Assembly (NCBI GenBank): GCA_033398695.1
Contig: CM065818.1
Location: 37,100,001-37,164,000, forward strand
DNA from: Orobanche coerulescens
Taxonomy: Eukaryota > Streptophyta > Magnoliopsida > Lamiales > Orobanchaceae
Length of the DNA stretch: 64,000 bases
Direction: 5' to 3'
Numbering within the stretch: the first letter of the stretch is position 1; every line of letters starts with the position of its first letter. Below the pieces are notes generated by a model. That model did not search any database and was not told the origin of the DNA. It worked only from the letters and a program-made list of their open reading frames with translations. Position numbers and translations under genes: made by a program. Below, in pieces: positions 1-64,000 of the stretch.

Positions 1-1005
1 TGTTAGTGTATTCAAGTAAGAAAGCTCTGGAGTTTAAATAAAGCAATAGGTAATGCACGCTATGCTGACGACAATGCATGTTACCTGAAGACTTTAGCGC
101 ACGCTACTTATTATGATTTAGCACATGCTACATATTCAAAATACTACCGTTGGTTATTCAACTGTTGGACAATAAAGTCAACAGAGAAATCTCGCTCAAT
201 CTGGAAAGCAAATCTTGACCATCTAGCGCATACAAGGAATGAACTTTAGCGCACGCCAAGTTCAAATTTTATTCGTTGTAAAGAGACGTTAAGAGACAAG
301 TCCGTTTCATGTCAACGTCGGAAGAAAAGATTGTTGACTAAAGCCATTAGCGCATGTTATGCTTAAGGTTTTGCGCACGCTAAACTCCTCAAGTCGGTAA
401 TCGCTATAAGGCACAAAATGCCTATAATACCATCACATTTGGATTGATGGACACACAACTTCAAGCTATCAAGCATACATTCTGAGCTCAAGTTATTATC
501 ATCTTCAAGCAAGTTTATTTTATTAAGTTGTGTACGGAAAAGATACAAAGCACTGTACTTAATTTTCATATCATATACTGTGCCTTTTTCATTGTAATAG
601 AGTGTCGCATCGCTCTTTCACGAGTCGAATCAGGAAGTTCAATCTGGTGTTATTAAGATCAGTGATCTGGTATTGTTAGCATTGAATTCTTAGATTCAAA
701 GCGAGGTTATTCTAGTTCCGATAGAATACTAGAAAAAGTATTTTATCTCGATTGTGCTTGGACCAATAGAAGACAAGCAAGTTGTATCGGTTGTGCCAGG
801 TTCAATAGAAGACGAGGAAAATTGAAGTGTGGTTGCTCCTTAAGCAAATAGAAAAAGGAAACGGAGAGAGGACATAGGTAAGTTGCCGAACCTCTATAAA
901 TCTGGTGTCATTTATTTTCCACATTATTTTTATTTTGTCGAGAAATTTTATTTATCCGCAACACCACTATTCAACTCCCCTTCTAGTGGTATTTTTCACT
1001 CTTCA
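1..1005 (+). repeat. Sirevirus (Ty1/copia) 5' LTR, left end outside window
   Basis: The segment matches the LTR at 24733-25133 plus 40998-41603: the first 50 bases here align with those at 24733. By comparison with the 3' copy, which starts TGTTGAATAAATT at 24345, about 390 bp lie beyond the window edge, giving an LTR of about 1.4 kb. It ends in CA at 1005 and is followed by a tRNA-Met PBS. A TATA-like TATAATAC lies at 423-430. CpG-rich palindromes upstream of it have partly decayed by C-to-T and G-to-A changes, which fits an old methylated copy. Confidence 0.92.
51..130 (+). promoter_or_regulatory. Palindrome tetrad in Sirevirus U3
   Basis: Four 12-bp sites start at 51 (TAATGCACGCTA), 72 (CAATGCATGTTA), 95 (TAGCGCACGCTA) and 119 (TAGCACATGCTA), with spacings of 21, 23 and 24 bp. 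The same four are at 24784, 24805, 24828 and 24852 in the 3' LTR with the same spacings. Further single sites follow near 215, 243, 349 and 369 before the TATA-like box. The role is inferred from position only. Confidence 0.6.
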
Positions 1006-1007
1006 GT

Positions 1008-1020
1008 TGGTATCGGAGTG
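1008..1020 (+). other. Sirevirus primer binding site (tRNA-iMet type)
   Basis: TGGTATCGGAGTG lies two bases after the 5' LTR end. It matches the plant initiator-Met tRNA 3' end complement (TGGTATCAGAGC type) with few changes, as is usual for copia and many gypsy elements. Confidence 0.85.
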
Positions 1021-1066
1021 GGTCTCTTTTTAAAGGTGTAAACACCTTAGAGAAAAAGATCCGCAA

Positions 1067-2496
1067 ATGGCTCTATTAGGCCAAATCGAATGTAATGCTC
1101 TAAATCGCCCTCCTTTCTTTGACGGCGCCAACTTCATAACTTGGAAAAAGAAGATGTCAATATTTGTTCAAGCTGACGACATTCAAATATGGAAAGTCAT
1201 TGCTCTTGGTCCAAAAATCGCCAAGAATGAAGATGGTTCGCTTAAAAAATTTGATGAGTTTAACGACGAATATTGGAAGAACACACATATTAATTCTCGC
1301 ACTCAACTCTTATACTGTGCTCTCAATCCCGAAAAACTCAACAGGATATCTTCCTATGGAAGTGCAAAGGAAATTTGGGAAATTAACATGAAGGAACCAC
1401 TCAAGTCAAGGAGACTAAAATTAACATGCTGCGTCATGATTACGAACTCTTTTCCATGAAAGACGAGGAAACGATCACAAATATGTTGGATCGATTTTCA
1501 GCTATAACAAATGGTCTTGCATCTTTTGGAAGACCTATCTCAAGTAGCGACAAGGCTAAGAAAATTCTTTGCTCATTACCGCGTGAATGGGATGCTACAG
1601 TTACCGGGAATCCAAATATCTCAACAAGCTTGAATTTAGCGCCCTCATCGGGTCACTTATCATCTATGAGATCGTTCTTAAATCCAGAGGCTCCAAACCA
1701 AAGCCTCGTAAGAAAGAAGTCGCTTTCAAAGAAGATAGCAATACCGAGAAAGAAGTTCCCAAAGACGAAGATGACGAGGAACTTGCTCTATACGCCAAGA
1801 ATTTTAGAAGACATAAGAATTTAATTCAAAAAAGGTGGAACTTTCTTGATCGGGATGGCAATACGGAACTTTCTATGCTCCTATAAGAAATTCGACAATA
1901 ACTATCGAAAATGCGGCAAAGCCAGACATTATGCCAAAGAATGCCGAGGATCTACCTTCAAACCTCAAAATGAAAGATTCAAAAAGAAGGAAGTCCTAAT
2001 CGCTTCTTGGGGTGACGACGAGGAAGAAATCGAAAGATTATTAGATGCAAATCTCGCATTTATGGCTCTTGATTCAGAAAATGATATCGAGGTACGCTCT
2101 AAACTAAATGATGATTATGATTTATTTGATTTTTGCGATTCTCAAGAAACACATCACGACAATGAATTATTAAATGCCTTTGAGTTATTAAACATGGAAT
2201 ACGATGAAATGCTTAAATTAAATATGTCTTTAAAAAGAAAAATAAAGGTGTTAGAACTCGAAAACTCAAAACTTCAAAATAAAGGCAAAACCGTTGAAAT
2301 AGACCATACCTCGTGCCTTGAGAAAGAAAATATTTTGAAATCGAATTGTCTAACACCCAAAAAGAGTGGAGATATATAATGAATAAATTTACTCTTGGAA
2401 ACGAGAAGTTTGAAAAACTCTTATCCATTCAAAAATCTCCTATGTCTAAACATGGTCTCGGTTTTGACCCATTTAAGAGAGAACAATCTCTTATAA
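1067..2496 (+). pseudogene. gag: Sirevirus gag, frameshifted and interrupted
   Basis: The reading starts with MALLGQIECNALNRPPFFDG at 1067, 61 bp after the LTR, and shows the copia gag N-terminal pattern (FITWKKKM, then DEYWKNTHINSR). The frame breaks near 1390-1430, resumes at MLRHDYELFSMKDEET (1426), and shifts again near 1640-1850. A zinc knuckle around 1900-1955 is degenerate: KCGKARHYAKEC keeps one CxxxxHxxxxC half, but the first Cys is Tyr and the usual Gly before His is Arg. An acidic and coiled-coil-like stretch rich in Leu, Lys and Glu runs to a stop at 2377-2379. Translation homology continues past the stop to 2496, where element A is inserted, and resumes at 10581. Structural capsid function is the family role; this copy cannot make it. 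Confidence 0.85.
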
Positions 2497-2865
2497 TGTA
2501 ATATCCGCAATTTTCGATTTTCGGTAAATTTCTTTTTTCGGCCGGAGTCCGTTTTGATGACTCGCTCATGACCGCCTCGTCATTTCGAGAATGATTAATT
2601 CTGCACTTTTTGTCATCCGAGTTCGTTTCGGTGTCGTTTTGTTGAGTTCCGTGTCCTTAATCGACTTTTTCACGTGGGAGTTCGACTTTGTAAAGTCACC
2701 ATTAATTCTTGGAAACTCCAAAAATTCTGAATCTTTACAACATTATATAGCATCTAGTTAGATTTCCAATGGTTCAAACGGTGAGTCAATCGGAGTCCGG
2801 ACGAGAGAGTTATGGTCGTTTTAGCTCACCCGCTCGTTATTGGCCGATCACTGCCGGCCGAACTC

Positions 2866-3155
2866 GGCCGTGTCGTCCGACACGGCCCGTGCCGTACTCG
2901 TCCGGAAATGCCGAAGTCTCTGCCTCAGGACCCGACCGTGTCGTCTGGCACGGCCGAGTCGAGCTCTTCCGGATAGGCCAGAACCGACTGCCCAGACGCC
3001 CGACCGTGTTCCAGGACACGGTCGAGTCGTGCCGAGTCGCTGTCGGACGGGTCACTATCGGAAGGCCCCTCCGCGCCGCGACCGTGTCTAGCAGGACACG
3101 GTCGAGTCACTGCCGGTCAACTGCGCGCCACGACCGTGTCAGGCGGACACGGTCG
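2866..3155 (+). promoter_or_regulatory. Five-hairpin array in U3 of element A
   Basis: Inverted repeats lie at 2866-2887 (arms GGCCGTGTCG/CGACACGGCC, 2-bp loop), 2933-2956, 3001-3024 (arms CGACCGTGT/ACACGGTCG), 3079-3104 and 3131-3155 (both with arms CGACCGTGTC/GACACGGTCG). The last ends 12 bp before the TATA-like box. The 3' LTR carries the same set near 8334-8620 with scattered changes. The arms are conserved while loops and spacers vary. Confidence 0.75.
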
Positions 3156-3167
3156 AGTCTGTAAGAC

Positions 3168-3176
3168 TATTTAAGG
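3168..3176 (+). promoter_or_regulatory. TATA-like box, element A 5' LTR
   Basis: TATTTAAGG lies directly after the hairpin array; the matching site in the 3' LTR is at 8630-8638. This places U3 upstream and the transcription start probably about 30 bp downstream. Confidence 0.55.
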
Positions 3177-4107
3177 CCCAGCGGCGTTTTCTTGACCATT
3201 TTCTCATTCTTTTCTTCCCGTCATTTGTGGGTGTGTGAATCTTCTAGAGATGTTGTTGGACAATGAATCCATGAAGTTTTGAGGTTCATATCATCAATCA
3301 TACGTCCTATAACATCCTCCGATCTACCGAATCAGGTCAGATTTCCTAGAAATCTAGTTTTGGGGAAATTGGGTGTTTTGATTGTTTTCATCCGTTTAAT
3401 CCGATTTAACTTAGGATTATGATGTATTGATGAATATTTAGATGTATTATATCATTTCCTTTATTATTCCATGGTTGGATCGTATCGATTCGTTGTTTGA
3501 GTCGAGTTCTTGACCGACGCCTTGAAGGTGTCCGGTCAAATGTCTTAGAGGGGTTTTCGGGCGTTCTACGATTATTCTTCCTCGTATGATCGATGATTTA
3601 TTGATTGTATGATGTTAGGGTCATGTTCCTTGCGAAGAAACCGTGTTGAACCCTTTCGTTCGTCGTCGTCTTCCGTTTCGATAGCATTGGGCGTTTCGAA
3701 GCTTTCCGGTTGAGCCGTGTTCGTCGGGATACTTACGTGCCGATTTTGAGGCAAGTACCTCGTCCATACAATTCTTGTTTTGTGAATATGATAATTGGTG
3801 ATAGTCTTTATATGTTTTTTTGATTGTTTGAAATGAGTTTTCAAAAGATTCGATTAGCCTGGTTAAAGGCTCTCTTTCAAAACGCGTGTGTTTTGTAATT
3901 GTGTGGGTTGTAAGTGACTACGTGGATATTTGGATATGTTTGGTGTTGATGTTGTGATTGATAATACGTGTGTACGTATATTATCTCTTTTCAGTGCGTT
4001 GTGGATTGATGTGGTGTTTTGCTAAGTGTTTGAGACCTCTGGGCGAATTGTTTGAATATCCTTGATGTGATATGTTGATTGTGTGAATGTGTGGATATGG
4101 TTGAAGG

Positions 4108-4255
4108 TCTACGGTGACACATGGCACGTGATCATGTGGTCAGGATGCAACAAGTGATTGATCCAACCGTGAGAGCCTGATATAATCTACGGTGGCACAT
4201 GGCATGTGATCATGTGGCCAGGATGCAACAAGCGATTGATCCAACCGTGAGATGT
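4108..4255 (+). repeat. 78-bp tandem duplication in element A LTR
   Basis: TCTACGGTG-ACACATGGC and the following GATCATGTGG...GATGCAACAAG...ATTGATCCAACCGTGAG are repeated with a 78-bp offset (4108 and 4186). The 3' LTR has the pair at about 9573-9720. Elements B, C and D have repeats of similar unit length in the same part of their LTRs, but with unrelated sequence. Confidence 0.75.
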
Positions 4256-5111
4256 GTGTGATTTGTTTCGCTAGCCAGCTCGGGAGGGTCCTTCGAGGCC
4301 TCGAGTGGGATGTCGGTGGTAGCGTCCCGGTCCTAGGCGATGCGCGTGCGTGATTATGTTTCGTTGATTTTACGTCCGTTGAGGACACGTGATGTTGGGC
4401 TCTGACCCTGTTAATTGTTGGTGATTTCCTATTTGCGAAAACAAAACCTTTGGGCTGTGACCCTGTTGATTTTTGGAAGGATAAGGATTCGGTAATCCTA
4501 AATTGTTTTCTATTAAAACTCTCGATGGCATTTCAAACTGTTTTATAAATTGTTTCCCTTCAACTTGTGGTCTTTCGGTTTCGGAATGTTTTACCCAAAC
4601 TCTTGCCTTGGGAAGTACTTTTCATTATGTTTGGATCTTTGATGATTCCTGATTATTATTGTTCTTGGAACTTGTATTGTATGGCTCGTATTTTTGCACT
4701 TGTACTTGCACTAGAAAAACAGTGGAGTTTTGCTAACCCCCGAGTATTCGGGGTGGATGTCTATTTTGCATTCGGGTTTTGGAGCATGGCACAGGGTCGG
4801 CACGAAGGATGATGAAAGATGAACGATACTAATCACACGAGGATCCGTTGATGTCGTATTGGTCTAGTTGTATTTTCTTTTCCGCCGCAGATTTGTTTCC
4901 GTTATGCAGTGCGGTTGTATTTTGACCCCTGCGTGGGCAATGAGTTGTATTCGAGTTGTAAGTATTTATTGAAAGACCAAATCGGTCTACTGAGTCATTT
5001 TAGCCTTAAAGGCATGGTTGAGTTGTTATATGTTGTTACCAGCCTGGTAGATCCTTGAGTAAAGGTTCTACGGCGTGTAATATCCCTGAGCGGATTGGGG
5101 GTGTTACAGAA

Positions 5112-5124
5112 TGGTATCGGAGAT
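5112..5124 (+). other. Element A primer binding site
   Basis: TGGTATCGGAGAT begins three bases after the LTR end and fits initiator-Met tRNA priming. The region 5125-6541 is a leader without a recognisable gene. Confidence 0.8.
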
Positions 5125-6541
5125 TAGGTTGTGGAAACCTAGGCAGTCGGGTCAGTGGTGTCTATTGAGTTTTTGTCTCGTCGGATTTTGTCTGACTAAG
5201 TCGTGTCGCGACGCGTCGTCTGAGTTTGTTGGTCATGATTAGTATCGTGGGCGATCATCATCTTCGTGCGACCTGTGAATGTAAGTCTCCCTTCTTTGTG
5301 TTGTGCCTCGTGTGACACGAGCTATTTTTATGATTATTTGTTAAGTGACGGAATCCTCTTATGGATTTTGATTTTGTGATATGTGGTTATTTGACTCTCA
5401 TATTTCGTTCATATGAGGAGTAGTGTTGCTCGATTGTGTATGTTGAACCGTATTTCTTTTATCCGCTGCGTGAGTTCTTTTGCAATGACTTTCGGTATTT
5501 TACCGACCGAGTTTTATTTCGAAAACCGATTCCCTTAACCGAGTTTTTGGCATTATGGCCTTGATCGCTTTGGCGAAATTCTTATGACGGTATTTAGCAT
5601 GTTGTAAAATGGCTTTTGTGAGTTTTTGAAACATTACCGTCATCGGCCTTTTTGGCATTTTTGTAAATGGTTTTTAGTCTGGTGGGTTCCGGCGTGGGAC
5701 CACGGCGCTATAATGTTCTGTGTAATTACCTGAAATTTTTGGGCATTCTAGCCCATTGAATTATTTTTGAAAACCTTGAGTATCTTAGAAAATTAAAATT
5801 CGAGACGTACTTTTAAAACGAATTATTTTCTCGCAGTACTTTCAAGGTGCCTTCTAGTACCGTAATATGTTTCAAAATCATTCCAATTGAGGACCAAAAT
5901 ATTTTGAGATATTTTAAATTACTTTTAGAAATGCAGTTGCTTAGACCCAAGTGTCGATTATTCTGAAAGTTTTTCACTACGAGAAGGTGTCCTCATTTTT
6001 GTTCAAACGCAAGATGATTTTCAAAGTCTCGAAAATGATGTTTGTTCAACTTTTTGTAAAATGATACTCAAGATCAACTGGTGTTTCCAAACTGTCTTCA
6101 AAGGTGGTTTTCGTTTTTAAAACCTATCATTCCTGTTTGCGGACCGGAAATGCGTGTATGGTTTTCGAACTTTCGTTACGGTGTCAACCCCGAATTGTGA
6201 TTGAATTGGTGGCGTGAGCGTCGAGTCGTTCGCCACGCATATGTTTTGTTGGCCCTCTGTGAGAGGTGTGAACTGGTGTTTACTGTTATCACCTCGTGGT
6301 GATTTGCGTGTTGTCGCACGAGTGTGGGTTGTTAAAGCTTGGATTTTTGTACGTTTATGCACACGTGTGATTGTTTCATGATGTTTGTAATTATGTGCTG
6401 GTTATCGTTCGGGCCGTTGAGGTCGCCGAACGATACCGTCGTTGTTGTAGTGTTTGTGTGTGTATTACTTTACGATGGTAATCGTTGTATGTGTTATGTG
6501 TTATGATTTTTACATTGTCTTTGAATGGTTACTTATTCAGT

Positions 6542-7715
6542 ATGCCGAGGGGCCGAGGTCGTGGTCGTGGTGACCGGATGCGTGATCGGGATCATGCTGC
6601 CGGTGATGGTATTGGTATTGGTGTTGCTACTGTTTTGCAGCAGGTAGCCACTCAGATGACACAGTTGACTCAGGCAGTTCAGCGTGTTACAGATGCGACC
6701 CAGCACACTGGTGCAAATCAGTGGCTTCGAGAAGTGGTTTGTATGAATCCCCCTCGTTTCGCTGGTGCTGCAGATGCATTAGGCTGGGATGGTTGGCTTT
6801 TACAGTTGGAAAAGATATTCGAGGTAGTTGATTGTCCGGAAGAACGTAAGGTACCGGTCGCTCAGTATCTTCTCGACAAAGATGCCGCTAGCTGGTGGGA
6901 GGCCATTAAGCCACGAGATCACGTTGTCATGTGGGCAGAGTTCCAGAAATTCATGAGAGATGAGTTTTGTCCGGAACCGATCAGAAATCAGAGGATTAAT
7001 GAATTCTTTTCGGCAAAACCGCAGGATGTGCCGCTGTCTCAAGCTATTATTGATTTTAGCAAACAAATTTCGGCTATGTGCGTAATCAAGTAAGGACAGA
7101 GGAGGACAAGATTTGTCATTTTAGTAGGCGGATGAAGCCGGAGATTCGTCAAGACATGGCAGTCTCGCTTGTACTTCCTTGAGAGATTATCAGAATAGGG
7201 TGTTAGCCTATGAGCTATCCAGATTATCGACCGAGAGTATGTCTGACTCGAAGAAACAGAAAACCATTGGGAACTTTTCAGGAAATCAGGAGAGTGGGCC
7301 TCTTGAGGTTGGGACTTCGTTTCGTCATCCCAAAATGGTTCCTAGATCGCGTGATCAGAGGAGTAGTACCCCTGCAGTGAGTAATGTGAGCACTTTGAAG
7401 ATATGTTATAACTGTAGTCGAGCGGGCCATACTGCGAAGAATTGTCGTTCACCGTTAGTCAGCTGTTTCGAGTGTGGCCAAGTGGGTCACCGATCCGTAC
7501 ATTGCGAGACGGTAGCTGAGAGGTTTGGGGATCGAGGTTGCGTCTCTGCTCCGAAAGGACGCAGAGATGCCTACTGTGGTTTTGAGGATTTCGGCGTAGT
7601 CCGAATTATTTATGATTGCCCTTGTGGATCGTTTTGTGTTTATTCTCTGTTTTCTCGACTGTGCGTGTTTTCTTGTAACAAGTACTTTGTGTTTTGTGAT
7701 TGTTTGGATAATTGA
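6542..7715 (+). pseudogene. gag: Element A gag with double zinc knuckle, two frameshifts
   Basis: The start at 6542 gives MPRGRGRGRGDRMRDRD, an RG-rich basic N-terminus shared with element B. A Retrotrans_gag-like core follows (LLQLEKIFEVVDCPEERKV, then ASWWEAIKPRDHV and WAEFQKFMRDEFCPEPIRNQ, about residues 75-165). The frame is lost near 7070 and again near 7180. The second open part (7179-7715) carries two CCHC knuckles with all Cys and His present, CYNCSRAGHTAKNC and CFECGQVGHRSVHC. Past the knuckles the reading becomes Cys/Phe-rich with no protease motif before the PPT. Its family role is capsid and RNA packaging. Some breaks could be sequence error. Confidence 0.88.
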
Positions 7716-7927
7716 CTTGATTGTATTATCTGTTTGATGACGCTTGTCATTTGTTGGTGTTATTGTATCCCTAACGGCGATGTTGTGTTGGTCGTCGTGG
7801 AGCGTGTTTTCACGCCGTATGTCTCTTTGTGTTTCTTGCAGCGTTTCGCCGTTGGGCGCGAGTTTCCTATTTTTGTGTATCTCGTCGAGTTTTCCTAGCG
7901 GGTATATTGCTCCCCCCTACTTGTTTT

Positions 7928-7964
7928 AAGTTTCGGGACGAAACTTCTTTTAAGGAGGGTAGAA
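7928..7964 (+). other. Element A 3' dyad and polypurine tract
   Basis: AAGTTTCG-GGA-CGAAACTT at 7928-7946 is a perfect dyad, followed by the purine run AGGAGGGTAGAA (7953-7964) abutting the 3' LTR. B (18341-18378) and C (31196-31233) have the same layout. In full-length relatives this stretch lies at the end of pol, so it is probably a vestige of that gene as well as the plus-strand primer site. Confidence 0.8.
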
Positions 7965-10575
7965 TGTAATATCCGCAATTTTCGATTTTCGGTAAATTTC
8001 TTTTTTCGGCCGGAGTCCGTTTTGATGACTCTCTCATGACCGTCTCGTCATTTCGAGAATGATTAATTCTGCACTTTTTGTCATCCGAGTTCGTTTCGGT
8101 GTCGTTTTGTTGAGTTCCGTGTCCTTAATCGACTTTTTCACGTGGGAGTTCGACTTTGTAAAGTCACCATTAATTCTTGGAAACTCCAAAAATTCTGAAT
8201 CTTTACAACATTATAGAGCATCTAGTTAGCTTTCCAATGGTTCAAACGGTGAGTCAATCGGAGTCCGGACGAGAGAGTTATGGTCGTTTTAGCTCACCCG
8301 CTCGTTATTGGCCGATCACTGCCGGCCGAACTCGGCCGTGTCGTCCGACACGGCCCGTGCCGTACTCGTCCGGAAATGCCGGAGTCTCTGCCTCAGGACC
8401 CGACCGTGTCGTCTGGCACGGCCGAGTCGAACTCTTCCGGATAGGCCAGAACCATCGCCAGACGCCCGGCCGTGTTCCAGACACGGCCGAGTAAATCTTA
8501 GTCGCTGTCGGACGGGTCACTATCGGAAGGCCCCTCGCGCCGCGACCGTGTATAGCAGACACGGTCGAGTCACCGCCGGTCAGCTGCGCGCCACGACCGT
8601 GTCGGGCGGACACGGCCGAGTCTCGGCTTTATTTAAGGCACAGCGGCGTTTTCTTGACCATTTTCTCATTCTTTTCTTCCCGTACGCAGCTGTGGGTGTG
8701 TGAATCTTCTAGAGATGTTGTTGGACAATGAATCCATGAAGTTTTGAGGTTCATATCATCAATCATCCGTCCTATAACATCCTCCGATCTACCGAATCAG
8801 GTCAGATTTCCTATAAATCTAGTTTTGGGGAAATTGGGTGTTTTGATTGTTTTCATCCGTTTAATCCGATTTAACTTAGGATTATGATGTATTGATGAAT
8901 ATTTAGATGTATTATATCATTTCCTTTATTATTCCATGGTTGGATCGTATCGATTCGTTGTTTGAGTCGAGTTCTTGACCGACGCCTTGAAGGTGTCCGG
9001 TAAAATGTCTTAGAGGGGTTTTCGGGCGTTCTACGATTATTCTTCCTCGTATGATCGATGATTTATTGATTGTATGATGTTAGGGTCATCTTCCCTGCGA
9101 AGAAACCGTGTTGAACCCTTTCGTTCGTCGTCGTCTTCCGTTTCGATAGCATTGGGCGTTTCGAAGCTTTCCGGTTGAGCCGTGTTCGTCGGGATACTTG
9201 CGTGCCGATTTTGAGGCAAGTACCTCGTCCATACAATTCTTGTTTTGTGAATATGATAATTGGTGATAGTCTTTATATGTTTGTTTGATTGTTTGAAATG
9301 AGTTTTCAAAAGATTCGATTAGCCTGGTTAAAGGCTCTCTTTCAAAACGCGTGTGTTTTGTAATTGTGTGGGTTGTAAGTGACTACGCGGATATTTGGAT
9401 ATGTTTGGTGTTGATGTTGTGCTTGATAATACGTGTGTACGTATATTATCTCTTTTCAGTGCGTTGTGGATTGACGTGGTGTTTTGCTAAGTGTTTGAGA
9501 CCTCTGGGCGAATTGTTTGAATATCCTTGATGTGATATGTTGATTGTGTGAATGTGTGGATATGGTTGAAGGTCTACGGTGACACATGGCACATGATCAT
9601 GTGGTCAGGATGCAACAAGTGATTGATCCAACCGTGAGAGCCTGAGATAATCTACGGTGGCACATGGCATGTGATCATGTGGCCAGGATGCAACAAGCGA
9701 TTGATCCAACCGTGAGATGTGTGTGATTTGTTTCGCTAGCCAGCTCGGGAGGGTCCTTCGAGGCCTCGAGTGGGATGTCGGTGGTAGCGTCCCGGTCCTA
9801 GGCGATGCGCGTGCGTGATTATGTTTCGTTGATTTTACGTCCGTTGAGGACACGTGATGTTGGGCTCTGACCCTGTTAATTGTTGGTGATTTCCTATTTG
9901 CGAAAACAAAACCTTTGGTGTGACCTGTTGATTTTGGAAGGATAAGGATTCGGTAATCCTAAATTGTTTTCTATTAAAACTCTCGATGGCATTTCAAACT
10001 GTTTTATAAATTGTTTCCCTTCAACTTGTGGTCTTTCGGTTTCGGAATGTTTTACCCAAACTCTTGCCTCGGGAAGTACTTTTCATTATGTTTGGATCTT
10101 TGATGATTCCTGATTATTATTGTTCTTGGAACTTGTATTGTATGGCTCGTATTTTTGCACTTGTACTTGCACTAGCAAAACAGTGGAGTTTTGTTAACCC
10201 CCGAGTATTCGGGGGGTGGATGTCTATTTTTGCATTCAGGTTTTGGAGCATGGCACAGGGTCGGCACGAAGGATGATGAAAGATGAACGATACTAATCAC
10301 ACGAGGATCCGTTGATGTCGTATTGGTCTAGTTGTATTTTCTTTTCCGCTGCAGTATTTGTTTCCCGTTGTACGGGTGCGGTTGTATTTTGACCCCTGCG
10401 TGGGCAATGAGTTGTATTCGAGTTGTAAGTATTTATTGAAAGACCAAATCGGTCTACTGAGTCATTTTAGCCTTAAAGGCATGGTTGAGTTGTTATATGT
10501 TGTTACCAGCCTGGTAGATCCTTGAGGAAAGGTTCTACGGCGTGTAATATCCCTGAGCGGATTGGGGGTGTTACA
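7965..10575 (+). repeat. Element A 3' LTR
   Basis: It is colinear with 2497-5108 and ends GTGTTACA directly before the TATAA duplication. Differences from the 5' copy cluster in the hairpin array (for example around 8455-8500) and in short G, C and T runs near 9915-9935 and 10350-10370. Confidence 0.93.
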
Positions 10576-10580
10576 TATAA

Positions 10581-12468
10581 ATCCTGACAAGATAAAAAGT
10601 ACAAAAATCAAGAACTCTACAATCAATCATCATGACAAAACTCGTTCAAAATTGAGAACTATAAAAGTTCGACAAATTTGGGTTCCTAAAGGAACGACTG
10701 TCCCGAATGCCATTAGCATTGTTAACTATGGAGGACCCAAAAGGGCGTAGGTACCACAACAACCACAACGAACTAATTTTACAGGTACCATATTCAAAGA
10801 AAAGCAAGTGGTACATAGATAGCGGTTGTTCGAGGCACATGTGTGGCACCAAAGAGCTATTCGAAGAACTCGAATATTAAGAACAAGGACATGTAACCTT
10901 TGGTGACAACAAAAAAGGGAAGATTAAGGGCACCGGTAAAATCGGTAAGGAACCTTCTCCGTCTATTAATAAAGTTTTATTTGTTGAAGGCATGCATCAT
11001 AATCTTCTTAGTGTCTCTCAATTGTGCGGCGAGGGTTTTAAAATTCTTTTTGAGGAAACTCATTGCACGACTTTTAAAAATAATAAAATTGCCTTTATCA
11101 GTTTGAGATGCGAAAATATTTATATTGTCGATCTTAATGACAAAAATTCATTCAATGAAAAATGCCTTATTACTTTAGATGAAAATGCATTTTTGTGGCA
11201 TAGAAAATCGGGACATACATCTCTACCGATCATTTCAAAACTCTCGAGATATGATTTAGTTCGTGGCTTACCCAAACATAAATTTGATCGTAAATATTTG
11301 TGTGAATCTTGCATAAAAGGGAAGCATACTCGAGAATCTTTCAAACCAAAATTTGAGATTTTCACTAGTCGCATTCTTGAACTTGTGCATATGGATCTAA
11401 TTGGTCCATCTAGATATGTTAGCTTAAATGGCAAACTTTATACGTTAGTAATTGTTGATGATTTTTATCGATTTACTTGGGTCAGATTTCTTGCTCATAA
11501 AGATGATACTTTTCTGAATTTTCTAAATGGTGCCGTTTGGTACAAAATGAGAAAAACCTTTCCATAATTTCTATTCGTATCGATCATAGAGGTGAATTTA
11601 ATTGCACCCCGTTTGAACTTTTATGTGACAAGTATGGTATTAACCATAATTTTTCGGCTCCTAAAACTCCTCGGCAAAATGGAGTCGTTGAAAGAAAAAA
11701 TCGGTCTTTGGATGAAATGTCGAGAACAATGTTAAATGAATACTCTCTTCCAAAATATTTTTGGGCCAAAGCAATTTTTACGGCATGTTCTGTTATCAAT
11801 CGGGTTCATCTTCGTAGAGCTTAACTTAAAACCCCTTATGAGATTTGGAAGGGCAAAAAGCCGAATATTTCATATTTTCATCCATTCGGTTGCAATATTT
11901 TTATTTTAAATAATGGAAAGGAAAATTTTGGCAAATTTGATGCAAAATCCGATTCCGGTATATTTCTTGGTTATTCTACAAATAGTAAAGCTTTCTGTGT
12001 TTATAATATTAGAACTAATAAAGTTGAAGAATCCATTCATGTTAAATTCAATGATATGATCTCACCCCCAGTAAAGGTACACTGTTTTGATGATGCATGT
12101 ATTATTCAGGATTCTCATTCCCCAAATGAAAAGGAAGAGATTTCAGAATCTCAAAAGAATTTAATCGATGAGCTGCCTAAAGATTGGAAGCATATCAAAG
12201 ATCATCCAAGACATCTGGTTATTGGGAATATCGAAGATGGTGTTCAAACTCGAAAAAGAACTACCAATTATATTGCTCACTTTGCCTTCGTTTCAGAAAC
12301 TGAACCCAAAAATGTGTCGGAAGCTCTTAATGATGAAAGTTGGATGATGGCTATGCAAGAAGAGCTTGTTCAATTTGAACAAAATAATGTATGGAATTTA
12401 GTTCCAGCTCCTAAAGATAAATCTATTATCGGAACTAAATGGGTACATAAAATCAAGTGTGACGGAGA
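10581..12468 (+). pseudogene. pol: Sirevirus pol part 1: linker, protease, integrase, start of RT
   Basis: This resumes the copia reading after element A. The linker (10581-10749) ends with RQIWVPKGT. The protease has KWYIDSGCSRHM (DSG at 10818-10826) and a stop at 10878-10880. GAG-pre-integrase shows WHRKSGHTS and CESCIKGK. The integrase core has the first Asp in HMDLIGPSR (11394), then a frameshift near 11540; the second Asp is at 11582 and the Glu in GVVERKN at 11690, giving the family D-x35-E spacing. A TAA at 11822 interrupts the C-terminal part. The reading then runs into the first RT motif (ESWMMAMQEELVQFEQNNVW) and is cut at 12468 by element B. Confidence 0.9.
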
Positions 12469-12634
12469 TGTAATACCCGAGATCTTTATTCCGGATTCGT
12501 TGGGTTTTCTGGGTTTTACCGAATTGTCATGGTCCTCATCGTAGGAATTTCGTGCCATGTTTGGTTGTGACTTGTTGGGACATGTTTTTGGAGGCATTTC
12601 GGATCACTTTGTGAGTTTTTGAGATTTTGTGGCG

Positions 12635-13012
12635 TAGCGCACGCTAATGCTTGAAGCATAGCGCACGCTACTGCATGGTGTTTAGCGCACGCTACTGGAG
12701 GTGTAGCGCACGCTAAACTGGCAGTTCAGAGGCAGTCCAGTAGCTACTGGACTGGGACTGGAGCTTTGTTAGCGCACGCTAAGGCCGATAGCTAGCGCAC
12801 GCTATCGACTGCTTAGCGCACGCTTCCTCTTCTTTCTAGCGCACGCTACTCGGTAGGTGCAGTTCTGTCCAGGGGCTACTGGACTGGTTTTTGTGACCCG
12901 TTAGCGCACGCTACGGCTTTTGGGCTAGCGCACGCTAACTAGGTTATACGCGGTTTCTCTGGAGCGTTGACCCCGTTAGCGCACGCTAATGAAGGATGAT
13001 TAGCGCACGCTA
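12635..13012 (+). promoter_or_regulatory. Twelve phased TAGCGCACGCTA sites in three tetrads
   Basis: Sites start at 12635, 12659, 12683, 12704 / 12770, 12793, 12814, 12837 / 12902, 12926, 12977, 13001; only 12814 has a changed last base. Spacing inside groups is 21-24 bp, except one of 51. The first sites of the groups are 135 and 132 bp apart. All sites have the central CA on the plus strand. Spacers differ, so the sites are conserved more than the DNA between them. After each group comes a TCCAG/CTGGA dyad (12733-12754, perfect; 12867-12884, imperfect; 13016-13039, around the TATA box). Binding by a factor is inferred. Confidence 0.85.
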
Positions 13013-13015
13013 ATA

Positions 13016-13039
13016 CTGTCCAGTATAAATACTGGACAG
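13016..13039 (+). promoter_or_regulatory. TATA box inside a perfect inverted repeat, element B
   Basis: Arms CTGTCCAGTA (13016-13025) and TACTGGACAG (13030-13039) flank TAAA, so TATAAATA (13024-13031) is the centre of a 24-bp dyad. In the 3' LTR the TATA box is kept (18921-18928, ATATAAAT), but the arms read differently, in the pattern of CAG/CTG changes seen throughout the paired LTRs. Confidence 0.7.
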
Positions 13040-14012
13040 CAGCATTAAGTCGTCATTTCCCACTTTTCTTCATCTCTTCCGACGGGAGTGAGATCCAGAG
13101 GCGAGTAGGACCGATCCTTTTCTTCTAGCTTCATCTTTGAGCGGATTTGTAGATGTTTAACAACATCTAATCGTCTTCTTGGTCCAAATCAAGGTAATCT
13201 CTTGTTAGAACCCTATTTTCTTAAATTTGGGGTTTTTGCTTGGATTTGTGATTCTAGACCGATCTCATCCGATCGGTTATTTGTTCTTGTTTGTCTTGAC
13301 CGTAATCTTCAGATTTTGTTAACCGTTCATCGACTTTTATCGCCCGGATCAACGATTCTTGATTTCTTTGAGAATACTTAGATCCTTGTCGTTTTTAGGA
13401 TCGTTTCGGATTTCGATTAGTGTTATTGAATTGTGGTGATGCTATTTTCGTAGTATTCGTGGGCTGTCGAAGTCTTGTTCGTTTTGGAGGTTCGAAGGTT
13501 GCCCGATCGCGCCCGTTAAATCGTTTCGTTGCTCGTGATATCGAGGCAAGTATCTTGTCCATACGTTTCATGTTTCGTAGGCGTAATTATTGATAAATGA
13601 TTATATACGAAACCCAATGTTTAATGAACGTAAAAAGGGATTGGTATGTTCTCGATAAATGTTGTCTTCCAACGATAATTTATGTACTTCGTGAATATAT
13701 GTGTTCTCGGAATATGTGTGTTGGAGTTGTATGTTGAAAAGATGATATGATCACTTTGAATGAGTCTATTAGACCGTAATCCTTTGGGGGATTACGTAAT
13801 GTTATGTGTACTTGTTCGTTAAGAATGTATTACGTGGGGTATTAGTTGTTACTCCTTTGAAAGGAGGTTGTGATGTTTAAGTATTGCTTGGCTTGATGTT
13901 CTACTCATTGTGATGTGATTCCGAAAGTGATGTGCCTCCGGGTAGGATCGTTGAATCTCGGGATCCATACTTGCTAGTATGGGTCGGGCGTGACCGTAGG
14001 GTTATCCAATCC

Positions 14013-14290
14013 GGGTATGTCTTGCGGGGACTCGAGGTTCGGGGCTTGCTAGCCGATGCCGAGATAACTTGTGGGGTTATCATCGGGTATGTCTTGCGGG
14101 GACTCCGAGGTTCGTGGCTTGTTGGCCGATCTTGGGATAACTTATGGTTGTGGTATGGAATGGTTACGTGGTTGTGGCCACGAGGACATGTGATTTTGGT
14201 ATGGCTTCTGTTGGGTTATTCACTCAGGTATGTTCTACGGGAGCATCTGAGGTTCGTGGCTTGTTAGCACGGGACGCGAATAATCCTTAG
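14013..14290 (+). repeat. Degenerate tandem repeat in element B LTR
   Basis: GGGTATGTCTTGCGGGGACT followed by CGAGGTTCG and GGCTTGCTAGC is repeated with an offset of 82 bp (14013 and 14095). A third, weaker unit starts near 14227 (GGTATGTTCTACGGGAGC). The 3' LTR has the same units near 19905-20170. Confidence 0.7.
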
Positions 14291-15074
14291 GAACATGTGT
14301 TATGTGATTCGGGTTGTGGACCCTGTGGCTTATGATTTGGGTCTTGGACCCCGTGTGTTGTGAATTGGGTTGTGAAACCGCGTTTTATTATTGGAATCGT
14401 ATTTTGGAAAGATGATTTTGGGCCGTGTCCCCAAGTGTTTTCGAAAGACTTGAGAATTCCTTATTTCCAAATGTTTTCAAACTCCCGAGACCGTAAAATA
14501 TTTTGTATGAGACACATGGTTCTTTTCCTACCTTTTATAAATCAAACTGTTTTGATTAAGTGATTTATCTCGGGAAATATATTCAAGATTTTATATTCTT
14601 GAAGCACGTTGTGTATGGCTTGTACTTTTAGTTTTATACTTGCACTAGCAAAACAGTGGAGTTTGCTAACCCCAGTATTCGGGGTGGATGTCTGATTGCG
14701 TCCGGTACTTGCAGGTAGTGGGGAGCGAATCACAGGATCGATACGAAGGATGATGGGAAACGAAGATACTAATCACGTGAAGACCAATTGTAGAGTATTT
14801 GGTAGAGTCATGTTGGTTATCCCTCCGATGTGTTGTTACCCCGATTTATGGGAGTGTTATTGTATTCTAGCCCCTGCGTGGGTATGTGTTCGGGCAAGTA
14901 TCATGTATGTAATGTTGTGTGTTGTGATATAAGACCTAATCGGTCTAACGGTCCTTTACGTAGCCATGTCGGCATGTGAAGTGATGCATTGTTTTGTATT
15001 TAGCTGGTAGATCCTCGCGGAGAGGGTCTGCGGCGCTGTAATATTCCCGAATGGTTTGGGGTGTTACGAGAATA

Positions 15075-15085
15075 TGGTATCGAGC
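15075..15085 (+). other. Element B primer binding site
   Basis: TGGTATCGAGC lies 7 bp after the LTR end; it looks like the usual TGGTATCGGAGC with one G missing. Confidence 0.75.
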
Positions 15086-15850
15086 TTAGGTTGAGGAAAC
15101 CTAGCCGCCGGGTTGAGTTGAGTGTTGTCGGGTCTTGTCTTGTCAGATTTGGTCTGACTGAGTGGTGTCGCGACGCGTCGTCTGAGTTGTCGGTCGTGAT
15201 TAGTATCGAGGTGCAACCATCATCTTCGTGCGATCTGTGGATGTAAGTCTCCCTACTTTGTTGTGTCTCGTGCTATACGACTTTATGCAATTCTGTGTTA
15301 CTATGTGGAGTCTAATTGTGCCTCGTGAATACTTATTCCATACTTGTTTGATTCTCGTATTGCGTTGGAATAAAGAGCAGTACCGGTGTGCATGTATATA
15401 TGTATACATCTTTGTGTGAAATCGTTTTTACAGGGATGGTGTTTTGGACTAGTTACTCAATAAAAGTTTATCAATGTGGTATTTTAAACTTCAAATGTTT
15501 TGGGGAAGTCACGTAAATTCTATTTAAAAAAATACCCTTCGAGAAGGAAAAATGATTTGATTTTCGTATGATGACCTCGAGACCAAAGATTTTGAGAAGT
15601 CAAACTACACATATTATATTTTCATTTTGCATTGAAAATTTTCAAAATTTGATTTTAAATGCTTAAACGAGGTCTACCAATAGTTTACTTGAGACGTGAC
15701 TTTCGCCTTCAATTTTTTTTCGATTGAACGATATGTAGTGAGAATGTAAATTGTTGGCGCTTGGATTCGTATGTTGCTATTTATATGTAACCTTCGGCTT
15801 TTGGCATTATTTGGTATATGTTCATGAATGTGTTGCTGAATTAGTATAGC

Positions 15851-15886
15851 TAGCGCGCGCTAACGTGGCATGGCTAGCGCACGCTA
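15851..15886 (+). promoter_or_regulatory. Pair of palindromes in the element B leader
   Basis: TAGCGCGCGCTA (15851-15862, perfectly symmetric) and TAGCGCACGCTA (15875-15886) are 24 bp apart, outside the LTR and upstream of gag. The rest of the 15086-16623 leader shows no gene. Confidence 0.6.
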
Positions 15887-16623
15887 AGTCTCTGTTGAAT
15901 CATACCTTAACCGATCTGAGCAGAAGCTCGGAAACTACATTCTGGCCGTAAGTCTAACTTTTGCAATTGTTAGGCTGACCGTTTGAGACGGTACTCCATG
16001 TGTGTTGTTCATGAATGACAACTGTTGGGTGTGGTTATGTGTAATTTGAACTGTGTTCTTGTCCGTTGCGTGTGTAAAGTTCAAAGTGACTTTTTGGGTA
16101 CTTTTACCAAATAGTGTGTGTTTCAAAATGACCTTTCGTATTTGTAAATTTGAATTATTTCGTTGACCCTTTTTCCCAACTCTTTTGCCGGGCGATTTAA
16201 CATATATTTTGAAACTATTGAGTTTTCGCGTCTACGCCTTGTAATTTCAAACGGTATTTGGTGACGGTATTTGGTGTTTGGAAAATGATTTTTGGGGAGT
16301 ATTTGGAAAGTATTACCGTCATCGGCCTTTTTGGCATTTTGGAACGTTTTCGAAAATGGTTTTCAACTTGGTGAGTTCCGGCGTGGAAACCGTACAGAAA
16401 GTGATTTTGATATAATGGATGATTTCAATTTCATTACATTTATAAATCGCATAACAACGGCATTACAAATGAAGATTGTTGGTATAATAGTTTGTATATT
16501 GTGCTCTAGCTGGAATTAAATGGTAATACGTATATAATTTAATGATGTTGGATTAAAGACAGAGATGTGAATATCTTGATATGTGTTATGATCTTTCGTT
16601 ACCATAGGTTGTTGTTTGTTAGT

Positions 16624-17743
16624 ATGCCGAGGGGCAGAGGTCGTGGTCGTAACCGTGGTGTTGATGGCCACGGGGATCAGATGCAGAATCGAGGGAATGT
16701 CGTTGAGAATGATTTTAGTTTGGGTGTTGCTACTATATTGCAACAAGTAGCGACTCAGATGACTCGATTGACCTGTGGTTCAACGTAGCATTGACGCAAG
16801 TCGAACGTTAGTGTAAATCAATGGCTTCGCGAGGTAGTTCGTATGAATCCCCTCGATTCGCGGTCTTTGCGGATGCGTTGAGGTGGGATGGTTGGATTTC
16901 TGATTGGGAAAGATTTTGAGGTGTCGGATGTCTGAAGAGCGGAAGGTACCTATCGCTCGGTACCTTCTCGACAAGGATCCGCTAATTGGTGGGAAGTCGT
17001 TAAACCTCGTGATCGTGATGTCACGTGGGCGGAGTTCCAAGCATTTATGGAAGCCGAGTTACGCCGAAACCGATTAGAGAGCAGAGGATTCGCGAATTCT
17101 ACTTGGGAGAAGCGCAAGATATATCGGTGTCGCAAGCTATCATCGATTATAGCAAACAACTCGATTATGTGCGAGACGGGTGAGAACCAGGAAGAGAGAA
17201 TCCTTCACTTTGTGACGGATGAAGCCGGATATTCGCGTGTATATGTCGGGATTCAATTGCACTTCGTTGAGGACTATCAAGATCGAGCACTAGCCCGTGA
17301 ACTAGCTTCGTTATCATCGGAGCGTGTCTCCGAGTCGAAGAAGCGAGAAGAAGTCCGATGATCGCGTGGGCGGTCTGAGTCGGTGTTTCCAATTTGCAAC
17401 GTAGTAGTCTTTCCATTGTGAAGCTCCATCGCTCGATGCGTGGAACCGAGAATTCCAAGTCTTCATTCGACTCTGGTAAAGCCGGAGATGTTTTAATCGT
17501 AATGTGGCGGGACATGTTCGTGCACATTGTCCTTCTCACTTGATAACGTGTTACAGTGTGGACTCGAGGGCACCGAGTTCGTTTGCGAGATGGTTTCCGA
17601 GCCTTAGGGGCACGGAATTGAGCACCGACATCCGGATCGACTCAGAAACCACAGGTGGCTTATCCTATCAGATGTTTGTTATGTTATTTCACTCGTTTTG
17701 TTGTTTTGATATTCCGGAGATTAACTTCTTTTATTCGAAGTGA
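16624..17743 (+). pseudogene. gag: Element B gag, heavily decayed
   Basis: MPRGRGRGRNRGVDGHGDQM starts at 16624, followed by GVATILQQVATQMTRL as in element A, then a stop at 16786. Fragments of the capsid core continue across frames (PIARYLLDKD-like and WAEFQ-like segments at 16940-17060; ELASLSSERVSESKK at 17300-17345). The first zinc knuckle at 17490-17531 reads CFNRNVAGHVRAHC, with the second Cys changed to Arg. The second knuckle is not intact. Between 17744 and 18340 I see no gene. It is non-functional. Confidence 0.85.
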
Positions 17744-18340
17744 ATCGTATTTTGAACTCTGTACTTTCGACTCTGTCGAATCGTTTATGTTCGTTTATGT
17801 TTTCTGAACTTGTCCTGTTCTGTGCTTTTGGTTGACCAAACGAGTTGTAGTATTGTTTCAGAATAAACCGTTTGTCGCTACGACTTTCCAATTGCAATTC
17901 CCTTTCCTGTGGATCTTTTGTGAATACACATCTTGTTGTCTTCACCGAATCGTATATTGTCTCAAGCCGAGATGTGAACTTTGGGGTTGTTGTTTGAGTA
18001 TTATTGTTCGTCGTGATTCGAACATGATTGATCGACTGTTGTCGTCTCGATCGTTGTAACTCAATCGTTTGATGGTTCAGTTTTTGTTGATCTCGTTTCG
18101 TAATCGTTGAGCGTTCAGGCTCCTTCGTGATTTCCTTAAGTTCGGGAAATTTGCTTCATTTTCGACCTCCCAATCCTCGTGTTGTGGAATTTCGTATTTG
18201 TTCAGCGATTAGATCGCATTGTGATTGGTGTACTGCTGAACTGTCCAACCGTATTGATTTTCGTTCGTCGTGTTTTGTTATTTCGGCAACGGATATCGTG
18301 TGTTATCCGAGTTTGTTTTGCGTCGTTCGTTTTATGTTTC

Positions 18341-18378
18341 AAGTTTCGAGGACGAAACTTCTTTTAAGAGGGGTAGAA
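18341..18378 (+). other. Element B 3' dyad and polypurine tract
   Basis: AAGTTTCG-AGGA-CGAAACTT (18341-18360) is followed by AAGAGGGGTAGAA (18366-18378), which abuts the 3' LTR. Confidence 0.8.
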
Positions 18379-20976
18379 TGTAATACCCGAGATCTTTATT
18401 CCGGATTCGTTGGGTTTTCTGGGTTTTACCGAATTGTCATGGTCCTCATCGTAGGAATTTCGTGCCATGTTTGGTTGTGACTTGTTGGGACATGTTTTTG
18501 GAGGCATTTCGGATCACTTTGTGAGTTTTTGAGATTTTGTGGCGTAGCGCACGCTAATGCTTGAAGCATAGCGCACGCTACTGCATGGTGTTTAGCGCAC
18601 GCTCTCGGAGGTGTAGCGCACGCTAAGCTGGCGATTGAGGCGATCCGGTAGCTACCGGATCGACTGAAGCTTTGTTAGCGCACGCTAAGGCCGATAGCTA
18701 GCGCACGCTATCGGTCGCTTAGCGCACGCTTCCTCTTCTTTCTAGCGCACGCTACTCGGTAGGTGCGATTACGTCCGAGCTCTTTGGGTGGTTTTTATGA
18801 CCCGTTAGCGCACGCTACGGCTTTTAGGCTAGCGCACGCTAACTAGGTTATACGCGGTTTCTGGAGCGTTGACCCGTTAGCGCACGCTAATGAAGGTTGA
18901 TTAGCGCACGCTAATCATCGATATAAATCTTGGACAATGACGATTAAGTCGTCATTTCCCACTTTTCTTCATCTCTTAACGGAGTGAGATCCAGGCGTGT
19001 AGGACCGATCCTTTTCTTCTAGCTTCATCTTTGAGCGGATTTGTAGATGTTTAACAACATCTAATCGTTTTCTTGGTCCAAATCAAGGTAATCTCTTGTT
19101 AGAACCCTATTTTCTTAAATTTGGGGTTTTTGCTTGGATTTGTGATTCTAGACCGATCTCATCCGATCGGTTATTTGTTCTTGTTTGTCTTGACCGTAAT
19201 CTTGATTTTGTTAACCGTTCATCGACTTTTATCGCCGGATCAACGATTCTTGATTTCTTTGAGAATACTTAGATCCTTGTCGTTTTAGGATCGTTTGATT
19301 TCGATTAGTGTTATTGAATTGTGGTGATGCTATTTTCGTAGTATTCGTGGGTGTCAAGTCTTGATCGTTTTGGAGGTTCGAAGGTTGCCCGATCGCGCCC
19401 GTTAAATCGTTTCGTTGCTCGTGATATCGAGGCAAGTATCTTGTCCATACGTTTCATGTTTCGTAGGCGTAATTATTGATAAATGATTATATACGAAACC
19501 CAATGTTTAATGAACGTAAAAAGGGATTGGTATGTTCTCGATAAATGTTGTCTTCCAACGATAATTTATGTACTTCGTGAATATATGTGTTCTCGGAATA
19601 TGTGTGTTGGAGTTGTATGTTGAAAAGATGATATGATCACTTTGAATGAGTCTATTAGACCGTAATCCTTTGGCGGGGATTACGTAATGTTATGTGTACT
19701 TGTTCGTTAAGAATGTATTACGTGGGGTATTAGTTGTTACTCCTTTGAAAGGAGGTTGTGATGTTTAAGTATTGCTTGGCTTGATGTTCTACTCATTGTG
19801 ATGTGATTGCTGAAAGTGATGTGCCTCCGGGTAGGATCGTTGAATCTCCGGGATCCATACTTGCTAGTATGGGTCGGGCGTGACCGTAGGGTTATCCAAT
19901 CCGGGTATGTCTTGCGGGGACTCCGAGGTTCGGGGCTTGCTAGCCCGATGCCGAGATAACTTGTGGGGTTATCATCGGGTATGTCTTGCGGGGACTCCGA
20001 GGTTCGTGGCTTGTTAGCCCGATGCCGGGATAACTTATGGTTGTGGTATGGAATGGTTCTGTGGTTGTGGCCACGAGGACATGTGATTTTTGGTATGGCT
20101 TCCTGTTGGGTTATTCACTCAGGTATGTTCTACGGGAGCATCTGAGGTTCGTGGCTTGTTAGCACGGGACGCGAATAATCCTTAGGAACATGTGTTATGT
20201 GATTCGGGTTGTGGACCCTGTGGCTTATGATTTGGGTCTTGGACCCCGTGTGTTGTGAATTGGGTTGTGAAACCGCGTTTTATTATTGGAATCGTATTTT
20301 GGAAAGATGATTTTGGGCCGTGTCCCCAAGTGTTTTCGAAAGACTTGAGAATTCCTTATTTCCAAATGTTTTCAAACTCCCGAGACCGTAAAATATTTTG
20401 TATGAGACACATGGTTCTTTTCCTACCTTTTATAAATCAAACTGTTTTGATTAAGTGATTTATCTTGGGAAATATATTCAAGATTTTATATTCTTGAAGC
20501 ACGTTGTGTATGGCTTGTACTTTTAGTTTTATACTTGCACTAGCAAAACAGTGGAGTTTTGCTAACCCCCGAGTATTCGGGGGGTGGATGTCTGTATTGC
20601 GTCCAGGTACTTGCAGGTAGCTGGGGAGCGAATCACAGGATCGATACGAAGGATGATGGGAAACGAAGATACTAATCACGTGAAGACCAATTGTAGAGTA
20701 TTTGGTAGAGTCATGTTGGTTATCCCTCCGATGTGTTGTTACCCCGATTTATGGGAGTGTTATTGTATTCTAGCCCCTGCGTGGGTATGTGTTCTGGGCA
20801 AGTATCATGTATGTAATGTTGTGTGTGTTGTGATATAAGACCTAATCGGTCTAACGGTCCTTTACATAGCCATGTCGACATGTGAAGTGATGCATTGTTT
20901 TGTATTTAGCCTGGTAGATCCTCGCGGAGAGGGTCTGCGGCGCTGTAATATTCCCGAATGGTTTGGGGGTGTTACA
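18379..20976 (+). repeat. Element B 3' LTR
   Basis: It repeats the 5' LTR, with palindrome sites starting at 18545, 18569, 18593, 18614, 18676, 18699, 18720, 18743, 18806, 18830, 18878 and 18902, again twelve. The site at 18593 ends CTC instead of CTA. Dyads between the groups are altered at their CAG and CTG triplets. It ends GTGTTACA before the GGAGA duplication. Confidence 0.93.
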
Positions 20977-20981
20977 GGAGA

Positions 20982-22309
20982 CAGGTACCCAATAAGAAAT
21001 AAGTCTCATCTAGTTGCACAAGGTTATAATCAAGAATAATGTCTTGATTATGAATAAAGTTTCGCTCCCGTGGCCCGTCTTGAAGCCATCCGTTTGCTTT
21101 GTGCTTTTGCCTCTCATAAGAAAATCAAGCTATATCAAATGGATGTGAAAAGTGCATTTCTAAATGGCTTTATTCAAGAAGAAGTGTTTATCAAGGAGCC
21201 TCCAGTATTTAATGATTATCGATTTCCAGAGCATGTCTTCAAACTCAACAAAGCTCTCTATGGGCTGAAGCAAGCACCACGAGCCTGGTACGATCGTTTA
21301 AGTCAATTTCTTATTGCAAATGACTACAAAAGAGGTAAAATCTACAACACCTTATTTGTGAAAATTTTGAATAATGATATGTTTATTTGCCAAATATATG
21401 TAGACGATATTATTTTCGGTGCCACTACCGAATCTCTCTGTCAAGATTTTTCAAATTTAATGAAGGGAAAATTCGAAACGAGTATGATGGGAGAATTAAC
21501 CTTCTTCTTCGGTATTCAAATTAAAATATGTGAAGATGGGATTTTCATTCAAACCAAATATACTCACGACCTCATCAAAACGTTCAAAATGGAGAGTAGC
21601 AAAGCAATCTCAACACCGATGTCATCTACATTAAAATTGGACAAAGACAAAAATAGAAAACCCATTGATCAAAGGCTTTATCGAGGTATGATTGGATCTC
21701 TACTCTATTTGAGAGGATCTAGACCAGATATAGTTTTTGCTACATGTTTATGTGCTAGAGTTTAGTCGAACCCTAAGGAACCACATTTGACTGCTTGCAA
21801 ACGTATCGTTCGCTATTTAAATGGAACTATTGGTCTTGGACTATGGTATCCATCATGTTTTGGACTTTAATTTAATTGCATACAGTGATGCTGATTTTGG
21901 CGGCTGTAAAATAGACAAGAAAAGCAGTACATGGGGAAGTAAAAAGCAGACCAGTGTAGCAATGTCTACCGCTGAAGCCGAGTATGTGGCCGTAGGTAGC
22001 GCTTGTGCGCAAGTGCTGTGGATCAAAAATCAACTCCGAGATTACGGTACTTATTTTGAAAATACTCATATTTTATGTGATAATACTAGTGCTATTAATC
22101 TCAGTAAAAATCTTGTTTTGCACAGTAGAACTAAATATATTGATATTAGACATCATTTTTTTCGCGATCATGTCCAAAAGAAAGATATCTGTTTAATTTT
22201 TGTCGGCACAAAAGATCAATTAGCCGATATTTTTACCAAACCCTTACCTGAGGAAGCCTTTAATACTATCAGATTACAACTCGGTATGGGACATCTCGAT
22301 AAATTTTGA
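20982..22309 (+). pseudogene. pol: Sirevirus pol part 2: reverse transcriptase and RNase H
   Basis: This continues the RT cut at 12468. HLVAQGYNQE is followed by two stops (near 21037 and 21055), then PVARLEAIRLLCAF from 21070 with QMDVKSAFLNG, ALYGLKQAPRAWYDRL and the catalytic YVDDIIFG (Asp pair at 21403-21408). The RT frame ends with a stop at 21763. RNase H follows in a different frame (21821-22309) with YSDADFGG, STAEAEYVA, CDNTSAI and HSRTKYIDIRHHFFRDH, ending with the copia C-terminal signature DQLADIFTKPLP. The order PR-INT-RT-RH defines Ty1/copia. All motifs remain, but the gene is inactive. Confidence 0.92.
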
Positions 22310-22358
22310 AATTCATTTGCCTTACGAAAAATCATTTCATGAGATATTTTCCTTACCC

Positions 22359-22580
22359 TAGCACGCACTAGCATTGTATACTTAACCCGCGCTATCCATC
22401 CTCACCTGAAATTTCACGAGCCCGATAGCGCATGCTACTAGCCTTTCTTTGCGTACGCTAATAAAAGTCCTTTAAAATTTCCTTATGCTACTGGATAGTC
22501 CAGTAGTCTATTCGATTATTAATAACGTACGTTATACCTTGTATAGCACATGCTAACGAGCCAGCTTTTCAATTATAAAT
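22359..22580 (+). promoter_or_regulatory. Putative internal promoter of the Sirevirus extra ORF
   Basis: Between RNase H and the extra ORF lie three pairs of 12-bp sites: 22359 TAGCACGCACTA and 22383 TAACCCGCGCTA; 22426 TAGCGCATGCTA and 22449 TTGCGTACGCTA; 22523 TAACGTACGTTA and 22544 TAGCACATGCTA. Pair spacing is 24, 23 and 21 bp. The dyad CTACTGGA-TAG-TCCAGTAG sits at 22488-22506. A TATA-like TATAAAT at 22574 is followed about 110 bp later by the first ATG of the ORF. This copies the layout of the LTR arrays. Promoter activity is inferred. Confidence 0.6.
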
Positions 22581-22686
22581 CAAAAATCCCCTTTTCATTC
22601 TTAAGAACCCTAACCTCACTGCCGACCAAAAACTCTCAAAAATCTTCATCCATATCTGAAATTTCACCAAAAACCTTTATCTAATC

Positions 22687-23954
22687 ATGGCAAGTGGATC
22701 CAGAGTCCCAATAAGAAATAATATAAAAGTTCCAAGCATACCCGCGAGCTCGAATTCAACCCAAACCGATTCATCTCCTCCGCGGCGTACAAAGTTTTCT
22801 CAGAAATTCTTCCTCAAGTGCACTTAACAGACTGTTACTACTTTACTTTCAGAAGTCTAGAGCGAGCTAAGGTATAAATTCGAGAATTTTTCTCGACTTT
22901 GGGTATTAACCATTTCGTTGAATGTAAAGAGCCAATCTTTCCTGGTTTCGTTTGTGAATTAGATGCTAATTTGCATGTTGGAGAGAGTGAGGGATCCCCG
23001 TCATTGGTTCTTAACAGTATTGTTGGTGGAATGGTTATAAAAGTTTCATCGGAAATTCTCAATGAGCTGTTTGGTTTATCTATGGACGGATATGCGTGTT
23101 CTGGGAAATCGGTTGCTGAAGAATCTGACTTATCTGATCTCGAAGTAACTGAGTTCTTGAGTTCAAATGAGGTTATTGAAATAACCGACGATGTCTTCGA
23201 GAACAATGACTTTGAAATTCATATTCAGTTGGTTTTGGTTGCTATCACCAAATGCTTGATGCCTAAAGTGAACACTCAACACAAGCTAGTGGGAATCGAT
23301 ATGCATGTCGTCTACCGGGTTTTAAATGATGATAAAGTGGACTTTGCGGCGATCGTGTCCAGCTGGATGGAAGTAAAGGTAGACACGTTTCGCTCAAAAC
23401 ACTACGTGTCTAGGTCTCGAAAAGCAAGGGTGCCTTTTGGCTCAATCCTTACGGTCCTTTTCAGGCGCTTTAATATGGACTTATCGGGAGAGGCATCGGT
23501 TCCGGTGTCTCGGGGACATGAAGTTTGTGACGTATCCCTCAAAGCGATGCACTATTTCGATATGATCAATCGAGGATGGGTCCTATTTTCATCTCTCCGG
23601 GAGGATGATCAAGTTCCAAAGGGAACGCATGTGCCGACTCTGGCCGAGCGTATCTTTCGAAGAGGACCAGAAACTCTTCACGAAATTCAAATTGGGTCGT
23701 TTGTTCATCACCCGAAGGTCAAAGGAAAAAGGAAAGTGATTGTTGAAGAAAATGAAGAAAATGATCTCGTACCCCGGATGCGTAGTATCGAAACTACGCA
23801 AATCGAGATTCGTGATGACGTCAGATCTCTACGTTCCAAAGTCCAAAGAGATACCCAAGAAATTCATTCGGTTAAGACTCTTTTGGAAGACTTTATTCGA
23901 TTCTCCAATTCGTCTTTCCCGTTTCCTACTTCTCACTCCGACCAGGCCCCTTAG
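22687..23954 (+). pseudogene. Sirevirus 3' extra ORF (putative plant transposon protein domain)
   Basis: A start at 22687 gives MASGSRVPIRNN and a Ser/Pro-rich tail, then a frameshift and a stop near 22874. The open part 22899-23954 (351 residues) reads GINHFVECKEPIFPGFVCEL, IVGGMVIKVSSEILNELFGL, an acidic patch, PKVNTQHKLVGIDMHVVYRV, VPFGSILTVLFRRFNMDLSG and a C-terminal heptad region around residues 285-335. The order and spacing resemble the 'putative plant transposon protein' domain often found in plant retroelements; I cannot run the profile search. Sireviruses often carry an ORF in this place, sometimes called env-like, but I see no signal peptide or membrane segment. Its function is unknown. 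Confidence 0.65.
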
Positions 23955-24188
23955 TTTCTCGTGTTTTAATTCTCGTTAAATATAAATTAATTGATGTATC
24001 TTGATGACTTTGGATTTTGTTTAATGTTTTGGTGTGACTGATCGTGTATTTTGTTGGTTAAAACTTGTTTTCACTTATTGTAGTTTGATTGTTACTCTAT
24101 CAATGAAGTTGGCTTTCAAGTTGTTTATTAACGACCTTCGATTTGTCTTATGTCTTATTCTTATCTATTCACAAGATAGCTTTGATTC

Positions 24189-24344
24189 AGGGGGAGTACC
24201 TTTTCTCTTATGTCAAAAAGGGGGAGAAAACACTCAAAAATTGCATATACTAACAAAATCGAACAAAAGAACTTTGATTCGAAATTTCTTTACAGTTTTG
24301 CAGGTATTTATTAAATGTTTTGGCATCATCAAAAAGGGTGAGAT
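24189..24344 (+). other. Multiple polypurine tracts before the Sirevirus 3' LTR
   Basis: AGGGGGAG (24189-24196), AAAAAGGGGGAG (24215-24226) and CATCATCAAAAAGGGTGAGAT (ending 24344 at the LTR) are repeated PPT-like runs. Repeated PPTs with this wording are a published hallmark of Sireviruses and support that placement. The stretch 23955-24188 shows no gene. Confidence 0.8.
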
Positions 24345-25133
24345 TGTTGAATAAATTATTTTGATGATGAACGATTTCAAAACATTTAATGAAATTTAAC
24401 TAAACGACACGAATCATTGAAGATAAAACTCTACGTCTAGCGCACGCTACAGATATGTAGCAGCGCACGCTATCGAAAAGTTACCTGTAGTCAGAAAGTC
24501 ACCTGCAGAGCACTTGAAAACTCACCCGATATTTTAGCGCACACAAGCTTCAAATATCAGCGCATGCTAGTTGATCAAATTAGCGCACACTATCGGTTTC
24601 ATGGTTAAACAAGACAGTAAGGACAGTGAGGTCTGGACTAAGTAAAGCAACAAGTAGTGCACGCTGAGAAGGAAATTTGCGCACGCTATGAAGAGGCGTA
24701 ACGCACGCTAAGGGACAAATTACGCATGCTACCTGTTAGTGTATTCGAATCAGAAAGCTCTGGAGTTTAAATAAAGCAACAGGTAATGCACGCTATGCTG
24801 AAACCAACGCACACTACCTGAAGACTTTAGCGCATGCTACATATTATGGTTTAGCGCACGCTACATATTCAAAATACTACCGTTGATTATTCAACCATTG
24901 GACAACAAAGTCAACACATAAATCTCGCTCAATCTGGAAAGCAAATACTGACCATCTAGCTATTGCAAGGAATGAACTTTAGCATACGCTATGTTCAAAT
25001 TTTATTCGTTGGAAAGATACATAAAGAGACAAGTCCGTTTCGTGTCAACGTCAGAAGAAAAGCTTGTTGACTAAAGCCGTTAGCGCACGCAACGCTTAAG
25101 GTTTAGCGGACACTAAACTCCTCAAGTCAGTAA
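24345..25133 (+). repeat. Sirevirus 3' LTR, left part
   Basis: It begins TGTTGAATAAATT after the PPT and carries the full U3 palindrome set. It is broken at 25133 by element C; the rest of the LTR is at 40998-41603. Together the two parts are about 1.4 kb. Confidence 0.92.
24438..24863 (+). promoter_or_regulatory. Phased palindrome array in Sirevirus 3' LTR U3
   Basis: Sites start at 24438 and 24461 (pair); 24535, 24558, 24581 (triplet); 24655, 24677, 24699, 24720 (tetrad); 24784, 24805, 24828, 24852 (tetrad). Spacing inside groups is 21-24 bp. The best copies are TAGCGCACGCTA. Variants such as TAGCGCATGCTA, TAGCGCACACTA and TAACGCACGCTA differ mostly by CpG transitions, as expected for decay of methylated sites. 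More degenerate sites lie near 24983, 25080 and 25103. Confidence 0.75.
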
Positions 25134-25443
25134 TGTAATATCCGGAATTTTTACTACTGATGTTTAATATTATTTTATCCGAGTTATATTGTACAGCGTG
25201 GAATCTGTACAGTAGAGATAAAATAAATAAAGGACTGAGATATCAGTATCGGTATAATTGTCGTATTTGGTCGACAATTACATTTGAGGATATTGTGTAT
25301 CAGGTTGTCGTACTTTTGATATTGGGTATATCGTATGATGATATTATTGGATTCAATGTTTGTGTTCAGTGTGTCTTATGTTCGCTTTTGGTATGTCGAG
25401 ACGTTGGACAAGAACTGCGGAAAATGGCTAAGTATAGCCTTAT

Positions 25444-25957
25444 TAGCGCACGCTGATATTCATGCATAACGCACGCTATCGTGCAGGATTAGCGCACGCT
25501 ACGTTTATAGGTTAGCGTACGCTAAGTGCGATGCGAATCGGAAGGAATCTGCGTGTGGACCCGGCCGCTTTCGGCGCACGTTACGTAAGTCAACGGTTGT
25601 TGTCCTGAAGTATTAGCGCACGCTAAAATATTAGGCTTAGCGCACGCTAACTATGTATCGGTCAACAAGGAATCTTATCCTTGCCAGATGTTGTCGGAAT
25701 ATGGGGGCGAGTGGTAGGTGAACACTGTAGCAAGTCAACTTCGGATAGCGCACGCTAAGATAAATGACTTGCGTACGCTAAGCAGGATGTTTTACGTACG
25801 ATAATGCATGGGCATTACGTACGTAAGGTAGTTCTGAAGCAAGGCGGTAGCCTGCAGGCCGATAGCGCACGCTAACAAAGTCAGTTAGCGCACGCTAAGG
25901 CTAGCGCACGCTAAACATAAGGGTTTAGCGCACGCTAGTAAGGTATTCTATATAAAG
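25444..25957 (+). promoter_or_regulatory. Palindrome tetrads and TATA box, element C LTR 1
   Basis: Sites start at 25444, 25467, 25490, 25513 (spacing 23, 23, 23); 25614 and 25638; 25746, 25769, 25792, 25815 (23, 23, 23); 25863, 25886, 25902, 25926. Most are TAGCGCACGCTA, but the third group drifts to TTGCGTACGCTA, TTACGTACGATA and TTACGTACGTAA, which bridges the wording of elements B and D. TATATAAAG follows at 25949. LTR 2 (TATA at 32046) and LTR 3 (TATA at 38130) repeat the layout, with some sites shortened. Confidence 0.82.
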
Positions 25958-26668
25958 GGACAAACGAGTGTCATGAAACATTTCGTCCATTTCTTTCCTT
26001 TCACCCGATAGAGACAACCTTGTGAGAACATTTGGAGTTCCTAAACACTGAGGTATGATCCTCTTTAACAAGATTAAAGATGGAAATCATGGAGTAAAGC
26101 TTTGTTCTTGAAATCATTGGTGATTCTTGGAAATCAATCCTTTCCTTCAAAAAAGGTAATTACTCTTCACTTTGAGATTTCGTTTTGGATTGTATATGAT
26201 GTTCTTGAGTTGATGATTATCATATAAACAAGTTGATGAGCATGACAACGAGTTGGATTACCGTACTAAGTTAGTGTTGTTATCAATATATGAGTATTGA
26301 TATGTTTCGTATGGTTTTGGATGGAATTCAAGATATATATTGATGTAATTCCCTTCTTCAATTCGGATTTTTGATGTTTTGTCGTTGGTTACTTCGTATG
26401 GTAACGATTATGGTGATCTTCTTGTGATTCTTGAAGTTATATGAATTGTATGTCGAAGAACATGATGAATAAGGATTTTTAGATGTTAGAACACATCGGA
26501 TTTTATCATTTTATGGATCATGAACGTGAATTTGGATAATTCGTGTTCTTGAAGAGCTATTAAATTATATGTCATGATTGTTATGAAATCCTTAATCTCG
26601 AGATGAGTTGATCATTGTCATGATGGAAGTGTTAGACGATGCTTGAAATGCATGACACTGTACAGAAT

Positions 26669-26750
26669 TAGCGCACGCTACGCTTACTGGCTAGCGCGCG
26701 CTAACGGGGGCAAATTAGCGCACGCTACGTTAGGTGATTAACGTGCGCTA
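26669..26750 (+). promoter_or_regulatory. Downstream palindrome tetrad, element C LTR 1
   Basis: TAGCGCACGCTA (26669), TAGCGCGCGCTA (26692), TAGCGCACGCTA (26716) and TAACGTGCGCTA (26739) are spaced 23, 24 and 23 bp. They lie some 700 bp downstream of the TATA box, so inside the presumed transcript. Copies are near 32762-32845 and 38846-38928. Confidence 0.75.
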
Positions 26751-27547
26751 AGTAGGCGACAGGCAAGATATTTTGTGTTTTGATTAGGAATTCGTGATGG
26801 TTTGACTTGGTTGGTTACATTGTGTTTATTCGTGGTTGAGTTGAACCGTTGAGTTCGACTGGATAGTATTGTCAGTTGTTGATTGTTATCGGATATGTGT
26901 TATTTGATTTCTTCGAGAGGTTGAGATTGCTGATCGGTGATTATAACCGGATATTGCGGTCGTGTTCGAGTATGTCCATTGTATTGCTTTTGATCGGGCC
27001 GAGGAGCTCGTAGATAAAGCGGTGTGTTGAGCAGCTTCGTGGTATCGGTATCGAGGCAAGTTATTACTTGCTCAGTTATAATATTTAATGAATGGTTTCA
27101 GTTTCATTTCGTTTATAATGCATATAGCGATGATTATTATTGTGAACTCTGGGTATTCAGATCGCATATCGTTCTTTCGATTCTGGGAGATAAATCATAA
27201 TGTATATGCTTATCTCAGTTATTGGTATGTTCGAGTATCAAGGTTACATTATGGTAAAGACGAGGATATGAGTATCTATTGTTTATTGTTCGTTTGGATC
27301 GCCGAGCATTGAGGATAATCGTCGGTGACGATTGGACATCGAGATTTCTCCCGAAGGACTCGGGGCAAGTATCTTATATCGATTCAATTAGAGTTAGTGA
27401 TTTGATCATGCGTATTATCATTCATGTTGTCGAACATGAGGTCGTCTTAATTGATTTGTCATATTGTCGTTCATGTTGCGTTGTTCATGATGATGAACAT
27501 ATTGTTTTGCATATGTGTATGCATATTGTGTTGTTTATGTTGTGTTG

Positions 27548-27840
27548 ATCCGATGGGATCGCGCGATCTATGCTGAGGGCGCTGGATCGGATGTCCACCT
27601 CGTGTTGGTCCGACGGGATCATCTTGGGATCTATGCTGAGGGCGCTGGATCATTGGACGGGTTTTTCCACCTCGTGTTGGTCCGACGGGATCATCTTGGG
27701 ATCTATCTTTGAGGCGCTGGATCGTTGGATTACCCAGTATTGTATTATTGTTGTGCATATGTATATTGTTGGTTATCCACCTCGTGTTGATCTTGTAGGA
27801 TCATCTTGGGATCTATGCTGAGGGCGCTGGATCACGGGAT
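27548..27840 (+). repeat. Imperfect tandem repeats in element C LTR 1
   Basis: About four units share CACCTCGTGTTG, GGGATCATCTTGGGATCTAT and GGCGCTGGATC, with unit lengths of about 60-110 bp because spacers vary. Counterparts are at about 33636-33925 and 39730-40015. Confidence 0.75.
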
Positions 27841-28801
27841 TTCCATTGAGTATACATAGTTGTTATTGTTTTTGAGCATATTGACGTTGCCATATGAGTA
27901 TGCATTTGTAGGTCTTGTGTTAGGACCTTGTCCGTATTACATTGATCTGATCTCGGATTAGACTGATATGATTATCGTGGCACATCATATCTCGAGGTAT
28001 GTTCCGTATTTTTCTTTGGTCTTTGTCTTTGATGGACGATCGGTTATCGTCTTGGGATTTGATGATATTATTCGATGGATCGTATTGGTCAGAAATGGTA
28101 GATTTCCGTATCGTGAGTTGGTTACGATAGTTTGAGGATCTTGAGTATTGTTCGAGGTACAATACAGATTTTATGTTTGAGTTTATTGGTTAATCGAGTA
28201 CAAGATGTGAAATGTGAAAATGGTTATCTTGATGAGAATTACTTGAGTAAGTAAAGTTATGGCGGTAAGATTACATTGGTCGTATTCTTATTCTGTATTC
28301 TCGTTGGTATGTATTATTGATGTGATGTGATTGATATCATTGTTGGATATTATGGCTGACCCCGTTGTGGGATTTCTTTTTAGGTCTTTGGAGTATCGAG
28401 CTTGTAGCGGTCGTGAAGAGATGAGCTTCCGCGGGATCTTGGCTAGGACATGTTGTGTGCATTGAGTTTCTTGATTGGTTCTTGTATTCATTTGCTAGAA
28501 TATCTTTTTGGTTGGTCTTTTCCGCCGCGTGAGTATTTTGAATAGACCTTTTGGTATCAGTAACGAGGTTGCTTTGGGAGTCGTTTTCTAAACTTTTGAG
28601 TGTCTATTTGTTTGGCCTCGCGATTTCAAATGAGTTTTTACGACGGTTTTGATAAATGAATTTTATAAGTCTTTGTGAATTTTTAAAGATAGTACCGTCG
28701 TTGGCCTCTTGGGCATTTGTAAATGTTTGCGAAAATTTCTTTTAGCCTTGTGGGTTCCATCTCGGGGCCACAGTAATATTCCGGTTAAACTGGGGTGTTA
28801 C

Positions 28802-31233
28802 GAATATGGTATCGGAGCTTAGGTTGAGAAAGCCTAGTCATTTGGGTCGAGTTGGGTCGTGTTTTGTCGCGTCATTCGAGTTGTCGATTGACAAATATTA
28901 GAGCCGTGAGTTTTTGTTGTTCACTCGGGCTTATGTGTTATGTGATTTACCGATATAAATCTTGGGCTTGTTATAACTTTTCCAAATGGTGTTAACGAGA
29001 TTCTCTGGAATGAGATGTATTGTGTTCTTGAGTCGAACTGAGTTTGCCAACCTGTGTTTTGAAAATGTCCGTGTCGAGTATTTTCTAGAGCCGAGACATG
29101 TGCGATATCACGGGAATCGTCGGCTTCACGATCTGTAAGTATTTGGATTTTTGAATTTCATTGAGATTTATTGCCGTTCTAAGTTGATACGTTTTGAGAT
29201 TCAGTAGATATTATGCGTTACAGTATAAGGTGACAGAGTTGGGACAGGATTGATGATCTTGAGAAGTTATGATTTTGGAAATCAGTATGTTGGTTAGATT
29301 TTGGAACGGAATTGTGCATCTGGGAGAAATACTGTGCATGGTTGAGAAGAACATATAGCATGTTAATTCATTTTGAGTTATATGAACTGCTTTTGATCAT
29401 TTGAAAATGATACCTTTCAAAATGAATGTTTTACGGATGTTTTACGGAAAATGATTTTTTGGGTCGAGACCCAATCGATTTTGAAATGGTTTTATAACTC
29501 AGGACTTGGGGTCCGTAAAGGGTTTTCTACTTTTTAAACTTCTTGTAATGCGAAACAAAATACTTTGCCGAGACCCTAATGTTTCAAAAGACTTTCCTGT
29601 TTTCTAAAACTCCCGAGATCTGTAAAACACTTTACCAATCGTTTACTTATGTTATTTCCGCCTTTCGAGGCTTTGGTTTACTTGTTCAAATGGAACCTCT
29701 CGGGAAGTCTTTCGCCGTGTTTGATTTGCTTGATTTGTTCCAACGTTTTGTCATATCATATTTGAGGTGATCCAGGATGGGTAAATGGTTGACGATACGA
29801 GTCATGGGTGGAAAAGGAGTTTTTATCGGAGTCTATATATTGAGGTTTTGGAACTCGGTCATGTGGTTTCCGTTGGAATGTCAGTGGATTGTGACGAGCC
29901 GAATTGGTATACAGGAGTATGGTTGTGGTCAATCATTTGCATGATTCCATTTTATTTAATCGCGTATATTCGAAAAGAATTTTTATCGAGAACTTGGCAC
30001 CAGCGAGCTGATTGAATTTTTAAAAATTGATTTCGTGGTCTTACGAAAATTTATGTTTTGAGTTTTCAAACTCTTGAAAGAATTTTCGAAAATTTGTCTT
30101 TTGACAAGAATATATGATTTCAAACTGGTTTTGAAAATGTGATTGATATACATACGCATTTAGTGCATAGTGCATATCATATTGATGGTACGATGGAAAA
30201 GGAATTCGAACTTCAGTATGTTAGTTTGATTATACGGTGATGATCGGTTGAGTTATCAGATAAGAGAAATATGTTGCGTGTTGTAGATTCATGCACATAA
30301 TATTATTTTGGAAACTTGGGATTTTGTGAAACCGGAACATAGGTGCTATGTGATTCCATTGGTATGATAGTAGCGCGATTTTACCTTAGTGATTCTGGAA
30401 TGATTTCCTTGTAAGCGTAGATTTGGGGATGGTGACCCCATACTGGTTGTTTTGGATATTGAGTGGTCGTTTCCACTCCGTGTATGATTGGGCATGTTCG
30501 TCAGTTTGTGATTGGTTGTTCGTATGCCGAGGAAAATGTTCGCCAGTTGGGTATGTTTATTGAGATCTACGGTGCGTGATTGATTTGTCGTTTTGAGAAT
30601 GTTATTCTTTCGTATATCTGTTTCTGTGGGTCTGTGTTGATCGTGTTGGAGTTTACCGTGTGAAGGTATTCTCGATTTTCGTTGATCGTTCATTGGTAAT
30701 ATTGGAGTTTATCACGATAATGATATTCCCGATTGTGTTTTGACCTCTGGTTGGTCAGATTGGAAATTTATCATGTCGATGATAAATTCGATTGATTGTT
30801 GATCACTGCTGGTGATCATTTGAGCGTTCGGATTTTGTGTTGATGTTTCGGAATTCGTGTTGTTGTTTTTGGGCAATTGTTTTGCAGATGTATTGTGTAT
30901 TATTCGTCTTATCGGAACTGAGACTTGATTATGTAATCAGGCAGACAGGATTTGATTCGGGCAGATTGTTTCATCCGAAGATGATATATTTTGTTGAGAC
31001 TCAGGGAATTGTGATCGTAAGCGTATTGAGACTGTACAGTGAGATTGCTGGCTAGTATCTCCGGAGATCGTCGACCTGCGTATTTGGAAGTATGCTCTTT
31101 TGGATATTCGGTAATGATGATGATAAATCGTTGTCGTGATGGTTTTGGGATATTTTGAGTTGAATGGTATGTTTGTTCGTTTTATGATGGATTGCAAGTT
31201 TCGAGGACAAAACTTATTTTAAGGGGTGTAGAA
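28802..31233 (+). other. Element C interior 1 (non-coding)
   Basis: The PBS TGGTATCGGAGC is at 28807-28818. The start MPR (ATGCCGAGG) at about 30523 resembles the first codons of the A and B gags, but no gag core or zinc knuckle follows. Short open frames do not resemble a known protein. The dyad AAGTTTCG...CAAAACTT (31196-31215) and the PPT AAGGGGTGTAGAA (31221-31233) close it. Confidence 0.8.
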
Positions 31234-34200
31234 TGTAATATCCGGAATTTCTACTACTGATGTTTAATATTATTTTATCCGAGTTATATTGTACAGCGTG
31301 GAATCTGTACAGTAGAGATAAAATAAATAAAGGACTGAGATATCAGTATCGGTATAATTGTCGTATTTGGTCGACAATTACATTTGAGGATATTGTGTAT
31401 CAGGTTGTCGTACTTTTGATATTGGGTATATCGTATGATGATATTATTGGATTCAATGTTTGTGTTCAGTGTGTCTTATGTTCGCTTTTGGTATGTCGAG
31501 ACGTTGGACAAGAACTGCGGAAAATGGCTAAGTATAGCCTTATTAGCGCACGCTGATATTCATGCATAACGCACGCTATCGCGTGCGGGATTAGCGCCGC
31601 TACGTTTATAGGTTAGCGTCGCTAAGTGCGCATGGATCGGAAGGAATCTGCGTGTGGACCATTGCTTTCGGCGCACGTTCGGTAAGTCAGCGGTTGTTGT
31701 CACGAAGTATTAGCGCACGCTAAAATATTAGGCTTAGCGCACGCTAACTATGTATCGATCAACAAGGAATCTTATCCTTGCGGAATCTTTGTCGGAATAT
31801 GGGGCGAGTGGTAGGAGAACACTGTAGCAAGTCAACTTCCGAAAGCGCACGCTAAGATAAATCACTTGCGTACGCTAAGCAGGATGTTTTACGAACGAAA
31901 ATGCATGGTCATTACGTACGAAAGGGAGTATACGAAGCAAGGCGGTAGCCTGCAGGCGATAGCGCACGCTAACAAAGTCAGTTAGCGCACGCTAAGGCTA
32001 GCGCACGCTAAACATAAGGGTTTAGCGCACGCTAGTAAGGTATTCTATATAAAGGGACAAACGGGTGTCATGAAACATTTCGTCCATTTCTTTCCTTTCA
32101 CCCGATAGAGACAACCTTGTGAGAACATTTGGAGTTCCTAAACACCGAGGGATGATCCTCTTTAACAAGATTAAAGATGGAAATCATGGAGTAAAGCTTT
32201 GTTCTTGAAATCATTGGTGATTCTTGAAATCAATCCTTTCCTTCAAAAAGGTAATTACTCTTCACTTTGAGATTTCGTTTTGGATTGTATATGATGTTCT
32301 TGAGTTGATGATTATCATATAAACAAGTTGATGAGCATGACAACGAGTTGGATTACCGTACTAAGTTAGTGTTGTTATCAATATATGAGTATTGATATGT
32401 TTCGTATGGTTTTGGATGGAATTCAAGATATATGTTGATGTAATTCCCTTCTTCAATTCGGATTTTTGATGTTTTGTCGTTGGTTACTTCGTATGGTAAC
32501 GATTATGGTGATGCTCTTGTGATTCTTGAAGTTATATGAATTGTATGTCGAAGAACATGATGAATAAGGATTTTTAGATGTTAGAACACATCGGATTTTA
32601 TCATTTATGGATCATGAACGTGAATTTGGATAATTCGTGTTCTTGAAGAGCTATTAAATTATATGTCATGATTGTTATGAAATCCTTAATCTCGAGATGA
32701 GTTGATCATTGTCATGATGGAAGTGTTAGACGATGCTTGAAATGCATGCCAGCATGCGGCATTAGCGCACGCTACGCTTCTTGGCTAGCTGGCGCGCTAA
32801 CGGGGCAACTTAGCGCACGCTACGTTAGGTGATTAACGTGCGCTAAGTAGGCGACGATCTGATATTTTTGTGTTTTGATTAGGAATTCGTGATGGTTTGA
32901 CTTGGTTGGTTACATTGTGTTTATTCGAGGTTGTGTTGAACCGTTGAGTTCGATTAGTTAGTATTGTCGATTGTTGATTGTTATCGGATATGTGTTATTT
33001 GATTTCTTGATAGGTTGAGATTGCGATCGGTGATTATAACCGGATATTGCGGTCGTGTTCGAGTATGTCCATTGTATTGCTTTTGATCGGGTGAGGAGCT
33101 CGTAGATAAAGCGGTGTGTTCGGCGGACTTCGTGGTATCGGTATCGAGGCAACTTATTTCTTGCTCCCTTAAAAAATTTAATCACGGGTTTCAGGTTCAA
33201 TTCGTTTAAAATGCATATAGCGATGATTATTATTGTGAACTCGGGTATTCGGATCGCATATCGTTCTTTTGATTACGGGAGATAAATCATAATGTATATG
33301 CTTATCTCGATTATTGGTATGTTCGAGTATCAAGGTTATTATGGTAAAGACGAGGATATGAGTATCTATTGTTTATTGTTCGTTTGGATCGCCGAGCATT
33401 GAGGATAATCGTCGGTGACGATTGGACATCGAGATTTCTCCCGAAGGACTCGGGGCAAGTATCTTATATCGATTCAATTAGAGTTAGTGATTTGATCATG
33501 CGTATTATCATTCATGTTGTCGAACATGAGGTCGTCTTAATTGATTTGTCATATTGTCGTTCATGTTGCGTTGTTCATGATGATGAACATATTGTTTTGC
33601 ATATGTGTATGCATATTGTGTTGTTTATGTTGTGTTGATCCGATGGGATCGCGCGATCTATCTTGAGGCGCTGGATCGGATGTCCACCTCGTGTTGGTCC
33701 GACGGGATCATCTTGGGATCTATCTTGAGGGCGCTGGATCATTGGGCCAGGTTTTCCACCTCGTGTTGGTCCGACGGATCATCTTGGGATCTATCTTTGG
33801 GCGCTGGATCGTTGGATTACCCAGTATTGTGTTATTGTTGTGCATATGTATATTGTTGGTTATCCACCTCGTGTTGATCTTGTAGGATCATCTTGGGATC
33901 TATCTTGAGGCGATTTGGATCATGGGATTTCCATTGAGTATACATAGTTGTTATTGTTTTTGAGCATATTGACGTTGTCATATGAGTATGCATTTGTAGG
34001 TCTTGTGTTAGGACCTTGTCCGTATTACATTGATCTGATCTCGGATTAGACTGATATGATTATCGTGGCACATCATATCTCGAGGTATGTTCCGTATTTT
34101 TCTTTGGTCTTTGTCTTTGATGGACGATCGGTTATCGTCTTGGGATTTGATGATATTATTCGATAGATCGTATTGGTCAGAAATGGTAGATTTCCGTATC

Positions 34201-34901
34201 GTGAGTTGGTTACGATAGTTTGAGGATCTTGAGTATTGTTCGAGGTACAATACAGATTTTATGTTTGAGTTTATTGGTTAATCGAGTACAAGATGTGAAA
34301 TGTGAAAATGGTTATCTTGATGAGAATTACTTGAGTAAGTAAAGTTATGGCGGTAAGATTACATTGGTCGTATTCTTATTCTGTATTCTCGTTGGTATGT
34401 ATTATTGATGTGATGTGATTGATATCATTGTTGGATATTATGGCTGACCCCGTTGTGGGATTTCTTTTTAGGTCTTTGGAGTATCGAGCTTGTAGCGGTC
34501 ATGAAGAGATGAGCTTCCCGCAGGATACTGGCTAGGACATGTTGTGTGCATTGAGTTTATTGATTGTTTCTTGTTTTCATATGCTAGAATATCTTTTTGG
34601 TTGGTCTTTTCCGCCGCGTGCGTGAGTATTTTGAATTGACCTTTTGGTATCAGTAACGAGGTTGCTTTGGGAGTCGTTTTCTAAACTTTTGAGTGTCATT
34701 TGTTTGGCCTCGCGATTTCAAATGAGTTTTTGACGGTTTTGATAAATGGATTTTATAAGTCTTTGTGAATTTTTAAAGATAGTACCGTCGTTGGCCTCTT
34801 GGGCATTTGTAAATGTTTGCGAAAATTTCTTTTAGCCTTGTGGGTTCCATCTCGGGGCCCACGACGCTGTAATATTTCCGGTTAAATCTGGGGGTGTTAC
34901 A
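31234..34901 (+). repeat. Element C LTR 2 (shared middle LTR)
   Basis: It is flanked on the left by a PPT and on the right by a PBS (34907-34918), so it acts as 3' LTR of interior 1 and 5' LTR of interior 2. Several palindrome sites are shorter than in LTR 1 (for example AGCGCCGCTA near 31592). CAG/CTG triplets differ from the other copies. Confidence 0.92.
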
Positions 34902-37323
34902 GAATATGGTATCGAAGCTTAGGTTGAGAAAGCCTAGGCATTTGGGTCGAGTTGGGTCGTGTTTTTGTCGCGTCATTCGAGTTGTCGATTGACAAATATT
35001 AGAGCCGTGAGTTTTTGTTGTTCACTCAGGCTTATGTGTTATGTGATTTACCAGTATCGTACTGGGCTTGTTATAACTTTTCCAAATGGTGTTAACGAGA
35101 TTCTCTGGAATGAGATGTATTGTGTTCTTGAGTCGAACTGAGTTTGCCAACCTGTGTTTTGAAAATGTCCGTGTCGAGTATTTTCTAGAGCCGAGACATG
35201 TGCCAGTATCACGGGGAATCGTCGGCTTCACGATCTGTAAGTATTTGGATTTTTGAATTTCATTGAGATTTATTGCCGTTCTAAGTTGATACGTTTTGAG
35301 ATTCAGTAGATATTATGCGTTACAGTATAAGGTGACAGAGTTGGGACAGGATTGATGATCTTGAGAAGTTATGATTTTGGAAATCAGTATGTTGGTTAGA
35401 TTTTGGAACGGAATTGTGCATCTGGGAGAAATACTGTGCATGGTTGAGAAGAACATATAGCATGTTAATTCATTTTGAGTTATATGAACTGCTTTTGATC
35501 ATTTGAAAATGATACCTTTCAAAATGAATGTTTTACGGATGTTTTACGGAAAATGATTTTTTGGGTCGAGACCCAATCGATTTTGAAATGGTTTTATAAC
35601 TCGGGACTTGGGGTCCGTAAAGGGTTTTCTACTTTTTAAACTTCTTGTAATGCGAAACAAAATACAATTTGAGACCCTAATGTTTCAAAAGACTTTCTGT
35701 TTTCTAAAACTCCCGAGATCCGTAAAACACTTTACCAATCGTTTACTTATGTTATTTCCGCCTTTCGAGGCTTTGGTTTACTTGTTCAAATGGAACCTCT
35801 CGGGAAGTCTTTCGCCGTGTTTGATTTGCTTGATTTGTTCCAACGTTTTGTCATATCATATTTGAGGTGATCCAGGATGGGTAAATGGTTGACGATACGA
35901 GTCATGGGTGGAAAAGGAGTTTTTATCGGAGTCTATATATTGAGGTTTTGGAACTCGGTCATGTGGTTTCCGTTGGAATGTCAGTGGATTGTGAGCCGAA
36001 TTGGTATACGGGAGTATGGTTGTGGTCAATCATTTGCATGATTCCATTTTATTTAATCGCGTATATTCGAAAAGAATTTTTATCGAGAACTTGGCACCAG
36101 TGGTGATTGAATTTTAAAAATTGATTTCGTGGTCTTACGAAAATTTATGTTTTGAGTTTTCAAACTCTTGAAAGAATTTTCGAAAATTTGTCTTTTGACA
36201 AGAATATATGATTTCAAATGGTTTTGAAAATGTGATTGATATACATACGCATTTAGTGCATAGTGCATATCATATTGATGGTACGATGGAAAAGGAATTC
36301 GAACTTCAGTATGTTAGTTTGATTATCCGGTGATGATCGGTTGAGTTATCAGATAAGAGAAATATGTTGCGTGTTGTAGATTCATGCACATAATATTATT
36401 TTGGAAACTTGGGATTTTGTGAAACCGGAACATAGGTGCTATGTGATTCCATTGGTATGATAGTAGCGCGATTTTACCTTAGTGATTCTGGAATGATTTC
36501 CTTGTAAGCGTAGATTTGGGGATGGTGACCCCATACTGGTTGTTTTGGATATTGAGTGGTCGTTTCCACTCCGTGTATGATTGGGCATGTTCGTCAGTTT
36601 GTGATTGGTTGTTCGTATGCCGAGGAAAATGTTCGCCAGTTGGGTATGTTTATTGAGATCTACGGTGCGTGATTGATTTGTCGTTTTGAGAATGTTATTC
36701 TTTCGTATATCTGTTTCTGTGGGTCTGTGTTGATCGTGTTGGAGTTTACCGTGTGAAGGTATTCTCGATTTTCGTTGATCGTTCATTGGTAATATTGGAG
36801 TTTATCACGATGATGATATTCCCGATTGTGTTTTGACCTCTGGTTGGTCAGATTGGAAATTTATCATGTCGATGATAAATTCGATTGATTGTTGATCATT
36901 GCTGGTGATCATTTGAGCGTTCGGATTTTGTGTTGATGTTTCGGAATTCGTGTTGTTGTTTTTGGGCAATTGTTTTGCAGATGTATTGTGTATTATTCGT
37001 CTTATCGGAACTGAGACTTGATTATGTAATCAAAGACAGGATTTGATTCGGGCGATTGTTTCATCCGAAGATGATATATTTTGTTGAGACTCAGGGAATT
37101 GTGATCGTAAGCGTATTGAGACTGTACAGTGAGATTGCTGGCTAGTATCTCCGGAGATCGTCGACCTGCGTATTTGGAAGTATGCTCTTTTGGATATTCG
37201 GTAATGATGATGATAAATCGTTGTCGTGATGGTTTTGGGATATTTTGAGTTGAACGGTATGTTTGTTCGTTTTATGATGGATTGCAAGTTTCGAGGACAA
37301 AACTTATTTTAAGGGGTGTAGAA
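34902..37323 (+). other. Element C interior 2 (non-coding)
   Basis: It is colinear with interior 1 and 10 bp shorter. The PBS TGGTATCGAAGC is at 34907 and the PPT at 37311-37323. No coding gene is recognised. Confidence 0.8.
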
Positions 37324-40300
37324 TGTAATATCAAGAATTTCTACTACGATGTTTAATATTATTTTATCCGAGTTATATTATGCAGCGTGGAATGCATGCA
37401 GTAGAGATAAAATAAATAAAGGACTGAGATATCAGTATCGGTATAATTGTCGTATTTGGTCGACAATTACATTTGAGGATATTGTGTATCAGGTTGTCGT
37501 ACTTTTGATATTGGGTATATCGTATGATGATATTATTGGATTCAATGTTTGTGTTCAGTGTGTCTTATGTTCGCTTTTGGTATGTCGAGACGTTGGACAA
37601 GAACTGCGGAAAATGGCTAAGTATAGCCTTATTAGCGCACGCTGATATTCATGCATAACGCACGCTATCGATGCGGGATTAGCGACGCTACGTTTATAGG
37701 TTAGCGTCGCTAAGTGCGAACGGATCGGAAGGAATCTGCGTGTGGACCCATTGCCGGCGCACGTTACGGTAGTCAACGGTTGTTGTCTGAAGTATTAGCG
37801 CACGCTAAAATATTAGGCTTAGCGCACGCTAACTATGTATCGATCAACAAGGAATCTTATCCTTGCCGGATCTTTGTCGGAATATGGGGGCGAGTGGTAG
37901 GTGAACAACGTAGCAAGTCAACCGGATAGCGCACGCTAAGATAAATGACTTGCGTCGCTAAGCGGGATGTTTTACGTGCGTTAATGCATGGGCATTACGT
38001 CGTAAGGTAGTTTACGAAGCAAGACGGTAGCCTGCGGGCTTGATAGCGCACGCTAACAAAGTCAGTTAGCGCACGCTAAGGCTAGCGCACGCTAAACATA
38101 AGGGTTTAGCGCACGCTAGTAAGGTATTCTATATAAAGGGACAAGCGGGTGTCATGAAACATTTCGTCCATTTCTTTCCTTTCACCCGATAGAGACAACC
38201 TTGTGAGAACATTTGGAGTTCCTAAACAACGAGGATGATCCTCTTTAACAAGATTAAAGATGGAAATCATGGAGTAAAGCTTTGTTCTTGAAATCATTGG
38301 TGATTCTTGAAATCAATCCTTTCCTTCAAAAAGGTAATTACTCTTCACTTTGAGATTTCGTTTTGGATTGTATATGATGTTCTTGAGTTGATGATTATCA
38401 TATAAACAAGTTGATGAGCATGACAACGAGTTGGATTACCGTACTAAGTTAGTGTTGTTATCAATATATGAGTATTGATATGTTTCGTATGGTTTTGGAT
38501 GGAATTCAAGATATATGTTGATGTAATTCCCTTCTTCAATTCGGATTTTTGATGTTTTGTCGTTGGTTACTTCGTATGGTAACGATTATGGTGATGCTAC
38601 TGTGATTCTTGAAGTTATATGAATTGTATGTCGAAGAACATGATGAATAAGGATTTTTAGATGTTAGAACACATCGGATTTTATCATTTTATGGATCATG
38701 AACGTGAATTTGGATAATTCGTGTTCTTGAAGAGCTATTAAATTATATGTCATGATTGTTATGAAATCCTTAATCTCGAGATGAGTTGATCATTGTCATG
38801 ATGGAAGTGTTAGACGATGCTTGAAATGCATGCCACTGTACAGCATTAGCGCACGCTACGCTTACTGGCTAGCGCGCGCTAACGGGGGCAACTTAGCGCA
38901 CGCTACGTTAGGTGATTAACGTGCGCTAAGTAGGCAGACAGTGCAGTATTTTTGTGTTTTGATTAGGAATTCGTGATGGTTTGACTTGGTTGGTTCTGAC
39001 TGTGTTTATTCGAGGTTGTGTTGAACCATTGAGTTCGATTGGTTAGTATTGTCAGTTGTTGATTGTTATCGGATATGTGTTATTTGATTTCTTCGATAGG
39101 TTGAGATTGCTGATCGGTGATTATAACCGGATATTGCGGTCGTGTTCGAGTATGTCCATTGTATTGCTTTTGATCGGGGCAGAGGAGCTCGTAGATAAAG
39201 GCAGTGTGTTCGGCAGCAGCTTCGTGGTATCGGTATCGAGGCAAGTTATTACTTGCTCAGTTATAATATTTAATGAATGGTTTCAGTTTCATTTCGTTTA
39301 TAATGCATATAGCGATGATTATTATTGTGAACTCTGGGTATTCGGATCGCATATCGTTCTTTCGATTCTGGGAGATAAATCATAATGTATATGCTTATCT
39401 CAGTTATTGGTATGTTCGAGTATCAAGGTTACATTATGGTAAAGACGAGGATATGAGTATCTATTGTTTATTGTTCGTTTGGATCGCCGAGCATTGAGGA
39501 TAATCGTCGGTGACGATTGGACATCGAGATTTCTCCAGAAGGACTCGGGGCAAGTATCTTATATCGATTCAATTAGAGTTAGTGATTTGATCATGCGTAT
39601 TATCATTCATGTTGTCGAACATGAGGTCGTCTTAATTGATTTGTCATATTGTCGTTCATGTTGCGTTGTTCATGATGATGAACATATTGTTTTGCATATG
39701 TGTATGCATATTGTGTTGTTTATGTTGTGTTGATCCGATGGGATCGCGCGATCTATGCTGAGGGCGCTGGATCGGATGTCCACCTCGTGTTGGTCCGGGA
39801 TCATCTTGGGATCTATCTTGAGGGCTGGATCATTGGACGAGTTTTCCACCTCGTGTTGGTCCGACGGGATCATCTTGGGATCTATCTTTGAGGGCGCTGG
39901 ATCGTTGGATTACCCAGTATTGTGTTATTGTTGTGCATATGTATATTGTTGGTTATCCACCTCGTGTTGATCTTGTAGGATCATCTTGGGATCTATCTTG
40001 AGGCATTTGGATCATGGGATTTCCATTGAGTATACATAGTTGTTATTGTTTTTGAGCATATTGACGTTGTCATATGAGTATGCATTTGTAGGTCTTGTGT
40101 TAGGACCTTGTCCGTATTACATTGATCGATCTCGGATTAGTGATATGATTATCGTGGCACATCATATCTCGAGGTATGTTCCGTATTTTTCTTTGGTCTT
40201 TGTCTTTGATGGACGATCGGTTATCGTCTTGGGATTTGATGATATTATTCGATGGATCGTATTGGTCAGAAATGGTAGATTTCCGTATTGTGAGTTGGTT

Positions 40301-40992
40301 ACGATAGTTTGAGGATCTTGAGTATTGTTCGAGGTACAATACAGATTTTATGTTTGAGTTTATTGGTTAATCGAGTACAAGATGTGAAATGTGAAAATGG
40401 TTATCTTGATGAGAATTACTTGAGTAAGTAAAGTTATGGCGGTAAGATTACATTGGTCGTATTCTTATTCTGTATTCTCGTTGGTATGTATTATTGATGT
40501 GATGTGATTGATATCATTGTTGGATATTATGGCTGACCCCGTTGTGGGATTTCTTTTTAGGTCTTTGGAGTATCGAGCTTGTAGCGGTCGTGAAGAGATG
40601 AGCTTCCCGCAGGATACTGGCTAGGACATGTTGTGTGCATTGAGTTTCTTGATTGGTTCTTGTATTCCGCTGCTAGAATATCTTTTTGGTTGGTCTTTTC
40701 CCGCCGCGTGAGTATTTTGAATTGACCTTTTGGTATCTGGTAACTGAGGTTGCTTTGGGAGTCGTTTTCTAAACTTTTGAGTGTCGGCTGTTTGGCCTCG
40801 CGATTTCAAATGAGTTTTTACGACGGTTTTTGATAAATGAATTTTATAAGTCTTTGTGAATTTTTAAAGATAGTACCGTCGTTGGCCTCTTGGGCATTTG
40901 TAAATGTTTGCGAAAATTTCTTTTAGCCTTGTGGGTTCCATCTCGGGGCCCACGGCGCTGTAATATTTCCGGTTAAATCTGGGGGTGTTACA
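37324..40992 (+). repeat. Element C LTR 3
   Basis: The third copy ends GTGTTACA followed by AGTAA, which joins back to the Sirevirus LTR. The first 60 bp show extra changes (TATCAAGAATTT; ATTATGCAGCGTGGAATGCATGCAG) compared with LTRs 1 and 2. Confidence 0.92.
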
Positions 40993-40997
40993 AGTAA

Positions 40998-41603
40998 TGG
41001 CTACAAGGTACAAAATGCCTATAAATACCATCACATTTGGAATTGATGGACACACAACTTCAAGCTATCAAGCATATATTCTGAGCTCAAGTTATTATCA
41101 TCTTCAAGCAAATTTATTTTATTAAGTTGTGTACGAAAAAGATACAAAGCATTGTACATAATTTTCATATCATATATTGTGTATTTTTCATTGTGATAGA
41201 GTGTCGCATCGCTCTTTCACGAGTCGAATAAGGAAGTTCAATCCGGTGTTATTAAGATCGGTGATCTGGCATTGTTAGGATTGAATTCTTAGATTCAAAG
41301 TGAGGTTATTCTAGTTCCAATAAAATACTAGAAAAAGTATTGTATCAATTATAGTCGGTTGTGCTTGGACCAATAGAAGACAAGCAAGTAGTATCGGTTG
41401 TGCTCGGACCAATACAAGACGAGGCAAAGTGAAGTGTGGTTGCTCAATAGAAAAAAGGAATGGAGAGAGGACGTAGGCAAGTTTCCGAACCTCTATAAAT
41501 TTGGTGACATTTATTTTCCGCATTATTTTTAATTTCTCGAGAAATTTTATTTATACGCAACACCACTATTCAACCCCCTCCTAGTGGTATTTTTCACTCT
41601 TCA
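40998..41603 (+). repeat. Sirevirus 3' LTR, right part
   Basis: It continues the LTR broken at 25133, with a TATA box TATAAATA at 41020-41027, and ends TTTTTCACTCTTCA at 41603 like the 5' LTR at 1005. The five bases TGATA that follow would be the Sirevirus target duplication, but the partner lies outside the window. Confidence 0.92.
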
Positions 41604-42120
41604 TGATATGCCAGCAACCATTGCTTCTAAGGCTGAAAAGGCCTCATCTTCTAAAAGTGCTACCCACAAGTCCCTTGCCGCCTCTGCCAGGACCAATCAC
41701 CTGAGCTCGCTTCCTAGGAGCTCCTTTTTTCTGTTCCACCATCCTCAGAGCATTTGAAAAGGCCGTTATCAGCCTCCACACATGTGCCATTACCTAAAAA
41801 AAGTGTGTTAGGAGACTCTTATCACTTAAAGGTGCCCACTCGACTCGAACCCACCGGGTTGACCCGCCAACCCAGACCCATGTAACCCACCGCCCACCCG
41901 AATCTGTGAGACCCATGCAACCTGCATACCCGAACCCTAGGTACACACTGATGGGTTCTGGGTCGTGATATTTTGGCCCCGTGACCTGCCAGGTCGGAAC
42001 CCGCTGGTCAATTCAGAATTTTTTTTTAAATAATCTGATTGTTGGAACTCAGTGTGTTCCATATGTAAACACTCTGATGCTCAAGCTACATATCTGTTTG
42101 AGAATAATCCAGCAGAGTAA
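41604..42120. other. Unassigned stretch after the Sirevirus
   Basis: A short reading from 41609 (MPATIASKAEKASSSKSATH) is open for about 50 codons and rich in Ser, Ala and Lys; I cannot assign it. The DNA at 41840-41990 is rich in ACCCGCC/ACCCG-like words. No gene can be supported. Confidence 0.3.
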
Positions 42121-42122
42121 TA

Positions 42123-42372
42123 CTCCCTTCGTCCTGTTAAAATATTTATGTTTACCTCTATTTTTGTCCCACTAGAAGCTTTACATTTATACACTTACAT
42201 TATCAAATCAAACAATCAAATTTTACCTTTCAATCTCCACCATACACGCTTCATCAATGCTTTTTACTTTTTAATATCTACCACACATTTACTATCGTTA
42301 ATTATATCAATCATTCTCTAAAAATTCACCAAACTTGCACCATCTATCAAGCTTTCAATTGGACAAAGGGAG
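42123..42372. mobile_element. Stowaway-like MITE
   Basis: Terminal inverted repeats CTCCCTTCGTCC and (inverted) CTCCCTTTGTCC are flanked by TA at 42121-42122 and 42373-42374. The length is 250 bp, AT-rich and non-coding. The CTCCCTYYGTCC ends and TA duplication are the Stowaway (Tc1/mariner) signature. Confidence 0.85.
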
Positions 42373-43104
42373 TAGTATTTTTTTAGAGAGTAAAAGACAA
42401 ATAAAGTGAAAACCTCACATTATTTTTATAGGACTCGTCTGGCTTGATCCACAAGACTATATTTTGCGTGTCTTGTCTCTAAAATGTCTTAAATTTTGCT
42501 TAGTGCAAAATGGTTTTCTCCCCAATATGTCTCGATTGGTGTATTCCAAGCTAGGATGTTTGAGTTATATTTGATATCATATCAACCAGTTCCCCTTACT
42601 CTAGTTGAGTGATGGATGAACTCAAGTGGAGTATGATTAGTCTCATGCAAAGCGACCCTAGTGGTTTGCGATAGTCTTGTCTTTAATGAGGTGCCTTGAA
42701 TTTCCTTTATGGAGAGATGAGTCTGGGGACTCGTTCTTTCCCACCTATCTTTTCATCAATTCCTTTTTTTAGGGCTATGCTAATTCCCCCCCCCCCCCCT
42801 CTTTTGCTAATCCCCCCCTCTCTTGACAAAAAAGACCAAAATGTCTTTTTTATCCCTCCCATTTTTTTAAAACACACACACACACACATATATATAATAC
42901 TTTAATTTTTTTTCAATTTTTTACTGATATTTTTTCGATAATTTTTTTACTAATTTATAAATTTATTTCTATACAATATATTTATATTTAAAAAAAATAT
43001 TTAGAAAATATGTTCGAACAGATCTAGATTCAACCGATCTAAGAATTTCAATAAAATTTAGAGAAAACTTCAATTCATTGAACGTCTGAAATAATGGCCT
43101 TACA

Positions 43105-43144
<40 letters not shown>

Positions 43145-43504
43145 CTATGGAAGCTAGAGTTAAAATCACGGCAATTAATGACAACCACACAAACTTTTAG
43201 AAAATTACAATTAAGTCCCTAAAAACAGAAAAAAGCAAAATCGAAGGCCTAAACGTCGTTTTTTGGCCAAAAAGCGACGGACCTCACTGCGGAGAGTGAG
43301 TCTTATTCAGTGGGTCGATTTCGATAAAAAAAGGCCGAGTTTATCCCAAAATTCACCAACAAATATTTTCCATATATTGCAAAAACAACCATTTTCCAAA
43401 TAACAAATTGCAATATCCTCCACTACATCAATAGTCATCTATACAAATAATATATATTATTATTCAGATTATATATTATTATCTTGATATATGTTATTAT
43501 TATT

Positions 43505-43679
43505 ATTAGCTACCAATTGAGTTGTCATTTCAAAGTCTTTCAACAAAATAGTTCTCTAACCTATATCTACCTATTGAATTGTCATTTCAATAGTCTTTCA
43601 CAATCCCTAATCTATACTACCTATTGAATTGTCATGTCAATTATTTTTATTATTTAGTAATCTTGTTTGGCTATAAATA
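43505..43679 (+). promoter_or_regulatory. Promoter region of the MULE transposase gene
   Basis: Three related units with the core CTATTGAATTGTCATTTCAA (variants near 43510, 43570 and 43620) precede TATAAATA at 43672-43679. The first exon ATG is at 43791, about 110 bp downstream, a normal plant spacing. Confidence 0.55.
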
Positions 43680-43790
43680 GGGAGTGAAGAAGATATATAA
43701 CTCATCATCTCTCTATATTTTCTTCTTAAATTTCTCATGTAATATCACTTATTTGTTCATATTTCTGAAACACTATTCTGTTTATAATAA

Positions 43791-46159
43791 ATGGAAGAAT
43801 ATAATTCAGCAAATAATGGGAATATGTCGTGTGAATTTATCACTGATCAGGTACGACTTCGTGTAAATATCTTTTTTTTTTGTGTTTCGTCATTTTTTTG
43901 GTATATATATATATATTGCTCTTTTTTCGTATAAATATATTTTTCTGGTTTGCTCTTTTCATTTAATTAGTTTAGAATATATATTGCTCATTTAATCAGT
44001 TTTACTCTTTTTATTTTTTTTACAGATTTTTGAAAGTAGAGATGCGATGTTAGATTGGGTGAGGACGACCGGAAGGAAAAATGGATTCGTCATAGTTATT
44101 GATAAATCCGCAAAGAAAATAGGTAACAAACTCCCGAAATGCACTCTAATTTGTGAAAGGGGAGGAAAATATCAACCACCAAAATATTTAAAAAGTGGAG
44201 AAACTTTAAAAAGATGCACTAGTACAAAAAAAAATGGTTGTCCATTCTCTCTACGAGGTGTACCGATTCCTCCAGATGGTATTTTGTGGGGAATTACTGT
44301 TGTGTACGGAGAGCATAATCATGCCCCAGCATAATATTTAGAGGGTCATGAGTACACATCAAGACTAACACGAGATGAAAAGTGCATTGTGAGTAAAATG
44401 GCCGAGATTACTGCTCCTCGGTTTATTCTGAGCGCCTTGAAGGAACGTGACCCATCTAATACTACAGGCATTAAAAGTATTTACAATGCAGTACAAAGCG
44501 AAAGGAAGGCCAAAAAGGGGTTATTAAGCAACGTCCAATATGCTTTATCTCAATTAATTCATAAAGGTAATTAAGTTTTTTTTCCATTTGAAATATTAAT
44601 ATAATTTGTCCATCTATTAACTAACTATTTTTGGTACATGCAGGTTATTTTCATATGTACCGTGTGCATCCGGAGACACAAGCAATTACAGATATTGTTT
44701 GGATTCATAGAGATAGTATTGAGTTATATGCGCAATTTCCTACGGTACTCGTTATTGACGTCACTTACACGACGAACGAATATCAGGTTCCTTTCTTGGA
44801 GGTCGTGGGTATCACATCCACGAAGCTAACTTATTCACTTATGTTTGGCTATATGTGTGATGAACTAACAGAACGATACACTTGGCATTTAAATTGTCTA
44901 AAAAAAATTATGCTTGAAAAAGGGGCATTAATGCCACATGTGCTTGTTACTGATAGAGATTTGGCACTAATATCTTCAATAGGAGAAGCTTTTCCCAACG
45001 CACATCACATTATCTGCATATGGCACATAAATAAAAATGTCATAAAAAAATGCAGTCCCTTCTTAGGTGCCGAATGGACTAACTTTAATCAGTCTTGGCA
45101 CAAAGTTTACTAGGCTGCATATCCTTGGAGGCACTCCACCTGATCTCTAATGAGTTGAAGAAGGTCGACGGACAATATGTGGACAATTGTAATTATAGTT
45201 TCAAATTTGTATATGGTTTGCCATGTAAGCATCGCTTATCGTTTTATCAGTCACAATTCTTGTCAATTCCAATAGACGAGATCCACTGCCACTGGAAAAG
45301 GTTATCCATGACCTCTGCTTTGCCAAATGAGGCGAGATCTCCCGATAGAATGACAACGTTAAAGACGCAGTTGGATAAAATGGATCCAGCCATGAGATAT
45401 CATATGTTAGATAAAATGATTGACATGGTAGATCCATCTAACTGCAAATATCAAGAACCACCCTACAACACAAAAAACAAAGGTCGACCTAGTAAAAAAG
45501 AGCAAAGTCAGCCGAGGATGCGCTCTTGCTTTGAGTCTACGAACACTCGTACACGAAATTCAGGAAAAGGAATCAATGATCCATATATCACACAAATGCC
45601 AGGTGCATATCGGAGTCACGTCAGTCATACAGTTGATGTTCTTGGGGATGGTAACTGTGGATACAGAGCGATAGCTGCACAAGTCAAGTATAATTCAGAA
45701 GATGGTTGGAAGCAGGTTCGGGCAGATCTTTACTTTGAAATTCAACAAAATATGGAGTTCTACGATCGTGTTTATCTTGAACGAGGTGCTGCCGATAATA
45801 TGATGCGAGCACTAAATTTCTTCGAATCTCCGGCACCACAGTGGAGTTGGATGGACATTATTTGTGCGGCTGTCATTGCAACACGATATAATGTTGTGCT
45901 GCATGCATTTACTCCTCTTAGTGGAAGTTGTTTTACACACTTGCCATTAAGGTCAGCTCCAATTCCGTTTCAACAACGTTAACATATAGCAATTGCATTA
46001 GTTAATGGTAATCACCTTGTACAAGTTTTTTTGAACTCCGATTATCCTGTACCACCAATTCCACTTTTATGGTGGAATAATGTGAGTGAAGATTGTAAAG
46101 GATGGGCTGATCCATACGGAGAAAGGATACAATCTTGGTTCGATTTGATGACCAGATAA
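43791..46159 (+). pseudogene. MULE transposase with FAR1-type domain and C-terminal OTU protease domain
   Basis: Exon 1 (43791-43850, MEEYNSANNGNMSCEFITDQ), intron 43851-44025 (GT-AG) and exon 2 (44026-44566) encode a FAR1/WRKY-GCM1-like zinc region ending YGEHNHAPA, then a TAA at 44332 where the reading otherwise continues in frame. Intron 44567-44643 and exon 3 from 44644 give the MULE transposase core: VLVIDVTYTTNEY (first Asp), VTDRDLALISSIGEAFP (second Asp) and HHIICIWHINKNV. After FNQSWHKVY a stop at 45110 and a deletion of roughly 100-150 codons lose the third catalytic acid; the reading resumes at ISLEALHLISNELKKV with a SWIM-like VYGLPCKH. An AT-hook-like KGRPSKKE precedes an OTU domain with VLGDGNCGYRAIA (Cys codon 45656-45658), and after a TAA at 45980 the reading shows ALVNGNHLVQVF (His at 46013), ending at 46159. 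FAR1-like host genes usually lack OTU, so this is a transposon gene. Confidence 0.85.
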
Positions 46160-46664
46160 TGTAATTGAATAATTTATTTATCAATGTTGATCGTATTTTC
46201 TGCATTTATTATTTATTATATTGTGTCGTAGTTATTTTTAATCATAAATAATATAAATAAAAATAAATAAATAAATAAATAATAGAAATTTTTAATTTTG
46301 ATAATAATAAAGTAAAATAAAAATTCAAAGAAAAAAGAACAAATAAATAAATAATATGAAAAAAAAATTAAAGTGCAAAGGAGTAAAGGATAGAAAAGGA
46401 AAAGAAATAAAGTTTCTAACAATATATTTTAAAATAATATATAAAATATGAGAAACTATTAATTTTAATAATAACAAAAAATAATATTAATGTTAAATAT
46501 ATTAAGATAAGGATAGAATGGGAAAAAAAAAGAGAAGGGGGGAGACAGGCGGGTGTCAGGGGGAAAAGCACCTCTCTTTTTTTATGATTCTCATGATGAC
46601 TTTATTGTTTGGCACGACAGCCATCTGCCGCTACTTTGCACCTCGATCTGACGGTTACTCTTAG

Positions 46665-47594
46665 GGGGTGTTTGGGATTGCTTATTGAAAATAGATTATT
46701 GGTTTTGAAAACGGATAATAAGATAATCAGCTGTTGCAAAACATGGTTTTTAAATATAGTGTTTGGATTTGATTATGATGTTTGAAATCGCAATAATCCG
46801 ATAATCAGTTTTGAGTGTTTGGCAAATTAGATTATTTAATGGCTTATCATGTAAAAATACCAAAAAGGACTTTTTTTAATTATTAAAGTGGCAAGTGGAT
46901 ATACATATGTGAGGGTTAGATTGGTAATTATTAAAGTTACAAGTGGACTACTAGAACCACGTTTTGTGGCAGTAACACATATCTTACTTTTTGAAAACAA
47001 CGTTTTGAGCTATACATAACGCAAATAATCACTTATCACTTTTTGTTAGCCAAACACAAAAAGTAGATTATTCACGATTTGGTAACGTGATAATCTAATA
47101 ATTTGCTTCAAATCACAATTCCAAACGGGGTGTTTGGGATTGCTTATTGAAAATAGATTATTGGTTTTGAAAACGGATAATAAGATAATCAGCTGTTGCA
47201 AAACATGGTTTTTAATTATAGTGTTTGGATTTGATTATGATGTTTGAAATCGCAATAATCCGATAATCAGTTTTGAGTGTTTGGCAAATTAGATTATTTA
47301 ATGGCTTATCAAGTAAAAATACCAAAAAGGACTTTTTTTAATTATTAAAGTGGCAAGTGGATATACATATGTGAGGGTTAGATTGGTAATTATTAAAGTT
47401 ACAAGTGGACTACTAGAACCACGTTTTGTGGCAGTAACACATTTCTTACTTTTTGAAAACAACGTTTTGAGCTATACATAACGCAAATAATCACTTATCA
47501 CTTTTTGTTAGCCAAACACAAAAAGTAGATTATTCACGATTTGGTAACGTGATAATCTAATAATTTGCTTCAAATCACAATGCCAAACACCCTC
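46665..47594. mobile_element. Tandem pair of MITEs (two 462-bp copies)
   Basis: GGGGTGTTTGGGATTGCTTA begins at 46665 and again at 47127. The two copies are nearly identical throughout (AAATATAG against AATTATAG; CACATATC against CACATTTC). The outer right end CAATGCCAAACACCCTCTAA is the inverted repeat of the left end. The inner junction keeps only CCAAAC of the first right end. Ends of GGGTGTTTGG type and adjoining TTA/TAA suggest a Tourist (PIF/Harbinger) MITE, but the target duplication is not clean. The 46585-46664 gap holds nothing recognised. Confidence 0.75.
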
Positions 47595-47679
47595 TAAGAA
47601 CCTTCATCTGATTAACTTCCCAAATTCGGTAGCAGGGTTGTTAGGGTAGTGGCTCCGAGTACGTTCATAAACCTCTACT

Positions 47680-48313
47680 ATGGCCTTATTAAATAAAGTT
47701 ATTGATGGGGATGGCAACAACAAGTTCCTTCATGCCACACTCAGATCCAGGGGGAGGTCAGGGGTACATGTTCTTTATGATGTTGTTGGTAATAAGTTGG
47801 TTGAAGAAGATAATATTAAAAGGAAGGTTCTTGCTTTCTATCATAGCTTGCTTGGGACTTCCGCTTCTACTTCTTTGGCAATAAACCTACAGGTTGTGAC
47901 TCAAAGCAACACTCAGAACCAAGCACAAAGAGTGATATTGTTGGCACTTGTAGCATAAAAGGAAAAGTCATTACTAAAAGGATGAGTGAAGTCATGTGTC
48001 ATTTAGTAGGGGATGAGCAAGCAACTTTTGTTCCAGGGAGATGTATACATGACAACACCATAATGGCTCAAGAGATAATAAGAGGTTATGGGAGGAAGAA
48101 CATGTCTGCTAGATGTTTGGTTAATATGGACCTCCAAAAAGCTTATGATTCCACTCAATGGTCTTTTGTGAATGATTTACCCAGGGCTTTTGGATTCCCT
48201 GCTGTGTTTGTGGATTGGATAGTAACTTGTCTCACTACAATTACTTATCAAATCTGCTTAAATGGCAGTCTTACTGAGCCTTTTGCTGGAGGGAGAGGTT
48301 TGAGGCAGGGGGA
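47680..48313 (+). pseudogene. LINE reverse transcriptase, part 1
   Basis: DGDGNNKFLHATLRSRGRSG and VGNKLVEEDNIKRKVLAFYH match the region just before the RT of plant L1-type LINEs. A stop at 47956 and a deletion of about 100 residues remove the first RT motifs. From 47982 the reading gives GDEQATFVPGRCIHDNTIMA, motif A in VNMDLQKAYDSTQWSF and RGLRQGD, where element D is inserted. The endonuclease is absent upstream, as expected for a 5'-truncated LINE. Confidence 0.88.
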
Positions 48314-49379
48314 TGTAACACCCTCAAAATCCCATTGGGTACAGTGCCGTGGACCCCACATCAGGATATCCATCAGGCGAACACGATCAAAATACAACAA
48401 ACTGACCAAAAGTAAGAATCGAGCATTCGTGAAAACACTATGCCCACGACATACGATCGGTACATGCTCAACATGTTAGAACACAAGTGCCCAATGGCGA
48501 ATCATCAATACAGAACACAACAATGAACTACCCGAAGGTAACTCAAACCAAAGCTGAAATAATACGAATCACAATGCCCGAAGACTCCAACGGAAATACC
48601 AAAACATCACAATGGACTAAAAGCCCTCAGCCGAAGCTGCCACAATATCACAATGGTCTGAAAACCACTCAGCTGAAGCTGCCAATCATCACAATGGCCT
48701 GAAAGCCGAACAGCCCGAAGCTATATATTATCACAATATGAATCTCAAAGAAACAAACACAACTGTCGAACATACCCCTCGGCGTATGAACAACTAATCG
48801 CAAATCGTCGGACATATCCAATACAACATGGACTATGAACGACCAAAACAATATGACTCAAGAGAGACATCACAGTACGCCCGATCCAGAAATGTGTCTG
48901 TGCACATGTCCACCCCGTATACGGAATCCAGAATATACGTGGGACAATAGACCTAATTAGCCTCACGAACTACGTCTCGTGTGCATGGTCCAATGCGGAA
49001 ACATCCACGCATGACCATCGTGTGCCTCGCTAAAAATCCTACACATAACCAATCAGCACGCAGATATAATTCCATATATGTCACGATGCAACATGACAAC
49101 GAAACTTAAAGGATAACACATCCAATACAGATCAAAAGACTCACCAAAGTGAACGATAACACACGGATAATGAACGATCGACACGACCAACAATATCCAA
49201 AACAACCATCCTGGGATGACAATCGCTAAGGAGCGATTAACACGATCAATAATCACAACACAACAATCCTGGAATCCTCAACCATCAATGATCACAAAAA
49301 TACCGAGTTCACAAGAATGATAGTGTACTGCCTTGAGTCGGCCAACAAGACAACAATAACTCACGGATGGGCATCGTCC

Positions 49380-49760
49380 TCAGCGGTCCCAATTCAATAC
49401 CTCGATTGCCTTAGAATGGCCAATCGATAAAGATACAACGGATGGGAAATGTCCTTGACAATCCCAATTCAATACATTTATTACCTCAGAACGGTCTATC
49501 GATAACGACGACTCAACAGATGGGAAATGTCCTCGGCAATCCCAATTCAATACATCGATTACCTTAGAACAGCCAATCGATAACGACTCAACGGATGGGA
49601 AATGTCCTCGGCAATCCCAATTCAATACATCGATTACCTTAGAACGGTCAATCAATAACAACGATACAATGGATGGGAAATGTCCTCGAAAATCCCAATT
49701 TAATATCTCGATTTGCCTTTAGAACGGTCAATCGATAACAACAATACCACGGATGTCTCA
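49380..49760 (-). repeat. 75-79 bp tandem repeats in element D LTR
   Basis: ATGGGAAATGTCCTC followed by AATCCCAATTCAATAC recurs at 49441, 49520, 49595 and 49673, with one or two more degenerate units. Counterparts are at about 54310-54690 and 60655-61030. Confidence 0.85.
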
Positions 49761-51140
49761 GCACCTTTAATCGGTTACCAATAACGAAGATGATAATAAA
49801 ACACGTCAGTGCCTTCAATCGGCAAATACAACATCAATAACGAAGCACCAATATCAATAACAATGATCACAACTACGTCTTAAATCGACATCAATATCAA
49901 CAACAATGGATACATTGATACCGCGAACCGGCTATCGACAACAATATTACCAACAAGTATCGCAATGCCTGGAACCGGCCATATGAACAACAATAACATT
50001 TGGCATAATTTGCCGAAGGGTGTTGTATCAAACAATCCCCTGATATCAACAAAATCATTAAGAGACCAAGTCTCGAAATGATACACACATTCATACACAT
50101 ACATGATAACATTAATCTCATTGACTAGTACAAGTATAAAACTTGCCTCAAACCGAAGGCGAGAAAGTCCTTCCACGATCAACGTCCTCCCACGAAACGA
50201 CGAACGGCGTCTTCCAATGATCACAAGCACTCGAAAAACCTTGAATGAAATATGATTCATTCAATAATACAAAATCAATAGAAAACAACACCAAGGAAAA
50301 TCCCGATTCAATCCCGAATCGATTAAACTCCCAAAACGGAAATCATAGTTCTCAACTATGAATTCTAACATCCTCCAATACCTCAATGATCAATATGATC
50401 AAACGTTCTTAACACTTGTGAAAACAATTCAACAAGAATCACTTATGAACAACACCAAATTGATCCTCCTACAATGATAATATCATCAATATTATCACTA
50501 TCACCTCAAAAATATCATCTACCCAATAAACATGATGTCTAAACAGTAAATCCATCACCAATTCATCAAGAATTTGGATTAAACCACAAGATTAAATCAA
50601 CCATTGTAAGATTATGATAATCATTACATAATTCATCATAATTCCTTACTAAAATGGTTATAATCCCTCCAAAAACACAAACAACAACAACAATCATATC
50701 AAGACTATGTTAATCATATAGCAATTTTAACGTAATCCTTCTTAGACATGATTATAACCTCCAAACATTCTAAAACATCAAGAACATCTCCTCTCAAGAC
50801 AAAACCATCATGTTCTTCATTATAAGTTATGAAAACTCATCAAGAATCATAATATACTCTAACAATCAATCAATACCCGAAGAAAGCAACAACAACATCA
50901 TCATCAAACTTGGAAATCACTTGAAGGACAAGAGATTAAGAGAACTTACCAATAAAGAACAAGAAGAACTCTCCAAACACCAAAGTAGCACCAACAAGCT
51001 TCCAACTCCAAGCTCTAAATCAAGTTATGATGATCAAAAACAAGATGGAAGGGGCTAAATATCAATAACAAGTCCAGAAGGACGATTCTAAGGAGAGAAA
51101 AATGATTTTGGTTCGTGAAGAAATGAAATACGAAACTAAG

Positions 51141-51537
51141 TTATATAACCTGACAAACTCATTACGTACGCTATACACCAAACATAACGTACATAAGCGC
51201 CATTACGTATGCTATACCAACAACTTAGCGTACATAATGCTAGTCCAGAACTAATTGACCAAAAGCATCAAGACCTTAACGTATGTAAACAATAACAATT
51301 TACGTGCGTTAACAAGCTGCATGGATAACGTACGTAAGGAGCACACCCTAACGTACGTAAAGATCCGTTGACTGCAATAGTGAGATCGGATCGAAAGATT
51401 CCTGCCCTACCAGCCGAAAGTTGACATCGAGGAAGGTTCCTACCACCGACCACGCATTACGTACGTAACCATACAGGGCTAACGCACGTAATACTCAGCC
51501 CATAGCGTACGTAATGCTACACATATAGCGTATGTTA
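51141..51537 (-). promoter_or_regulatory. Palindrome tetrads and TATA box, element D LTR
   Basis: In plus coordinates sites start at 51457, 51480, 51503, 51526 (spacing 23, 23, 23); 51277, 51300, 51326, 51349 (23, 26, 23); 51162, 51185, 51203, 51226 (23, 18, 23). Examples are TTACGTACGTAA, TAACGTACGTAA, TAGCGTACGTAA and TTACGTGCGTTA. On the minus strand they lie upstream of TTATATAA (51141-51148). Copies are at 56093-56492 and 62418-62820, with C-to-T and G-to-A decay in the last. Confidence 0.82.
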
Positions 51538-51870
51538 AGGCTAGTATACTTGGCCAAAAGAATCCAAACTCTCCAGGCAACATCCAAACGACGAAACCAA
51601 ACCGACAACAAATATAAATATTTCGATCCCGAAATATCCCAATACAATATACATTGTATTGGTACAAAACAACACTTGTACCATTCATAATGAATATGTA
51701 CAACTCAACAGTGAAACAAAAAAAATTACCCCCGGATATTACATAGTCCCCCCCTTAAAAAGAGTATCGTCCCCGAAACTCAGGGTGCACAATTCGGGGT
51801 ACGAACTATCCATCAGGATCTGAAAACAACATCTCCAGGAATAATCCTCAATACAAAAAACTCCGTCTGA

Positions 51871-52425
51871 CTAACTGGGCCAACCCCTCGGGTCCCCGCG
51901 TCTCCCCTGCCCGAACACGGCGAAAACCAAGTGATAAAAACACTCAACCAAATACGAGATCAGTCGAATCATGACTCCTCCGCCAGAGACCATCCAGAAA
52001 GTCGTAACACCCGCATGACTCGTCGGAACAAAGTCAGTTGGTTCCGACGAACCCTCAATAATAGGCGGCCTCTGACGAGAGATATCGCCAACAATCTGAC
52101 TCACTCCCCCAGTTTTCCCATGAAATGGCACCTGGAATCCCAACTGCGGTGCACCACGAACCATCGAGGCCTGCATGGTCTCAACTATCTGCGTCATCTG
52201 GGCCATCATGCCCCTCATAAGCAAGAAAGGGTCGACGTGTCCACTCTCAGTCTGATCGACCTCTCGAGTATGATGTCCCGAAGGAGAATCGGTCGCGTAG
52301 GTAGCACTACCGGCCGAACTCTGATCCATCTCGGCATCCACACGCGCATAAACATGAGGTTCTGATTTTCGGCCTGCTCTGTAACCTCTACCCCCTCTGC
52401 CACGTCCTCGGATTCCTCTTTCCAT
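51871..52425 (-). pseudogene. gag: Element D gag fragment, interior 1
   Basis: It begins MERGIRGRGRGGRGYRAGRK at 52425 and continues through FLLMRGMMAQMTQIVETMQA and GVSQIVGDISRQRPPIIEGS. After SSEPTDF (near 52040) the gag core is missing: the DNA jumps to sequence that in interior 2 lies near 56990, so about 1.4 kb including both zinc knuckles is deleted. The remaining codons to 51871 are out of context. A PBS (TGGTATCAGAG on the minus strand) is at 52838-52848 and the PPT at about 51744-51760. Confidence 0.85.
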
Positions 52426-52853
52426 ACTGAACGAATATCGTTCGATCATGAGCAAAGCTCAAATAGGTCTCAACGACCAAAATCAGAATGCTAAGTCAAT
52501 AGTTGAACACGAGTATACATACTCAACACAGTCACATCAATCATGCTAATCACAGCCAATATATCTCTCGAACGTTCCAAAACAAATAATCATGAATCAA
52601 TCGTAACACAAATGTTACACAAGTTTTCAACAAAACATGTATAATTAGTGACATAATAAATGTATGAATCACAAAAGAGGATCGAGTCCTTACACAGGTC
52701 ATACGAAGATTCGAGGTCTTGCGATACTAGTCTTCACTGAGATGACTCGATGAAAGAATGACTCATACAGTCGCCCAACTACTACCGCGTCGGTAGAGCC
52801 ACATAACTCACATATCAGGGTATCTCACAACCCAATTCTCTGATACCATCTTC

Positions 52854-55800
52854 TATAACACCACCAAAATCCCATTGGGTCATTACAGTGTCGTGGACCC
52901 CACACCAGGAGATCCACCAGGCGAACACGACCAAAATACAACAAACTGACCAAAAGGGGAATCTCAGTCCCTACTATGACATCCGACATAATATTCCGAT
53001 GTGGAATTTCAATGACAAAAGTGGCCTACATGGCCAAAATAAAAATACAACTACATCCACGAGCCTTGCTCGAATAATACAAAAATGACAACAACTGACA
53101 AAACTGGAGTACTCCAAACTGTCTGACTAGCATGGACACCAAAAGATCTCAGACTAGTATCGCTCGAATGCTTCGTCGCCATCGTCGTGCCCCTGTGTCT
53201 CAACTCTCTCCTCGCAAACACCTAAAACATGAAAACATGTTCCGCCCCCATGGGGTCAGTCATCCAGATAATGAACATCAAATACATGTACAAGATGATA
53301 TGCATCCAAAGGCAGAATAAACAGTACAACAATGGTAATACGAGATGCTTACAAACCAAAGTAAGAATCAAGTATTCATGAAAACACTATGCCCACGACA
53401 TACAATCGGTACCTGCTCAACAGGTTAGAACACAAGTGCCCAACGACGAATCATCAATACAGAACACAACAATGAACTACCTGAAGGTAACTCAAACCAA
53501 AGCTGAAATAAATACGAATCACAATGCCTGAAGGCTCCAATGGAAATACAAAAACATCACAGTGGCCTGAAAGCCCTCAGCCGAAGCTGCCACAATATCA
53601 CAATGGTCTGAAAACCACTCAGCCGAAGCTGCCAATCATCACAATGGCCTGAAAGCCGAACAGCCCGAAGCTGTATATAATCACAATACGGATCTCAAAG
53701 AATCAAACCCGACTGTCGAACATACCCCTCGGTGTATGAACAACCAGTCGCAAATCGTTGGACATATCTAATACAACATGGACTATGAACGACCAAAACA
53801 ATAAGGCTCAAGAGAGACATCACAGTACGCCCGATCCGAAAATGTATCCGTGCACATGTCCACCCCGTATACGGAATCCAGAATATACGTGAGACAATGT
53901 ACCTAATTAGCCTCACGAACTACGTCTCGTGTGCACGGTCCAATGCGGAAACATCCACGCATGACCATCGTGTGCCTAGCTAAAAATCCTACACAACCAA
54001 TCGGCACGCAGATATGATTCCAGATATGTCACAATGCAACATGAAAAAGAAACTCAAAGGATAACACATCCAATACAGATCAAAAGACTCACCAATGTGA
54101 ACGATGACACACGGATAATGAAAGATCGACACGACCAACAATATCCAAAACAACCATCTTAGGATCACAGTCCCTAAGGACCGATTAACACGATCAATAA
54201 TCACAACACAACAATCCTCGAATCCTCAACCATCAACGATCACAAAAATACTGAGTTCACAAGAATGATAGTGTACTACCTTGAGTCGGCCAACATGACA
54301 ACAATAACTCACGGATGGGCATCGTTTTCGGTGCTCCCAATTCAATACCTCGATTGCCTTAGAATGGCCAATCGATAAAGATACAACGGATGGGAAATGT
54401 CTTCGACAATCCCAATTTAATACATTTATTACCTTAGAATGGTCTATCGATAACGACGACTCAACAGATGGGAAATGTACTCGACAATCCCAATTCAATA
54501 CATCGATTACCTTAGAACAGTCAATCGATAACAACGACTCAACGGATGGGAAATGTCTTCGGCAATCCCAATTCAATACATCGATTACCTTAGAACGGTC
54601 AATCGATAATGACGATACAACGGATGGAAAATGTCCTCGAAAATCCCAATTCAATATCTCGATTTGCCTTTAGAACGGCCAATCGATAACAACAATACCA
54701 TGGATGTCTCGGCACATTTAATCGGTTACCAATAACGAAGATGATAATAAAATACGTCAATGCCTTCAATCGGCAAATACAACATCAATAACGAAGCACC
54801 AATATCAATAATAATGATCACAACTACGTCTTAAATCAACATCAATATTAACAACAACAATTGATACATCGATCTCGCGAACCGGCTATCGATAACAATA
54901 TTACCAACAAGTATCGCAATGCCTGGAACCGGCCATATGAACAACAATAACATTTGGCATAATTTTCCGAAGGGTGTTGTATCAAACAATCCCCTGATAT
55001 CAACAAAATCTTAAAGAGACCAAGTCTCGAAATGATACACACATTCATACACATACATGATAACATTAATCTCATTGACTAGTATAAGTATAAAACTTGT
55101 CTCAAACCGAAGGCGAGAAAGTCCTTCCACGATCAACGTCCTCCCATGAAACGACGAACGGCGTCTTCCAATGATCACAAGCACTCGAAAAACCTTGAAT
55201 GAAATATGATTCATTCAATAATACAAAATCAATAAAAAAACAACACCAAGGAAAATCCCGATTCAATCCCGAATCGGTTAAACTCCCCAAACGGAAATCA
55301 TAGTTCTCAACTATGAATTCTAACATCCTCCAATGCCTCAATGATCAATATGATCAAATGTTCTTAACACTTGTGAAAACAATTCAACAAGAATCACGTA
55401 AGAACAACACCAAATTGATCCTCCTACAATGATAATATCATCAATATTATCACTATCACCTCAAGAATATCATCAACCCAACAAACATGATGTCTAAACA
55501 GTAATCCATCACCAATTCATCAAGAATTTGGATTAAACCACAAGATTAAATCAACCATTGTAAGATTATGATACTCATTACGTAATTCATCATAATTCCT
55601 TACTAAAATGGTTATAATCCCTCCCAAAACACAAACACCAATAACAATCATATCAAGACTATGTTAATCATTTAGCAATTTTAACGTAATCCTTCCTAGA
55701 CATGATTATAACCTCCAAACAATCTAAAACATCAAGAACAACTCCTCCTCAAGACAAAACCATCATGTTCTTCATTACAAGTTATGAAAACTTATCAAGA

Positions 55801-56703
55801 ATCATGATATACTCCAACAATCAATCAATACCCGAAGAAAACAACAACATCATCATCAAACTCGGAAATCACTTGAAGAACAAGAGATTAAGAGAACTTA
55901 CCAATAAAGAACAAGAAGAACTCTCCAAACACCAAAGGAGCACCAACAAGCTTCCAACTCCAAGCTCTAAATCAAGTTATGATGATCAAAAACAAGATGG
56001 AAGGGGCTAAATATCAATAACAAGTCCAGAAGGACGATTCTAAGGAGAGAAAAATGATTTTGGTTCGTGAAGAAATGAAATACGAAACCAAGTTATATAA
56101 CCTGACAAACTCATTACGTACGCTATACACCAAACATAACGTACGTAAGCGCCATTACGTATGCTACACCAACAACTTAGCGTACGTAATGCTAGTCCAG
56201 AACTAACTGACCAAAAGCATGAAGACCTTAACGTACGTAAACAATAACAATTTACGTGCGTTAACAAGTTGCATGGATAACGTACGTAAGGAGCACACCC
56301 TAACGAACGTAAAGATCCATTGACTGCAATAGTGAGATCGGATCGAAAGATTCCTGGCCCTACCAGCCGAAAGTTGACATCGAGGAAGGTTCCTACCACC
56401 GACCACGCATTACGTACGTAACCATACAGGGCTAACGTACGTAATACTCAGCCCATAGCGTACGCAATGCTACACATATAGCGTACGTTAAGGCTAGTAT
56501 ACTTGGCCAAAAAAATCCAAACTCTCCAGGCAACATCCAAACGATGAAACCAAACCGACAACAAGTATAAATATTTCGATCCCGAAATATCCCAATACAA
56601 TATACATTGTATTGGTACAAAACAACAACACTTGTACCATTCATAATGAATACGTACAACTCAACAGTGAAACGAAAAACAAAAATTACCCCCGGATATT
56701 ACA
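52854..56703 (-). repeat. Element D LTR 2 (middle LTR)
   Basis: About 3.85 kb, the fullest copy. It is flanked by the PBS of interior 1 at its left edge (plus coordinates) and a PPT (run of C on the plus strand) at 56704, so it serves both interiors. Tandem repeats and palindrome tetrads are present as in the other copies. Its outer edge reads TATAACACC rather than TGTAACACC. Confidence 0.92.
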
Positions 56704-57521
56704 TACTCCCCCCCTTAAAAAGAGTATCATCCTCGAAACTTTGGGTGCACAATTCGGGGTATGAACTATCCATCAGGATCTGAAAATAACATCTCCATGA
56801 ATACTCCTCAATACGAAAAACTCTGTCTGACTAACTGGGCCAACCGCTCGGGTCCCCGCGTCTCCCCTGCCTGAACACAGCGAAAACCAAGTGATAAAAA
56901 CACTCAACCAAATACGAGATCAGTCGAATCATGACTCCTCCTCCAGAGACCAGCCAGAAAGTCGTACCACCAGCATGACTCGTAACACTGGCGTACACAC
57001 CCTGCGGGAGCCGCCCATTGTACATGTCTACAGTCATCAGTGTACACTTCCCCATTCTCGTCGGCATCGGACGCCCATGCAAACACTAACTCACGCCATA
57101 AAAGGAAAACAACAACGCATATATAGTTCTCGGGACCATATCAATCGTGCGCCGCAGTCCTCACGACTTAGACGTCTCAAATCACCATGAACAATTACCC
57201 ATATCATCACAAAAATATCGGGTACAACACCAAAAGGAAAGAAAAAACGCATCAGACGACCTCAAATCTCAAGATTCTCAAAAGCTATCATTACAAGATA
57301 GATCAACAACTACTGGTTCACAACCACAACACTACAATACTGACTGAGCCAAACATTAATTCAAAAAAAACAAGGAAAATACAAATCAAGGTTACATCTC
57401 AAATGTACCCGAAATCAACATACTCCAGATCATCGATCTCCTCGATCTCACCGACTCGAGGAAAAACCAAACCTGAACTCGCTGCTCCTCCTCGGCTGTC
57501 CTTACCTCTGGCTCCAGAAGC

Positions 57522-58712
57522 CTAATAGGACCTCTTGGAGGAAGTACGGACTGGAGTAACCAAATCTCTCGAGGCCCGTGAGCTCTCTCGAGACCTACTG
57601 GCACTAGAACTCCTGTAGTGTTTTTGAAGGTGTCCCTGCCTTCCACAGAGAAAACAAACAATAGCTGGCACAGTACAACGAGTGCTAACATGCCCCACTG
57701 AATTACAGTTAAAACAAACGACAGTCGAACTCGGTGCCTGAGAAGGAGATGCTTTCCCAGCGCGAAGACGACTAGAAGACGACCTCTTGGACGTCGGAGC
57801 CCGATGTCCCTATGAACGAACCGGCCTCCTAGTCCTCCCACCAGAAGAAGCTGAAGGGTGCTTCAGGGCAAGCTCCTTGATCAGAAGCTCTGCTCCGAGA
57901 GCCTTCTCAATGAATTCACAAAGTGAATTACAATTGTGGTTATACAAATACGTCCTCAACTGCGGGTTTAGCCTCTTGCTAAAATACTTGATCTTATCCG
58001 CTTCAGTACGGATAACATACGAAGCAAACTGTAGAAGTCCTTGAAACTTCTCAGCAATAACAATAACACTCTTGTCTTCGACGAATTCAGGGTTCAAAAC
58101 CTCTGACAACTTGGCTTCCCGAAGTGAAGCCGGATAATACCTCTCTAACATGAGAGTCTTGAACTCGCTCCAAACACAATCACGATCGGTGGGTTTCTCA
58201 TAAAGCCACCAAGAATAAGCGCCCTTACACAGATAGTAAGCCACGATTGCCACCTTACTCTCCTCCGGACATTGAACCACGTCGAAGAGTTTATCGAAAT
58301 GTTCAAGCCAATGAACAAAGTCAGCTAGTTCCGACGACCCCTCTATAATAGGCGTCCTATGAAGAGAGATATCGCCAACAATCTGACTCACTCCCCCAGT
58401 TTTGCCCATGAAACGGCACCTGGAATCCCAGTTGCGGTGCACCACGAACCATCGAGGCCTGGATGGTCTCAACTATCTGAGTCATCTGGGCCATCATGCC
58501 CCTCATAAGCAAAAAAGGGTCGACGTGTCCACTCTCAGTCTGATCGACCTCTCGAGTATGATGCCCGAAGGAGAATCGGTCATGTAGGTAGCACTACCGG
58601 CCGAACTCTGATCCATCTCGTCATCCGCACGTGCATAAACATGAGGTTTTGAGTTTCGGCCTGCTCTGTAACCTCTACCCCCTCTGTCACGTCCTCAGAT
58701 TCCTCTTTCCAT
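57522..58712 (-). pseudogene. gag: Element D gag, interior 2, nearly full length with stops
   Basis: The start at 58712 reads MERGI and then a stop (an Arg codon, CGA, in interior 1). The Retrotrans_gag core is open at 57813-58472: FVHWLEHFDKLFDVVQCPEE, AYSWWLYEKPTDRD, VWSEFKTLMLERYYPASLRE and YLYNHNCNSLCEFIEKAL. A TAG at 57810-57812 interrupts it; the same frame then carries CFNCNSVGHVSTRC (intact) and CFLCGRQGHLQKHY (last Cys changed to Tyr), ending at 57522-57524. No protease or RT follows in 56704-57521. The core resembles the gag of element A, in agreement with a common origin. Confidence 0.88.
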
Positions 58713-59178
58713 ACTGAAAGAATAGCGTTCGATCATGAGCAAAGCTCAAATACGTCTCAACAGCCAAAATCAGAATGCCAAGTCAATAGTCGAACACGAG
58801 TATACATACTCAACACAGTCACATCAATCATGCTAATCATAGCCAATATATCTCTCGAACGTTCCAAAACAAATAATCATGAATCAATCGTAACACAAAT
58901 GTTACACAGGTTTTCAACAAAACATGTATAATCAATGACATAATAAATGTATGAATCATAAAAGAGGATTGAGTCCTTACACAGGTCATATGAACCTTCG
59001 AGGTCTTGCGATACTAGTCTTCACTGAGACGACTCGATGAAAGAATGACTCATACAGTCGCCCAACTATCACGACTCACAAAACCTGACTGTCCAGATTG
59101 TCATAATCTGACAGTCCCACTACTACCGCATTGGTAGAGCCACATAACTCACATATCAGGGTATCTCACAACCCAATT

Positions 59179-59189
59179 CTCTGATACCA
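59179..59189 (-). other. Element D primer binding site, interior 2
   Basis: TGGTATCAGAG on the minus strand, close to LTR 3, exactly matches the initiator-Met tRNA complement. It is the best PBS in the window. Confidence 0.85.
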
Positions 59190-59194
59190 TCTTC

Positions 59195-62100
59195 TATAAC
59201 ACCCCCAAAATCCCATTGGGTCATTACAGTACCGTGGACCCCACACCAGGAGATCCACCAGGCGAATACGACCAAAATACAACAAACTGACCAAAAGGGG
59301 AATCTCAGTCCCTACTATGACATCCGACATAATATTCCGATGTGGAATTTCAACGACAAAAGTGGCCTACATGGCCAAAATAAAAATACTACATCCACGA
59401 GCCTTGCTCGAATAATACAAAAATGACAACAACTGACAAAACTGGAGTACTCCGAACTGTCTGACTGACATGGACACCAAAACATCTCGTACTAGTATCG
59501 CTCGAATGATTTGTCGCCATCGTCATGCCCCTTTGTCTCTACTCTCTCCTCGCAAGTACCTAAAACATGAAAACATGTTCCGCCGCCATGGGGTCAGTCA
59601 TCCAGATAATAAACATCAAATACATGTACAACATGGTATGCATCTAAAGGCAGAATAAATAGTACAACAATGGTAATATGAGATGCTCACCAACAAACGT
59701 TAGAATCAAGCATTCATGAAAACACTATGCCCGCGACATACAATCGGTACCTACTCAACAGGTTAGAACACAAGTGCCCAACGACGAATCATCAATACAG
59801 AACACAACAATGAACTACCCGAAGGTAACTCAAACCAAAGCTTAAATAAATATGAATCACAATGCCCGAAGGCTCCAATGGAAATATCAATACATTACAA
59901 TGGCCTGAAAACCCTCAGCCGAAGGTGCCACAATATCACAATGGTCTGAAAACCACTAAGCCGAAGCTGCCAATCATCACAATGGCCTGAAATCCGAACA
60001 GCCCGAAGCTGTATATCATCACAATACGGATCTCAAAGAAACAAACCCGACTGTCGAACATACCCCTCGGTGTATGAACAACCAGTCGCAAATCATCGGA
60101 CATATCCAATACAACATGGACTATGAACGACCAAAACAATAAGGCTCAAGAGAGACATCACAGTATGCCCGATCCGAAAATGTGTCCGTGCACATGTCCA
60201 CCCCGTATACGGAATCCAGAATATACGTGGGACAATATACCTAATTAGCCTTACGAACTACGTCTTGTGTGCACGGTCCAATGCGGAAACATCCACGCAT
60301 GACCATCGTGTGCCTAGCTAAAAATCCTACACAACCAATCGGCACGCAGATATGATTCCAGATATGTCACGATGCAACATAACAATGAAACTCAAAGGAT
60401 AACACATCCAATACAGATCAAAAGACTCACCAATGTGAATGATGACACACGGATAATGAAAGATCGACACGACCAACAATATCCAAAACAACCATCCTGG
60501 GATCACAATCCCTAAGGACCGATTAACACGATCAATAATCACAACGCAACAATCCTAGAATCCTCAACCATCAACGATCACAAAAATACCGAGTTCACAA
60601 GAATTATAGTTTACTACCTTGAGTCGGCCAACACGAAAACAATAACTCACGGATGGGCACCGTCCTCGGCGGTCCTAATTCAATACCTCGATTGCCTTAG
60701 AATGGCCAATCGATAACGATACAACGGATGGGAAATGTCCTCGACAATCCCAATTCAATACATTTATTACCTTAAAACGGTCTATCGATAACGGCGACTC
60801 AACAGATGGGAAATGTCCTCGACAATCCCAATTCAATACATCGATTACCTTAGAACAGTCAATCAATAACGACTCAATGGATGGGAAATGTCCTCGGCAA
60901 TCCCAATTCAATACATTGATTACTTTAGAACGGTCAATCGATAACAACGATACAATGGATGGGAAATGTCCTCGACAATCCCAATTCAATATCTCGATTT
61001 GCCTTTAGAACGGTCAATCGATAACAACAATACCACGGATGTCTCGACACCTTTAATCGGTTACCAATAACGAAGATGATAATAAAATACGTCAATGCCT
61101 TCAATCGGCCAATACAACATCAATAACGAAGCACCAATATCAATAACAATGATCACAACTACGTCTTAAATCGACATCAATATCAACAACAACAATCGAT
61201 ACATCGATACCGCGAACCGGCTATCGACAACAATATTACCAACAAGTATCGCAATGCCTTGAACCGGCCGTTTACGAACAACAATAACATTTGACATAAT
61301 TTGCCGAAGGGTGTCCTATCAAACAATCCCCTGATATCAACAAAATCATAAAGAGATCAAGTCTCGAAATGATATACATATTCATACACATACATTATAA
61401 CATTAATCTCATTGACTAGTACAAGTATAAAACTTGCCTCAAACCGAAGGCGAGAAAGTCCTTCCACGATCAACCTCCTCCCACGAAACGATGAACGACG
61501 TCTTCCCATGATCACAAGCACTCGAACAACCTTGAATGAAATATGATTCATTCAATAATACAAAATCAAAAGAAAACAACACCAAGGAAAATCCCGATTC
61601 AATCTCGAATCGGTTAAACTCCCCAAATGGAAATCATAGTTCTCAACTATGAATTCTAGCATCCTCCAATACCTCAATGATCAATATGATCAAATGTTCT
61701 TAACACTTGTGAAAACAATTCAACAAGAATCACTTAAGAACAACACCAAATTGATCCTCCTACAATGATAATATCATCAATATTATCACTATCACCTCAA
61801 GAATATCATCAACCCAACAAACATGATGTCTAAACAATAATCCATCACCAATTCATAAAGAATTTGGATTAAACCACAAGATTAAATCAACCATTGTAAG
61901 ATTATGATAATCATTACATAATTCATCATAATTTCTTACTAAAATGGTTATAATCCCTCCAAACAACAACAATCATATCAAGACTATGTTAATCATATAG
62001 TAATTTTAACGTAATCCTTCCTAGACATGATTATAATCTCCAAACATTCTAAAACATCAAGAATAACTCCTCCTCAAGACAAAACCATCATGTTCTTCAT

Positions 62101-63024
62101 TACAAGTTATGAAAACTCATCAAGAATCATGATATACTCCAACAATCAATCAATACCCGAAGAAAACAACAACATCATCATCAAACTCGGAAATCACTTG
62201 AAGAAAAAGAGATTAAGAGAACTTACCAATTAAGAACAAGAAGAACTCTCCAAACACCAAAGGAGAACCAACAAGCTTCCAACTCCAAGCCCTAAATCAA
62301 GTTATGATGATCAAAAGCAAGATGGAAGGGGCTAAATATCAAGAACAAGTCCAGAAGGACGATTTTAGGGAGAGAAAAATGATTTTGGTTCGTGAAGAAA
62401 TGAAATACGAAATCAAGTTATATAACCTGACAAACTCATTACGTACGCTATACACCAAACATAACGTATGTAAGCGCCATTGCGTATGCTACACCAATAA
62501 CTTAGCGTACGTAATGCTAGTCCAGAACTAACTGACCAAGAGCATGATGACCTTAATGTACGTAAACAATAACAATTTACGTGCATTAACAAGTTGCATG
62601 GATAACGTATGTAAGGATCACACCCTAACATACATAAATATCCATTGAGTGCAATAGTGAGATCGGATCGAAAGATTCCTGGCCCTACCAGCCGAAAGTT
62701 GACATCGAGGAAGGTTCCTACCACCAACCACGCATTACGTACGTAACCATACAAGGCTAACGTACATAATACTCAGCCCATAGCGTACGCAATGCTACAC
62801 ATGTAGCATACGTTAAGGCTAGTATACTTGGCCAAAAAAATCCAAACTCTTCAAGCAACATCCAAACGGCAAAATCAAACAGATGACAAGTATAAATATT
62901 TTGATCCCAAAATATCCTAATACAATATACATTGTATTGGTCCAAAACAACAACATTTGTACCATTCTAAATGAATACGTACAACTTAATAGTGAAATAA
63001 AAAAAATTACCCCCGGATATTACA
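59195..63024 (-). repeat. Element D LTR 3 (5' LTR of the element)
   Basis: About 3.83 kb. On the minus strand it starts TGTAATATCCGGGGG at 63024, next to the GGGGA duplication. It shows more transitions in its palindromes (for example TAACGTATGTAA and TAACATACATAA near 62600-62640) than the other copies. Confidence 0.92.
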
Positions 63025-63029
63025 GGGGA

Positions 63030-64000
63030 TCCTATCTCTCTATCTTTCTCTTTGTTTTTTGTATGGAACATCTAACCAGACTTATGAGAACTTTGCAGGA
63101 GGAGAAGAGGTTCAGATATCACCCTAATTGTCAACATCTTAAGGGAATCACCTTGTGTTTGCAGATGATCTCATGTTTTTTTGCAAAGGAGATTTAAAGT
63201 CAGTTACAGATCTCCTAGACAAGTTTGAGGTGTTTAGCAAGACATCTGGACTGATTGATAATAGAAGTAAAAGTGAGATATACTTCTCAGGGATGAAGCA
63301 AGAGGTGAAGGAGAGCATTTTGACTGTTTATCAGTTACAGAAGGGGCAATTACCATTTAAATATCTAGCCATCCCTTTGAATGCAAAAAAGCTTAGTGTA
63401 TCTCAATATCAGCCTTTGATTGAGAAGATTGTTAGTAAGGTTACTCATTGGACTGCCAAGTTGTTAAGTTATAGGGGAAGACTTTAACTAGTATAAAGTG
63501 TCCTTTATTCAGTTCAGAACTACTCGTGTCAGATATTTTATTTCCTAAAGAAGGTGATGAAGATGGTTGAAAGCATCTGGAGGAAGTTCCTTTGGGATGA
63601 AGTTGTCGGTGATAGTAGAAAGGCCTTAGTGTCTTGGGAGGCTATCTGTAGGGAAAGAAAGGAAGGTGGTTTGGGATTGGTACATTTACCTACTTGGATC
63701 AAATTATCTTTCCTCAAGCTGCTCTGGGAAATTCATCACAAGAAATACAAACTTTGGATTAAGTGGATGCATGTACATTATATAAAAGATCAGACAGTGC
63801 AGAACATGGTTGTTTCTACTGAGGCTTCTTACCTTATCAAGAAAATGCTGAAGTGTAGGGATATGTTAGTAAGAATAGGTCTTTGGGATTATATTATGAA
63901 TGATGTGTGTTTCAATAAGAAAGCAGCCTATGTTGCACTCAGGCCTGCTATCACACATGTACCTTGGAAAGAGTTAGTGCTCCATAACAGAGCTATACCA
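63030..64000 (+). pseudogene. LINE reverse transcriptase, part 2, running out of the window
   Basis: The reading resumes after RQGD with PISLYLFLFVFCMEHLTRLM. A frameshift near 63150 precedes motif C, FADDLMFFCKGD (63158 on), then the RT thumb (LPFKYLAIPLNAKKLSVSQY) and a stop at 63485-63487. Further along, in other frames, GDSRKALVSWEAICRERKEG and GLGLVHLPTWIKLSFLKLLW match the C-terminal region with the zf-RVT domain of plant LINEs, continuing to the end. The window edge cuts it before any poly(A) tail. Confidence 0.88.

Follow-up and report, generated by a model that had tools for sequence, protein, structure and literature searches.

The window analyzed here, a stretch of 64,000 nucleotides from Orobanche coerulescens, is a nest of plant LTR retrotransposons whose outermost member is a Ty1/copia element. 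The reverse transcriptase of this element (RVT_2, 153.7 bits) lies at 21070-21762, and its pol ends at 22309. The element has the published hallmarks of a Sirevirus (PMC2829016): the copia-type reverse transcriptase, a terminal polypurine tract variant 10 bp ahead of the TGTTG and the 3' LTR, an inverted repeat around this tract (exact pieces of 13 and 11 bp) and, by eye, a C-rich integrase signal near the 3' end of the LTRs (CAACCCCC in the 3' LTR and CAACTCCCC in the 5' LTR). Elements A and B lie within the Sirevirus. Its 3' LTR, which begins near 24345, is interrupted by element C (25132-40992), a tandem element comprising three LTRs with two internal regions. Elements A, B, and C are each flanked by 5-bp target-site duplications (TATAA, GGAGA, and AGTAA), and family E is separate, at 48405-63024 on the minus strand. 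The first-pass annotation had called the gypsy-type elements gag-only, which fits A and E (Retrotrans_gag, just below the Pfam cut-off); in B and C, three internal ORF pieces gave no element domain. The window also holds a Mutator-like transposase fragment (PF10551, 44631-45110) and two adjoining 462-bp copies, 99.1% identical, at 46665-47588.

The linker between pol and an extra ORF of the Sirevirus was scanned for 12-bp units with at most three mismatches to TAGCGCACGCTA or its reverse complement. Six degenerate copies were found, arranged as three pairs with spacings of 24, 23, and 21 (Table 1). They had been described as three pairs of the same sites; the pairs and their spacings stand, but the sites are degenerate and none is exact. 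Six units were reached in 0 of 5000 dinucleotide shuffles of the 377-bp linker (mean 0.25, maximum 3), as were three pairs at 20-25 bp (maximum 1). When all 1024 arms possible in an arm-CA-arm palindrome were compared, TAGCG had the top score in the linker, with 6 sites against 4 for the next best. The first unit of pair 3 sits within a perfect palindrome, ATAACGTACGTTAT, starting at 22522, and the CpG observed/expected ratio is 1.41 in the linker array versus 0.85 in pol. The dyad was said to be common to element B, and TCCAGTAGCTACTGGA is indeed present in the B 5' LTR (12736-12751), with a diverged version in the B 3' LTR; the TATA-like box reported ahead of the ORF was likewise confirmed as TATAAA. 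Read in order, the features are the paired degenerate WTARCGYRCGYTAW units, with the dyad among them, then the TATA box (22574) and, at 22687, the start codon of a Transposase_32-type ORF.

Table 1. Sirevirus linker features and related arrays, with positions in the window
Feature	Position	Strand	Remarks
Linker, pol to extra ORF	22310..22686	+	377 bp; 7 stops in every frame
Motif pair 1	22359..22394	+	Spacing 24; units start at 22359 and 22383; mismatches 3 + 3
Motif pair 2	22426..22460	+	Spacing 23; units start at 22426 and 22449; mismatches 1 + 2
Motif pair 3	22523..22555	+	Spacing 21; units start at 22523 and 22544; mismatches 3 + 2
Dyad CTACTGGA-tag-TCCAGTAG	22488..22506	+	Each arm also present in element B 5' LTR
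TATAAA	22574..22579	+	First base 19 bp past last linker unit
Extra ORF, env-like, Transposase_32-type, broken	22687..23954	+	Start matches the family's MASGSRVP
Sirevirus polypurine tracts	24189..24342	+	AGGGGGAG exact at 24189 and 24219; variant AGGGTGAG at 24335
Sirevirus 5' LTR array	51..382	+	7 units; LTR cut by window start
Sirevirus 3' LTR array	24438..25115	+	16 units
Element B (gypsy-type) 5' LTR array	12635..13012	+	12 units; TATAAA at 13024
Element B 3' LTR array	18545..18913	+	12 units; TATAAA at 18922
Element C (tandem gypsy-type) first LTR array	25444..25937	+	TATATAAA at 25949
Element E array, TTACGTACGTAA-like units	51162..51537	-	12 units (E1); TATATAA first base 15 bp past last unit

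Within the window, the same layout of units, spacing and TATA box recurs in three further element families as well as in the Sirevirus 5' LTR. Units similar to TAGCGCACGCTA occur in the Sirevirus LTRs, B, and C, while E has TTACGTACGTAA-like units instead. Across eight regions, spacings of up to 60 bp were of exactly 23 bp in 25 of 55 cases and of 21-24 bp in 42 of 55. A TATA-like box started 9-41 bp past the last unit in all 10 of the array copies checked, drawn from five contexts (Sirevirus 5' LTR, linker, B, C, and E), the expectation for the wide pattern used being 0.061 at a randomly chosen place; the Sirevirus 3' LTR array was left out because element C separates it from its TATA region. 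Despite being a near-palindrome, the unit is oriented at its centre (49 CA versus 2 TG), so that either its reader is probably something other than a simple symmetric dimer bound to a single unit, or the arrays expanded through direct duplication. Additional units were observed in the LTR of C, where a second cluster of four (spacings 23, 24, and 23; 26669-26750) follows the main array some 740 bp further downstream, and in the internal region of B, as one pair (15851-15886). The TATA box of the B 5' LTR stands in the middle of a dyad, CTGTCCAGTATAAATACTGGACAG, with 11-bp arms (13016-13039). Element A resembles B at the LTR end (74% identity over 681 columns), and its palindrome differs, being of the ACCGTGTC..GACACGGT type ahead of TATTTAA.

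When the units were masked, no alignment of the linker with any of seven LTR stretches scored higher than the shuffled maximum (E tied with it, 25 vs 25), and therefore the likeness between linker and LTRs resides in the motif. Most cross-family LTR pairs treated in this way also had no alignment above the null, with the exceptions of C/A (35 vs 28) and B/C (23 vs 22); the remainder of the Sirevirus 3' LTR tied with A (25 vs 25).

Judged from differences between LTR copies, the units seem to have been protected in B and to some degree in C, but neither in E nor in the Sirevirus; the p values are uncorrected for several tests. In the B pair, units differed at 4/153 positions and spacers at 31/254 (Fisher p 0.00077), and 6 of 406 shifts were equally low. 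The corresponding values were 5/178 vs 33/351 for C1/C2 (p 0.0042; 50/528 shifts), 2/176 vs 20/347 for C1/C3 (p 0.011; 22/522 shifts) and 6/143 vs 28/381 for C2/C3, the last not significant (p 0.23). The direction was opposite in E, where units differed more than spacers (not significant), and in the Sirevirus LTRs (17/96 vs 31/302), an excess that would be expected from CpG decay in old copies. Over the promoter arrays, the two LTRs of A (2820-3220 vs 8288-8690) and of B (12610-13070 vs 18520-18970) differ by 8-9%, and elsewhere mostly by 0-5% per 150-bp window, with the target-site duplications of both elements intact. Recombination during copying and methylation-linked base-calling error are candidate explanations of this divergence. 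By eye, the differences in B seem clustered around CAG/CTG. Both LTRs of B retain a perfect 22-bp palindrome (12733-12754 and the matching part of the 3' LTR), with changes in one arm paired with changes in the other (CAGTCCAGTAGCTACTGGACTG and CGATCCGGTAGCTACCGGATCG).

The ORF annotated at 22687 has its ATG, but it is not open: after 46 codons there is a stop, the family reading resumes in another frame, and one more in-frame stop precedes an open piece of 351 aa (22899-23954). The start looks genuine because the first eight residues, MASGSRVP, are identical to those of the relative P0002. Relatives of about 420 aa exist in Orobanche. A sequence search gave 31 proteins (best identity 65%), a profile search 29 among the 7996 best candidates scored, and a search with P0028 12. 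Every relative found belongs to Orobanche gracilis, O. minor, or O. hederae; since the search requires shared 5-residue words, distant relatives elsewhere would be missed. Three relatives scored 56.3, 54.2, and 61 bits against Transposase_32 (PF20167), above the Pfam cut-off of 45, and the open piece in the window scored 34.4 bits, below it. In the 22 of the 31 proteins with at least 390 aa, the 19-residue hydropathy maximum did not exceed 1.82, and by this measure no envelope transmembrane segment is evident; the same 22 have 5-10 K/R in the first 40 residues, that is, a basic N-terminus. A long C-terminal helix, likely a coiled coil, was predicted for the ORF protein.

VANC21 was the top VIA-align match for two predicted models of the family, whose predicted fold possibly resembles the crystallized, DNA-bound part of VANC21. 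A PDB sequence search with the family profile gave nothing better than E 0.058 or 0.07, its matches being mostly helical or ribosomal chains and VANC21 not among them. Neither DUF1985 nor DUF287 was among the 25 of 29 Pfam families listed (19 A3 members, E ≤10), HMMER filters dropping weak matches. With Foldseek, two dsRNA-binding domains in the PDB (E 5.6 and 6.6) were taken as noise, and viral models gave 201 matches at E ≤10 and 0 at 0.001. Viral contigs had no exact motif pair, and none of the 29 stretches in them that fit a peptide pattern encodes a relative.

The linker array belongs to the kind of palindromic repeated-motif cluster that is found upstream of Sirevirus ENV genes. Bousios 2010 described such motifs there and in the LTRs, proposed an internal promoter and left the reader of the motif boxes open (PMC2829016). 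Here, the interval is probably the cis-regulatory array and core promoter of the extra ORF, which is the best explanation as a whole, reader included. One kind of sequence-specific DNA-binding factor would occupy the paired units about 23 bp apart, keep the region accessible or unmethylated, and drive transcription from the TATA box 9-41 bp downstream. Least certain is the step in which the ORF's own product, or a paralogue, would be this factor; its long C-terminal helix could then bridge paired sites. The first-pass interpretation, a separate promoter whose ORF encodes or is controlled by the reader of the array, is supported in part.

Among the 13 motif-bearing Sireviruses of the published set, nine have both ENV and linker motifs and four have neither, which fits self-regulation by the ORF product, while the LTR motifs of those four and the six Sireviruses that bear ENV without motif boxes argue against this product as the general or sole reader (PMC2829016). 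A more specific proposal, which we hold only tentatively and judge rather unlikely, is that Orobanche Sireviruses own a VANC-like anti-silencing system, in which a nuclear, DNA-binding 'envelope' protein with the VANC fold would read the paired WTARCGYRCGYTAW units of the LTRs and those ahead of its own gene, so closing a positive loop, and non-autonomous gypsy-type elements would keep the same arrays in order to be opened by it. Such self-regulation would explain the co-occurrence of ENV genes and linker clusters in the 13 motif-bearing Sireviruses (PMC2829016).

A quite plausible alternative, although not the one we favor, is that a host transcription factor rather than the ORF product reads the arrays, and that unrelated elements have converged on its site. 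Plant factors for BRRE, SPL or NAC sites are candidates that might fit the unit. To our knowledge, however, common plant promoters do not resemble a CpG-rich unit of 12 bp that is repeated up to 16 times at a fixed spacing of about 23 bp, which counts against this explanation. It would account for the arrays of B, C, and E, with no such ORF in the pieces scanned, for those in the LTRs of the four published Sireviruses lacking ENV (PMC2829016), and for the finding that, in maize, the same palindrome ranks first in abundance among the motifs of structured regions, in Copia elements as in Helitrons (PMC10760457). Yet the unit varies among Sirevirus families (PMC2829016) and, within one window, among A, B/C, and E, and element-specific readers suit this variation better.

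It is rather improbable that splicing of the genomic RNA yields the transcript of the ORF and that the array serves otherwise, for example as an enhancer for the 3' LTR. Other plant elements have env-like ORFs for which splicing is predicted (PMC2829016), and one acceptor-like string is present here, at 22347; since this precedes the array, the spliced leader would hold the entire array, and the layout of TATA box and ATG suits an internal promoter better. We find it distinctly improbable that the palindromic clusters function not as protein sites but as hairpins, in RNA or in a single strand, that give rise to small RNAs or are targeted by them. The linker RNA does fold better than its shuffles (z -3.45, 0/200), as does, less strongly, part of the B array (z -2.07, 7/200), and, in maize, an excess of small RNAs maps to the palindromic clusters that Sireviruses carry (PMC10760457, citing Bousios 2016). 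But palindromes fold by construction, hairpins have no need of the centre strand bias, fixed spacing or downstream TATA box, and a source of silencing is a cost, which gives no reason for keeping the units. A relic of another element's LTR in the linker is highly improbable: the motif and TCCAGTAG dyad are common to linker and B, and the unmasked linker narrowly exceeds the null in comparisons with B (30 vs 29) and with C (28 vs 27), but these are outweighed by the masked comparisons, where E at best ties, and by the nine published Sireviruses with clusters at the same place (PMC2829016). Plain read-through from pol into the extra ORF was rejected, given the stops in every linker frame.

The array itself is a new case of a feature already known, and its core is unusual. 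In the literature searched, we found neither a unit common to copia and gypsy-type elements nor a possible VANC fold of Transposase_32. Among the matches listed, those to the motif strings included none about plant mobile elements by title and abstract, and those naming VANC21 included no published VANC structure paper, while unpublished VANC-DNA results are mentioned in PMC12859917. For Transposase_32/PF20167, only PMC11728184 looked relevant, and print outside the searched collection may differ. The role of plant 'env-like' genes is still unproven; a VANC-like fold of Transposase_32, if true, would tie the puzzles of these genes and of the motif reader to a known anti-silencing mechanism and could be tested by DNA binding. 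Arrays common to unrelated elements would represent retrotransposons exploiting another element's factor.

Like the repeated motifs of Sireviruses, the units described here are palindromic, CpG-rich and multicopy, and they precede the TATA box within the LTR and the extra gene within the linker (PMC2829016). The core, in contrast, is GCG-CGC (unit TAGCG-CA-CGCTA), while CGG-CCG is typical of the published motifs and absent from Tnd-1; those motifs were called Sirevirus-specific, whereas here the same unit is also present in gypsy-type elements (PMC2829016). A Sirevirus-type palindrome has been reported outside Sireviruses as well, in maize Helitrons, and cis-regulatory regions of mobile elements are often palindromic repeat arrays (PMC10760457). 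The additional ORF of sunflower Athila shares with ours the Pfam family (PF20167), the 3' position and a predicted nuclear signal, but belongs to a Ty3/gypsy element and not to a Ty1/copia Sirevirus; the Tekay aORF proteins, which are not Transposase_32, were likened to dsRNA-binding proteins (PMC11728184). That LTR elements may use extra proteins to alter their own methylation in the manner of VANC has been suggested before, in passages of PMC12844716 that name no such protein family and describe neither a motif array nor a structural match like those reported here. VANDAL elements, the source of VANC (Hosaka et al. 2017, PMC5735166), are Mutator-like DNA transposons, unlike the LTR retrotransposon studied here, in which no DUF1985 or DUF287 was detected, and the VANC motif is the 9-base YAGTATTAY (PMC5735166), not a near-palindromic 12-bp unit with putative binding and demethylation. 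In both systems, however, a plant mobile element encodes an accessory protein, and short motifs are repeated in fast-changing non-coding DNA that differs between related elements (PMC5735166). The fold predicted for the ORF family may also be similar to that of DNA-bound VANC21. The unrelated element AT9TSD1 carries VANC6 motifs and is likewise hypomethylated (PMC5735166).
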